Below are positions 1-64,000 of a stretch of 64,000 nt of DNA, piece after piece. Source of the stretch: Polytrichum commune (taxonomy: Eukaryota; Streptophyta; Polytrichopsida; Polytrichales; Polytrichaceae); the NCBI GenBank assembly GCA_950295325.1, contig OX485805.1, forward strand, positions 37,683,501 through 37,747,500. Direction: 5' to 3'. Position 1 is the first letter of the stretch. Every line of letters begins with the position of its first letter. The translations under genes and the position numbers were made by a program. Below the pieces are notes generated by a model. The model was given only the letters and a program-made list of their open reading frames with translations. It made no database searches and was not told where the DNA came from.

Positions 1-2990
1 GAAATATATACATAAACATATACACATATAATACATATTTAAGTATCACTTGACTAAGTCCAAGTCCAAACTTATAGCATGTTGAATTTTTTCATAGGAT
101 CCTATGATAGGATTGAATGTTGTCATCCTTCAATAGAGTATTATGCCTAGTTGATTTTGCTAATATATAGCATTTGGGTGGAGAGGGAATTATCTATACG
201 TGTGTATCTCTCATATCATCCAATATAAAAAGCTTTGAAATAGTATGCAGCCATGAGGTTACTTTTTTCAGTTGATTTAATATCAGAATTAGTTTTAAAG
301 ATTTCAAATTAGTTTACTTGAGGTTATTTAAAATGAATCGGCAACAAACTTATAGGGGGTCGAGTTTTGTATGTTGGATGGAGGAGAGGAACGCTTGCAT
401 ATCATAATTTCCGCTCTCCAATTTTATAAATTGTTAAATGTCTAAGAAGTCAAAAAATGATGCGAGCATTTTTCAAACATATTGAAAGAAAAACTCAAGA
501 GTTGTCTTAGCACAACTCACCATAAACTAGTGGGTCCCATGGAGAGCTTTTGGCACGTGCTTGATAATGCTATGTTTTTGGCTTTTGAAAAGGGATCGAA
601 GCTTCATGAATGTCATTATTTTACTACCATCACATGAGTCCTAAGCTATTGTCGTGCACCGGTGAAAGAAATATGCAAATCTACCACTTTGGTAGATTCA
701 TATATCCTTGTGGCACATGACAATCACCGAGACGTCATGGCCACTTTACACTAGAGCTTGAAGGCCCCTTGACCCATGATATACAAATCATGTGAATGGT
801 CAAGAAGTTGGAGACGGCCCAAGTTCACTTTACACTAGACCTAGACGGTACAAGGAAATTCTAATTGATGAAAGATCTACGTGACATCCTACATGACAAC
901 AAGTGGATATCGTTTCATGACCTACCAGATATTGCATTGGACCCATCAAAATGAAATGGGTTGAACACAAAACTAAGAAATGTGACAATGAAGTAAACTG
1001 TCATTAGTTGCAATAAATATTATTATATTATATTACCGTGGTGGGAACCCGGATGCAAACATATGATGCAATCCCTCAACACGATCCACGTTCACTTCAC
1101 TGAGGGCCCATTAATTGCCAAATTGGATTTATAATCATCACAGGGTTTGGCCTCTGGATGATTTTGAAGGGCCCTTACATTTTCGTGGTCACGGCTCTTG
1201 GTCTGTGAGTAAAGTGACCCTAGACACAAGCTTGCAGTGATTGTATGTGCCAGCGAGGCTTCTGACTCCCATCATCTGGAGCACCATGAATTCAAATTGA
1301 TTGAATCGAGGCAAGATCAATCCATGTTATTTTTATTTTTCAGTCGAATTTGTTGAAGAAGCTTATTTATTATGACGTATCACTTCTTAGACTTCTTCAA
1401 ACCATGAATCTGGAGAGACAGTGAATTCACAGCCTGTGACAGCTCGACTTGAAGCGGCTCGCGCTCCCACCAATCCCTTATTCCAACTCTCAGTTCAAAT
1501 AAAGGCCATGTCACACAGGCTCCCAAGTCCTAACCCTAAGTCCCAGTTCACTGGAGGTCAATCCGTGCAATCTCGGCCGTCGAGGGCAAGGAAGTTAGGA
1601 CATATCACTTCACATGGGTCCCAAGTCTGACATGGATGCCTACATGGCAACACTTTTTGGATGTGAGATTTGAAACTTGTGTTGAGAAGAAAATCTAAAC
1701 CCAACTTTGACCACAAGTCCCCTAGAATATTTTTACATAAAACAATCAAGACCTTAAAGGATGAATGCCACACTTTAATGGTTTGTTGAGGCTCAAAAGT
1801 TGAGACTTTGCCTCCATGTCCGGACTTGCTGACATGGCTGAGATTTGGGACTTGGAACCCCATGTGAACCGGCCCTAAGAGTTGAATGAAAAGTTCAAAA
1901 GTAGCAAAGGAAGGTTAACATCTTCATGACGGAATTGATCAAAGTTGATTTCTCAATTTCTTCAATGCTTCAACTCTCTCAAGTCTCCCCACGGTGTGTA
2001 ACTTCATCACTCATTACAAAATCAATCCACCTCGTTTCTTGAATGCCCCACAGCTTTTTGCAGGTCAAGGTCGCAGCTCTCAAACTTTTGCACAAATTAA
2101 TGACTGATTGAACTTGATTGAGCTTCAGATTATTGAGTTCGAACTTTTTGCATCACATTTGCTTTGAACTTGGAAGATGCGAAGTGTAAGTATCAGCCTT
2201 TTCATGGTACCCGAAGGAATGCTACATTGAAGTCATATTGGGAGTTATTAACAATTACCTTACAGAGGAAATATTGACATAATGATTCAAATAAAGATTT
2301 GAGGAACAGCTATCGGTTGGATGTGAAGAATGAATGACAACACTCACACTTATATCAAGGATTATATGATCGAGAATCTCTTCACCATTAAATGGTATTG
2401 CTATTTTTCGGTTGATGAATCTCAAAGCAAATTGACCTTGCTTCACCACTAGGTAGCATACGAGTGTCATAGCACATGTCTGTTCACATTTGCTTGGCCA
2501 AACCCTAAACCCTACAGAGATGATTATAACAATGAAAAACGTCTCACATATCGTAACAGTCAGGAGCGGTTACTTGTGCAAGCCAAGGTTAAAGTGCTGA
2601 TGTCTTATGTGACCAAGAGCCCTCCTGTGATGCGACCCACAGCAGCCACTGAAATAGAGTTAATTGAGGTTAAGTTGCTAGGGTAAGCCAGACCTTGACT
2701 CCTTTGGGGAGCTTCCTAACTTGGTACATCATAAGTAGTCTACGTAGGTACATACATATAAGCCCCATGCATGCACATAAAAGTCAGCGTTCGCCAAACT
2801 GCAAGTGGCCATGCAGGCAGCTCCAGATGACCCTAAAGTGAGCCTAAAGTGCACCGGAAGAAGCTTAACCCAATCCAAGGAACATCGCGGCACGACTCAT
2901 GAAGGATTATCAGTTGGCAGTTGGCACGTCGACAACACTTTTATGGGGTGGAATCACGCGGCGACGTCGACGTTGCTAGAGGTGTCAAGA
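1..2990. other. No gene supported; AT-rich flank
   Basis: No reading frame here looks like a conserved protein and no paired splice signals with coding sequence were found. A telobox-like run (AACCCTAAACCCTA) lies near 2501-2514, and a CATGCATG (RY-type) motif near 2765 could belong to the upstream region of the gene at 3161. Confidence 0.5.
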
Positions 2991-3014
2991 TCCTGTATGA
3001 GGGAGGCGATGAGC

Positions 3015-3021
3015 TATATAA
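3015..3021 (+). promoter_or_regulatory. TATA box of the secreted-protein gene
   Basis: TATATAA sits about 140 bases before the ATG at 3161. The interval after it is pyrimidine-rich in stretches (CTCCTCATACTTCTCCTCC), as expected for a plant transcription start and short 5' leader. Inferred from motif and spacing only. Confidence 0.5.
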
Positions 3022-3160
3022 TCTGCACACCATCCTCGGAGTTCACCATCATCTTTCATTGCAGCTGCATCTACCGGATCCATCCTCCTCATACTTCTCC
3101 TCCAGCTTTCTACAACTGCAGCACTTGACGAGGATCCAGGAAGTTGGATCGAGCGATCAA

Positions 3161-3541
3161 ATGGCGTCCGCCGTGAAGAGCGCTCTCATCTGCATGGTCC
3201 TGTTGGCCGCCGTCATGGCGGTGCATGGGGTCAGCGTGAGTGTTAAGAACCAGACTCCTGTGAGCATCAACGTGAACGGCATCGACATCGCGGCGGGTGT
3301 CACAGCCGTCGTCACCGTCACCCAAGAGGCGTTGGGCCTGGTCCTGAGCTTGGTGAACAGCCTGGGGAACGAGATCACAAGCTCCATCGACCTCCCCCTG
3401 GGTGTCACGGAGGTGATCCTCACCCAGGTCGTGGGTGGCATTCAGGTGACGGTGGGCGCGGTCACCACGACCGTCCTCAGCCTCCTGGGCGGGTTGGTGA
3501 ACTCGCTTCTGGGCCTCGTTCTCGCCATCATCGCCGTGTAG
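3161..3541 (+). CDS. Small secreted Val/Leu/Thr-rich protein
   Basis: Uninterrupted single-exon frame of 126 codons beginning with ATG in a good context (ATCAAATGGCG). Residues 1-23 form a typical signal peptide: a lysine at 6, a hydrophobic core LICMVLLAAVMAV, and a likely cleavage after AVHG. The mature part has no cysteine. It carries one N-glycosylation sequon (NQT, residues 30-32), alternating Val/Thr stretches suggesting beta strands, and a strongly hydrophobic last 25 residues (LLGGLVNSLLGLVLAIIAV). Coding GC is much higher than in the flanks, supporting a real gene. I do not recognise the family and assign no function. It could be an extracellular wall or surface protein, or be membrane-attached through its C-terminus. 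An in-frame start further upstream (about 2921) is less likely because it would hide the signal peptide and overlap the TATA box. Confidence 0.75.
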   Translation: MASAVKSALICMVLLAAVMAVHGVSVSVKNQTPVSINVNGIDIAAGVTAVVTVTQEALGLVLSLVNSLGNEITSSIDLPLGVTEVILTQVVGGIQVTVGAVTTTVLSLLGGLVNSLLGLVLAIIAV

Positions 3542-4379
3542 AACAAACTTCACTTGCGTTCGTCTCCATCATGTCAGGTACGGCACATGTACATTGCAAA
3601 TAATTCTCTGCAGGCCAAAGCGGCACAGCTTGAGTTCTTTCGTGCACAATTGATCATCATTCAAGATCAAGCCGGGAATTAGAGCGGCATCAGTCGTACG
3701 TCGTGAAAGTCGTGTACTTTGCTCTGATCATGGAACTTTGTGCTTTGCAGTATACTTTCTCTACTTCCAGAACGCATGGAGACTGGTGACGTGGCTGGAT
3801 TTTGTAAGCATCTGTCACCAATAATTTAACATTTCTGTTTTGTTTCTGGTATTCACAGATCACCTGACGACTTGCTGGGGCGCTTGATCGATGGTCGGAG
3901 ATGGGTATAAATCCATTTGCTGGTGGGGCTGGGCGATTGAGGATCATGGCGTTCGGCAGAGAGCTGAAGAATGATGTGTTCAATAAGTCATATAAGCAAT
4001 ATAATATATATACTTAGTGGATATTGAGGAACCCGACGACAAGAAGCTATGGGCAGAAATTCCGAGATAGTGGTTGCATCTCAAGATGCCTATTCAATGC
4101 TGGGAAACTCTTCTTTGTGAAATTCCTGGTCCTGATCATTAAGGTTGCAAATAAAGATTCTGCCACCATTCTTTGGAAAATCGTTGCAGAGTCCAGAGCT
4201 GATAACATTTGCGCTCTTGATTGTTATACTGAGATTTTGCATACTGGCAGGGAAGTCGTGACATTGTGTTCACGTTTTCGTGTTTCCGACGCCTGTGCGG
4301 TGATAATGAACTTAAAGCTCCCGCAATGTTGTTGGCTATGTTGTAAACAACACTATTTCAGAACACCTTGAGACATTCA
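3542..4379. other. 3' flank, no gene seen
   Basis: Contains the probable 3' untranslated region of the secreted-protein gene and unassigned sequence up to the copia remnant. A 115-codon plus-strand frame at 4024-4371 shows no recognisable motif and is not called. Confidence 0.4.
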
Positions 4380-4723
4380 CTCAACAGTGAAACACATTAC
4401 TCACGAGCACAATATGACTGACAATCACACACAATATTCACATGATGATACTTGCATTGCTCAGGCGTAGTCACACTTCATCTAAACATTCTTTATTGAC
4501 ATTCTTTCTACAGCTCGCATACACACTCACATGTTTCTTGCACACTTATACACAAAACTTCATGTTCCTCTTATACTATGCCGCTCACTTGCGGGGAGGA
4601 GAGTGAGGAACCTTCTATCACTATTCATTCTAACTGATGCGATCAATCATGTGACTAATCTAAGATACATTGAGTAACCCTATCAACAGTCATCAATGCA
4701 AAACAGATTGAGTGACTCCAATA
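4380..4723 (-). repeat. Candidate 3' LTR of the copia element
   Basis: On the minus strand a purine-rich stretch (GAGTGGGAG, plus-strand 4724-4732) is followed by about 345 bases containing a TATA-like TAGTATAAGAG (4566-4576) and an AATAAAG signal (4491-4497). This is the order expected of polypurine tract, promoter and poly(A) signal in an LTR. It lies directly downstream of the RNase H part of the copia pol remnant. The partner 5' LTR was not found, so the ends are approximate. Confidence 0.4.
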
Positions 4724-4752
4724 CTCCCACTCGTTGAGCATTGGAAGAGATA

Positions 4753-5992
4753 TCAGGTCTCCCACTCAATGCTCAACCAGATACATTCCCATCTGATGTC
4801 GTAGGCGTTGAAAAGTTTCTTTAGGAAGAGCCTTGGTAAAAATGTCAGCCAATTGATCATGGATGGAACTATAGGAGGGCAAAATAAAATTAGCAGAGTA
4901 AGCTTCACGAATGACATGGTACTAGATATTGATGTGTTTAATCCAGCGATGGAATTCAAAATTCTTGATAAGACGCAAGGCACTTGGTTGTCAATGAATA
5001 AAAGGGTAGGAGAAGTGGGGGTTTTGCCGAGACTGGAGAGCAATCTTCTTTGCCAGATGATCTCTTTGGTAGTCGAGGATGCAGCAAGATATTCGCCTCA
5101 GTGGTGTTGCTAGCACAACTAGCTTGTTTGCGGGAGCCCAAAGAACAGGACCGTAATTAACAAAAAGGATAAATCCTGAGCAGGTTCGACAATCATCCAA
5201 ATCCATGGCAAAGTAGGCATAACTATAGGCAGTGAGGGAAAGAGGATGATCAATCCCTGAGAAGGAAATGCCAAATTGCAAAGTCCCAACAAGATATATT
5301 ATTTGAGAACTATAGTCTGATAAGGGAAAATGGGATCATAAGAGCAATCCTAAGACGACAGAAATCTCAAATGGGTGTGTGGATCACCTGGGACAGAGAG
5401 AGGGACAGAACCTTTAAACCCAAATTTGCGAACCAACTTTTTAAGATAAAGTGTCTTATCCAAGAAGAGCTCGTGAGTCGCTCGGTGACGAGTAATTTTG
5501 AGCCCAACATAACAACTGGCGGGCCCTCGAGTATTAGGGAGAGCTTCATCCATGGAATTCAAAATATGATCGATGTTGTTGCCGTGAGTGAAACAAGCAA
5601 GCCCATCATCAACATAGATTAGAAGAATCACCATCTATCCACCTTGAAAAGAGTAGTAGGCACACGGATCAACATCACTAACTTGAGAACCAAATTTGAT
5701 AAGAAACTGATGAAATTTGTGATGGCAGCTACGGGAAACCTATCTAAGCCCATAAAGGGTTTTCTAAAGGAGACAAACATATTGAGGGTGATCAGAGTCA
5801 ATAAATCCTTCAGGTTGCTCCATGTAGAGAATTTCAGCAATGTCTCCGTACAAGAATGCCATCTTAATATCAAATTGAATGATCTCCAGATCATCTTCGG
5901 CTGTGATAGCCATGACTAGGTGAACAATTCACACTTAACATATGGCAAGAAAGTTTCAGTGTAGTCAATCCCAGCTTTCTGGGTGACACCCT
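4753..5992 (-). pseudogene. Copia RT (main part) and RNase H remnant
   Basis: Minus-strand frames near 5950-5350 carry the copia RT signature: GIDYTETF just after the insertion point, a fingers region around 5870-5650, and the catalytic LLIYVDDGL box (minus frame ending at 5350). Downstream pieces (5281-4753) match the RNase H half, including a SIEWET tail before the polypurine stretch. At least three frame changes and several stops separate these blocks, so no functional polyprotein can be made. Confidence 0.8.
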
Positions 5993-8221
5993 ATCAGCCC
6001 AAAACCATCACCCTTAATTGCATCCTAGTCCAGGTGAGAACCCAAGGCCAATATGTGGTTGCTTGTAGTTGTGACTCACCATCAAGCCTTGGTCACTCCA
6101 ATAATGTTCCATGAAATGCTAATTCTTTATTAAAGTAACACAAGGTAATCAGTGTTTAAGAACACTCCACACCTTCTGGTAATAAGCCTATTCATCCACT
6201 CCACCAACACACTACTCTAGCCCTAATGGCCTCTAATTAATGCCTAACACTGAAATTACCACCAACTTTCCTCAACTTCACTAATCCCTACGTCCTACTT
6301 GTTAATGTCCTATCTTTTGTGTAATTCTACTTACTTCAGCTCCTATCCAGTGGCCTAGTTTCTCCTTTGCCCGGGTATCTTGCACCTGTCACGACTGTCA
6401 CACTGTCATGCTCTTCAACCAGTCAACCATTAGCTAACCAGCCGAGCTTCGAAGGACTCTGGGTCCAGCTCAACCTAGACGGCTAGTATTGAGATTTCTG
6501 CCACGAGAGTCGAGCTGCTTCAGACCCTCTCCTTGCCCATCTAAATCCGCCTTTGACCACCTGGTTACCACCTTTCGGCCTCGGGGGGTGCACTGTACTA
6601 AACATGTACGAGTATACGTGAGTGCACAGGAGGGGTATTGATTTGGACCTTGCCGTATTACGTATACATATGGTATACAATGCATGTTATAATTTATAAT
6701 TACGTACATATATGGAAGGCCTTTAAAAAGTATAATACAATAATTGTACTTGTATGGTACTGTTACTATACTACATATCATAAGTTTTCATATTGGATGA
6801 AATCGTTTGGAAATCGTTTGGTAATCATTGGGTGGAGTATAGGGATCCAATTGACTTGATGGACCGTCCATCAAACGTGGAGATTGGTTTATGTTGGTAT
6901 CAAAAAAGGGCTAACAACAAGTGGACATATGATCTTACTGATCATTTGATGGTAGACTTAGAGAAAATAATTGCATTGGCTACAATGACATATATTGGTG
7001 AATCAAATGTTTATGAGTTACATCCGGGAGATGAAAAAGTTTTCAACGATTTTGCTGATGAAATCTAGGATATTTTGTTATACATATTATAGGGGTTGAT
7101 TATTGTTCAAAAGTATATTTGTATACTTATGTTAATGACTATAATATATGAATGGATGTTTTTTTGTGTATACATATTGTCACTTGTATATTTATTGTTG
7201 TAATTGTATGTGTATTACTTCATTTCACAAAAAATAACTTGTATATAGGGGGTTTTTAGAGTATGCAGTGAACGCACGTGATTCTAGGTTTTAATGAAAG
7301 GTGCACCTCCCGAGCTTTCGGCTAGAAATACAAACCTGGATCACCTTCCAGCTGCCTACCCTCAAACTAGCATTAACCACTCCTTGTACCAGTTGTGGTT
7401 GGATTATTCTCAACAAAATCACCAAACTGCCAATGCCAAACCCCACTGCACTCTAGTGTGGTACCTAGGCCAATTGGGTTCAGCAACCACAAGTTCCTGA
7501 TCCTGCTCCTCCAAATCCACTTCTTTACTGTAGTGATGTGGGTGACACAACTGTGTCCTAATACCACTGTTCCTCCATAGTGCCCATAGCTCAACCCAAC
7601 ATTGCTGAGGGTCACAATGAGACCACTCAAGCACCTCCTTACCCATATGATTCTTTACTAGTTGAGATTCCACACATCTACCTTCCCATTGTGGCCATCT
7701 AGCCCTATACTCGGATTCTCACCAGATCCTCCCACTTACATTAATCCACCACTAATCAACCCCCACATACAAAGTTCTTATCTTGGCTGTAGTATCATCC
7801 CAGCTCCTCAGCCTCTCAGCTCCCAGCTACAGTTGCCGCTACTGTTGAGAGAGAGAGCTCCAAGAAGGAGCAGCCGACTCCTAACCTCCAACCGCCGAAC
7901 AGTAGGCTTCCCACGTCCCTGAAATTTCTAGGGATGCCTTGCCCATATCCCAAAATGAATAGCGACTTATCCTCTCAAAGTTAATTAAATCCCAGCTCCC
8001 CCTAAGGCTAAGGTTCAAGCCCTCATAACTTAATTTTAATTAATTCTCACTCATTCCTTTTAACACTAAGCGCTAACTAACCCTCTTAAACCTAATTCCA
8101 ATCACAGCTTAAAGCTAACACTCTTTTTATGTTTTCAAAGTCTTTACAAGAAACCAAATCCTAATGCTTATAACTTCTAGTAAACTCTAAGGCACCTATG
8201 AGCACCTGACTTTGGGCTCAT
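5993..8221. mobile_element. 2.2 kb insertion with 11-bp TIRs and 7-bp TSD
   Basis: The copia RT frame is cut and resumes 2.2 kb away. The copies of ACACCCT at 5986-5992 and 8222-8228 form a 7-bp target duplication; removing the insert and one copy restores the RT frame at the usual VAKGV..QKAGIDY junction. The insert starts ATCAGCCCAAA and ends TTTGGGCTCAT, which are inverted repeats with one mismatch. Inside, a 91-codon plus-strand frame (6793-7068) has no recognisable domain. No transposase was seen, so this is probably a non-autonomous DNA element of unassigned superfamily. Confidence 0.7.
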
Positions 8222-8228
8222 ACACCCT

Positions 8229-9910
8229 TGGCAACAAAACGGGCTATAAATTTGTCGACATTCCCGTTGGGTAGATACTTGGTTTGGAAGACCCATTTAC
8301 ATTTAATGGCTTTGCTACCATCAGGGAGGCGAATCAGCTCCCAAGTCTTGTTTTCTTTCAAAGAACCAATCTCTTCGGTCATGGCATGCAGCCATTGAGT
8401 TGCATCAAGACTTTTCAAAGCTTCATGAAATGTAAAGGGATCATTGGGAGAAACATCAGCAATGACAAGGTTTGGTAGGGGCGGAGAAGAAACTACTGAG
8501 TTTGAGATTAACCAGTTTGAAAGGAGATGCAGAAAGAGTTGGAGTGCTATTGACCATGTGCGCATGAGCCAATGAAAGGGAAGCGGTTGAAGATGACGAG
8601 GTGGGGATAACATCGCCGAGCTCAGATAAGGGCCGTAGCCAAACAAGTGTTTGTGCTTGGTAGTTCGGATGATCTGCAACAATCCCTAGGGTGATAAGAA
8701 GTGTTGCGACAAGGACTTCAGGAATAATCATGGCAAGGATGGGAACACTAGCAAATGTGACTTCTTGGGAGGAAGAAGAAGAAGAAGAAGGTTCAGTAGG
8801 AAGAAGGGGAACAAGAGTGGAGGGAGTAACAGGATCATCAAGAAAAATGGCTGGAGAAGGTGAATCAGAAAGCATCATAGCCAAGGTGCCATAAGAAATT
8901 TGCTCATTGAAAATGACATCATGGCAAATCAAGACTTTAGAAGTCACAGGATCCCATAGGCGATACCCTTTAGTGTGATTACAGTAGCCCAGAAAGAAAC
9001 AAAAATGGCTCTTGAGATCTAACTTGTTGCGATGCCGCTTATCAATGAATGCGTAAGCTTGGCACCGAAAAACCCTTAGATGCTCAAGAAAGGGCTTAGA
9101 GCCATACCACAATGTGAAGGGTGCACGGAAGGGTGTGTTACCAAGAATTAAACGAGAGCCAATTCGATTCAATGTGTAAATGGCGGTGTGGCAGGCTTCG
9201 CCCAAAAACTTAAGGGATACCCTCTAGAGTGAAGTAAAGAGCCAACACCTTCCATGATTGTTTGGTTGTCCCGTTCGCCTAATCCGTTCTGCTCCAATGA
9301 ATAAGGTACAATCACTTCATGTCGGACTATTTTTTGAGAAAGATACTCACAAAATTGCTTGCTAGTAAATTCACCACCACCGTCTGTCCGAAGAATCTGC
9401 ATGTAGTCTCCAAGGTCTCGAAATGCAGCACATGTATCTGAAGCCGGAGTGATCATCTTTGAACAACATGTAGTAGAATGCTCCTCCTGGAGACGCATAT
9501 GCCATGGGTCTACAGATGTCTGCATGGACAAGGTAGTCAGGAATTGGAGAGGAAATTCTTGGTGACTGCGATAAGAAGCTATGTTGATAATTTTTATCGA
9601 GGTCGACACAACCTTCACAGAATTCAGGGGTGTGCCTATTTTGGAGAATCATATCAATAACTGCCTCAATTTGGTCCATAGCCAGGATAGTTTGATAGTT
9701 AAAATGGCACAACCTTTAATGCCAGATCTCCAAGCTAGGGGTACCATCAACAACTGAACTAGTACCTAGGGATTGGATCAAGTTGGCATGAGTGGATGAA
9801 GGAACTGCTATGATATGGAGTTTATAGAACACCCCTCTAAGGAGCCTTCCATGAGCACAATCCCATCGGCAAGCATTTGCAAGGCGTTCAAAGAAAGGCA
9901 AGGGAGAATT
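8229..9910 (-). pseudogene. Copia pre-integrase, integrase and RT start remnant
   Basis: On the minus strand, 9910-9716 ends with the GAG-pre-integrase lead-in (LEIWHQRL). It is followed by a CxxC-containing zinc-binding region, then the integrase core: the LVHADICRPM block, the LRTDGGGEFTSKQF block, the QNGLGER..TIMEGV block, and the copia-typical VFRCQAYAFI and KCKWVFQTKY blocks leading into RT. Frameshifts lie near 9.8, 9.5, 9.2 and 8.6 kb. The WHQRL..H pattern and integrase D..D..E arrangement are family knowledge; the frame breaks are seen directly. Confidence 0.85.
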
Positions 9911-10377
9911 ATGACGAGGAGAAAATGAAACTCAAAAATAATTAGTGTTGAATGTCGAAGTAACGGCAACCCAATATGAAGAGGGTGGTCTGAGTAAGAA
10001 GACGCAAGAAAAAAAAATTGGTCAAAACAAGAAAATGACAAATGAACTCCGAAAAGAATTGAACTTGGAGGCGATTCACACGAAGTTTAACACCAAACCG
10101 AATGTAGTAAATCAAGTTGTGAATAAGCCAAAGAAACCTAAAAAATCGTTTGGACTAAACGGTGATGTTAATTCTAACGAATCCAAAAACGATTCAGATC
10201 GAGATGGGCCGTGACGGCGAGAGACGACCATTTCTAGACTCAAGGATGAGGTTAGCAATAGCCAGCCCTCGGAGTCCAAAAATAAATGTTATTAGAGACC
10301 ATCAAGAATAGAATAAGTTCATCGTTGGAGACAACTAAACCCATCTACATGATATTCCAAAGCCGACACCGTAGATT

Positions 10378-10565
10378 ACTAAGGATAAACAGATTATTGA
10401 AGCTTTCATCACTGAATACGAAACATATTGTAATGCTTTGGGTTATAACAGTGATGAAGTATAAATGTGGAAATTCAAATATTTTTTCAAGGGGGGCCAT
10501 CCACCACCTTTGTGGTTTGGAAAGGTTTACGGGGCGAGACCTTGCCATAGAAGGAGTTGAAGGAG
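10378..10565 (+). pseudogene. Possible retroelement gag fragment
   Basis: A plus-strand frame here reads as a coding-like segment (KQIIEAFITEYETYCNALGY, then WKFKYFF) broken by one TAA. The spacing of aromatic residues recalls plant retrotransposon gag proteins, but no zinc knuckle is seen. An upstream lysine/asparagine-rich frame (9945-10214) may belong to the same relic. Confidence 0.3.
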
Positions 10566-11134
10566 TCGGTGGTCAAAATGTGATATAAGCCGCATCAATA
10601 TTTAATACTATATTCGTTAAATTGAGACTTTCTCTAGTCTCAAATTAATATATGGATCAAACAACATTCCGTGTTCCGAAACTATATTGCGAACAATCTC
10701 AAATATATTATATGTTCTAATATCCCAAATCTATTATGTGTGGACATAAGCACATATGGTAGAGCACTCAACACCAACCTCATCAACAAAAACACTTTGG
10801 GTAGAGCACTCCAAACTAGTTTCACCCAAGAAACATATAAAATGATTTCTATTATTAGCATGGTCAATAAAATATAGACATTGCAACATACAAAGTGCAT
10901 GCAATAAATGCATATTTCTTCAATGGAAAATTTAGTCCCAAATTTAATAAAAAAATGAACTTCACAATTGTATTGAAATATAGTAAATGGATATTCATCC
11001 AACCCCAAACAATATAGCATTCGCAAGTTCTACCCAAAATCTGCCCCAAGTTTGAGGAGCACACATATGAGTAATATATATTCGTCGAATTACTGTTTAC
11101 ACTATAATCATGCTAACACAATCCTACCAACTTC
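10566..11134. other. Intergenic, no gene seen
   Basis: AT-rich spacer between the gag-like fragment and the DUF7869-like gene. It holds two imperfect copies of a GGTAGAGCACTC motif (about 10759 and 10800), the second inside TTTGGGTAGAGCACTCCAAA, which resembles a decayed copy of the palindrome described further on. Confidence 0.35.
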
Positions 11135-14100
11135 TCATTCAACGTGGGTTGCTTCTTCTGCGATCCGAGCAAGGTTGTCTTTTGTAAAAGTTATGTACTT
11201 TTGAGGGATGGACACTGATCCACTATGATTTTTCCGTGGTTTCCATGCTATGAATATGGAATCTGTATCTACCCAAGATGGACCGTGCTCAGAATCCACC
11301 TTCCACCAAAAGTGTTGGTTTGTATCCCAGCCTGTATAATGCCGAACAACATCTTCATTCCGTGCTGTCGGTCGGTAGTACTCTACTTGTATTTGTCGAA
11401 AATGAGGGCTGGAAGATACAAAATTTGGATTGGACAAAGCTCTTGCCACCCACACTGGCTTTGCATATGTCTCATCTCCAGGACGCAAAATGAGCATATA
11501 ACCTTCATGACAATCCACTGCAATGCGGAAAGATGGTGGGGGACGTTGACTAGCAGGCCCAACGTAATGGTCGTCCATATCAAACTCCTCACGAACCTCT
11601 CCATTACTCAAAAGACTAGCCTCCGAAGCTTGTACATCGATACGAGTTTGTGGCCAAAATCTGTGCCTCAAAGTATGAGGGCTATCTTGGTGGAGGTCTG
11701 CCAAGGCCGCACGAACACGTGTCCAATAATGTATCCAACTCCCATAACGATGCCAACATGATCCGCCAACATCCGCTATCTTCAAACTCTCCCAATATTG
11801 AATGAAGCCTGATATACCTTTCAAAATATCCTCCAAATTCTTCATGGCTATTGGCTTGCAAGGCCTAGGCTCTCCATCTGGTAACATGGTCTTCCCATCC
11901 GCATCCACGCACCACACAAGGAGACCCTCTGGCGGGCTCCAGTCTTGTGTCGTGCACAACAACTTGTATTGCATGGTCGGGACACCATCGTCACGCATGT
12001 AGAACCGGAATTGTTGTGCCTTCGTATAGCCAATCAATCGATGAGCTCCGCTTCGAATATACGGTTCTATAAATGCCTTGAAGTCGGGAACCTCCTCGAT
12101 CATATGGGGGATGACGGGAACGTTCTCCAAATCCATGTACGACTTCATCAATAACGGGATTGTAGGAAAATCCTCCTCCCGCAACTTCATGCTCCACCGT
12201 CCAAAAGATGCATCAATATCGTCGTGCGTGTGGCCTACCAATAGGAAGGACACAAAAACCTCCTTGAAAATGCCTTTTGCAACCAACAACGACCAATATG
12301 CAAATACATATCTACTTTTATTGTCCTTGGCACAATTGTCCAATTGGACACGCAAAGTGGGGGACAACTTCTTGGCTATCACGGGTTCACTGGGTGGTTC
12401 GGGCAACGAATGCAAGCATACATCTTTTCCATCCATCACTGCTTCATATAAAGGTGTTGAACCCGTATTTTCAAATAACAATCCTGAAGAATAGGCTGGC
12501 AGTTTCTCTAAATCACGCAAAAGCCTTGCAAATGACCCTATCGTGTGGTTTGAATCTGCTGGATACAAATCAAGAGCATAATGGGCAAACTTGACATCAC
12601 CGTGTCCATGTGCAATCATTCCTACAATGCCAACCCAAAGTGATTAGTATCTATGTATGTCTAAATCGTTTTGAGTGAATCAATGTTCTCAAGTACATCA
12701 CATAATAAAATACAACAATATTTAGGGTATGTCAACATTGTTTCGAAGATCACCTGTAACCGATACAGGCAACTTAAAAAACCCATCCGTGGCCTTGATT
12801 CGTTTTGCAAAACATGGGGAGGCTGTCTTGGCATGGTCCATTTTGTCATGGATGACCGTAAGAACTTCCAAGGGCCTGGAGATGGACAACGCTCTATTTG
12901 TGTAGTAATCATTATGGTGTGCCTCTTGCATGTTTACGTGCTTGAAATAGTTCAATTGATGCACCGCAAACGACTCGGTACCCATCGTGTGTGCATCCCG
13001 AAGGCGCTTCAACTTCTCGCAATTAGAGCACCTTGCAAATTTGTCCCCTCGTCTTTTTGTAATGTATTCGCTGAAGTTTGCTTTCTTGATTGCACTCAAT
13101 TTTGACGATGAAATTGGCTCCAACCCAATCTTCTCCCCAACTGCATTTACATCCAACAATATGTCTTTCCATTTTGTGCCTGTGGGAAGAACTTTCTCCA
13201 CAACCTTTTCACCAGTTGTGAGTGTGCGTGTTTTGTGCGGCATTGCATCGGCAAGTGGGACAATTATGGTTGCTAGAGTGGCCGTTGCTTGCCTTGTTGC
13301 TTCCCTAGGTTTCTTTAAACCCACGTTCCCATGGTGACGGGACCAGCGGCCTTCCTTGGCATAAGCAGCTTGTCTATAAAAGTCCGCTTTCGACACACCA
13401 TGAATGGTGTACCATGCCTTGCAACACACGTCTATGCTCTCAATGGTGATGACCTTGCGACCCGCCCCATTCACATGTATCGCCCTATGCACATCAAGTT
13501 TTTTGGTGGATCTTAGACGGAAATCACCAAGCCACATTTCTTCGCGGATGGCCAACAATTTATCCCGGGGAAACAATTGGCAACAACGATGCACACAACA
13601 ATCCTTTGTGGCAACTTCTCTAATGGACTCCTCCCCGAGCAACCTTTGACGTTTACAATCAGTTGCAGACGGAGTAGGACGTGCCAATGTATCGTATTTT
13701 CTTTGACCCTTGGGTGGCCGCATGTTTGATTGCTGCTCTTTTTGGATTTGCAAGTGTCGTTGCTCATGTTCACACAAGGAAACACCATCAATCGTGACAT
13801 TCCTCAATGGCCACCTCCGGAGGGAGAACCTATGAGTGGGATCCACCTCGGAATGAACGAGCGACTCCAATATGACAACCCCAACGTCCTCGGTGCCAAG
13901 CGGGTTTTCATCAATGCAATCTTGTGGATGGGTGTTGCGACAAATCCCCTCCGCCACAACAACTCCACTGTCATTAAGAAGTACCACCTCCAAATTCACC
14001 CATGAAGCCCTTGAGAGTCCCGTACATTCAGCAATGGGACATTGTGGTACGAAGGCGAAGGTAAATCCAAATGATCTTCATCTGCACTGTCAGCCAAAGT

Positions 14101-14217
14101 ATCCTCCCCGACAATGTCTATCTCATCCTCAGATGCAGATGGCCAAGTGGCCATATCTTCAAATGACCAATCCCCTCTTTCACTAAACCCATTCATTCTG
14201 CCTACACACATGAACAT
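11135..14217 (-). CDS. DUF7869-like, probable transposon-derived protein
   Basis: Two minus-strand exons join cleanly. The exon ending at 12754 (CAG|GTGATC) joins the exon starting at 12621 (TAG|GA) in phase, giving about 910 codons from 13999 to the stop at 11135-11137. The upstream part has a cysteine-rich block (CCVHRCCQLFP), a block ending in CCKAWYTIHGVS and the IHDKMDHAKTA block. The downstream part has VQLDNCAKDNKSRY and LVGHTHDDID. I recall this set from a repetitive family (DUF7869) in algae, mosses and corals; the D-N and H-DDID pairs suggest an RNase H-like transposase, which is inference. The N-terminus is unclear: an acidic segment (14196-13996) beginning MNGFSERGDW lies in another frame just upstream, so an exon or a frameshift is missing. 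Local array repeats begin about 140 bases upstream. Confidence 0.6.
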
Positions 14218-14351
14218 TGAACCTTATCAAGAAACCACAAAATTGTAGATTCCAATCGAATAATACAAAAACCATCTTATATAAACAATATTGCAAATAC
14301 ACAGTGTTCATACATGTTCATATGAATGCTATGCCATTGGCTTTGTAAAGG

Positions 14352-15471
14352 TTTGGGTTGGCCAGTGGACACACTATCATTTAGAGCCCATCCACACGGT
14401 GGGTTTGGGTTTGGGTCGACCTACCCAAACCTTGTGGCACGATGGGATCATGGTCATCCAGACTCCATCCAAACAGTGGGGATAAATTGGGTCGAGCGAC
14501 CCAAACCTTTTCGCAAGATGGGTTCAGGCTCATAACAAAGAGCACCCACACAGTGGGGATGGATTGGGTAGACCGTCCCAAATTATGTAAGGGCAATGGG
14601 ATGTGTCAAACCTAGTACATGCCCACTGTGGGATAAGGTTTGGGTCGACCGACCCAAACCTTATAGGGCAGGATGGGCTCAAAGTCCACCCTAGTACATG
14701 CCTCACGTGGGGGTGGGTTTGGGTCGACCGACCCAAACCTTGAGGGGTAAGATGGACTCCGTGTCCACCCTAGTACCTGCCTCATGAGGGTATAGGTTTG
14801 GGTCGACCGACCCAAACCTTGAGGGGCAGGATGGACTCCGTGTCCACCCTAGTACCTGCCTCATGAGCGTATAGGTTTGGGTCGACCGACCCAAACCTTG
14901 AGGGCCTGGATGGGCTCCTTGTCCACTCTAGACCCTGCCTCACGAGGGGATAGGTTTGGGTCGACCGACCCAAACCTTGAGGGCCAGGATGGGTTCCTTG
15001 TCCACTCTAGACCCTGCCTCACGAGGGGATAGGTTTGGGTCGACCGACCCAAACCTTGAGGGCCAGGATGGGCTCCTTGTCCACTCTAGACCCTGCCTCA
15101 CGAGGGGATAGGTTTGGGTCGACCGACCCAAACTTTGAGGGGCAGGATGGACTCCGTGTCCACCCTAGTACCTGCCTCATGAGAGTAAAGGTTTGGGTCG
15201 ACCGACCCAAACCTTGAGGGGCAAGATGGACTCCGTGTCCACCATAGTACCTGCCTCAGGAGGGTATAGGTTTGGGTCGACCGACCCAAACCTTGAGGGC
15301 CAGGATGGGTTCCTTGTCCACTCTAGTACCTGCCTTACGAGGGGATAGGTTTGGATCAGGCTGAAATCGCCCACACTAGTGGAGGGGTTTGGGTCGACCG
15401 ACCCAAACCTGATCAGGGTCAGGCTGAAACCCGCCCACAGTAGCGGAGGGGTTTGGGTCGACCGACCCAAA
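14352..15471. repeat. Tandem array, 76-79 bp unit with 20-bp palindrome
   Basis: Palindrome starts are at 14410, 14486, 14563, 14639, 14718, 14797, 14876, 14955, 15034, 15113, 15192 and 15271, then 15388 and 15452. Nine of these (14639-15271) are spaced 79 bases apart; the left end is 76-77 and the last pair 64. Each unit carries TTTGGGTCGACCGACCCAAA, usually followed by a GAGG..CAGGATGG..TCC and a GTCCAC..CTAG..CCTGCCTCA segment. The outer copies at both ends are more mutated, as expected for an array homogenised in its middle. The unit length is not a multiple of three, so the staggered frames across it are not genes. Confidence 0.95.
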
Positions 15472-16157
15472 CCTGATAAGAGTCACGCTAAAACCCTCAA
15501 AATCCGGCGGATAATGCGGCGGATAATCCGTAATGTGTTGTTTTTAAGCTCATTGCAAAGTTCACGGTGGGCTTCCATGCTGTGGGTAGGTGCTCATGAA
15601 CTTGCATGCTGTGGATAAGTGCTAATGAACGGCAGCATGCACGAACCTTGAAGTATAGCTCCGACTAAGAGTTCTCTCTACGAATTCAAGAGTGGGAGAA
15701 GAGCAAAAAAGGACAGACTTTTGGGGGGTGCGTCCCTTTATACTATCCACCTCCGTTTCTCGGACTTCCTCATTGGATGCCTTTCCCGCCTTGTTCTCCT
15801 GCAGAGGTTATTTCAAACCTCCTGACATAATTCCCCGTTTTTTTTTTATAGTAGAAAATGCGCATCTTTCAATGCCCCTCTGATACCCCAGCCGTCATAT
15901 GACTTAGTCTATGATATTTTTTTATTTTTTTTTGTCTTGTGTGGATATGACATACGCCGTTGGGAGGAAGGGTGGCGGCCACATTAATTTTTTCAAGTGT
16001 CATGACGGTATATTTTAACAAATATTTTAACTCCATTCAATGCTTTCAAGTGTAAACCTATTTAGGTGGGGTTTGGGCCATTTGGAGGCTGCAATTATGA
16101 AAGGGTTTCCAAGGCTTGAGGCCATTGTCGTGATGAATAAAATTATTTATTTGTCTC

Positions 16158-16176
16158 CCCTAAACCCTAAACCCTA
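16158..16176 (-). repeat. Interstitial telomere-like repeat (CCCTAAA)n
   Basis: About 2.7 copies of CCCTAAA, the C-strand form of the plant telomere repeat TTTAGGG. Confidence 0.8.
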
Positions 16177-17732
16177 GAACATTGCTCTATTATCTCGCAT
16201 GCAAGTGTGGCAATGAGGAACGTATGTGGACGTTGTTAAAGGGATACTAACTACCAATGTCGTTTTTTAGTTCAATCTGTTAATGATATTTGAATCCATC
16301 TTGAAGTTCACTTCAAGTTTACTAATGTGTGGCCTTCGTGGCTCTTCGTGGCGCCAACCATCAAATGACATTGCTAATTCCGTGATGAAATAACTACACA
16401 AAATATGGGGTGTGTGTTTCATTATATTTAGTGTTGTTACCACCCTACTATGCTCAACATTAATTTTTAAATCTTTGACAATTACTGTTACACATAAATG
16501 TGTCGCTTACCTTCTACTTTCACGTATATTTTTTCTTTTCACATCCTTCCTAACACTAATTGCAAACATGTAAATTCCACATATTACCATAGATGATACT
16601 TATTGTGAGAGTTTACATTTTATGTCACTGACTTTCATATGGTTATTGATATTTAGTGCATGCGCTTGTATATAGGGTATCAAACACTAGATATCATATT
16701 TTGTGTAGTTGGGTTTAGGAGTTTAGTTCATAACATATTTAGAGTTTGATACACTAAATACGAACGCATCTACTCAATACTAATACCACTATGAAAGTAA
16801 GTAACATCAAACATTGTAAATTCAAACACTCAATATTATCTATGGTAATATGTTGAAGTTACATGTTTGAATATAGTGTTAGTAAGGATATGGAAAAAAA
16901 ATGATAAAGAAAGATCTCCAATATATCTTCCAATATCCTATAACAATATTTGTCAAAAAAATTAAAATTATTGTTGATGGGGGTAGACTGTCTCATTTTA
17001 TGTGCCTATGACATGCACCATTGGGAAGAAAATGATATTTGATAACTGATTTTGAGAACCCATCCTCCACAACTTCACATTGATGCATTGCATACAAATC
17101 AAATTATGTACTTCCAGGATATTACTCTACTTGGACTCAAATATTATGGTTTATTTCAAATAATATCTTGACAATATATGTGGCAACATTATGAAACTTC
17201 ATATAGCTGAAGCCACCAAATACAATTACAGTTTATGTCGTTATGAAGACTTTCACATGAGGACTTATACATTGAAAACAAGGAATTGATCTCATGACAA
17301 ATTTGAATAAATTGGCCAACTTTCAATTTGCAACAATAAAATGAGAAAAGCTTTAAAAGAACATGTGACGTTTGTAATGTGTGCACACAACGTTGATCCA
17401 TTGTCCAACATACAAGTGTGGCAATGGATAACCTATGTGAAAGGCATTAATGGGAATTCCATCACGAATAGGACTTTTTAGTTCACTCTTTCAAGGATGT
17501 TTGAAACTATCATGAAGTCCATTTGAAATCTAGTATGAAGATCATATATACTATAATCAAGTTATTATACTCTTCTTTTTAGACAGACATTGTTATAACT
17601 TAATATTGGTTGACATGATCGTGAGCACATATGATTAGGATGTTGTCAAGACAATATACATTTGTATTGGAAACTACAAGCACTAAGGCCCTGTCATTTA
17701 ACCTTATGTGCCATTCATTTAAGGCTTGCGGT

Positions 17733-17760
17733 GTTTAGGGTTTAGGGTTTAGGGTTTAGG
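17733..17760 (+). repeat. Interstitial telomere repeat (TTTAGGG)4
   Basis: Four consecutive copies of TTTAGGG (the last ending TTTAGGt), in the opposite orientation to the copy at 16158-16176. The motif supports a plant or green-algal host. Confidence 0.85.
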
Positions 17761-18289
17761 TTGGAGGGATCATCGAACATCAAGCTTAATGCTTACATGG
17801 CTTCATATGATGTTGAACTCCATGGGGTTGCAGTAGATAAATTTGTAATCTTTGTGTATCTCCCATGTACTTCAAATGTCAACTTCTATGTACTGATATA
17901 AATGTTGAATTTAATGCTACTTGGGTGGGTAATATCCATTGTAGGCTAGAGCCTTATCTTCTACGAACTTGGGTTATAGAAATTACAATAGAGAGCACTT
18001 AGTCTAAACCCTTGACCATGTAAATTGTCACCATATTTTAATTGTTGCACCGTGCAATTGCATTTGAGGATTGCAATATACTTATGAAATACTCCTCTTA
18101 GACTTTGTATCGCTCTCATCTTACTCCATATGACTACAATATTCAAATACTAAAACAAATAATGGATTCATTCTATGATGTAAGCAATTCCAACGCGGGA
18201 CCATTGAATTGAACACCATTAAAATCAGAGTTGGTGATGGTGTTAATTTTGTGCAATACCTTAGGCTATGTTGCTTTTCGATTTTTGGG

Positions 18290-18315
18290 CTAAGCCGCTA
18301 TAGATAGCGGCTTAG
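18290..18315. repeat. Perfect hairpin, 11-bp arms, 4-base loop
   Basis: CTAAGCCGCTA and its exact reverse complement TAGCGGCTTAG are separated by TAGA, at the left edge of a GC-rich island. The following sequence is G-rich, so it is not a simple terminator. Function unknown. Confidence 0.8.
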
Positions 18316-18660
18316 AAGGCCGGGGCCGGGCTTCGGCGGGCAGGAGGCCGGGTGGCCGCTAGGCGCCAAGTGTGCACCCCAGAAGCCTCAGGTAGCCACC
18401 ATCACCAATAAGGTGTTGACACATGGCAGGGTGGTTGCCCGCGAGGCTTGTGAGCCGTAGATGGGCTCGGGGCGCTCCCATGGCCCAGATTGGGTCCCAT
18501 GGCGACCCTTCGCTTTGTCTATTTAACTCCCTCCGTGCCAAGCTCCCTCCTTTCTCTCCCTCATTTCTCACCTTGTCGTGAAGCGGCGCCTCCGCCTAAC
18601 GCCGCTTCCCACATTCTCTCTCTCATTCCTTTCCACCTCTCTGATTCTTGTAACCCTCTT

Positions 18661-19120
18661 CTCTCATTCTCTCTTCTTCTTGTAAGGGTTTAGGAGTGAT
18701 TGTAGAGTGTGTTTACGGGTTGGGGAAGTGTTTTTGTGTAGAAATATGCGCATTGAGTGATTTCAGGGTGTGTATGTTGTTTAGGAGTGTTGTTTTGTTT
18801 AAAAATACAAGCATTGAGTGATTTCAGAGTGTGTTTGTTGGTTAGGACTGGAAGCGGCGCCTTTCGACTTACACTCATTCTCTCATTCTCTCATTCTCTC
18901 ATACTCTCATTCTCTCATTCTTCTCGCCGTCTCTCATTCTCTCTTCTTCTTGTAAGGGTTTAGGAGTGATTGTAGTAGGGTAGTGTTTTTGTGTAAAAGC
19001 ATCCGCATTGAATGATTTCATAGTGTGTTTGTTGTTTAGGAGTGTTGTTTTGTTTAAAAATACGAGCATTGAGTGATTTCAGAGTGTGTTTGTTGGTTAG
19101 GAGTGTGTTTTTGTTTTAAA
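18661..19120 (+). repeat. Direct duplication with a 270-bp period
   Basis: A block beginning CTCTCATTCTCTCTTCTTCT and running through TGTAAGGGTTTAGGAGTGAT occurs at 18661 and again at 18931. The following GCATTGA.TGATTTCA and GTGTTTGTTG..TAGGAGTG motifs are repeated several times in both copies. The CT-rich start resembles a plant transcription start or 5' leader, so the block may be a duplicated promoter/leader of the gene at 19.9 kb. Confidence 0.65.
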
Positions 19121-19496
19121 GTGCGCCCTTGTAGTGATTTCAGAGTGTTTTTGTTGTTTTGAAGTGTGTGTGAGTTGTTTGTGAAATCTAGTGAGTGGAA
19201 TTTTAGTGAATGTTAGTGATATCTGAGTGTTCAGGTGTAATCTGATTCTAAGAATCAGATTCGCAAAACCTATTCGCAAAACAGCATCAGATTGGCAGAG
19301 CTTGCATCAAGGTAACTTATCTCACTCAACATAACCTGCTTCTTAGCCTTTAGGGTCTTCATGCATATACAATGCATAAGCATTGTATATGCAGCGTAAA
19401 ACATTATGGGTGAATATTGAAACACTACGGTTTTGGTAGACGCCCGAAACCTCTATATAAAACCCCAAACCCATAAAGAATTAACTGGGCAGCTAG

Positions 19497-19913
19497 TTTG
19501 GGTCGCTCGACCGAAACTCTGCAGCTGGTTTGGGTCGAACGACCCAAACTCTGCAACCTATAAATCCAATATCCCAAAATAAACATCCTTCCCACCATCA
19601 ACAAGAAATTATATTCAAATGGCTATAATTTGAAATCGTCTGATATTTGTTGGCATGTCCACATACGTCCAGCGCGGCCCTAGAATGTCACCAAAAATTG
19701 CTCTCCTGTTGGATAATTTGACCACTACACAATATTCAATATATTCATATTCTTAAGACCCGAACTCTACCAATAATTCTTATACGATTAGGCTATTCGA
19801 GGCTTGGGTTTGGGTCGGTCGACCCAAACCTATTCATGATGGCCAGTAGAGCACCCTTCAATTTGCACTGATGTTCAATCCAAGTTGAAAAACTTTGGGT
19901 CGATCGACCTAAA
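19497..19913. repeat. Four dispersed copies of the 20-bp palindrome
   Basis: Copies lie at 19497-19516 (centre CT, one arm mismatch), 19529-19548 (centre AA), 19809-19828 (centre GT) and 19894-19913 (centre AT, one mismatch). All share the arms TTTGGGTCG and CGACCCAAA and precede the first recognised exon of the large gene. Confidence 0.9.
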
Positions 19914-21299
19914 CTAACAATTTTGTTTCTGGACTTACAGATGGCCACTAAAAAGAGACCTGGAGAGAGGTGGTTCATGCTCGCCCCAGACCACCTTTGG
20001 GAGGAGTACGAAACTCCACAGGACGACTCATACGTCCCAAAGGACGGGATCGTTCTTACGTGGTCCGTTCAGGTTGTGAAAGCCTCCCAGTACAAGCTCT
20101 TGTTCGTGGTGAAAGTGGGGACCCACGAGCAACACACCTGGGCAACGCTGACGGGATGGGAGGTTGCTTCCGTCCAAACTCTCGGGGAGCACGTTGACGT
20201 TATTCTAGAGAACTCTGCAGTGCAGAACGTGCATATGTTCATGCACCAATTCTCCGAGGCTTTCGACCCCCTATACGCCAAGGAGACGTGCGTTGACCCG
20301 GAGATAATAAAACCGGAGACCATCTTCATAGATGGCACTGTATCGAACACCAAGGTCGCTAGCAGGTTTACAAAACTGAAACAAGCGATCACGGTTTTGA
20401 ATAAAGCATTGCAAAGCAAACCAAAAACGCAACAGCCTGTCAGGCGGAAGGCCAAGACAGAAGAAAGAGCAGGTTCCTCCAGACCCCAATCTGTAAGGAT
20501 TCCGCTGGCGGTTCCGGCAGATTCTAGAAGACTGAGCACTACCTCGACTCCGGCTGACAGCGAGACGCCAACTCCTTCAGGAAGCCGGTGGACGACCCCG
20601 TCCGGAAGCCGGCAGACGACCCCGTCGAAAAGGGCAAGGGAGTCATCAGTCATGACCACCGAGCCAGTTTTGCCAGAGTTGCGGATGCCCAAGCCTGGTC
20701 AAGAGGTTGATGCTGGGGAAATTCAGAAAATCAACGACAATTTTGAGACGAAATGCCTCCATTGCTTCTTCATGGGCAGGGACTTCAAGTTCGAGGTGAA
20801 CATTGCACAATGTCACCTTGCGCCACCTGAAAAGTGTGTCCGAGCCAAGGAGGATGCCTATGTCGACTGGATGGTCGCTCAAATCTTGGGCGGGCAGTTC
20901 AAGGACGACAAGCAGACAATTGTCGTGATGCCCCAGGGGCTAAAAATAATGCCTACGGCTGATATGTGGCCGGCGATTTCTAAAGGAGATTTCTGGCTGA
21001 TTGACGGCCAGCACAGTGTCGAGGCCTCCAAAAAAATCCAGCTGATGACTGAATGGGACGACCCCAACAACTAGAAGGAGAAGCTGAAGGTATGGAAGGC
21101 ACTGGTGGTTTGGTCGGACAACGAGACCGTCCTCAGTGACATCTCCAGGTTTTTCAACATGGGAAATAAAAAGAGGGCGTATCAGGCATCCTGGATTAGG
21201 AATATAATGGCCTCGAGGGATGTGTGGGAGTTCTATGGCAGGCCTCCCAAGGAAAGGGAGAATGCAAAAGACAAGAACCCAAAATGGGAGGTGAGTAAG

Positions 21300-21547
21300 T
21301 TTGGGTCGATCGACCCATACTCTTGTATTGTTTTATTTTCTTCGCAAGTTTTGTAGTTTGGGTCGATCGACCCAAACTCTTGGATTGTCTTATAGTCTTC
21401 ATCAGTTTTAAAGTTTGGGTCGATCGACCCAAACTCTTAGATTGTCTTATAGTCTTCATCAGATTTAAAGTTTGGGTCGATCGACCCAAACTCTTAGATT
21501 GTCTTATAGTCTTCATCAGATTTAAAGTTTGGGTCGATCGACCCAAA
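21300..21547. repeat. Five palindromes at exact 57-bp period in an intron
   Basis: Palindromes start at 21300, 21357, 21414, 21471 and 21528, all with centre AT; the first has one arm mismatch. The array fills most of the 316-base intron 21291-21606 of the large gene. The unit between palindromes ends in variations of CTTATAGTCTTCATCAG. Confidence 0.95.
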
Positions 21548-22617
21548 CTGCTGTTCCATTTTTTCATGATGTGTTCTCTAACATATGTTCTTGACTTCAT
21601 GTACAGGACTTCAAATACCAGATGATCAATAAATTCTCCTCTATTGACAACGCTAGCCACAAGCAAAAAAAATATAACGAGCTAAGAGGAGAAATCTATT
21701 TGATCACAGCGTCCGACTCCGTGTGGACAAAATGGAAGACTGTCTTCGAAAAACACGAGACGGGAGACTTCATCGATTCCGACACCGGCATTTTGTACAA
21801 CCAGACTACGCGCTTCAAGCAAATGAAGCCACTGGTGAGGGAGTTCTTCAGAGTTCTTCAAGATCTCTCGGAGACAGAGGTGGGAAAGGCGGCGTCCCAC
21901 ATCCTCCACATGCAGCCGACGGCGAAGAGATGCTGGGTTCACCCGAAGATCGTCTTCACGAAGCCTAAGATGTTCGTCCCTTCATGCTACACCTTGAAGG
22001 AATGGACGAAGAACAGGAAGAAAAAGACGACCATCGTCCAAGAGCTGCACAAGCTGGTGCCCGAGAAGAAGCTCATCGTGGACGGAGAGGTTGACGAGGC
22101 GCACTGGAGGGTATTCAAAGCCGAGAACAAGTTCACCAGTGCGTCCATGGCGGCACTCATGAGGGAGGCGGGAGACGACTTCCTCAGGTCCAAGTTCGTG
22201 AAGGGTGGGAGGAACCGGGCGCTTCCCGAACACTCCGCGCGTGCCTTCTCCAACTTTATAAAGGAGAAGAAGATCGTCAGGTTCGAGGGCGAAGCTCACT
22301 TCAACTTGGTCTCCCTCGAGCCTTTAAAGATCCAAGGTTGGCCGGGCTCTGATGCTAGGAAGGCGATCATGACTGCAGCCGGGGACCGCTTCCCCTTCGG
22401 AATGATAGACTTCAGGAACATTCCTGGAGCGTCATTCGAGGGGACAATGAGCACCCCGTTTTACGAGCCGTTCTTCACCAAGTTCGTGGACTACGCCAGC
22501 CCCAAATTCAGGGAGGTCGACGTCTGGTTTTGGATTGTCGAGGACAGGAGGGCGGAGCAGGTGTACGAGATCGTGCGTAAATTGCAACCAGAGTACGCCG
22601 TCTCAAAATCTCATTAC

Positions 22618-24021
22618 CAGGGTTGTCTATTGTGTCGTGACGGAGGGTAATCCCGGCATAATGTCGTGCTGTCACGACACGTATCCGTCACGACATTATG
22701 CCGGATGCTGTCTTTATCCTGACGGACTTGAATTTTACCGATTTTTTTGTGTAATTACATTAACCCAATTCAGACACGTAGGATTTACAATGTCCACGTG
22801 TGATGACATGTCAGCAAAGTAAAGGTAAAGTGGGGAAAAATTTACTAGAGCCCGTCCGCCCCCCCGTCCACCCCTCCGTCCGCTCCCCCGTCCGCCCCAG
22901 TTTTTTTCTTTTTCTTTCCCCCCCCCCTTCCCCGTCCGCCCCATTTTTTTAAAAAAAATTCCCCCCCCTCCGTCCGCTCCCGTTCCCCCCCGTCCGCCCC
23001 TCCGTCCGCTCCCCCGTCCGCCCCAGTTTTTTTTTTTTTTTAATTTTTTTAATAAATTTATTTTCCCTTCCCCGTCCGCCCCATTTTTTTTAAAAAAAAT
23101 TTCCCCCCCCTCCGTCCGCTCCCGTTCCCCCCCGTCCGCCCCGTTCCCAACCCCGTCCGCCCCGTTCCCCCCCGTCCGCACCCCGTTCCCCCCCCCGTCC
23201 GCGCCCCGTTCCCCCCCGTCCGCCCCAGTTTTTTTTTTTTTCCCCCCCCCCCCCCCTTTTCCCGTCCGCCCCATTTTTTTAAAAAAAAATTCCCCCCCCC
23301 TCCGTCCGCTCCCGTTCCCCCCCGTCCGCCCCCTTCTCGACCCCGTCCGCCCCGTTCCCGACCCCATCCGCCCCGTTCCCGACCGTTCCCGACCGTTCCC
23401 GACCCCGTCCGCCCCGTTCCCCCCCCGTCCGCGCCCCGTTCCCCCCCCCCGTCTGCGCCCCGTTCCCCCCCGTCCGCCCCTCCGTCCGCCCCATTTTTTT
23501 TAAAAAAATTCCCCCCCCCCTCCGTCCGCTCCCGTTCCCCCCCGTCCGCCCCGTTCCCAACCCCGTCCGCCCCGTTCCCCCCCGTCCGCGCCCCGTTCCC
23601 CCCCCCGTCCGCCCCCATTCCCGACTCCGTCCGCTCCGTTCCCCCCCCCCCGTCCGCTCCGTTCCCGCCCCCGTTCCCGACCCCGTCCGCTCCGTTCCCC
23701 CCCCCACCCCCGTCCGCCCCACCCTCGTCCCCCGTCCGCCCCACACCCTCCTTAGTCGTTTTTTACTACTTTGATTTTAACAAAATGGTAAACAAAATGG
23801 CAAAATGATTTACCTGGCGCTAGGCATATCCACGACCACGTCGGCGTTTTCTGCCACATAGGACGCCACCTTGGCAAGAAGGTAAGTATTTTACCCACCC
23901 TAGTCCGTTCCCCCTATGTTGACCCTACGTGGACCCTATTGTGTCGTGACGGAGGGGTCCGTCACGACACGACACGACATGACGGCACGACACCGTCATG
24001 ACGTCGCGATAGACAACCCTG
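22618..24021. mobile_element. hAT-like non-autonomous transposon, 8-bp TSD
   Basis: The insert is 1404 bases long, starts CAGGGTTGTCTAT and ends ATAGACAACCCTG, a perfect 13-bp inverted repeat. It is flanked by identical 8-bp copies of CTCATTAC at 22610-22617 and 24022-24029. Removing it and one duplicate restores the exon's frame. An 8-bp duplication with CAGGG ends is characteristic of hAT elements. Subterminal copies of TGTCGTGACGG in both orientations crowd both ends, as in hAT transposase-binding regions. No transposase is encoded. Confidence 0.9.
22850..23745. repeat. C-rich minisatellite inside the hAT-like element
   Basis: About 900 bases of irregular repeats of CCCCGTCCGCCCC and CCCGTTCCC with short T and A runs. 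The plus strand is extremely rich in C and poor in G outside the CG of the motif. Long glycine/arginine/threonine-rich frames on the minus strand are by-products of this repeat. Confidence 0.9.
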
Positions 24022-24384
24022 CTCATTACGTTGCTGCACCGGCGGAGGGGGCGTACAGCTCATTGAAAGACAAGAAGACGAAGATAGTCTGTGTGCTGTG
24101 CTTGTACTTCGTGTACAAAGCTGAGCTGCTGAAGGTGCCAAACCATCCTATAGCCCGGATGGAAAAGCTTTTCCAAGTCCCAGAAGGGTTGGGCACCAGC
24201 AGAAGCTTGTACGACGAGGCGAAGTACGCCAACTACCCCGCGGATGAGCTGCGGATGGATTTTTACCTGCGGATGATGAGGACCCTCACGAAGAGGGGGG
24301 ACTTCATCTTCAACGTCTTCGGGGGCTCCAAACCGGTTTTTGCAGCAATGGTAAGAAACTAACCTCGTGGATGTATATGCCTGG

Positions 24385-24439
24385 TTTGGGTCGAGCGACC
24401 CAAACTAGGGCATGCACAGTTTGGGTCGAGCGACCCAAA
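24385..24439. repeat. Two palindromes in an intron (centre AG)
   Basis: Copies at 24385-24404 and 24420-24439, 35 bases apart, in the intron 24351-24520 of the large gene. Both have centre AG. The outer pair is G..T in the first and A..T in the second. Confidence 0.9.
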
Positions 24440-25642
24440 CTAACTATTATTATTTTTTTGGGTGTCATTTTTCCTTATTCTTCATTGGTGATACTAATAC
24501 TATTGATTTGGATTGTGTAGATGTCTGGGTTGAACATCTACTCCTATGTGGAGGATACCGATGTTCAATTCTACAGGACCCAGAAGGCGCTGGCGAAGAG
24601 AATGGACATCCTCGACTGGATACCCGGATCCTACGTCGAAGAGATCGTCGAGGGGGGCGAGAATCCTTTGGATATGGCGAGGCGAATCAACCCGGGTGAA
24701 TTCGCCATGCGCGCCCCCGTTCAATTGCCAGAACCGCTCATCGGGTTGCATCCGGGCAATCCGTCTATGGGAGCAGGTGGTGAGGTTGCGGAGGAGGGGG
24801 AGGAAGAGGAGGATGAGGAGGAAGCAGAGAAAGTGGAGGGGGAGGTCGAGGAAGGGGCAACAGGATTCACTCAAGAATCCGAGGCCCCTCAGCGGAAGAA
24901 GGCCATGCGAGCTGCCACGCCGCAGAGCAAGCTAGTGCCCGTCCTCACGGTGGCCGACGCGAAGGACATGTATTCGAGGGATGCGACGGCCACCTTCAGG
25001 GAGCGGCGAATGTTGAAGGGGAAGAAATTATACAGCGATTATGTGGTGGAGGAGACGATCGCCATAAGCTCCGAGGACGAGGACGACATGGAGCTCGCGA
25101 AGAGGCTGAGGTCGGATCCTGCCTCCCCCACAGCGTTCGCCGGGATGGTGAGGGTGAAACCCGAGGTCCTCACCGTGGAGGAGGCCAATGCGAAGATGCT
25201 CCGGGACGAGGAGCAACGCGTCCGATTGCAAAAGGCCGCCGCCGAGGAGCCCTCGGTCCGCAACGAAGTCGCGGAGTTGAGGGCTCTCCTGTTGGAGCAG
25301 GAGCGGCAAAGGGCGATGGCCCCACCTCCGTCCCAAGCGGACCTGATCACGCAAGTGATCCAGGGCATGCTGGCGCAGGGATTGGTGATGGCTCCCTCGA
25401 GTTCATTCCCTCACTTGCCCGCAGGCTTCCCTCCACAGGATATCCGCCCGCGGCCGGCGCCGCAGCAGTCCTTCAGTTTCGCGCACTTGCTGCAGCCGCA
25501 CGCCCGCCCTTACGCGCCCGTCCAGCAGGTGGACGACCCCAACCTTTGGCGCGTCCCCGGAGCTTCCAGCTCGTTGGCACCCCCGCCGCTCCGGCCTCCC
25601 ATCCTCTCGCCCCCACAACACCAGCGGGACGACCCCCACATG

Positions 25643-25731
25643 TTTGGGTCGTCCGACCCAAACAGTGCCCACGTTGCAGCGTCCCAGAGCGACGCTCGCC
25701 AAGCAGCAGGGTTTGGGTCGGCCGACCCAAA
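25643..25731. repeat. Two palindromes inside coding exon C
   Basis: Copies at 25643-25662 (centre TC, outer pair T..A) and 25712-25731 (centre GC, outer pair G..C). Both are read through in the coding frame as FGSSDPN and FGSADPN. They lie 69 bases apart, a multiple of three, in the proline-rich part of exon C. Confidence 0.9.
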
Positions 25732-26009
25732 CCCCGTCCCCGACCAGACCCCGGTGGACGAGCCCATGTTAGATGTTGAAGGCCCGCAAGGGCCTGGTGA
25801 TACCTCTACTCCTAACCCAGTCGATGAACCAATGCATGATGCGCATGCGGAGGTTGGGTTGGGACAAAGGCCTGACAGTCAGCCTTTGCAGGAGCAGGTT
25901 GCGGCTGACGTCGGAGGCGGCGGTGACAGAGGTGGGGCAACGCACGCGATGCCGGCATCAACGTCGTCGAGGCACGACCAAGGCGAGGTAATGCACTGAC
26001 CCCACTCAG

Positions 26010-26029
26010 TTTGGGTCGGTCGACCCAAA
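26010..26029. repeat. Palindrome copy in intron C-D (centre GT)
   Basis: One perfect copy just downstream of the splice donor at 25988, outer pair A..T. Confidence 0.9.
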
Positions 26030-27331
26030 CTCCCTGGGTCTTTGTCTTCTTGCCTTGGTCGTGTCCCCTACCTACCCTAAACTCACGCACACGTCTCCCC
26101 CCCCCCCCGGCACTCGCGCCCTTCGCCACATCCCCCCGACCATTCGTTCGTCCACATACCCCCCGGCTTGCGACGAAGTCTTCATCACGGCGGCCCGTCT
26201 CTTCAAATTTTGATAGATGTAGATTTAGGCTAGTTTGAACGCATCGTTCAACGCGGCTCCCCCCAATCAAGATGTACATAGAGCATTGTATACAATATAA
26301 TCACCATTTTTTACTCCTATATACTCGTATCCTGTGTTTGAATGTATGTTGTATGCTCTTGCCTCTCTTGTGTCCCTTGTTGCACCCCCTCCAAAATGAA
26401 TCAAATGGTTTTGTGTTTGCACCGAGGACACTCGTTTCTTTAATGCTTCGTTTGGACATAGCATGACATAAGTCGCCCACCGTTTTCTCTCGATCGTATC
26501 CGCAGGGCTCGGAGCATAGCGTAGCGGCTCCCCGACGCTCTTCTCCAAGGAGCAGAGAGGGCAGCGCGGCGGCGCCCCTGATTTTACCCGCCCCGCCCCC
26601 GCGGCCGAAGAAACGATTCCTGGTGTTAGACCTGAACGGGGTCCTCGTCCAATGCGTTCATTGCCCGAGGACCCCCACGGTGCCTTTTTGCAAGCCCGAG
26701 GACGCGAATTACGACGGCCCGCCCACGTTCATAAAGAGCAAGCTAGTTCACCTCCGCCCGTGGCTTCGGACCTTCCTCCAGATGGCCCAACAACGATGGT
26801 GGGTGGTCGTTTGGAGCTCCATGACGGCCGAGAACACCAATGCCGTCGTGGAGTTCATCTTCAAGGGCATCGAGCCCCCCTGCATGGTCCTAGCACAGGA
26901 AGCCTGTAGAATATTGTACACACCGGACGGCAAAGTCGTCAAAAAACCAAACAACCCCGCTTCCCCCCAATACCTCAAGGTCTTGAAGCCCATTTTTTGG
27001 GACCAACGGCCGTCCTTGATAGGCGTCCCCTACGACGTCCGTCCCACCCGCGAGAACACGCTCATGGTGGACGACAGCGCCGCAAAGAACATGTTGAACC
27101 CGACGGCCAACCTCATAGTTTGCCCTACCTGGACGGTCGAGAAGGTCCGGGACCGATTTTTGTTAGACCTTGGTAAATACCTCTAGGCGCTCTGCGGAAG
27201 CGGACTGCCCGTAAACAATTTTGTTAGGAACAATCCGATAGGCGAGAGATACTTGGATCCACGAGACCATTTGTACAGAGAGTTGTTATCTCACGCGAAA
27301 TTTAACAAGCTCATTTGAGACACTACGTGTG

Positions 27332-27390
27332 TTTGTATGTGTATGTATGTATGTGTGTGTGTGTGTGTGTGTGTGTGGGCGCGCGCGCGC
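27332..27390. repeat. (GT)n then (GC)n alternating tract
   Basis: Nearly continuous alternating purine-pyrimidine sequence: GTATGTGTATG, a long GT run, then GGGCGCGCGCGCGC. It lies in the intron after the FCP1-like domain and has the composition that favours Z-DNA. Confidence 0.9.
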
Positions 27391-28404
27391 CCTTTCATTT
27401 TGTGTAGTATATGCTTCATATGTATCTTGATTTTCACGCGCTCTATCAAACCCTCCTCCCTTGGGTTTTGTTTCGTTTCCTTTTTTACGCCAGCGTTTGG
27501 AGCCCTCGATTGACATCGTCAGCGAGTCGGACTTGGGGAGCTTCTTCTACGAGACCGTCTACGACGCCGCGTCGACCATTGACTACTCCAAGGAGCCTCT
27601 TGACGCCGGCGTCGTCGATAGCCCCCCACCCAAGCAAATCTTCCGGCGATCTGCGTCCCCGTCGCCGCTCAAGGGCATAAATCGCAAATGCGTCCGGACA
27701 TCCCCCTCTCGGCCTGGCGGCAGTAGTACACCTCAACGGCGGCTGCGGATGGACGCTCGGCCAACGAAGAGTGGAACCCTTCCTATTCCTTTGCGGGACG
27801 CATTGCCCCTCCTCGCCGACTCCAACGGGAACGCCCCCGGTGACAAGGTGAACCCCCCCCCCCCCTAAACATGGTTATCCGCGCATTACAATCATCCAGC
27901 ACTTAAAAAATGAACGTGTGACACGTTTGGGTCTTCCTCCCTAAACTAACACGTGTGCTCTTGCATTCACGCGTTGCAAGTTGCTCCCACCCGTAGACCA
28001 ATGCGGGCTAGTGCGTCCGTCGAGTTGGAGCGTTTCTACTCCATGACCAGAAATGCAAGACAGTCCACTTCATCGTATTCGAATTCTTCGTCGTATAATT
28101 CGGGCGGCCGACGGAATCCAAAATGTGTTATAGAGGGCGGTCAACCCAAAAATGGCTATAGTCGCGGGGCGGAGATTTTCAGGAATGTTGAAGCAATGCG
28201 AGCAAAAGAAGCCGCAGCAAAAGAAAAAAAAGCAAAAGAAAAAAAAGCAAATGAGATAGAGGCAGTCTCCGAGGCTAGATAGGCCATAGTAGGCGTAGGG
28301 TTTTGGACCATAGGCAATATGATTTTGGGTCGCACTATCCAATGGATGTGTGGTGTTAGCATGCTATGCATTTTACGTGCCATACTTTGTTTTTTTTTTG
28401 TTTT

Positions 28405-28745
28405 TTTTGCAATAATATAAGTGTCACATGATTTTGCCTTCAATATGGTCTAAGGTTTGGAGTGCCTTATTGTGTGCATTAATATGAATGTTTTAAGATT
28501 TCCCCTTCAATAAGATCTATGGTTTGGAGTGCCCTACCTAAACCATACATTACAAGCTCTCATATTTTGTGTGCATTAATATGAATGTTTCAAGATTTTC
28601 CCTTCAATAAGATCTATGGTTTGGATTGCCCTACCTAAACCATATTCATACAAGCTCTCATATTTTGTGTGCATTAATATGAATGTTTTAAGATGTCCCC
28701 TTCAATTTGGTCTAAGGTTTCGATTGCCCACCCTAAACCATCACA
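28405..28745 (+). repeat. Tandem repeat of 97-98 bp, about 3.3 copies
   Basis: Units start at ATGAATGTTT at 28484, 28581 and 28679, with a partial copy before. Each contains an imperfect palindrome GGTTTGGAGTGCCCTACCTAAACC-like segment split around GTGCCC, followed by CTCATATTTTGTGTGCATTAAT. Confidence 0.85.
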
Positions 28746-29529
28746 AATATGAGTTATTAATGGGGTTCTTGGTCTAAACACCTGCTTCAAAGTGTTCGCA
28801 TCTTACAACTTTCACCAATATGTGTTCCATTTATCCTTGTTCTTATTTCTATGAATGTCTCAAAATGCCCAAAAAGTCTCAATTTAACGAATATAGTGTT
28901 ATTTGCTCGACGTCACATCCTTAGGCGTAAAATAACGAGCAAATCAAAACCTCTCATGCTACGCCGAAAAGTATAAATAAAAATACCTTCAATACAATTA
29001 TAAAAGGTGTCCATAATTAGATATAATAGGCGCATTTTTTGCAAGTTTGAACGAGTTCATTCGGCTCAAAGTGTAAGAGAGAAAAAATCTCCCCACAACA
29101 ATGATGAAATTATTTGACTTCGTAATCCGTTTGGAGAATGCGAGGAAGTTAGGAAGCTGATCACGCCAAAAAATCAAATCAAACGGCCAGAAATAGTCGA
29201 CATGAAAGATGTGAATAAAAAATAATTATGCTTCAAGTGAGGCAAGGCCGGCAATATTATATGAGAATATCGCAAAAATGCGAATAGAGGTGGGAAGACA
29301 AAATTGATATTTATCATGATTGTACCATCGAAAATACAAATTGAAAAGTATAACGTCACTTTGGTCAAAAAAAATATTTAACTATAAGCGGTGGTACTAA
29401 GTGTTTGAAAACTTAAGTCTAAGATTACATGTAGTTGAAGGTGGCTTTGACTCTATGTTCTCTTTGATAAACCTAAGCAGAAAGTGATCGATTCTTAAAA
29501 AAAAGTCAAGTAATGAAACTAACGTAACT
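28746..29529. other. Intergenic, no gene seen
   Basis: AT-rich sequence without recognisable coding potential, repeats or RNA genes. Confidence 0.4.
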
Positions 29530-30018
29530 ATGTTGCTTGATACAAGAGTCATAATTTTTTTCATGATATTGGCATACGCAAAAAGGTTGAAGGCGGAGGT
29601 GGTATACACAACCTTGCCGGTGAAGGTGAACTTTGTACAAAGATATTATCAAGCGGTGCAAGTTGCTCTAGACGTGCGGTACAAAATGAATACGGTGAAA
29701 TTCAAAGAAGATTTGATGATTTGCATGTTAGGTAGCGTTAATGTGATATTAAATATATTCTTGCACTATTATGGAATAGAAGTTAGGCAAAGGCCTAACA
29801 TTCATGTTGTGATGGTCGGTTTAGATGGAAAACCGAGGCCGTTGCCATTCACTAGAATAGTGAGACTACATGGATTACGATTCAATTTATTATCGTTGCG
29901 AGACCTCTATGAGGAGCAACACCAACTCCAGCACAAGAACATCAGTAGAAACAGAGTCGGAACAGCACCAGCACCAAAACCAATAACAGAACACCAACAC
30001 CAGCACCAGCACCAGTAA
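29530..30018 (+). CDS. Unrecognised 162-codon frame, possibly a relic
   Basis: An open frame with balanced composition for its first 130 residues (for example HVVMVGLDGKPRPLPFTRIV). It then runs into a histidine/glutamine repeat made by a CACCAG microsatellite. No family recognised. It may be a transposon fragment; its isolation within repeats makes a functional gene doubtful. Confidence 0.25.
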   Translation: MLLDTRVIIFFMILAYAKRLKAEVVYTTLPVKVNFVQRYYQAVQVALDVRYKMNTVKFKEDLMICMLGSVNVILNIFLHYYGIEVRQRPNIHVVMVGLDGKPRPLPFTRIVRLHGLRFNLLSLRDLYEEQHQLQHKNISRNRVGTAPAPKPITEHQHQHQHQ

Positions 30019-30300
30019 CAAAACATCAACACCAGAAGAAGAAGAAGAATAATAATAATACCAATAAGAAAATAAATAAGTAATTGAACACAATAATACC
30101 AACACTAGTAATAGTAGCACTACTAGTAGTAGCAACACCACTAGCAACAACAACAACAAAATATTAGTAACTAGATCTAGTAACACCAACACTAGCAAGA
30201 CTAGTAGTATCAACATCAATAGCAACACATGAGCAAGAACAATACAAGAGAATCAACAATAGTAACAACAACAACAACAATACACAACCACCAACAAAAG
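30019..30300. repeat. Trinucleotide microsatellite tract
   Basis: Interspersed runs of AAC, AGA, AAT, AGT/AGC and CAC repeats, with no gene. Leucine/serine-rich minus-strand frames here are artefacts of the repeats. Confidence 0.8.
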
Positions 30301-30392
30301 AAAGAAGGGGAAAAAAAATCCTAATGTGTGACTTTGGTAGCTTAAGTATTGTATAATTAGGATGGTGGCTCACCTTAAATAACTAGGGCAGA

Positions 30393-30545
30393 CCCTGTGC
30401 GTTAACGCACGAGGTCTATGTGCCCAGTTGGAGGCCTAGCAAAGTTGCGCGCATAGACCTTGTACGCTAATGCACAGGGTTTGTTCGTCTGGCTACATGT
30501 GGTTTGAAAGTTTCCAGCGCCGACCCTATGCGTTAACTTACAGGA
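30393..30545. repeat. Second palindrome family, three copies
   Basis: Copies of a 22-bp palindrome made of CCCTGTGCGTT and its reverse complement start at 30393, 30458 and 30524 (65-66 bp spacing), each with a few mismatches. The interval between the first two carries inverted GGTCTATG / CATAGACC flanks. Confidence 0.8.
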
Positions 30546-30962
30546 TTAATATCATTTTTTTATTTTTTTTAAATCTGGATTTAGTAGATTTGCCAAAACT
30601 TGTAAAATCTATAAATAATACAAATCATGTCCATATATATATATATTTGTATATTATCTAAATTTCCATAGCTACAATATTTTCTTTGAAATCATTTCTC
30701 TTATTCATTCTTCTATGTATTTCATTGTTTTTGGCCACCTCGTATATTTTAAGTTTGCGGGCACAAAAAAATTTCCTACTGTTTCTTATGATTTTCTAGC
30801 CCTGTCACGTATTGTATCAATATTTTAGCACACACATTCCTCATTTTCTGCATTCTAACCTCATTTTCGCCAAATTTCTTGCTCCAACCTTCCATACGTC
30901 GTTTCAAATTCATACAATAGGTATTTTTTTTACTTCTCGGCTCTTCAAGTCGTTGGCACATA

Positions 30963-31305
30963 CCCTGTGTGTTAACGCACAGGGTTTTCCCTCCTAACTT
31001 TCAAGCTCACTTACTTGCCACCACATACATTATACATCAATGTACAGGGTTCTCACCTAATTTATAAGCTTTCGAAGTCGTTGTCATATACATTGTGCGT
31101 CAACGCAAAAGGTTTTTTATTTTAATTTATAACTCTCCAAGTCGTTGTCATATACCATGTATGTTAACGCACAGGGCATGTGGTAGCGACTTAGAGAAGT
31201 TATAAGTTAGAATGAAAAACCCTGTGCGTTGACGTATAGGGTTTTCCCTCCTAACTTTTAAGCTCTTTTATCCGTCCCATTTACCATGTGCGTTAACGCA
31301 CATGG
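30963..31305. repeat. Second palindrome family, six copies at 64 bp
   Basis: Copies start at 30963, 31028, 31091, 31155, 31220 and 31284 (spacing 63-65). The one at 30963 has a single mismatch. The last reads CCATGTGCGTT plus its perfect complement, so the C-to-A change in one arm is matched in the other. Around 31100-31240 the spacer flips orientation, producing a long imperfect hairpin centred on the copy at 31155. Confidence 0.85.
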
Positions 31306-32619
31306 TTCACTTCAGTAACATTTTCATTTTAAACCGTTCAACAATTTGTACTTAAACGTAAATGTTATATTCTACCTCATCTTCATTCAATGTACTATCA
31401 AATTATATGATAGTGAAGCTAACTTACTTTTTTGTTTGTTCTGTTTTTTTAACTCGTCTTCATTTCCGACTCTGATATACGATCATCTGCATGCTCTTTG
31501 CTCTTTGCACCTTCATCATCCTCCATCGCCAATATCGATATTGTATCAAAATCCAGTGTCTTCACAATTTCTTCTATTATATTCAAAATGATATTTTTCC
31601 CTTCCCTACTTGCATTCTTCTTTCCTACACTCAGTCTGAACCTCTCTTTCTTAGAAGTAAAATACAAAGCTTTCCTACGTCTTCTCTTCCGCCTCACTAG
31701 TGTTCTCTCTACATTCTCCACCATCATTGGTATTTATGATATGTCCTCTACCACTTCACTTTCATACATTCTTCTAGTGTTTATATTTCACATAAACTTG
31801 GCGCATATTACGATCATCCGTGTTATAATTGGCATCTAATGACCAAGTTATTTCAATGCATCTTTCATTCTACTTCTATTTTATTATATCCACCAAATTT
31901 TCTCTGATATCCCAACCTTCCACATCCACTTCTTTCTATTCATAATGGCCAATTATTTACTTTCCCGGCCAAATTTAATTGTTCATGCATCTACATCCAG
32001 CCTACATAGTCACATTTTAAAAGTTAAAACTCTGCCAACTTATTTACAATTGGACGTCGTTTTTTCTATGATATCCGTACCCGCATTTTTCCCATGTGGT
32101 AATCTTATATTACACAACTCCTTTATGGGTTCGAATTTCCTATGGCTTAGTTTCTAAAGGAGGTATTTTTTCGAATCTAGTTTAGGATTCTATGCTTACT
32201 TGCAAATATTCCCTTACTACTATTATGATTTGTCTCCTTCTGTATTATTAGATACTATGGTATTACATGTTTTCATTTCCATTCATTATTATATTATACA
32301 TCACCCAATACAAAAGCAACATTGATCCAATATTATTGTGATGTGTTGTTCATCTATTTCTTGTTCTCCATGGCTATCATTAGAACTCATTGATCTTTTG
32401 TTCCTTTCATTTTGCCACTTCAAGATGATGGTCATGTGGATGTCTCGGAGGATTTGCTTAGTTTGAGATTCAACCTCTAGATAGGAATCATGTATTTAGA
32501 ACAGAAGATGTACTATGCAGATGGAGAGGTGTATGAAATGATTTTGGTTTAGAAAAACAAAACTGAAGTTGATTTTATGTGGATCTTAGAACCTGGTTCA
32601 TTTAGGATGATAGGTCGTT
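31306..32619. other. AT-rich, no gene supported
   Basis: Pyrimidine-rich AT sequence. The overlapping frames at 31346-31839 look like composition artefacts. The part just before 32620 may be decayed gypsy pol but shows no motif I can name. Confidence 0.4.
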
Positions 32620-33570
32620 ATGAGTCTCAGATGCAAGCTTCAACTGTCAATTGTCATAGTATACCGATTGAATAAGTGGACAGCGTTCGAATTTTGTGCA
32701 AAGCAAGCTACGGTAGAAGAGGTGGAACAATTATTCTTTAACAATAGGATGCGGCATAAAGGATTCTTGTGGGACATAGCGAGCGATCACTGTTATTATT
32801 TCAAATGCAATTTAGACAATACATAATGCGATGTACGGGGCGCGACTCTCAATGACAACAGCTAGGCATCTGCAAGGGATCGGCTTAACCGAAAGAAATA
32901 ATTTTATCTTTAATATGTATGTGAAAGTATTTTGTAAAAATGATCAACAAGAGTGGTCCACATTAATACATCCTACCAAACTTTATTACAACACAACAAT
33001 GTCTAAGACAACCAAGATTACACTATATTTTTGTGTTGTAAACAAGAGACTGTGTTGGCTAGCAACTTATTTGTTGGTCAAAGCGAATTAACGTGTAATG
33101 AAAAAAAGTTGTCGGGATATTACACACTAGATACGGTACAATAAGTTGCGCAGTGGTAAATGATCCTCTAGAACGCTAAGACACTGATGACAAAGGCTTA
33201 AAACTGTTACACTCACGCGGTTATTAAAAAACGGCGTAAAAAAACATTTCAAATGGGAGAGAAAGTTTAGTTGGACTTAAGGAACTTAGAGATACCCATG
33301 AAGTTATCCATTAAGTGGTCCGCAAGGTAAATTGGACCGTTGCCGGTGAAAAAAAATTCTTCATCTAGACCTATACGGAATTGATTTGGACAAGAAAGTT
33401 GGTAGAATTGGCATCCGGTGTTCTTCATCTCTGTATTCATGAAGTATCACCACAACGAGAAGGATTTGCATTTGTGGCAAAAGAACTCGTGGCCACCATT
33501 CGAGTACGACTTGTGGGATGGCGCGGAGGATAAAATCACAGCGATTCACGACAAATACATGGACGAGGTA
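32620..33570 (+). pseudogene. Ty3/gypsy integrase remnant
   Basis: Three consecutive blocks match plant Ty3/gypsy integrase in order. The first is a core block (CAKQATVEEVEQLFFNN, then the DIASD position, 32680-32790). The second is the GLTERNN..FNMYVKVF / QQEWSTLI / YNTTMSKTT block (32860-33030), corresponding to the usual QTER..N..L..Y and AYN.T..ST positions. The third is a C-terminal block (FQMGEKV..LDLRNLEIP / RWIGPLPV, about 33247-33345, then HPVFFISVFMKYHH, about 33415-33450) typical of the region before the chromodomain. Stops and frameshifts separate the blocks. LTRs were not located. Confidence 0.75.
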
Positions 33571-36500
33571 AACAATATAAATGTATGATGTGCGAATATT
33601 TGCCATATGAGTATGAGTGGATTAATGGAGTAAACATACCGCATGCTTGAACTCTTATGAAGACCTTTGAAACTAGAAAGATGGTCGTAGCATACGCTAC
33701 AGCGCATGCTAAAACAAACAAACATGTACGAAAACATATCACCACTAGCAAGAAGTTCTCACCCTTTATTAACAACAATGATATCGAGGTGGATGAGGTA
33801 ATAGTGACGAAAATGGAAGAATAATCAAATGACCCATTGGATACACCGAGGTATTCTGAACCGACAAAAAATAAGCGTAGGATGACGGGACCCATTCATG
33901 TGAGGCGTTGAAAAGTTAGCATGTTTATGAATTCCTCTAAGTGTGGGAGGATGAGCATTGCGGTTACCGAGATGAGTTACATGGGGGTGTAAATCAAGTA
34001 CAAATAGAAATTTAAGGGTTGAGAACATAAGTACGTAAAATAAAGACTTAGTCGAACTCGGAGAATGAGTGCCGCTAAAGGGATCTATCGGAGGAAAGTA
34101 TGATGGATTTGGTTGTAACGAGACCAAGGTGCGGGTGTCAAACATAAAGAGAATCTTCCACAAGACACATTTCGGAGCGAAAGCGCATAAATGGCACCTC
34201 ATGTCCCGATGGGTAAACGAGAGAAATGCTTAGCTAACCTTGAACGCATTCTATTACCAACCGGCAATAAATATTCACCACTCACTGCGGCCAGGTGAGA
34301 TCCAAAGAATGTGTGACTTGAGTAGTATCCGTAGAATTGGTGAACCGTGGCATATGAGGAAGTTCACTAAAAGACTGGTGCAAAAGCAAGAAAATGTATG
34401 CGCATTAACCTTTGTCTTAGAGGTCGATGCAAGCCAGAATTGGTCCATTCCGAAGGCATTAAGACTTCACCTTATCGGGGATGAGGTGAGCCGTGCTAAA
34501 AACTTGATGAGGACATCAAGAACTCTAAGTATGACATGAGGTAAGGCCCTCTTAAAGAAATTTAATAATGGACGAACACCTAAAGAATTAGGTGCGGGGT
34601 GAACCGCATCCCTTAAAGTGTAATGCATTGAATCCGGTTGGGAACCACACTTAAGTGGGAGGACCAAGTATGCGGTTGGATGATCCGTACAAAGGGTGCA
34701 CAAAGGGCTTAAATACGTAACTCAAAGGGTAAGGACTTAGGTGGACTCAGAACACACGCAGGGTGTGTGGGAAAGCCCAAGCCTTGGTGCTAGCGGTTAG
34801 CACCTAGATGGCCCATGGGTTGACTACGTGAGACCCCACGAGTATTGGGATCGAAAACGGTCTAGGGTATTGAGATTGTAGGCTCACCTTAACAATGTAG
34901 GTTTGTGTAGGTGAGCTAAGGACTTAGCTACGTGTGGGCGTATGGGACGTAACGTAAAGTGGCGTTACACTAGGAAGATTGGGGTAGAGACCTATTAGGT
35001 CATGTGCGCATTCCTTGCACATTGTTGAGATTAAATCAAAATGAGTGACGCAATGGACAATGAAGGTTGTCAAAGTAATAATTTTTGTGTTTACCGGTCG
35101 TTGCGTGTCATTTAAGCAAGCCAATATAGTTTCATGTCACAATGTATATGAGAGCAAAGGAAGACCCAAGGAATGCACAAGAGAGGAAGGATAGGAGAGA
35201 AAGGAGAGAATTCCTAGGAAAGAACAGAGGAGGAAGGATGCAAGGGAAGGCAGAGATTACTTGTTTCTGGTAGACTACACGGAGTCATCTTTCCGATGAT
35301 GTGGCACCTCTACAGAACTTTCTTTCTCCGAGTATTGAAGAGATAATGGTAACCCCAGTTGGAGGCAAAGGTGGATAAGCCATAGCCTTAGGTGAAATGA
35401 CAGATTGATCTAAAATTCAAAGCATGTATTGGGATGGGCATCATGGGGACAAACTCTCACCTGCGATGGAGGGGAGCGCCTACATCGGAAGCCCAGCTGC
35501 GTCAGGCCCCGAAAACTTACAAATTTGATATCTTTTAGGAGCAGTTCTGCAGTGAGCGTCCTGCAATCGTAATGCAACTAGAGAGCTAGTCCTATCAAAG
35601 ATTGACTTTGCTGTTATAGACAGGATCCCACGAGTTGAATTCTTAAGTCATGTAGGCGAAATTGGGCAAGCCCATCCGGGGTCTGGAATTTTTGCCTTCA
35701 TTGCAAATACAGAATCCCAAGTACCTATATCTGTTGCCCTGAATTCCGCTGAGAGCATCGACTATTGCTCCTCCGAAGCTCACACAACAGTCCGAATAGC
35801 ACTGAATTAAGAAATGCAATAAGCGTATCTATCACCACTTTTGCAATCAAAACAATCTTCAACATACCTTCCACTGCTCCTCCCAGCTACGTTACAAGTA
35901 GAGAGAACTGGGTCTCATTATAGATGGAGACTGTCTTTCTCAGTTTGTGCCCACGTATAGCTAGAAACAGTAGGCACCGGAAGAATATTTGAATCTCACT
36001 TTGCGACGTGTATCCATCTTTCAGAGGTCTACTAGCTAGGGATGCCAGTCTTACCATTTAAAGGAGAGAACCAAGAGTATATTAAAATTTAGCATGATCT
36101 GCAGCGGCTTACATTATTTACCAAGTTGAACTTTGCAAGAACCTGAGATCAAGCACTCACAGTGTGCAGGAAACACAAATGTCTCCGGTCAGCACCAGGA
36201 GGCAATTTGTGGTTGTTAGTTTCTCAAGACCGTTATTTCAATTGATAATCAGTTGCATAATCACCATGGGAACTGGTGAAGACACCATTCCTTCTACTAC
36301 AAAGCTAAAGGATCGTTTTTTCCGTAAATAGATGTATACACCCTGTATTTGTTTCCCTTTCACTCTCGTAGTATTCCTGGGAGAAGTTAGTTACAGTGTG
36401 CGCAGCAGGATGTGCTCACTCTCTACCACTTAAATTCAGGCACCCTGGAAGATATGCATGAAATTACATGTATCACTAATCCTCAAACCTTGCCTCCAAG

Positions 36501-36756
36501 AAATCACACCTTAAAAAAATAGAGCTGCCAACTACCACATCTTACTGCTGCTCCTCACGCACCTGCCTTTCATTGTGTTGGTAGACAGTTTCGCCCTTGA
36601 CTCCACCCTGCAACATGGAGGCAAAGTCATAAAATGGATTTCTCCGAGTGGGTTTCAGGTTCACTTTCCATGCAACTGCAAACTTATAGGCGTTGCTGTA
36701 GTGACTACCCGCCAACTCCAAATTTTCTGTAAGATGTGTTGTGTGCAGACTGGTAG
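33571..36756. other. Repeat-like spacer and clathrin 3' flank
   Basis: 33.6-35.2 kb is probably the 3' part of the gypsy relic (G-rich, no conserved frame). From about 35.2 kb to 36756 it probably includes the 3' untranslated region of the clathrin gene. No further gene seen. Confidence 0.35.
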
Positions 36757-39700
36757 TTAGTATGTTGCCGGCATGCTGCCCACCGGCAAGATTCCATAGG
36801 TCGGCAACCCCTGCATATATCCGTCATAAATCCCACCTGCTCCAGGATTTGGTGGAACTGGTACTGCCAATGGCAAAAGTTGTGGATACATATTCTGCAG
36901 GGAATGGAATTGGATGAGCAACTTTATCGCATTCGTAGGAAATTATATAACCAATCAAAATATAAATGACAGGCATGTAGAATTAGTCCTCTCCTTGTTT
37001 AGTAAAATATAGCCAATGAACTGAACAAGGTTCGTCATACTGCTTCTCCAGCCAGGTGATGTTCTTCCTGTCTTGTTTTGGTGTGTGTATTATCCTCTTT
37101 TTTATGACTCAGGAGCTCAGCGACCTTCACAGAGTACTCCCGAAGAAACTGGTCAAAGTCCAGGGAGAAGTTAGTTGTGTCACCTGCATAATGTTCTAGA
37201 ACCATTTAAGGAATTTTCTAATTCCTCTATCAAAAAGAATGTCACATGAATGCACCGGAAAAAACACGTAAAATTAATCTATAGACTTGTACCTGCAGGA
37301 TGTAAGGATAAGCAAAGTCCATCATGTTGTTCATCCAAGCTAGCTCCAAGGCCACATCCGCACGTATGAGGTCATAGCAGATGTATAAACATGCTGCAAA
37401 ACACTCCTTCTTTCCCTGTGAAACAACACAATACAGTCCAATTAGTTGTGATGTACATAAATTAGAAAAATTCTACAAAGATCCATGTACACTTTAAAGT
37501 TCTAAGTCTCCAGGAGAACAAAGTGTACTAACCAAAATGCGGGAATAAACACGTAAATTACATAAAGTTGAAACAACCTTGGTGTTATTAGTTCTGAGAG
37601 AATTGAAGATGCACCAAATGATGGTAGGATAGGAGACTGTTGTACCTCTAGGAGAAATTGAGATTTCTTACACATTGTTTTCAAACCCACACTAAATACC
37701 AAACATGGTGTAGCTGCCAAGGTGTTTATTGTTCAACAGGGCCTCCATTATATGGACATTACTCTACCAACTAAACAAGGTCTTTTTACAATGGAGTCAA
37801 TGGACTGATGCAATTACGGACTTTAAATCCTGGATCGTCATGTCAATTTCAAAGATCGTTATGTCAACTCTTTGTGTTGCTTCAGTGAATCTACTTCTCT
37901 ACATAGGCTATGATAGTGCCCATAATCTACCAACTTGGGAGGCTGGCATAGCACAATGATAAACTGATCCCTCATATGTTGGTCAAAAAAAACTAGGGCA
38001 AAAGAATTTCCTGACTGCAGACATTAGGCTCCCACATGCTCAGTTTGTTTGAGGATTTGTTTGTGTTAATCTCACCTGAAGGTAGCAGATTAGATACAAA
38101 TTGATGTCGTGTGATCTTGACGGCTTGCATCAAGGCACTTGAGAGGCCTAAGCATTGTGTCCTTGGCTTGTTCACTAACTTCTTTAAAAAATCTGTCGGG
38201 TGGGACAAGTTCGACCTTGAACGTCTTTCCCAACTGACAGGGTGCCCAAGCATGAATCTGGAGTACCATGAACACGTTCTTTTGTTTCAGAGTGAGGATT
38301 GAATTTAGGATCTAGATACAGGTGGAGAAATTACTTCTTTAACAAAGAAATTGAGCAATTCCTCTGCAAACTCGCTGTCCCCAGATTGTGAAGTGGTCTC
38401 CATGGCGTCTTGGTAAAGTTTATCCTTCTTGGAGAGGGCAACAGATTGCTGCCACCTTCCAGCCTTCTTGTAGATGTAAGCAGCGATTCTTCGCATTTCC
38501 AAAAGCTCGTGTGTCTCAATCTGACACCATGGATAAAATAAATATTGCAACAAAACAAAGACATTACAAGTGCTCAAAATGATTCAAATCAGGTCAAAAC
38601 ACTCACCTAAAGCCCCTGATACAATCCCCACAGTTAAGGATTCCACTTGTGTGACTAGTTCATGTTTTGAATTACTGAATCTGCATATTCAGGATTGGCT
38701 ACAAAGAACATCAAACGAGGACTACCCGTTGTGCCATGGTGACCTGGTCGAAATTCTCATACGTATCTATTGACTCCCGCAGTCTCTCATAGTCCTCTTC
38801 TTCAATGTACAGCTCATTCAGTGCCTCGTTTATAGCATGCAAATTGCTACTTTGAACAGACTCCAAATAGGACTTCACCAGCGGCAAATGTCCTGCCTGC
38901 AGAAATCATGTGTAGGGATTACAGTTGATGAAACATGTTCAGGAAATATTTTCAGTATCTTGACACCTCATAAGCTCCACCATTTTGGCGTTGCAACAGG
39001 GCTAATCATCATGGTGCATTGGTATGAAATTTACTAGGTTAGAGGTATTACAGACAAATTTAACCTTCTCTTCCGTACATGGTCACTTTCTTTTACTAAT
39101 TCTAATTTTCAAGGAAACAAAGAGGGCTTACCTTTCGCATGATATCCACTACACGACTGTGATCAACACGAGTTGCCAGAATTGTAAGAAGATCATTGAG
39201 AAGATCTGGATGCTCATTCAGGTAGAAGTAAATTGCCTTGTAATAAATATCCACGGCAGCCACCTTGCTAGCCACATTCTTGAATTGCAAGTGCTCCCAA
39301 GCATCAGGAGAGTGATTCATTATGTTTGCTGCTGCATTGTCATATTCTTCGTACTGAATATACAGGTATGTCAGCTCCTTCCATTGCTGCTGGTCAGCAC
39401 AGATGCGAATAAGCTTTGGAATGTTAATACGTGTACTGAAGAGGTTAAGGTGCTCCATGAGCTTCTCTGGACGATACTTGGCATACAGAATTCCTAGCTC
39501 TGTGAAGATTCCCATGTGTGCGCACTCCAGTCCTATTCCACTTTCCATTAGAGATATGAGCTCGTCAAAGTAACCTTTGTTTTGGTAATACTCGCTGACT
39601 TCTTCCAGGAGGTCCACCTTCGAACCACACAGCAATGATGCATGAATTAGAAATAAACAGCAATTATTTAGAAAGGCATTGGTCCATGAAGTCAGCTAGA

Positions 39701-42700
39701 ACCTGACATCCTCTTCATTAGATTTGCAGAGTAAGGTCGTGTTTGTCACAACCCAATGATTATTAGAAGTGTTCGGTGGCTCCAATTTGATTCTCCAGAT
39801 ACAAACACGCTGTGGATGAGTCACATTTAGGTCATCACTAGCATTAGATGTAAAGACCTTCCAGAGCCTCTCAGACGGTCATGAATATTTACACAGGCCG
39901 TTCGTACCTGCACTATGATTTTCAGGCCACAAATTTGAGCCAGTCGAAACTCCTCAGCATCTACACAAGCAAAACAAAGTTCCCTCCAAGTATTTGAGCT
40001 GTTTGCCTTCTGAGCGGCTTCGACTGCTGCTTGAAATTGGTAAAGTTTGATAAGTGTGCTGGCGAGACGAGCCCAGTTGCAGATGTGAGAAAATACTAGT
40101 TTGACGGAATCATAAAGCTCTTCGCTAAAAAGTCGGTCTCCAACTGCAAGCAGATTTGCCACGTTTGGCTGAGCGAGAATTTCTGCAATGTCCTCAAGCC
40201 TGTCCATTTTAGCGTAGGCGTAGAGAAGTTCTGAGTCCACCTGTGGCTCTTTTACCTTCTGCCTCACCATGTGCAAGTATCTTGCAAGATCGTTGTATGC
40301 TTTCAGCTTTCCAGCTTCTCTAATGACCTCCGGGAACTGGGAAGCATCAGTCGCACGAATGAAAGAGACGATAGCGTCAACAACCAGACCCTCTCTAAGC
40401 TGCGCTTTACCAAGCTGACTCCACACCTCATCCTCTTCCAAGCGCTCGGCAAACTCCATTGCATGCTCAATGCTGTGAAGATTGTCCAAGAGGACGTTAA
40501 TTGCTTGAACATTCAAGTGTAATTTCTTGAAAATTGTGAATGCTTCCTCATACAGCTCTGCTCCTACTGCAATCTCTCCTACAGCCGGACCATCAAAGTT
40601 GTCCAGCCGATTGATATACTCCATGACTCGTGTTTTATCAGCTTTTATGGCTGTTAAAATCAAAAGATTTTGTAAATTAGGATTGCTGCTAAATGCCGTG
40701 TTGTGCAGCACAATTTTCTCAAGAAGTTCAATCAGCTCGTTCGGCAGGTTAGCAGACATGAATGCTTTTACAGTGGCTGAAACTTGCTCGGGACTCTTGC
40801 TCTCTGGAAGAGCTGTGGACACAACCTGATCTATCAACTGCCGCCTGCAACTATTCTCCGGGTCTAGAACCTTGAGCCACAATCCTCCATCCATGCGCTC
40901 CACAACATACCTATCCATGATAACCATGAGAAACATACGAAGATTTAGGAGGTGGGAAGGAGAAAGACGCATCACAGTGGTGTGTGACCTATTTTAGTTT
41001 CCAAACCATAATTGGGATACTGAGGTCAGGAGTGAAGTGCACCTAGCTTGAAGCTTGAAAAGAGAGTTTTTCCTTGTAATGTTCACCAACTCATCGTCGC
41101 ATTGGCCACGCCGATATGCCACCACCGCAAGTGTGGAGTCCCGCTTCTCACAATACTTGCCCACAACCCGAGAGTCATAGTATGGATTCGTGGAGAGGAA
41201 ATGCTCTGGATTATTGTTTGTGTCGACGGCAATTTTCCCCAAAGCATTATGAACGTGAACATCCTGGCTCCCTTCGCTCACAAGATGCTCAAGAAAGGGG
41301 GTCAGCAGTTTCAGCCGATTCCTGAAATAGGTCACGTATTCATTTTAAGACTTTCTAAGGTATCCCAAGAGATAGGAAACCCTCATCAAAGTAGGTGACT
41401 TAAACCATGCAACAGGCGGAGAATATACCTTTTTTCGCACTCCTCCACAAGTGGCTCCACTGGCAATAATGACCGTACCGACAGAATCAATCCCCTGATA
41501 AAATCCTCTGGGCAATCGTCATCCAGTAATTGCCCTACAACTTGCGGGGCTTTGCTTGGGTTTACCTGCGTGTTTAGCAGTTGCAACAAGTACTTTATGA
41601 TCTTTTCCCAGGTTACTTGCAATGTCAGAGGAAGAGATTTCATTTGTAAAAGGCCACAATCTCGATTTATATTACTCAAGAGTTGCGAAGGTATATAGTT
41701 ATATACACCCATTGCTTATTTACCTTCTGGACATAGCCTTCAATGAAACGGAGCATATTGTTAACATAAAGAAAATGCGTGAGATCAGCTACAAAATCAT
41801 GGCGATCACAGACGTTGATAAGAGGGCGAGCATCTTGCAGCTTTGCATCCATCAGGAAATTTTTGGTTTGCTCTGGTGGATAGAAATTGGACTCTCGAGT
41901 AACACGCTCAACTTCCTTGAATTGACCAGTCTTTGCTGCAGCTTCGATATACTTGAAGTGAACCCCTGGATTCTCACTGATTCACCCAAGCACATGTAAG
42001 TTTCAAGAGTTAACAAGGTAGGCCGACAGAAAAGTGGAAACTTCAAAACTTCATCAAAACCGTGGGCACAAAAGTCACGACATGAATACTCTAAGGAGAT
42101 ACAATGGAGCTCCTTGTCACACTGATCTTAAACATTTGGAGTTTTTCAAAATAGAAATGCCAATGTGCTCATCAGAAAAGACTGTACCTACATTATTTTC
42201 CTTCTTGGTAGGTTCCAAAGAAATATTCCACTTACATCCGAGACCGGAAGGAAAAGGTATTCGATATTGAAAGTCAAGATATTAGAAATCGATTGTACCT
42301 GGAGCTCACGCAGGTGCTCAAGAAGAAAAAGAGTCCCTCGTAGGATTTGAACTGATCAAAGAGTTTGATACACGCGTCCATTCCAAGTTGTTCAGTGTAC
42401 TCTTTGGCAACCTTTAGCAATCACGATATGCAGGTTATTTCCTTTACCTTTCAAGTAAAATTTAGGAAAGAAACCAAATATGCGTGTCACGGAAGAAAAG
42501 TGATGAGGTTCAGATTGTACGGAAAATGGCCTAAAAGAGAAGAGAAGAGAGAGAAAAAAAGGGCTCTTATTATTCCTTCGCTTAGTGTGAGATGTGCTAA
42601 ATATCCAGAGAGGAAAAACTACGTCTGCTGGCAACTCTTGAAATACACCAACCTCACACCAACTAATAATATGTGAACAAGACATTGGAGACACTAAGTG

Positions 42701-45700
42701 TACCTGAACGACAATCTGCAGATTACCATGCAGGTTCACCGTTAGGAGCTCCTTCATACAATCTAATGCCCATTCTTTGGAAAGTGTCCCAAAAAAGTCC
42801 ACCAAGGCCTGGGAAAAACAAAATCGTGAAGGTTATCATCGTTTGTACTCGTCTACCCATGTTAAATAATATTTCCGGTCACAGAAACACGGCTGTTTAA
42901 TACTTTACAGTACGCCAATATGATCACAGTCTGTAATCATCAGACAGTGTGGTGATAAGCGTCTATAATCAATAAATAGGCAAGAAGAAAGAGGGATTCT
43001 CCTTACTTGAAGGAGAATGAGGAGCATTATCTCTTCAAGCTCTATGAAGACATGTGAAAACATAATTTGGAATCGGTTGCAAGTGGACTTGAATTCTCAG
43101 TGTTCATGCAACACACCTGAGGCTCAATAGCATGAGTGTTTATGATGACACGTTTGATGTCGCTGAGCTCCGTATAGTGCTGAAAGACCACTCAATAAAT
43201 GAGTGGAATAACTAGGAAATGTCACTGCCTACATCCAGACTGTCGTACTTAGTACTGACTATAAAACAATGCTCAAAAGAGCTGTTTTTATCAAGACTGT
43301 TGACAAACACTTAATGGCATTACTATCTTCAGTAGTCAAACTATTCATGCATTATGCTTTACTGGTGATGACAGAAAGACGGGGAATATTCATCATCTGC
43401 ATAAAGCATAGGTAAACTTTGAACCTGTAGTGCACGGATGTAAACACCAGCCTTCTCACAAAGCTGTGCAATTCGAGGGCGGTCATGATGATGAAAGATA
43501 TCACTTGCCAAGATAGCGTCTGCAACATTGGGGAAGGTAACGAGATTGATCTCCAAAGCCTGAGAAAATAATTATTTCGACGCTGTTAGTTACTCCTGAA
43601 AGTTTTTTGAGGTGATATGCCTCTGAATTTTCATTTGAAGTGATGTCAATCGAACTTCACCTTTGTTTGAAGCGCCCCATGCTCGGGCAAATCGGGCTTG
43701 AGGACTTCAAGTAGGAATGCAGTAGCCTCTCTGATCATATTGCGCTGCGTATAAGACATGCAAAGCAATCGCTAATTCAATACTCAATGAGAGGTGCTGT
43801 ATTCACGCCACATATCTTCCACATGGTCCAGCCGATTCTATACATCCTTTTAAGTAATAGCAATACATGCTATGTGAAAGTCAGGAAAAATTCGTGGTTT
43901 GTACTCTAAGAGGGTTCAATGACTTTACCTCTACCAGTAGAACAAATGAATCAAGCTGCACCATAGCGTTTTTGAATGAAACAGAAACTAAAGAAGGAAA
44001 TACCTGGAGAAAGAGATCTGTAATGGTGTTGTAGTCAACTGGACTACCACCCTCTAGTTGCGCCAACTTCAGTGCAAAGTTAACTGCTCCCTGAGGCATA
44101 GCATTGGCAACGTATATATAAGGCTGTCATGTCAAAATTTAATAGCATTGTACATCAGTATTTTACCACAATTCGAACAAACATTTGAAATTTTGCTAAC
44201 AAAATGGATCGCTTACCTGAGGATCTGTTCGAATGACCGTTTGTAGCAAGGATAAGTAGTCTGGATTGTAACCAACCTGAAGCAAAGATGCTGTGACAAA
44301 AAATTAGCAGACAACACCTTTTGTTTTCAGACATAAATCCGGTAGTAAGCTACTTTCCTTGTCAATGAAATTTGATGAATTTTGGAATCAACCTAGGTAA
44401 ATCCAGAAATTCCATTAATGTGACTATTAGCAAGAAAAATTCAAGGTCTCCTACTTTGTCCATGTTGGCTAAAATGTAACGCTCTCATACTCCTCCACTG
44501 CTGGAAACAGTTTGACTCCACAGATGTGTCGCCTAGCCCTTTACTTATTACCTTTTGTTGGGCAACATGTATCTTAGAATGTGATTTAGAGCAGGCATAC
44601 CTATCATGACTCATGAAGAATCCCTGCACACGGGAAAATGGGTAGCAATCCTAACCATGATGACGTTCAAGTCCAGGTATATCATGCCAAATGCTAAAGA
44701 CTCGTATTGTACCTGTTTGGAGTAAATAAGAATTTTATCAAAATCTCGGCGTTGTGCGAAGGCTGCAACCACCTTTGGAGAAGCCCTAGCCTTGATGAAT
44801 ATCTTTAACGCCAAATCTTTATCTACAGTCTGGGGAAAAGCATGTATGCAGTTAGATATGTGGAGAAAGGAACATAACTCTCTAGCTGTTAAGCACAAAT
44901 TCAGGGCCACAGTTTTCTAGACGAGATGCAATGTGATAGTCTCACAAAACTATTGCATGGCATCCTTGCACTATTGGCTCTTCAGAAATAACATTCTCTT
45001 TTTCCGGGAATATTTTACAGGTAATTGAAGTCTTATGCTGGAATATTGGGTATAAAAACTGTCTCCTTTACCTTGACGAGGTCTCCGAGGTCCTCACTGC
45101 ACTCCAGTTTGTCTTCTGCCAACCAGTTTTCTAGAAGGTGGTTTTTGTTTTGGGCAACAACCAGTTGCGTAAGCTCCAACGACTCAAAAGCGTTAAGCTT
45201 CCCTTTATTTAGCAAAGTTCCGAAGTATCGCAATAGCGGGGAGGTTTGTCCAGCTTGCACTTGCACACTCTGTCAAAATCAAATGATGAGTACGGTGAGG
45301 GTCACAAGGCCGATTCCAAGGCAGCACTCAGAAGCGTGATACAAAAGAAAGACTTCGCCTCAATTAAGACGCAAATTTATGATAAAGCTTATGTAAAGCT
45401 TGAACGCTCAGCTGGAAACTATTCAAATGTCCTCTAGACAGAAAGTGAGGATACCCGAAACTTGGCTATTGTTTCTGGAGTACGAAGAATGCCTTGAGGT
45501 GACTCTGCCGCAAGCTCTGCTGCCTCACTATATTTTAGTTCAGAGAACAGCTCTTGAAACCGTTGCACAATCTGTGTCACCTTATAAGATCAGAAATTAT
45601 TTTTTGGAAATTATGAGAGCATGAAAGGCAGTATAAAAATTAGGTCACAAGCGTCTCGAAACAAGAACATTAGCATTCGTACCAATTTGTGACATTGTCA

Positions 45701-48700
45701 TATTGGGATACATAATGGATGCCTGTTCGTTTTACCAGATTTTCACCTCCTGGTAAATTTCCACGCTTGGCAAGAGCGACAGCAAGTTCCAGATTGTTCA
45801 GCTGCCATGCTCGACCAGAGTAGTATGCCAACATGAGAAATTCGGAAAAATGAACCAGCTAATTTACGATGCAAACTAATATCACGGATGGATTACAAAG
45901 TTCAGTTACTCAAAGTAGTATACACATGAAATGACATACCATAGCATTAGATCAAAACAGCACCTGTACGCTCACGAAGGGAACGATAGTTGCTTCGTTC
46001 ACCGTAGCAAGTAAAACCTGTCCACGTCGATTGATTGCAAAGAACCCTCCAAGTCGAGAAGACTCTGCTGTCAAAAAAATAGGATCCGCACTAATTCGAT
46101 TTCTATACACAGCTGTTGCAGTTTCCAAGTCGTATACGAATAACAATCCAAGCTTGGTTATAACGTGTATCAAACCATATTTGGATGAGATCTGCACATG
46201 ATTCATTTGCTCAAATTAGTGTTGAAACCTGTTGGTCGATTCAGAGGACTGAAGCGTATGAATGGTGCCAATACTCGGTATGGTCTTAAAGACATTGGGA
46301 AAAAGGATCCACCTGCATTGCCACAGGAAAGTCGTCTGCAAAATCTGGCGGGAAAAAAAGATCTGCTTGCTTCTTCGCAAAACCAGGCATACCTGTATGG
46401 CCCAGCTCAAAAAACTGAGTCCACAACAGTTGCATGAGATGGACAGCATTTATACTGTAATATATTTATTACTAAGGACCTCTCTCTCGAGCAGAAATGC
46501 TTCAAGGTAGATGAAATAAGACCTGATTTCGCCCTGGATTACTCGTACATAAATTTCGAGATTCTCTTATCGACCTACTCAATCAATGTGGACCAGATTG
46601 TCATGTTGCATGTCACCATTGTCACCCATTCTTTAGCCCACTTTATTGGAAGGTGTGCCCACTTAATTTCGTCGACAGTGTAAATTAAGTTTCTACTGCT
46701 TCTAATTGCACATGATAGGGTTCCGTGTCGACAGCATACATCACTTCAATTTCAGAGATTGGTCATGGAACTTGTGCTGAACTCCAAACCCCTAGGTAAT
46801 CTTCAATAGACAAGTAAGTGGCACAGGTCTACAGTTGGAATCGAAGTACTCACTAAAAAGCATCGTCTTACCTACATGCTGTGCTTTTGTCGCTCAGCAA
46901 TGCCACAATTTCTGGAGAAGGGAATGGATGATCTTACATTTGGTGGCGGGAGGAAGACTGGAAATTTTAGCAGACCTGGCTGAGCACCCAGCTCAATAAT
47001 GTGGAGCTTGGAAGTCAATTGCCCTGCTTTTAATGTTTTCGTTGCGAAGGTTATGAGTGTGGAAGGTTGATCAGTCCCTGGCACCTGCACAGGAACCCGT
47101 TTCAAGTCGGCATACCAACTCGACACAGAGGATCTTTGCAGAGAAATTCCGTTCGCAGATAGAAACAGGTTGTAATTTCTTAACCAACTCTCAGCCACCT
47201 CCCAGCATCATTTTCAACTATATCAGAGTACAGATGTAGATACCTCAACGACTGCAAAGGCTGCGGCATGTGCTTCTAATGCCTGACTCCGTTGCTGGTC
47301 TACTGAAAACAGCTGCATGTTGCCCTTCACTAATTGAGGATGCTATCAGACAACAACAGAAGTTCGGTCAGACTTTCTACATAACCACAAAGACAATTAT
47401 TAGACTAAACAAATTACACCGATTCTTGGGTTTAGTGCGGACCTGTCAATTATTGAGAGAGGAGAAATATGGGGTGCCATAATTCGATTGTATAATGTAC
47501 CACGTGTCACAAATATCACAACAGCAAGAGATTCATTAGCAATATTTATAAACACCTCAGGGGCACCAGGGGCTATGCCAATTAGCACGAGCCACTTCTC
47601 GGAGGCATCACATCGGTAGTTGATAATCTGGTTGGCAATTAGATTTGCAGTTCTCTCGAACATCTTCTGAGGTTCGGAGTCGCCTGTTTCAACAACCATG
47701 ATAATCAATTACTCACAGGTTTTTTACGTACCTAGGCAAGTGTGAAGATAACCACTCAGGAGGCCTGTGACTTGGAATACATCATGGAGACCGATGTCTT
47801 CGAAGATCTGAAGATATAAATCTCTACATCCGTAACTTATTCCAAAAACACCGTCTTGGAGGCTGTACCTACTGTTGCAACCTAGTTTTGGATTCCCTTC
47901 CACAACATGTTCTCCCACATGCAGATAAACCGATTTCAAAAGTAGACCAGATACTCAAGCAGAGAGTCTACTGTATGGTTTTCTTCACCTTCTATCGACC
48001 AATGGTAAACTGCTGTCTGAGTCACAAGTCCGAGCGTATTTGGGGTGATCCATTTCCAGAATACGACCTGAGGAAGATAACGTTGTACATGGATCAAAAA
48101 GTGGTGAAGTAATATCCACATATGTGAAGATTTATTGTGATTTCGGTTTGCTTAACAGGATTTTGTTCACCATTTTTTGTCAAGGCACTTTTGGACATTA
48201 TAGGTCAAATATTGGCATTCGTCGAAGGGTTTCATGTGAAGAAGGTAAATCCAGGCAGACCTGCTCTGGCATCTGATGAGTCTTCACTTTGGACTTCAAC
48301 TCGATGTTGAAGATTTGCAGATGATCTTGAGTTGTCTCAGGGATTGCAGCTGCCTCCAAGCAAACAAGAGATGGTAATGTATTCTTACATAATATTGTGA
48401 TTCGAGGACTTCCGTAGATCTTGCTATATATCTTTTCATTTTACAGATATTGAAGACAAAGAAATTTAAGTGTGCATTATCATCTGTATCGGATTATAAC
48501 GAATGAAGTGATTAGTAGGCACGTATTCGATTTTCAACAGTTACAGGCGATATTTGCTCTCATTTCTACCTACGATTGCTGAAATTCAATTAGTCTACTC
48601 CCCATCGGGTGATACTGAAGGATCACTACATTGATCAATAAATATTTGATAACTCTTTCTCAGATTCTGAATGCATTGCACTCTCAAGAGCTGCTATTGT

Positions 48701-49209
48701 TTTCTATTATTGACCGTGAACATAACATAACAAGCAGAAGTAGAGTAATGAATCTATGTTGTTCCATTCTATGGATTGGTATTCTAATAAGGTACCTTTG
48801 AGGGCGAGCACTCTACTCGATGGATTCATAAGAGCAGAATCAGCCGTGATAGGCCTGCGTATGGGCTGCAGAGGCGCAGCCATGTCAATAATGACAACAT
48901 TGTTTTGCGGTGATGTTTCGCGGACACATATATACTTGTCGGAGTCCATAGTCACATGTGTAAATGTGATGAACTGCTGGCTGATTCCAATGCTTGTAAG
49001 CTGCAAGACACAAAGTCACGGGAGTTCGTTTGGTAACATGGCAATATGCAGATAAATTCAAAATCCTTCCTCTGTAAAAGGTCACATCATTATCAAGCTT
49101 TAAACCAAAAATTACGGTGCAAGCCGATTTTCATCGACGTAAGCATGTATGACACAGCTAAACGTACCGTTAGAGCTTCTTTGACGGTGATCGGAGCATT
49201 GGCCGCCAT
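36757..49209 (-). CDS. CHC: Clathrin heavy chain
   Basis: Thirty exons (5' to 3'): 49209-49168, 49000-48796, 48349-48261, 48067-47989, 47683-47556, 47342-47244, 47084-46976, 46392-46313, 46191-45964, 45801-45736, 45571-45455, 45269-45072, 44829-44713, 44276-44217, 44090-44004, 43744-43661, 43559-43425, 43179-43117, 42808-42704, 42411-42299, 41976-41724, 41565-41429, 41321-41043, 40910-39908, 39617-39132, 38896-38726, 38520-38335, 37415-37293, 37148-37041, 36894-36757. They sum to 5088 bases and keep frame at every GT/AG join: 1695 residues against about 1700 usual in plants. The start [13 protein letters not shown] is the family's start, in an ACCATGG context. Order: N-terminal beta-propeller (to about 330), linker and ankle, seven clathrin repeats of alpha-helical leg, trimerisation region, and a proline-rich tail ([15 protein letters not shown]..). 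It coats vesicles at the plasma membrane and trans-Golgi. No defect seen; the tail differs from the Gly/Met-rich tail of flowering plants. Confidence 0.97.
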
Positions 49210-52203
49210 GGTGGAACCCCTGTTATACAGAAACTCCTCAGGAACGTTTCCAATTAAGACGTTTAGGTTCTTCACAATTAAGAGTCTGTGTGCAAATTCT
49301 CTATGGATAACGCTTGCGAAGGTAAGGTATTGAAGACAAATTTGTAAAACCGTTACTCAAACGCCTCCGTCATATTCCATCACCAAAGATATTATTCAAT
49401 CGAAGTTTCAGTTCATAGAACCAACTGATCCTCTGCTCAACAAATAAAACAACGCATATTAACCTCCGTGCAATTTACGAGACAATGAGCTCGTCCGTGA
49501 GACGGCCTGATTGAGGAGAAACACAAAATAGGGGGAATTGGTAGCCGAATGAAATTGGAATAATGCAAAGAAGATACGTATTTAAGCAACAGAATTCTCG
49601 ATAGCTATATGGTGCTTCTGCTGAGATTCAATCATGCGACTACTAATTTAAACATTCCGTTGCAAACCAAGTCTTCTGACCGTCTTCAGAGTTCCTCTTC
49701 TCGGGCCGTCACGCGGGTGCAATTTCAAGAGCCAGTTGCCCAACAACCTAGATCTCACTAATTTGATCTAACGTATACATAGATCTTTAAAATTCAAGGA
49801 TTAAGTGCATGCACCTACGATATTGGCAGGTTCGACATAGTGGCAACCATGTAAGGTAATAAACATGTCTTAAATTTGCCATGATTCTCAACTTGGATTT
49901 TAGAGTTGGGATTGTCTTGGATCCAAAGAATGTGATATGAGATGTTAGCAACAATCTATGAAGTTTTTTGATCTCTCATGTTTTTTCTATGTCAAAAGTG
50001 TCACAGTTATAAAATTTCCATGTACTTCCCCTCTGTCGCGCACCTCTCCATGAGGAGTGCCCGAAACACCATGGGCACAAGGGGGACCCCGGAGTGACAC
50101 CCGGGACTTGTGGCGCCGTTGGTGAGAGGGCCCAAGTGATCCTAGTGTGGGTGAGGGCCCCGGGCGTTGGGAACGCCTCCCACCCACGAAGACTAGAAGG
50201 CACAAGGGTAAGGCCATGAGTTATGCGTAGCTCATGGTGTGGTGATTCTAGAAAGCTCAAGAACACCTCAATCGGAGGTGTGAGCTAGGAGTTATGGCCA
50301 TTTGAGTGGGGCGCTGTCCCGGGACAGCGCCCTGGTACAGCAGTGCCTGGGAGTGATTCCCGGGACTGCCAAGGTTCAAACAGGCATAACTTCCTCAATA
50401 CTTGCCCGAATGGGGCAAGTGAGGAGTCCATCGACATCTACGTGAAGCGTAGATGAAGATGGAGTGGTTGGTTGTTATGATCAGACATCATACAAGGAAG
50501 TTATGATGGTCTGAAGCTGCTGGGGGGGTTCTAGGCCCAGCAGCTAAAGGAAAATGTCCACTTGGCCCCAACTCTTGGTAGAGAGACAAGAGGTTGGTTG
50601 ATGGTGGGGTAGGGGCCCCGCGTGAAGTCCTAGAGGCTTATATGGGTGAGGTGGTGTGGCCTCACCCACCCGAGGCCGAACGGCACGGCCTCCATGGGCA
50701 TTGGCCCAATGTGAGGCCATAGTTGCCTAGTATGCTTCGGGTTGTTGTAGTGTTGCTCCGGCAACGCGATGATCAACATGGGATTACCGATTAAGGGGTG
50801 AGTCCACATGGGATAAGTCCACATCTAGGAATGGGTTACCGATTAAGGGGTGAGTCCCGAAAGTAAAGTAGGAGGGTTGGTTCCCTCCTATGAACTATAT
50901 GGTCCGGGGTAGGAGGAGCTAACCATTAGCATGGCGGAATGCGAAGGGTTAGCCACTCGTAACCTTTGCTAGAATTGAAAATTGGCAAGATGGTCAAGGG
51001 GGGGCTAGCAAGGGTTGCGACACCCTCAATCGTGTGTGACTATATTAACCTGCAATGGTTAACATATTTTGAGCATGTGCAAATAGCACCTATATGGATG
51101 TGAACTAGAATATCATATATATTATTTTTTTGAAAATTTGAAGTCAATCGGACCACATTTGCTAGGTTAGATTAACATATGAACATGACCTTCATTGGGG
51201 GGGCAACTCGTGGGAATACTTCCCAAGACAAACAATTCCAAACCAATAAAATTCCTACATGCTTGGAGTATGAGTTTTTATATGTTATTTTGGCCCACAT
51301 GGTAGTGGTACCACCCTACACTAGTACATGCCCTCTATCCATCTAGATTGCCGCCTAGCTAGTGGGTCACAAACCCCATCAAAATATTAGGTGGCAACCC
51401 ATTTTGAGTTGCATGAGCATTGGAGGGTTACATTTTAGTTTTTTCTTCTCAACCCCTTCCTATAAATAAGGAGACTCCAATTTATATATAAGTGTAAAAG
51501 GGGCCTTAAGACATGGAAGAGAGAAGATTTAGCTACACTAAATATTTCTATTAGTGTTGGGCCACAGTATTTCTCCAAACCCCACATTAATCTCCAATCC
51601 ACGTTCAATCTCTAGCCTAAATTTATTGTGGGCACAAAATTTATTTTTCTAGGAAATTGATGTGGGTGAATATTTTATTTTATACCACATTTGGTGCAAG
51701 GAGACTATATTATTTTATTTAAGTCATTGATTGGAAGTCTCAAGGAAAATTAAGTGGAAGACCATGGGTCTTGGACCCATGTTATTTCCACCCTGACTAT
51801 GGCCCACACCAATTATTTCCACACTAATAAGACTATTTCGTGTACTATTGGGGGGGGGGGGTAAAAGATATTGATGACTAGATGGGCAATGGAGGCACAA
51901 CATGTGGCGCCACATTTACTCAAGTAAAGATATCATTATTATCTCATGATAGCATTGCATAACATTATTTAGATCCATAACAATGTTCAGTGGAACTGAC
52001 AATATACCAAGAAACATTTTCGGATATTTTCCACATTTAGACTAAATATTCCCTAAAATACTGCTAGTCCCACATAATACTATTATGGATCTGAATAATG
52101 TTAAGTGACGGGAAGTGAAGAAACTTACCACTAATGTTAAAAGTTAGCAATCAAAATGGTAAGTTACATAGTAAGTGTACATTTACCGTTCGAATCCTTC
52201 CTT
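49210..52203. other. Clathrin upstream region with repeat-like insert
   Basis: No gene seen. A GC-rich block at about 50.0-51.0 kb contrasts sharply with the AT-rich flanks. It contains a duplicated GGGTTACCGATTAAGG / GGATTACCGATTAAGG phrase followed by GGTGAGTCC (about 50780 and 50826), suggesting an old LTR or other repeat between the two divergent genes. A G11 run lies near 51850. Confidence 0.4.
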
Positions 52204-52895
52204 ATCCTAAGCCGAAGCGGGGCTCAGAAGAGTAATTTCTGGACTCTTGGAGTTCCGTTATTGAACTCGGACGCGCGGCAGCGGCAGGGCGCGGCGAGGC
52301 TCCAGATGGCGGGAGCCGCCTCCGTCGCGCAGCCATGGCGGGAGCTCACCAGATCCAAATAGCCCCGTGTAAGCCAACACTCCGACTCTCTCTCTCCCCT
52401 CCGCCACGCACCTCTGACACCTCTCGCCCTCGCTGCTTTTTCATCCGCCGCTCGTTTCACACAACTTTGGCGGGTGAGCACACAGCACATCGAACCGTAG
52501 GAGTCGTTGGCCACTCTTCCCGCCTTTCTACCTATATTTTCCTCGTTCCGATCCGCCGTGCACTCCTTCCTTCGCACTGCATCATCGTAGTTCTTCTGTG
52601 TTCCTTCCAGAAGCTTCGCTTGCGAAATAGTTTGCACCTTTGTTCTCAGAAAGTGCCGGTCACTCAGCCATTGCTTTGCAGGAGAGTGTTCGAGACCATT
52701 TTTGTTTTTTTGGGAGGAGTAGCCGTTGAGAGATTAGATAAGCAGTAAAGTCTTCTTGTGTCTTCACATTCAAGTGTGCTGTGAGTTTGTATTCGTTTCT
52801 TTTAAGCCTACATTTTCATAATCTGTTACTTGGATACTCGCCTTGGAGACTCCACCGCAATTGGCGACCTGATATGTATTCACCGGACAAACGTT
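52204..52895 (+). promoter_or_regulatory. Probable 5' leader of the BRCT gene, with long uORF
   Basis: GC rises sharply from about 52.2 kb, and CT-rich blocks (CGACTCTCTCTCTCCCCTCCG) resemble plant leader sequence. An ATG at 52335 in strong context (GCCATGGCGG) opens a 137-codon frame ending at 52748, before the BRCT start at 52896. Its arginine/serine/proline-rich product matches nothing known to me. It is either an upstream reading frame or removed by splicing. Confidence 0.4.
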
Positions 52896-55800
52896 ATGGA
52901 AGATTCCTCAGTTAAGCCAATTGCTGGAACGCCGAGTTTTTCCAAGCTTGTTTCGGAATGCAGCGGTGCCCTTGTTAGAGAGGAAGGTGAGAATAAAAGA
53001 ACCCCATACCTCTCATTGCCAGCCACTCTTTATCATACTGTCCTCGTGAATCTGTGCGTTAGGTCGAGCGTCTAAAACCTTGTCTAAACCCCTGAAGTAG
53101 ATCTGAGTGTGGCAACATTTTCTTTGGGCTAGGAAATGCTTGTGAGTGCAATTTACTTTCGTTTAGATACTCTATACGGTTGCATGTCAAGATTAGCGAA
53201 TTTCTAATTCAGTCACTCGCTGCTCAATTTGTATCAGAATCTTTGTCATTGACATGCCATGACATGACATGCTTCTTTCGTGGTGTACATAAGGAGACAA
53301 GGAGTTGAGTCATGGCAAATGCCAAAAGTTTTATCCTCCTGGAAATCTTCATATCTGCAATATTACACACATGCATTGAATCATTGTGAATTCTTCCTGC
53401 TACTGGCCCACTTGTTTAGTTTTAACGTCGTTCATTACTACTTCCAACCGTCTCTAATTAGCATTCCTTGGTGCAACTATTGTTTGTGTTTTCTATACCT
53501 GTCAATGTTTTGCAATCTCCTGTTTTATTTGTCTTTCAACACCCAGGACTAGTTGATGGATACTATGGTAAAGGTGAGAAAATATTGACAAAGGCTCTTT
53601 TCTGAAAATCTGTACAATTGCAGGGGGTTATCTACAAGAGGTTAGAGACCAAGAGTCAACACAATTACTAGAGGATAATGAAAGACAAGAAATGAATCTT
53701 TGTCAAGAAGAATGTCTTGACGATTTTGTTCAAAACTTCGACGAAACGCAGTTGCTTGAAGATTACGATGATAGCGGTGGCCGTTCCACACATTCTCCCA
53801 TAAAAAGTGAATACTTCTGGTCAATTCGTTGCTTTATCCGGCTTCTGCCTTCCAATATGATTTGACTTTCATGTTTTCGTTTTGTACGCTAAGTAGTTAC
53901 CGGTTTTATAACAATAATGTACTTGTTACTGGACAGTATCTCATGTTGATTGATCTGTGCACACTCCATTTAAATTCGTGTAGGAGTGCTATTATAGAGG
54001 AATTTCCATTTCTACTAGTGAGGTTTGTAATTGTATGCTCCATGTTGAGTGTCACGTAGAGGCTTCTATGCCAAACGAATAGATGCAAACTGTTGAGGTC
54101 GTACTTGTATTGTGTAGTGAAAGGATCCCAGACATTTGATGATCCGCTCATAGAGAGGTTACTGGTGATGTGATAGGAGATTTGCAGGTTCAGAAATTGG
54201 AGGTTGTGGATTCAGATGCCGAAACAGAAGATGGCGAGGAGGATCAACCAAATGTGATGTCGATAACTAAGGAAGAGCAGCAGGCGAATGTTAATCACCT
54301 GTCCTCAACACATACACTACACACTTGTACAAATGGACTTTCTGCAACTGGTGTCGTGGTAGAAAATGAGACCGTTGCAGCGGCTCTACCGTCCAGCTTT
54401 AAAAGCATTGGATCATTTCGTGCTGATTCTATGCGATTGACTGCTTCACTTCCATTGACGTGGAAACCTTCAATTATATTAGATTTCGTGAGCTCCACAG
54501 ACAAAGATACCAGCGAAATTTTAGAACCTGGACCTTTGATTTTAGGAGATCATAAGCAGGGGGCACTGCAACAGGAAGCAATATGTGGAATATCAAATCA
54601 AACCCAGAAGAGGGATGAAATGTCTCACAAATTTCGTGGGTTTAAAGATGCAAACCTGGAACTAGTAGTTCCCACTGTTTTATCCTTCTCTGCAGAGAAT
54701 TCCAGAGACCAAATAGGATCAGAAGGTCTTACAACTGAGCCATTTAGTGTCATGGACGATCAAATGGTGCAAATGGAGGAATCACCAGAACCTGAATGGA
54801 TGGTAAGGAAAGCTGCAGTGGATGCTAACTCTGCTGTCTGTGCTTTCCAGCGAAGAAAGATTGCCACAGGTAATTCTTGTCTCAGCAAGGAGTACACAAA
54901 TGGAGTTGAAAATGGAAACGAGGAAAAGAGCAATGCAGGGGAAGAAAGCAATAAGCTAGGAACAGAGCTTAGGCGTCGGAGTTTGTTTCCAGAGGCCAAA
55001 GCCTTAGAAGATGAATCCCAAATTCCTGATCATGTTTCTTCTATGGCAATCACCACGTTGGGCCCCCAGCCACATTTGAGAAGGAATGTGGATACTCCTC
55101 CCTCAAAATCAGAGGCCAATGTAAACGAGGCTGCGTCAAAGTTGTCATGTCCAACAGGAAGTATGAGCTACTTGGACTCACAGGTAGGTATTGGGATCCG
55201 CTTATCAGTTTCATGATTTGATATTAATGCACCTCCAGTCCACACACTTCTCTAATTGATTCAAAACTAATATTTACATTCCACAAGAGTTTAGTTTCTC
55301 CTTCTGTACATGGAAATAGGTTTGTAGTTGTAATTATAAAATTTAACATGTACACCATGCTTTTAATTTCACGTCTGTGGTGTTTTTACTTAGGTTTTTT
55401 TTTCCTGAGCTGAAGTAGATATCACTCCACCATGTGGATTGTCAGAGGTTGGTGCCCCCCATGCGACTGCTCACTTGTGACAGTCCATAGCAACCTAGGC
55501 CAACCTTTTCAAGTGACTGAAGTAGGACTTAATTATATTTCTACAGGATGATTTCTCAGATGTGCAATAATGTCCCTAGAGGCTGCAGTTATGGTGTAGA
55601 TGTGAAAAAGGAAGGTGTGGTGTCCAGCAATTTCTCTTAGTATGTACAATGCGAGGACTTTTCTAGAGTTACAAGGGGACTCTTGGGTTTGTTTTGAACT
55701 ACAGGAACCAGGAGATGATCGACAAGCACGAGCCCTTAGTATAGTTGACAAATTGGTCTGGCTAAACAATTCAGAAATGTCACAGGGGCCAGTGCTTCCC

Positions 55801-58800
55801 GGTTCACATGAAGTGAATTCACCACATCCACCTTCAACCACTCCAGCACATCCTACTCAAGCTTATGTCCCTAGGAATTCTCTAGGTGTCTATGAGTGGG
55901 TGGATAGCCAACATGATGAAGTTGGTCCAGCCTCTGTTGTTGGAAAGGGGAATGCAACTTTGATTGCACCTTCTGCCAAATCAGGCCACTGTAGATTGAG
56001 TTCAGGACCAAGTGCTGGAAGGGGCAGGATAGAAATTAGCCGAGGTAGTGAACAAGGTCAACAGGAGCGGGTGGGGTTGGCAGGGAGACTTAAGAATGCC
56101 AAGAAGAAGGATCGGCCTAAACAGATGGTCAAGTCACAACAGAAGGAATACCTTGAGGCGAAGCTCTCTGAGTCAATGAGAAGGAGAAAATCATCAGATG
56201 GGTTTCTTCAAGCTGAGGCTGTTCAAGGTCATGTGATGGATGAGGATACGAATCAAAAAAGTATGCAGCACCTGATGCCTGCAGACTCCAGCACACCAAG
56301 GGATGGTGTCTATTTGAAGGTACACACATATGTGTATACACATCATTAACCTCTATGTGTATACATGTATTTTTCACAATGATCTTATGCAACCCAATCT
56401 GATCGAAAAGGGAATGTTGGTGACAGAGTCTTGGTGCTGGGACTTTTGGTGAAAAGATCCCTCATCCATCCACACACATAGTGGCCAGGAGGGTGAAGCA
56501 GAGTGTGCCAGAATTGTCAACCGATTCAGGTGTGTTAATATAGTGAGGCGCTTAATGAAAACAGTTCATTATAATAATAATTGATCATGCTTGCATGACT
56601 TTGCCTTGTTGAGCAACTACCCAAGTTTATTTGCAAGTAGTTATTTCATAGTCCGACTTGGTTGCAGATGATATGCTCACAAATTTCAGGAGGCCTACGA
56701 GTGCTAAAAAGATGGTCTTGCTTGCGGAGCTGTTGAAGAACCAGCCATCTTCAGAGCCGAAGTCATTTGTGAATGGGGAGGGGGAAGATGGTGATGAGAC
56801 TCTCCTTGAATTTGTTGCAAGACGACATGTTTTGAAGGTGTGATTTCAACTTAATCCTAGTCATGTGAGATTCATTGAGCTGATATGATCAGCATGGATG
56901 TGCAACATTTTTGTTGTTTGATGTTACCTGTTAAAATATGCCAGGTTACCAATGGCAAGTATCCCATGTCTGTGGAGGAAGCTGTTCTGGATATACGACT
57001 CTCTGCCCTTTTGTTCTATTTTTGTGATTGGTATGTACTTTGATAATAACATCTATGTTCATAGTTTTGACCGCCAGGGTGAATGTCACCTAGTATCTAT
57101 GAAAGGCTTGAGAAGAATTAAGTTTCTCATCTTTTCTGCCTGAAGTAAACTGTTGGACATGTGAGGCCTCCTTTACCTACAGTGATGGTGTTGTATTGTC
57201 TGTTGTACTCCAGAGAAAAGAGCAGAATGGATTAGATAAAAAGCGCAAGGCCACTAGTACTAAAGCAGGATTAGTGGAGCAAGTGAAGAAACGCTTGAAG
57301 TCTCCAAAGCAATCAGGTCTAAGGGTGATCAGATCTAAACATGTTGATCGCCAGTCTACTGGATACAAAAAGTTCCCTTTGCCAAGGGGTCTTTCAGAGC
57401 AGCCGAATTGTGAAGTTGACAGTCCTGCAGGAAGTGGTAATGCAAAGGAACAGGACTTGGAGGAACAGCATGAAGCCCACACATCGATGAAGAGGGTTGG
57501 TGAAGGATCTGTACAAATCAGGTCTAGAAAGAAAGCCAGAAGCTCCCCAATGTCAGGCCACGTTCAGACAGACGAAAGGGATGGAGATTTGGCAGAAAGT
57601 GCTTGTTCCCCTCGGCCAGAAAGTCCAAATGGAAGAGAGATCGAGTCACAGCCAGTGATCACAACAACAAAGATTATATCTGACAAACCTGTTACATATG
57701 TAACTGATAACTGTCATGGAGAGGAGGGACAAGGAATTGAGAAAAGACATAGTGAAATGGAGGGGTTGGGAAACAATCATGAGAATGGGGCAAGCACATT
57801 TGATAGTAGACCTGTACCAGTTACATGTTTTAAGAAGACGGTAAAAACCCCTTCTGTCATGACACGCACCAAAGCAAGAGAGATGCAGAAAACAAATGAA
57901 TTTGCAATACCTCCAGCAACACCTCCTGCATGTACTCTGATTTCTTTGCCGTTGGGCAAACACCTTACTAAATCAGGAGAAATGTGTGCTCCTGAATTGG
58001 AAAAGCCTGTGGCATTATCCTCTGTTGAGTGTACACCTCAAAAATCACGAAGTGCGAGTGATCACTGTACAACTCCACTGACTCCTGCACCTGGTTCACA
58101 CACACAACTGTCTCATATTGAGAAACATTCGCCTGTGGTCAGAACAAGGAGGAGAACCGCTGAGAGATATGGGGACTCTACCACTTTGAAGTCTAGCACA
58201 AAGGAACAAGAGATGGACGTGGAGCCAAAGGTGCGCAGCGTTACAATGAGTGACACTCCTAATACGCCTCCAAATGGAAGTCCTTTCAGCATCAGCATTG
58301 AAGGGAAACGGAAGAGAAGGGAGGCAAATCCTGTTCTTGTGTTGTTCAGTCATGGCTTGGATAAAAGGACAATCAAGCGCCAGTGCAAGGTGAGTTCAAG
58401 ATTCAATTGTCTATACAAGAGATTCTCTTGCTGCTCTATAAACGGCTACTTTTGACTGTATTTGCTAACAATGGCACAAAGAAAATGACATCCATCTCTG
58501 AATTTTTTCCTGGAACAGATTGTTTGTAAGCTTGGAGGAAAAGTTGTCAAGGCTTCAGCACAGTCCACGCACTTCATCACAGACAGTTTTCAACGAACTG
58601 GCAATATGCTAGAGGCCATGGCAACAGGAAAGCCTGTGTTGACTCCAGCCTGGCTTGATAGTTGTTCTCAAGCCCGTTGTTTCTTAGATGAGCGCAAATA
58701 TTATCTGGAAGATGAGAAAAAGGAAAAAGAATTAGGGTTTTCCATGTGCACAACAATTTCTGCAGCCCAACAGAAGCGTATATTCCAGGGAGTAGAAGTC

Positions 58801-59729
58801 TACATTACTCCAAATACAACCCCCACACCCCAAGCACTTGGATCTCTCATAAGTTCTGCTGGTGGACTGGTAAACTCTGATCCTTTTGGAGCCTTTGCCA
58901 TATGATTACATGTTAGATAACCACGAACATAAGAATCTATTGATGATATATACCTTCAACCTAGGCAAGGAGATCAACATAAGTACACTCACTGTGCCCC
59001 TCCACACCCCCCCCCCCCCCCCCCTCCTTTTCACTTATTTCTCAGGCATGCACGGTTCATGTTAAAACCCATTCATCAGTCACGGTATATGTAATCTTCT
59101 TTTCATGAATCTACAAAACGACTGATTGTGAAGATGGTTTTGATGCAGGCTCTCTACAGCCATGGAGGTTCAATTGCTGAGGATCTTTTGGAGAAGGACT
59201 TTGTGGTTATATCTAATGAAATGGATTATGCTGCCTGCAAACCTTTTCTGCAGAGAGGTGTTGTTCTGACTACAAACACTAAGTGCCTATCTTGGTCAGA
59301 CTTTTCTGTGACTGTTGGTTAAGTTATTTAATCGCAAAAATGATATATAGATACCTCAGGCATGATTATTATACATCAATTCAGTGCTATACAATGAAGT
59401 GCCATCAATTATTGCTACTAATCTCTCAATCAACCTTAACAGATTAAATGATATTTTTTTGGAATCTGATTTTTGTTGTTGACTACACTTAATTCATAGT
59501 TTTGTGGTGGCTTATGGCTACAGGTGCAAAAGTGTGTAGCCCGGAGCTAATTTACGAGGGAATTATAACACATCATCTCGACTTCACAAAGTATCCTCCT
59601 CTTTGGTTTTAATAGTAGATTCAATTCTAGTTATTTTTGCAGTAAGTTGCTTGTGGTGCCTATAAGAATGTGGTTCTTGACTACACATGCAGACACAATC
59701 TTTTTGACAGCTATCAACATGGAAAGTGA
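52896..59729 (+). CDS. BRCT-domain protein, plant MDC1-like family
   Basis: Eleven exons: 52896-52986, 53624-53806, 54156-55183, 55705-56319, 56427-56529, 56668-56837, 57214-58389, 58519-58869, 59149-59257, 59524-59590, 59693-59729; about 1309 residues, all joins in frame (the 54156 acceptor is the least certain). The N-terminal part has the ETQLLEDYDD and VVDSDAETEDGEED motifs. The middle has EPGDDRQARALSIVDKLV and YEWVD..HDEVG, hallmarks I recall from plant BRCT proteins such as Arabidopsis At4g03130 and At3g21480. A long basic, serine-rich, disordered segment follows (exon 7). The C-terminus is a tandem BRCT pair: first repeat about residues 1095-1170 with GGKVV and the conserved TPAWLDSC tryptophan, second about 1195-1300 ending KHNLF. 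Such proteins bind phosphorylated partners in the nuclear DNA-damage response. A poly-C run lies in intron 8 (about 59007-59024). Looks functional. Confidence 0.85.
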
Positions 59730-62700
59730 AGATTTCAGGAGTTTGGCACCCAATGTGGAGTTCGGCCATCTGCATGCTCTATCCTTTAGTTAATTTTGGA
59801 CTGTAAATTACGACTAGGGAAGTCCAGACATCTGGGTCTCTCTTTCTGTGCCATTTCAAACTGTAAATCAAGGCACAGGAAGCGACTGTGTGTGGAGTCC
59901 GGCCCATCTGCACCCGTCCTTTTCTGCATTTGTGGACCTGTAAATCAGGCCTCGAGGGGCTACTGTTTCTAGAGTAGGAGATCATTTTTTTGTAACATAG
60001 TGTTGTCATGTAGAAGATTCATTCCAGCAACATGAATGTGATCTTCACTTGGTTTGTTTCGACAGATGTTGCTCAAGGGTTCATCACAACGTGATGTTCA
60101 AAGTTTGTTGATAAAGAATCTTTTGCTTCCTCAAATCACTTACTCCACAATACTGGGGCTTTGATTGACGTTGGTGTTTTAACGAGTTCTGTCTCTTCAG
60201 TTGTCAAAGATTGAACAGACATGAGAGGCTACTCAATTGATCAAGGATCTCTTCAAATTTTATAGCTTCGCAGATGACTCTGATTCAAAATGAACTTCGC
60301 AGCTTGAATGGTTTTTTATCTTCTCTCGGTACAGATGAAGATGATCATCTGATACTTATCCTAAATTTCATCATTCCAAAGATTCATATCATGTTTCAAG
60401 CTCGAACCCGACTTTCAAGCAGACTCGAGGATCTAAGCACAAGTTATGCTGGAATGCATCGTTGTATTTACATTTGAAACGAAAACTTCAAACGCTTTGA
60501 CCTTTACAATAACAACTCTTACAACGAGAAAAAGGGAAGCTGCTTGGAGAAAGATTTGACTTCAAGAGAGTTCTAAACTTGAGAACATGGTAGAGGAATG
60601 CAGTTGTGTGGAGAATTGCCACCATCTGATGCAGTTCTGGGAGGTCCCACAGTTTCGATTTCGATTGGAGGTAGGTATCCCATCCTAACGAGTTCAACTA
60701 AGAGTCTTCATTCGCTTGGATATTAATCTCGGTAAGAAGGAAGGTATTCGAGTCTGTATGCAGAGTAATTCGCCATATAATCTCTTGCACAAACGGTTGA
60801 ATCTTTATCGCATAGGCTCGTCTCTAATGAGGATCTCGCAGCAAATTCCGCCCTCAGAAACATGCTACGAGATTCTCACAGGAGAAGAACCGGCTTGCAA
60901 CAGAGCAGATTGAGAGCCATTGAAAGCTTCCTTCATTGTAAGACGCAACTTGTAGAGTCATAAGCCATCTCCGTCCTCAAAATTACTCTCCCAAACACAT
61001 TTACCAAGTAATGTAATCATATAACTCCTCACCATCCTCTCAAGAGACAAGCTCCGCCAGCAATCTCGTAGCAAATTTGCTCAGGATGTGAGAGAGAGTG
61101 CTAGAATTTAGGAATTTATGCACAGCCTGCAAAGAGTTACAAGTCTCATTACACAGGGAACCTCCTTCACCAGGTGACCCTTCTGAAACAGTAGAGAGAA
61201 TCTTTCTGTTTAATCAAACATCCTCGCAACCTCCACTAAGTTACAGTAGTTCATGCTACAAACGGCCTCAACAGTGATGATGGGGTTCGCCGTCAGAAGA
61301 GATGGAATTATTTTAATCTGAAGCGCAAAAAGAACAACAAACGTTAGTGAAATTAGCAGAACGAGACACATGTAGAAAGAAAGAAAGAAACTGAGAGTCA
61401 GCTTTCAGAAGTTTAGGACGTTAACAATGACAAGGAAAACATGATCAAGACCATCGTCGCCATAGCCACAAATGTATCCGCCTCTTTCGACAAGAGAGGG
61501 TCACATTCCGGAAGTTATAGACTGCGAGGCTCCGATCCACATCCCAAAATTTGGATATGGCGATGATGGCCTTGATCATGCTTCTCTTATCGCCCGACCC
61601 ACCAACCCATCTTGATAGAAAGAACAACCGATCCTGCAAGCTCGATCACGGTGCTGAAAGGAAAGGCTTGAGAGAGAAAGAGGGAGGAGCCTTGGGGCAA
61701 GTTGAAGTAAGTAGACATAAGGAGTCTTCTTCCCTATTCCTTTGACTCTTTTTCCTTTGCTTTGCTGCTTTTATAATAACACTGCGGAATTGCAGTCTCC
61801 CAGGCTGAGGTCAGGAGGTGGTACCCGGAGGCCCATGTGCCTTCCCCTTGTTTTGGGCGTATCTTTTGTCCTCTAGAGAATTTCAAGGGTTAACTTACCT
61901 CTTACCATCGAAAGTAGCAAAATTAACTGCATAAGTTGGGAATTACTATCATCGGCACAGGGCTAGTAAGTCAAGTCAAAGCACGTCCATGAACTCGGTG
62001 GTATGTGTAGCATTCATTTCAGGATTGAATGTCTTGGAATCGTTCCTCCCTATCGGCTATGTCCAATATACGTGCAGGAAGGTGGCTGAAGGTGTCTTTT
62101 TTGAGCCTTAAGCTCAACTTTAACCTCTTCGCTCCCTTGTTCTACTCTTCAGATAATTTTTAATGGTGGCTTTTGTATTTTACCTAAGTTATCGGTTTTC
62201 TGAATAAGGAATCAGCATATTTTGATGTGATCAATGTCTTGTCCCGAATTGTAGCCCGGTGGGGTCGTCTAATTATGTACTGTATTTTGATTCCACACAA
62301 TCTAATTATGAAAGCCTGCAGGACTGAGTGTGTACAGAGATGCTCTTGTGTGGGGCCTCACTTAATGGAACGGTACTTCCTTCCTTCTGCTCTAACACCG
62401 GTGGGCCAGGAGATTCAATGATCCGGATTCGGGGCCCCTGGGCCCCATAACGTGATGGATAGACAGGAGTGCAATTGACATTGCATAACTAAGCCTTCAC
62501 CTTGGTGCAGTGGTTTGAGCTTGATCGCTCTACGGATGTGCAGTTTTCACGATCGATCAAATTTTACGTGAACATTGTTGAAGTTACCGCTCTGCGTACT
62601 AACCGTTGAGAAATCCGAGGCCTTTGTATGTGTATAGAGCACATTCACAGAACATCAACAAGGTGGATGCTGGTATTTGCCCGGGGTAGATCAGCTGTTT

Positions 62701-64000
62701 CTAAATCTCTTCTAATGCTTCTAATGAATTGATGATTTGTTACAACGCAAAGAGGAGGACCAACATGCTTGGAAAGAGTGTGGCATTGAGAGGAATCCGT
62801 TGACAACATTTCCGTCTGAGCTAAAATAGGTAATTCTACACTATTAGATATCATCTTTAGAGCTAATTAGAAGCAACTTTCCTAAAGCAGGGGTCACCAT
62901 CCAGACATTCTGGGTATTTCTTTTCACTTCTAAGAATTTAGAGTCTTGAAAGTGCTTATAATGCAAAAGCAGCTCCAAAACAATGCTTAGGCTTTCAGAT
63001 TATCTCCAAACCAGGTTCTAAAGATACAAATCCCTGCAGTTGCTACATATACTGTAGTTGCCACCCCGATGCAGATGTGGGGTTCGATATCGCAAAGAGA
63101 TGAAGATAAAGAAGCAACATAGTGGTAGATTCAGGAACCATGTTCCTCCTGCTTCTCCATGAAGCTCATCATCAATCGTCCAGAAATGCCGACTTCTTCA
63201 GCCATCAGTAATTGCAACATTATCATGTTACATGAGGTCAGTGCTTTCCTAATTGATAGCCTACCACATGAGCTCAACGAAATGTCTGAGAACATCGACA
63301 AGCAACTGTGCTGAATTAACCTATGTTAGCTGTTGAGCATTTACTTCCATCAAGTCACCTCTTGTACTGTCCTTAAAGGAATCCTTAATATGCTCAATAT
63401 GATTACTACATGCAGAGGAAACAGAGTGATACAGAGAAAACAGTGTGTTAGCTTGTCGGGCATGTGAAATGACTGCCAGCTCTTTGTGATGAATCAACGT
63501 TGATTGAACTGGATCGGCCACATATTTAGTGGAATAATCTACAACCACAATTTTTGGGCCACATGCGGATTTGCTAGGACAACCTTTATGAATGTTCTGT
63601 ATTTCCAGATGCTGATGAGCTTCATAGATAATCATTTTGGCAGGAGTAAATCCCATCTCGTGACATCATGTGCAGAGTGTTTGGACATGCAGGCAGGAAT
63701 TTGTAGACATCCCCTGTTCAAAATTGTTTTCAATCACGGGGCTAACATTCAAAATGTGAAGACATGTTCAATAATTGTGCATGAGATACTCTTGGCAGAT
63801 GGAATTTCTTGACAATCATTAACAGGCTAGTCAAAATGCATGAATGGGCCGTTTCAAATTAACAGGCTTGTCAAAAGGAGGTAACGGTGGGCACTACGCA
63901 TTTTACAGAGATGTTGAATCAAAAAGTTATGGTGAATTATACATGTCGAACCCTTTACGTTGTGGAAATACCACTATCTTATTCGTGAGGTCTTACAATC
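59730..64000. other. Downstream region, no gene supported
   Basis: Several frames of 60-110 codons (for example 60716-60913, 61445-61639 minus, 63321-63656 minus) show no recognisable motif or consistent splice partners. The first 300 bases are probably the BRCT 3' untranslated region. A GGGGCCCCTGGGCCCC palindromic run lies near 62431-62446. Confidence 0.4.

Follow-up and report, generated by a model that had tools for sequence, protein, structure and literature searches.

A DNA transposon with an accessory gene

The window, a stretch of 64,000 nucleotides from Polytrichum commune, contains a DNA transposon of 18,297 bp (10604-28900), both edges of which align to three other copies and within which lie all 28 copies of a palindrome here termed P1. 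The TIR AACACTATATTCGTTAAATTGAGACTTT is found at both ends of the transposon (the left end reads AATACT... in this copy) and has 589 + 595 matches genome-wide at up to 2 mismatches. The window transposon is flanked by a 4-bp target duplication, ATTT (10600-10603 and 28901-28904), and the duplications AAGT, CCTT and TTAT were read by eye at other copies; the presence of a TIR and a target-site duplication in all four copies read places the family among the TIR DNA transposons. A transposase-like DUF7869 gene is encoded on the minus strand in two ORF blocks (11135-14077), with a match to PF25273 (E=1.8e-41) in block 11135-12643 and no Pfam match in the second block, 12722-14077. DUF7869 has 150 scored matches in the genome and none in 14 control genomes, and no paper on it was found in the literature searched. 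The transposon also bears a NIF/CTD-phosphatase-like gene on the plus strand (26467-27186; PF03031, E=5.7e-14). TTTAGGG-like repeats, in keeping with a plant genome, occur in the window as well.

The accessory gene, ORF2, lies on the plus strand (19941-25999) and consists of three exons with splice sites set by eye (19941-21290; 21607-22617 plus 24022-24350; 24521-25999). Its window copy is broken, with a TAG in frame at 21072-21074 and an insertion. Among the listed matches to ORF2 exon 1, 9 of 96 are 100% identical, indicating that the transposon was recently active. ORF2 contains a DGQHS motif and has no detectable family, with chance matches at most to Pfam, NCBIfam, PHROGs and PDB sequences and no match to the PF01555 profile; 95 of 1,106 ORF2 candidates were scored. 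AlphaFold models of the exon 1 domain and of exon 2, built from shallow alignments, reached pLDDT values of 45 and 36 and were discarded.

The P1 sites are concentrated in the promoter regions and introns of the transposon's genes. An array of 14 sites, with periods of 76-79 and then 64 bp, occupies the region between the divergent genes (14410-15471), and three further sites lie upstream of ORF2 (19497-19828). Scanning of the window and comparison of copies place an array of five in ORF2 intron 1 (21300-21547), two sites in intron 2 (24385-24439) and one directly 3' of the stop codon (26010-26029). Two more are in frame within exon 3 on the plus strand (25643-25731), where they encode F-G-S-x-D-P-N. 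A one-sided variant, CGACCGAAA, precedes the ORF2 start in 10 of 11 copies compared, with CGACCTAAA standing directly before the start in the window copy (19894-19913). Related sequences are found towards the termini, namely a P1-like site, TTTGGGTAGAGCACTCCAAA (10796-10815), and P1-related sites in 98-bp subterminal repeats (28470-28741).

Sequence and distribution of the P1 palindrome

The original prediction of at least 28 palindromes between 14.4 and 26.0 kb is borne out. Scanning the window at up to 3 mismatches returned 29 matches (shuffles: mean 0.04, maximum 1). Of these, 28 lie at 14,410-26,029, including 22 exact ones; the last, at 28,324 near the right end of the transposon, is a degenerate relative, and the window holds no further match at this threshold. 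The genome-wide pattern search that had been proposed found 9,731 exact sites in 408 Mb and none for a reversed-pattern control; at up to 2 mismatches the 22-mer occurs 13,295 times. A larger repeat unit accounting for every copy, named beforehand as a counter-explanation, applies in part: copies of one transposon family account for 81 of the first 100 sites in the genome list, yet spacers and array periods vary among copies. P1 sites occupy homologous places in diverged subfamilies, with changes in period, spacer and centre. With periods that range from 32 to 79 bp, helical phasing was set aside on inspection by eye, and CpG content was uninformative.

A consensus was drawn from 282 copies in 17 sequences, 4 of 286 having been left out as subterminal relatives. 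Conservation extends over a block of 22 bp, G-TTTGGGTCG-NN-CGACCCAAA-C; information falls to about zero from two bases beyond it, with almost no conservation outside. Both arms are intact in 208 of the 282 copies, in keeping with the claim that they hardly vary, and random arm mutation was not seen. The adjacent G..C pair, said to be fixed, is present in 261 copies and departs from this in the remainder. Each of the eight centres originally named (AC, AT, GT, AG, AA, CT, TC and GC) is found in the window, but the choice of centre is restricted, since pyrimidine-purine steps make up just 38 of 9,731 (0.4%), all of them CA/TG, with no TA or CG. This near-exclusion would fit indirect readout at the dyad. 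Nor is the centre uniform within an array in other transposon copies, one of which, copy C, has AC and GT in alternation.

The proposed compensation in the outer pair was recovered: it is complementary in 48 of 76 flank clusters, against 26.7 in shuffles, and none of 5,000 shuffles reached 48. One pair further out there is no covariation (21 complementary versus 20.0 in shuffles). The covariation of the outer pair is left unexplained by independent half-sites, a point against reading P1 as a protein site. Within the arms of the 282 copies there are 88 one-sided changes, no two-sided complementary change and one two-sided non-complementary change. The only symmetric change found, at L013:4371, leaves the site one base shorter in both arms.

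Constraint on the coding sites

At the two exon 3 sites, the 12 complete arm codons compared among seven copies match in all 252 pairs, whereas codons for the same residues outside P1 arms differ synonymously in 185 of 543. The centre codon of these sites is nonsynonymous in 30 of 42 pairs, and copy L017 has, at both sites, a changed arm base within the centre codon. The invariance of the arm codons against this background argues that selection on P1 acts on the DNA.

A second transposon type and further palindromes

P1 also occurs in a Mutator-like element, both within an intron and in the promoter region, and so belongs to two transposon types. The Mutator-like element has an accessory gene of its own, PM, and a second palindrome of its own, P2; a scored PM gene lies downstream of P2 in 10 of 11 clusters checked, where about 0.002 would be expected per cluster. 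All five P2-bearing copies in the first 3.9 Mb of C1 carry P1 as well, and PM could for that reason be the protein that binds P1. At eight loci of PM paralogues with 42-50% identity neither P1 nor P2 was found; four of them have other repeated perfect palindromes, of three families, and four are without any. Paralogous PM genes are thus accompanied by different palindromes. The same idea was rejected for ORF2, all of whose subfamilies read have P1; a search of eight additional ORF2 loci, over 8 kb each, turned up no repeated palindrome with arms of 8 bp besides P1.

The pairing extends, less regularly, to further palindromes. A cluster has a scored PM gene downstream of it in 3 of 19 instances for P3 (1 of them not used in motif discovery) and in 4 of 16 for P4 (3 not so used). 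The remaining 16 P3 and 12 P4 clusters are without such a gene, which may reflect the scoring of 150 of 1,084 PM candidates. At C4:58.56 Mb a P3 cluster is found downstream, not upstream, of a PM gene of Mutator type. Among the P5 clusters listed, a scored PM gene is found at the discovery locus only, and PM-type exons were present on reading of one other P5 cluster, L043. The original prediction had overlooked the transposon itself, the occurrence of P1 in another type of transposon and the pairing of palindromes with proteins.

PM probably contains a degenerate methylase-like region. The profile PF01555 (N6/N4 DNA methylase; curated cut-off 26.7 bits) matches unjoined PM ORFs below the cut-off, at 22.0 bits (E=1.7e-4) in L043, 16.5 bits (0.0086) in L034 and 15.2 bits (0.021) in copy X; with exons joined by eye the scores are 38.9 bits (1.2e-9) for L034, 24.3 for X and 20.8 for Y and L030. 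PM pieces of L032, L025 and L033 gave no PF01555 match, and, that profile excepted, PM has chance matches at most to Pfam, NCBIfam and PDB sequences. A motif search for the catalytic [DNS]PP[YFW] found it in neither PM copy X nor ORF2 copy A; at its place other PM pieces show, by eye, DLPEG, DIPEN or DIPES. Relatives of PM were sought in bacterial and archaeal genomes, where none of 45 pattern matches was confirmed. An earlier comparison of ORF2 with PM had found nothing; hhalign now aligns the two at E=0.015 over 21 columns, and an alignment over 50 columns (E=0.094) lies inside the shuffled range, so that a relationship between them is suggestive only.

A candidate self-recognition system

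The account that we favour, by a modest margin over its being wrong, is that P1 is a dimer-type site for an accessory protein of the transposon, most likely ORF2, which serves self-recognition and anti-silencing or activation in the manner of VANC, described below. ORF2 would bind the many copies of P1 in promoters, introns and UTRs, and its own family would in this way be recognised, accessible and expressed. We infer the binder, its dimerisation and the anti-silencing outcome alike. PM genes would form matched pairs with the other palindromes that they adjoin, and the Mutator-like element, with P2 of its own plus P1, would perhaps exploit ORF2. The arrangement suggests that transposons mark and recognise themselves through palindromes.

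Either a hairpin or a dimeric protein site had been proposed originally, and the protein site fits better, since the arm changes are one-sided rather than compensated. Selection for pairing itself, in hairpins or cruciforms of RNA or single-stranded DNA, would account for the perfect inverted repeats, the covarying outer pair and the symmetric shortening at L013:4371, but compensatory changes in the stem are lacking, the next pair outward does not covary and a one-armed variant is conserved before the ORF2 start; the formal count of arm changes has made this reading, improbable already, slightly more so. Even less credible is a family without function, whose copies stay alike because a young transposon has recently undergone tandem duplication and gene conversion. 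Although identical ORF2 exons attest to recent activity, divergence has reached the spacers and the synonymous positions near the coding copies but not the arms, and the codon comparison disfavours this reading.

Two further explanations concern the protein that binds. A host transcription factor, recruited convergently by several transposon types as an enhancer, with the accessory genes incidental, is unlikely but deserves more weight than the preceding two. The two transposon types that share P1 do have unrelated spacers, and the homology of ORF2 and PM is not provable; a single host factor, however, would not predict different palindromes upstream of different PM paralogues, and P1 is also preserved within a coding exon. 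Somewhat less likely again is binding by the transposase for transposition itself, as with the TNPA sites of Spm. P1-like sites with P1's outer bases lie near both transposon ends, but true P1 sites are clustered in introns and promoters, with distances of at least 3.8 kb to the left end and 2.9 kb to the right.

A bolder version of the accessory-protein account, doubtful though conceivable, is that a methylase-derived protein without its catalytic motif and a matched palindrome make up a transferable module, represented by at least five pairs (P1 to P5) and exchanged between transposon types; some elements would bear the palindrome of a neighbour and exploit its protein, and the protein may load at palindromes, spread along the DNA and exclude the silencing machinery of the host. 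Our confidence in this version was reduced a little, since the methylase match over the cut-off depends on exons joined by eye. Should the accessory proteins prove to bind these palindromes, transposons would have a second self-recognition system comparable to that of VANC but unrelated to it, in which one genome holds several protein-site pairs and two transposon types share a site set. How specificity evolves, and whether transposons cheat on one another, could then be tested directly, and new long, highly specific DNA-binding pairs would be on offer.

Relation to known systems

VANDAL transposons of Arabidopsis encode VANC anti-silencing proteins (PMC5735166, PMC10398659), the sites of which lie in introns, upstream regions and fast-changing tandem repeats (PMC5735166). 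The two systems share an accessory gene within the transposon and a family-specific motif found in introns, between genes and upstream of them. In both, the motifs form tandem repeats that vary from one related copy to another, as found for P1, and paralogous proteins have different target motifs, which here are known by position alone. They differ in the motif (9 bp in VANDAL, 22-bp palindromes here), in the proteins, which are unrelated by Pfam (DUF1985/DUF287 in VANC, methylase-like in PM), in the presence here of two transposon types with one site set common to both, and in that binding was demonstrated for VANC whereas the present sites are predicted from sequence. Neither DUF1985 nor DUF287 was found by Pfam in the ORF2 and PM pieces scanned. 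A palindrome family of the P1 kind, or a transposon with a ParB- or methylase-like protein, is not described in the literature searched, which comprised titles and abstract openings and had subscription papers and preprints outside its scope.

Spm/CACTA transposons, in which TNPA is associated with subterminal repeats, likewise contain numerous repeats of a site within a single transposon. Sites resembling P1 occur near the ends here too, but P1 itself is mostly found in the interior, within introns and an exon, and termini and target duplication differ. ParB-parS partition uses palindromic sites of a length similar to P1, and a DGxHR-like motif in PM and DGQHS in ORF2, both seen by eye, add to the likeness; here, however, there are many sites and the setting is a eukaryotic transposon, and no ParB-type domain matched the ORF2 and PM pieces scanned at E<=5. 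Rickettsial palindromic elements are palindromes in frame within coding regions, as are the exon 3 sites, from which they differ in that P1 is a 22-bp site inside a transposon with constraint at the level of DNA.

P1 sites and their carrier transposon

The original prediction described a palindrome family, and in the window this was borne out: P1, a 22-bp palindrome in which two conserved arms, bounded by G and C, surround a 2-bp centre, is present in 28 copies at 14,410-26,029 (up to 3 mismatches), 22 of them exact, versus 0.04 expected. Across the genome there are 9,731 exact copies, against 0 for a reversed-pattern control, and 13,295 when up to 2 mismatches of the 22-mer are allowed. The predicted freedom of the centre did not survive, as pyrimidine-purine centres account for 38 of the 9,731 sites, all of them CA or TG, a scarcity that could be imposed by a protein dimer bending the DNA at the dyad. 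Centres and their reverse complements are both found (AC 53 and GT 34; CT 55 and AG 23; TT 28 and AA 25), in tallies where the loci are not all in the same orientation.

Alignments of the window with three other P1-rich places, copies A, B and C, break off sharply at 10,604 and 28,900. A 28-bp terminal inverted repeat lies at these edges, flanked by a 4-bp duplication that, read by eye, differs in each of the four copies (ATTT, AAGT, CCTT and TTAT). The genes of the element so delimited are one for a transposase-like protein with DUF7869 (E=1.8e-41), one that is NIF/CTD-phosphatase-like (26467-27186) and ORF2, a three-exon accessory gene transcribed away from the transposase. The terminal repeat of the element occurs 589+595 times in the genome (up to 2 mismatches), or roughly 590 element equivalents, and the family was active recently, since, of 96 matches listed for ORF2 exon 1, 9 have 100% protein identity. 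A stop codon disrupts the ORF2 copy of the window, as does a 1,404-bp insertion in exon 2 (22618-24021), whose terminal CAGGGTTGTCTAT repeats and 8-bp target duplication (CTCATTAC) suggest a hAT-like element, and whose interior is C-rich and repetitive. At C1:42393157-42397936 of the genome, carrier terminal repeats lie only 4.8 kb apart, likely marking a short non-autonomous derivative.

Within the carrier, P1 is found between the two divergent genes, upstream of ORF2, shortly before its start, in both of its introns, twice in exon 3 and directly after the stop, and these places are retained in better-preserved copies; the decayed loci L012, L015 and L016 have just 1 to 4 sites in the 8 kb read. 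Where ORF2 exon 1 is matched over its full length in the copies read, identity is 77% to 100%. At least one P1-like site is present at each of the eight further ORF2 loci, with varying array period, spacer and centre, and spacers compared by eye are unrelated between several arrays. Subterminal sites at 10796-10815 and 28470-28741 share the outer bases of P1 and differ in the inner ones, and are possibly transposase sites related to P1.

Constraint on P1 acts on DNA

In 282 copies from 17 sequences, some of them near-duplicates (4 of 286 having been removed as subterminal relatives), there is hardly any variation in the arms or in the flanking G..C pair, information is near zero farther out, and both arms are intact in 208. 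The two sites in ORF2 exon 3 separate DNA from protein constraint. In 7 copies compared across 57 codons, with near-duplicates C, L014 and L018 excluded, 252/252 pairs agree at the 12 complete arm codons, and outside the arms synonymous differences are seen in 185 of 543 same-residue pairs. A single codon is kept in 12/12 arm columns, against 4 of the 14 columns outside the arms whose residue is invariant (Fisher P=0.0002). At the centre codon, 30 of 42 pairs have different amino acids; the third base of this codon belongs to the arm and is altered at both exon 3 sites in one copy, L017. The constraint on these sites is on DNA, not peptide.

Such constraint could reflect pairing or a protein site. 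The predicted covariation of the outer pair, the next bases out from P1, was upheld, with 48 of 76 flank clusters complementary versus 26.7 in shuffles, and the pair beyond shows none; this signal is not taken as proof of pairing, because it could also stem from a few founder sites by common descent. The hairpin that had been proposed fares poorly: the 282 copies hold 88 one-sided arm changes, 0 complementary two-sided changes and 1 non-complementary one, a pattern that speaks against it. One site, L013:4371, is one base shorter in both arms. Very probably, P1 serves a transposon as a recognition site at the DNA level.

A Mutator-like second carrier

P1 arrays also occur in the transposase-gene intron and promoter region of a second element, labelled Mutator-like from a weak Pfam match to a SWIM-type zinc finger (E=0.076, below cut-off) and from the protein as read by eye. 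PM, its divergent accessory gene, has by eye a DGNHR motif, and one region of it is methylase-like. In three PM copies, ORFs left unjoined hit identical profile positions of PF01555 (below cut-off, best E=1.7e-4), and joining exons by eye takes the match to 1.2e-9 at L034. The catalytic DPPY motif was not found in PM, being replaced, for example, by DLPEG. Among the first 100 exact P1 sites listed, 81 come from copies A, B and C, and Mutator-like or PM loci supply the other 19.

Between transposase and PM sits an array of another palindrome, P2 (CCTGTGCGTTAACGCACAGG; 490 exact genomic sites), and 10 of the 11 clusters formed by 50 listed P2 sites fall in the 6-kb stretch upstream of a PM gene that was scored. 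Mutator-like or PM loci with P1 are at C1:438k, 462k, 475-478k, 2154-2159k and 3440-3494k, and all except 438k also have exact P2, placing two palindrome systems in one element. A decayed relative of the Mutator-like element occupies 30394-34000 of the window, with degenerate P2 palindromes at 30394-31304.

A putative self-recognition system

The layout of P1 resembles the targets of VANC, the anti-silencing proteins of Arabidopsis VANDAL transposons. PMC5735166 places those targets in introns, intergenic and upstream regions, as tandem repeats changing fast between related copies, and PMC5735166 and PMC10398659 have paralogous VANC proteins acting on different families. Because of this match, P1 is read as the site by which a transposon accessory protein would recognize its own family, acting as an anti-silencing or activating factor, a reading by analogy that we favour slightly. 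That the putative binder is a transposon protein is rather likely; that the effect is anti-silencing is an even bet. As P1 is present in all five P2-bearing copies of the first 3.9 Mb of C1, the binder could be ORF2, PM or a host protein. ORF2 and PM may be related: they give two weak profile matches in the expected order, at DGxH (E=0.015) and at methylase motif I (E=0.094, within the shuffled range).

Palindromes of PM paralogues

Paralogues match PM at 42-50% identity; 150 of 1,084 candidates were scored and eight of the paralogues selected for reading. Neither P1 nor P2 (up to 3 mismatches) was found in the 5.5 kb read at any of the eight loci (0/8). L030 and L031 have P3 (GGCATCTCGGATCCGAGATGCC) in common, L033 has P4 (AGGGGTTTCGGTACCGAAACCCCT) in a 136-bp array, L035 has P5 (GTGTCTCGGTCCCGAGACAC) in a 244-bp array, and L034 has an imperfect palindrome (by eye) in a 94-bp array. 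A single short palindrome, CAACATGTTACATGTTG, is common to L032 and L036, and L037 has, besides a decayed array, one perfect 16-bp palindrome; single palindromes carry little meaning, since ~0.4 of the scanned kind are expected per locus by chance. Genome-wide, 4 of 16 P4 clusters (3 independent of motif discovery) and 3 of 19 P3 clusters (1 independent) are found upstream of PM genes that were scored, versus ~0.002 expected per cluster, and these shares are lower bounds because most candidates are unscored. One P3 cluster lies downstream of a PM gene of Mutator type. P5 has 253+205 genomic sites; among its listed clusters a scored PM accompanies the discovery locus only, and PM-type exons lie beside one further cluster read, L043. 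Where testable by position, palindrome identity tracks PM protein identity.

Beside the P3 palindromes, L031:244-497 (reversed) holds a second array, TATTGGCGG..CCGCCAATA, with a 64-65-bp period. In the joined stretches L038-L033 and L040-L034, the PM genes have DUF7869-type ORFs a few kb away at most; some DUF7869 elements may have PM in place of ORF2, or may be nested neighbours.
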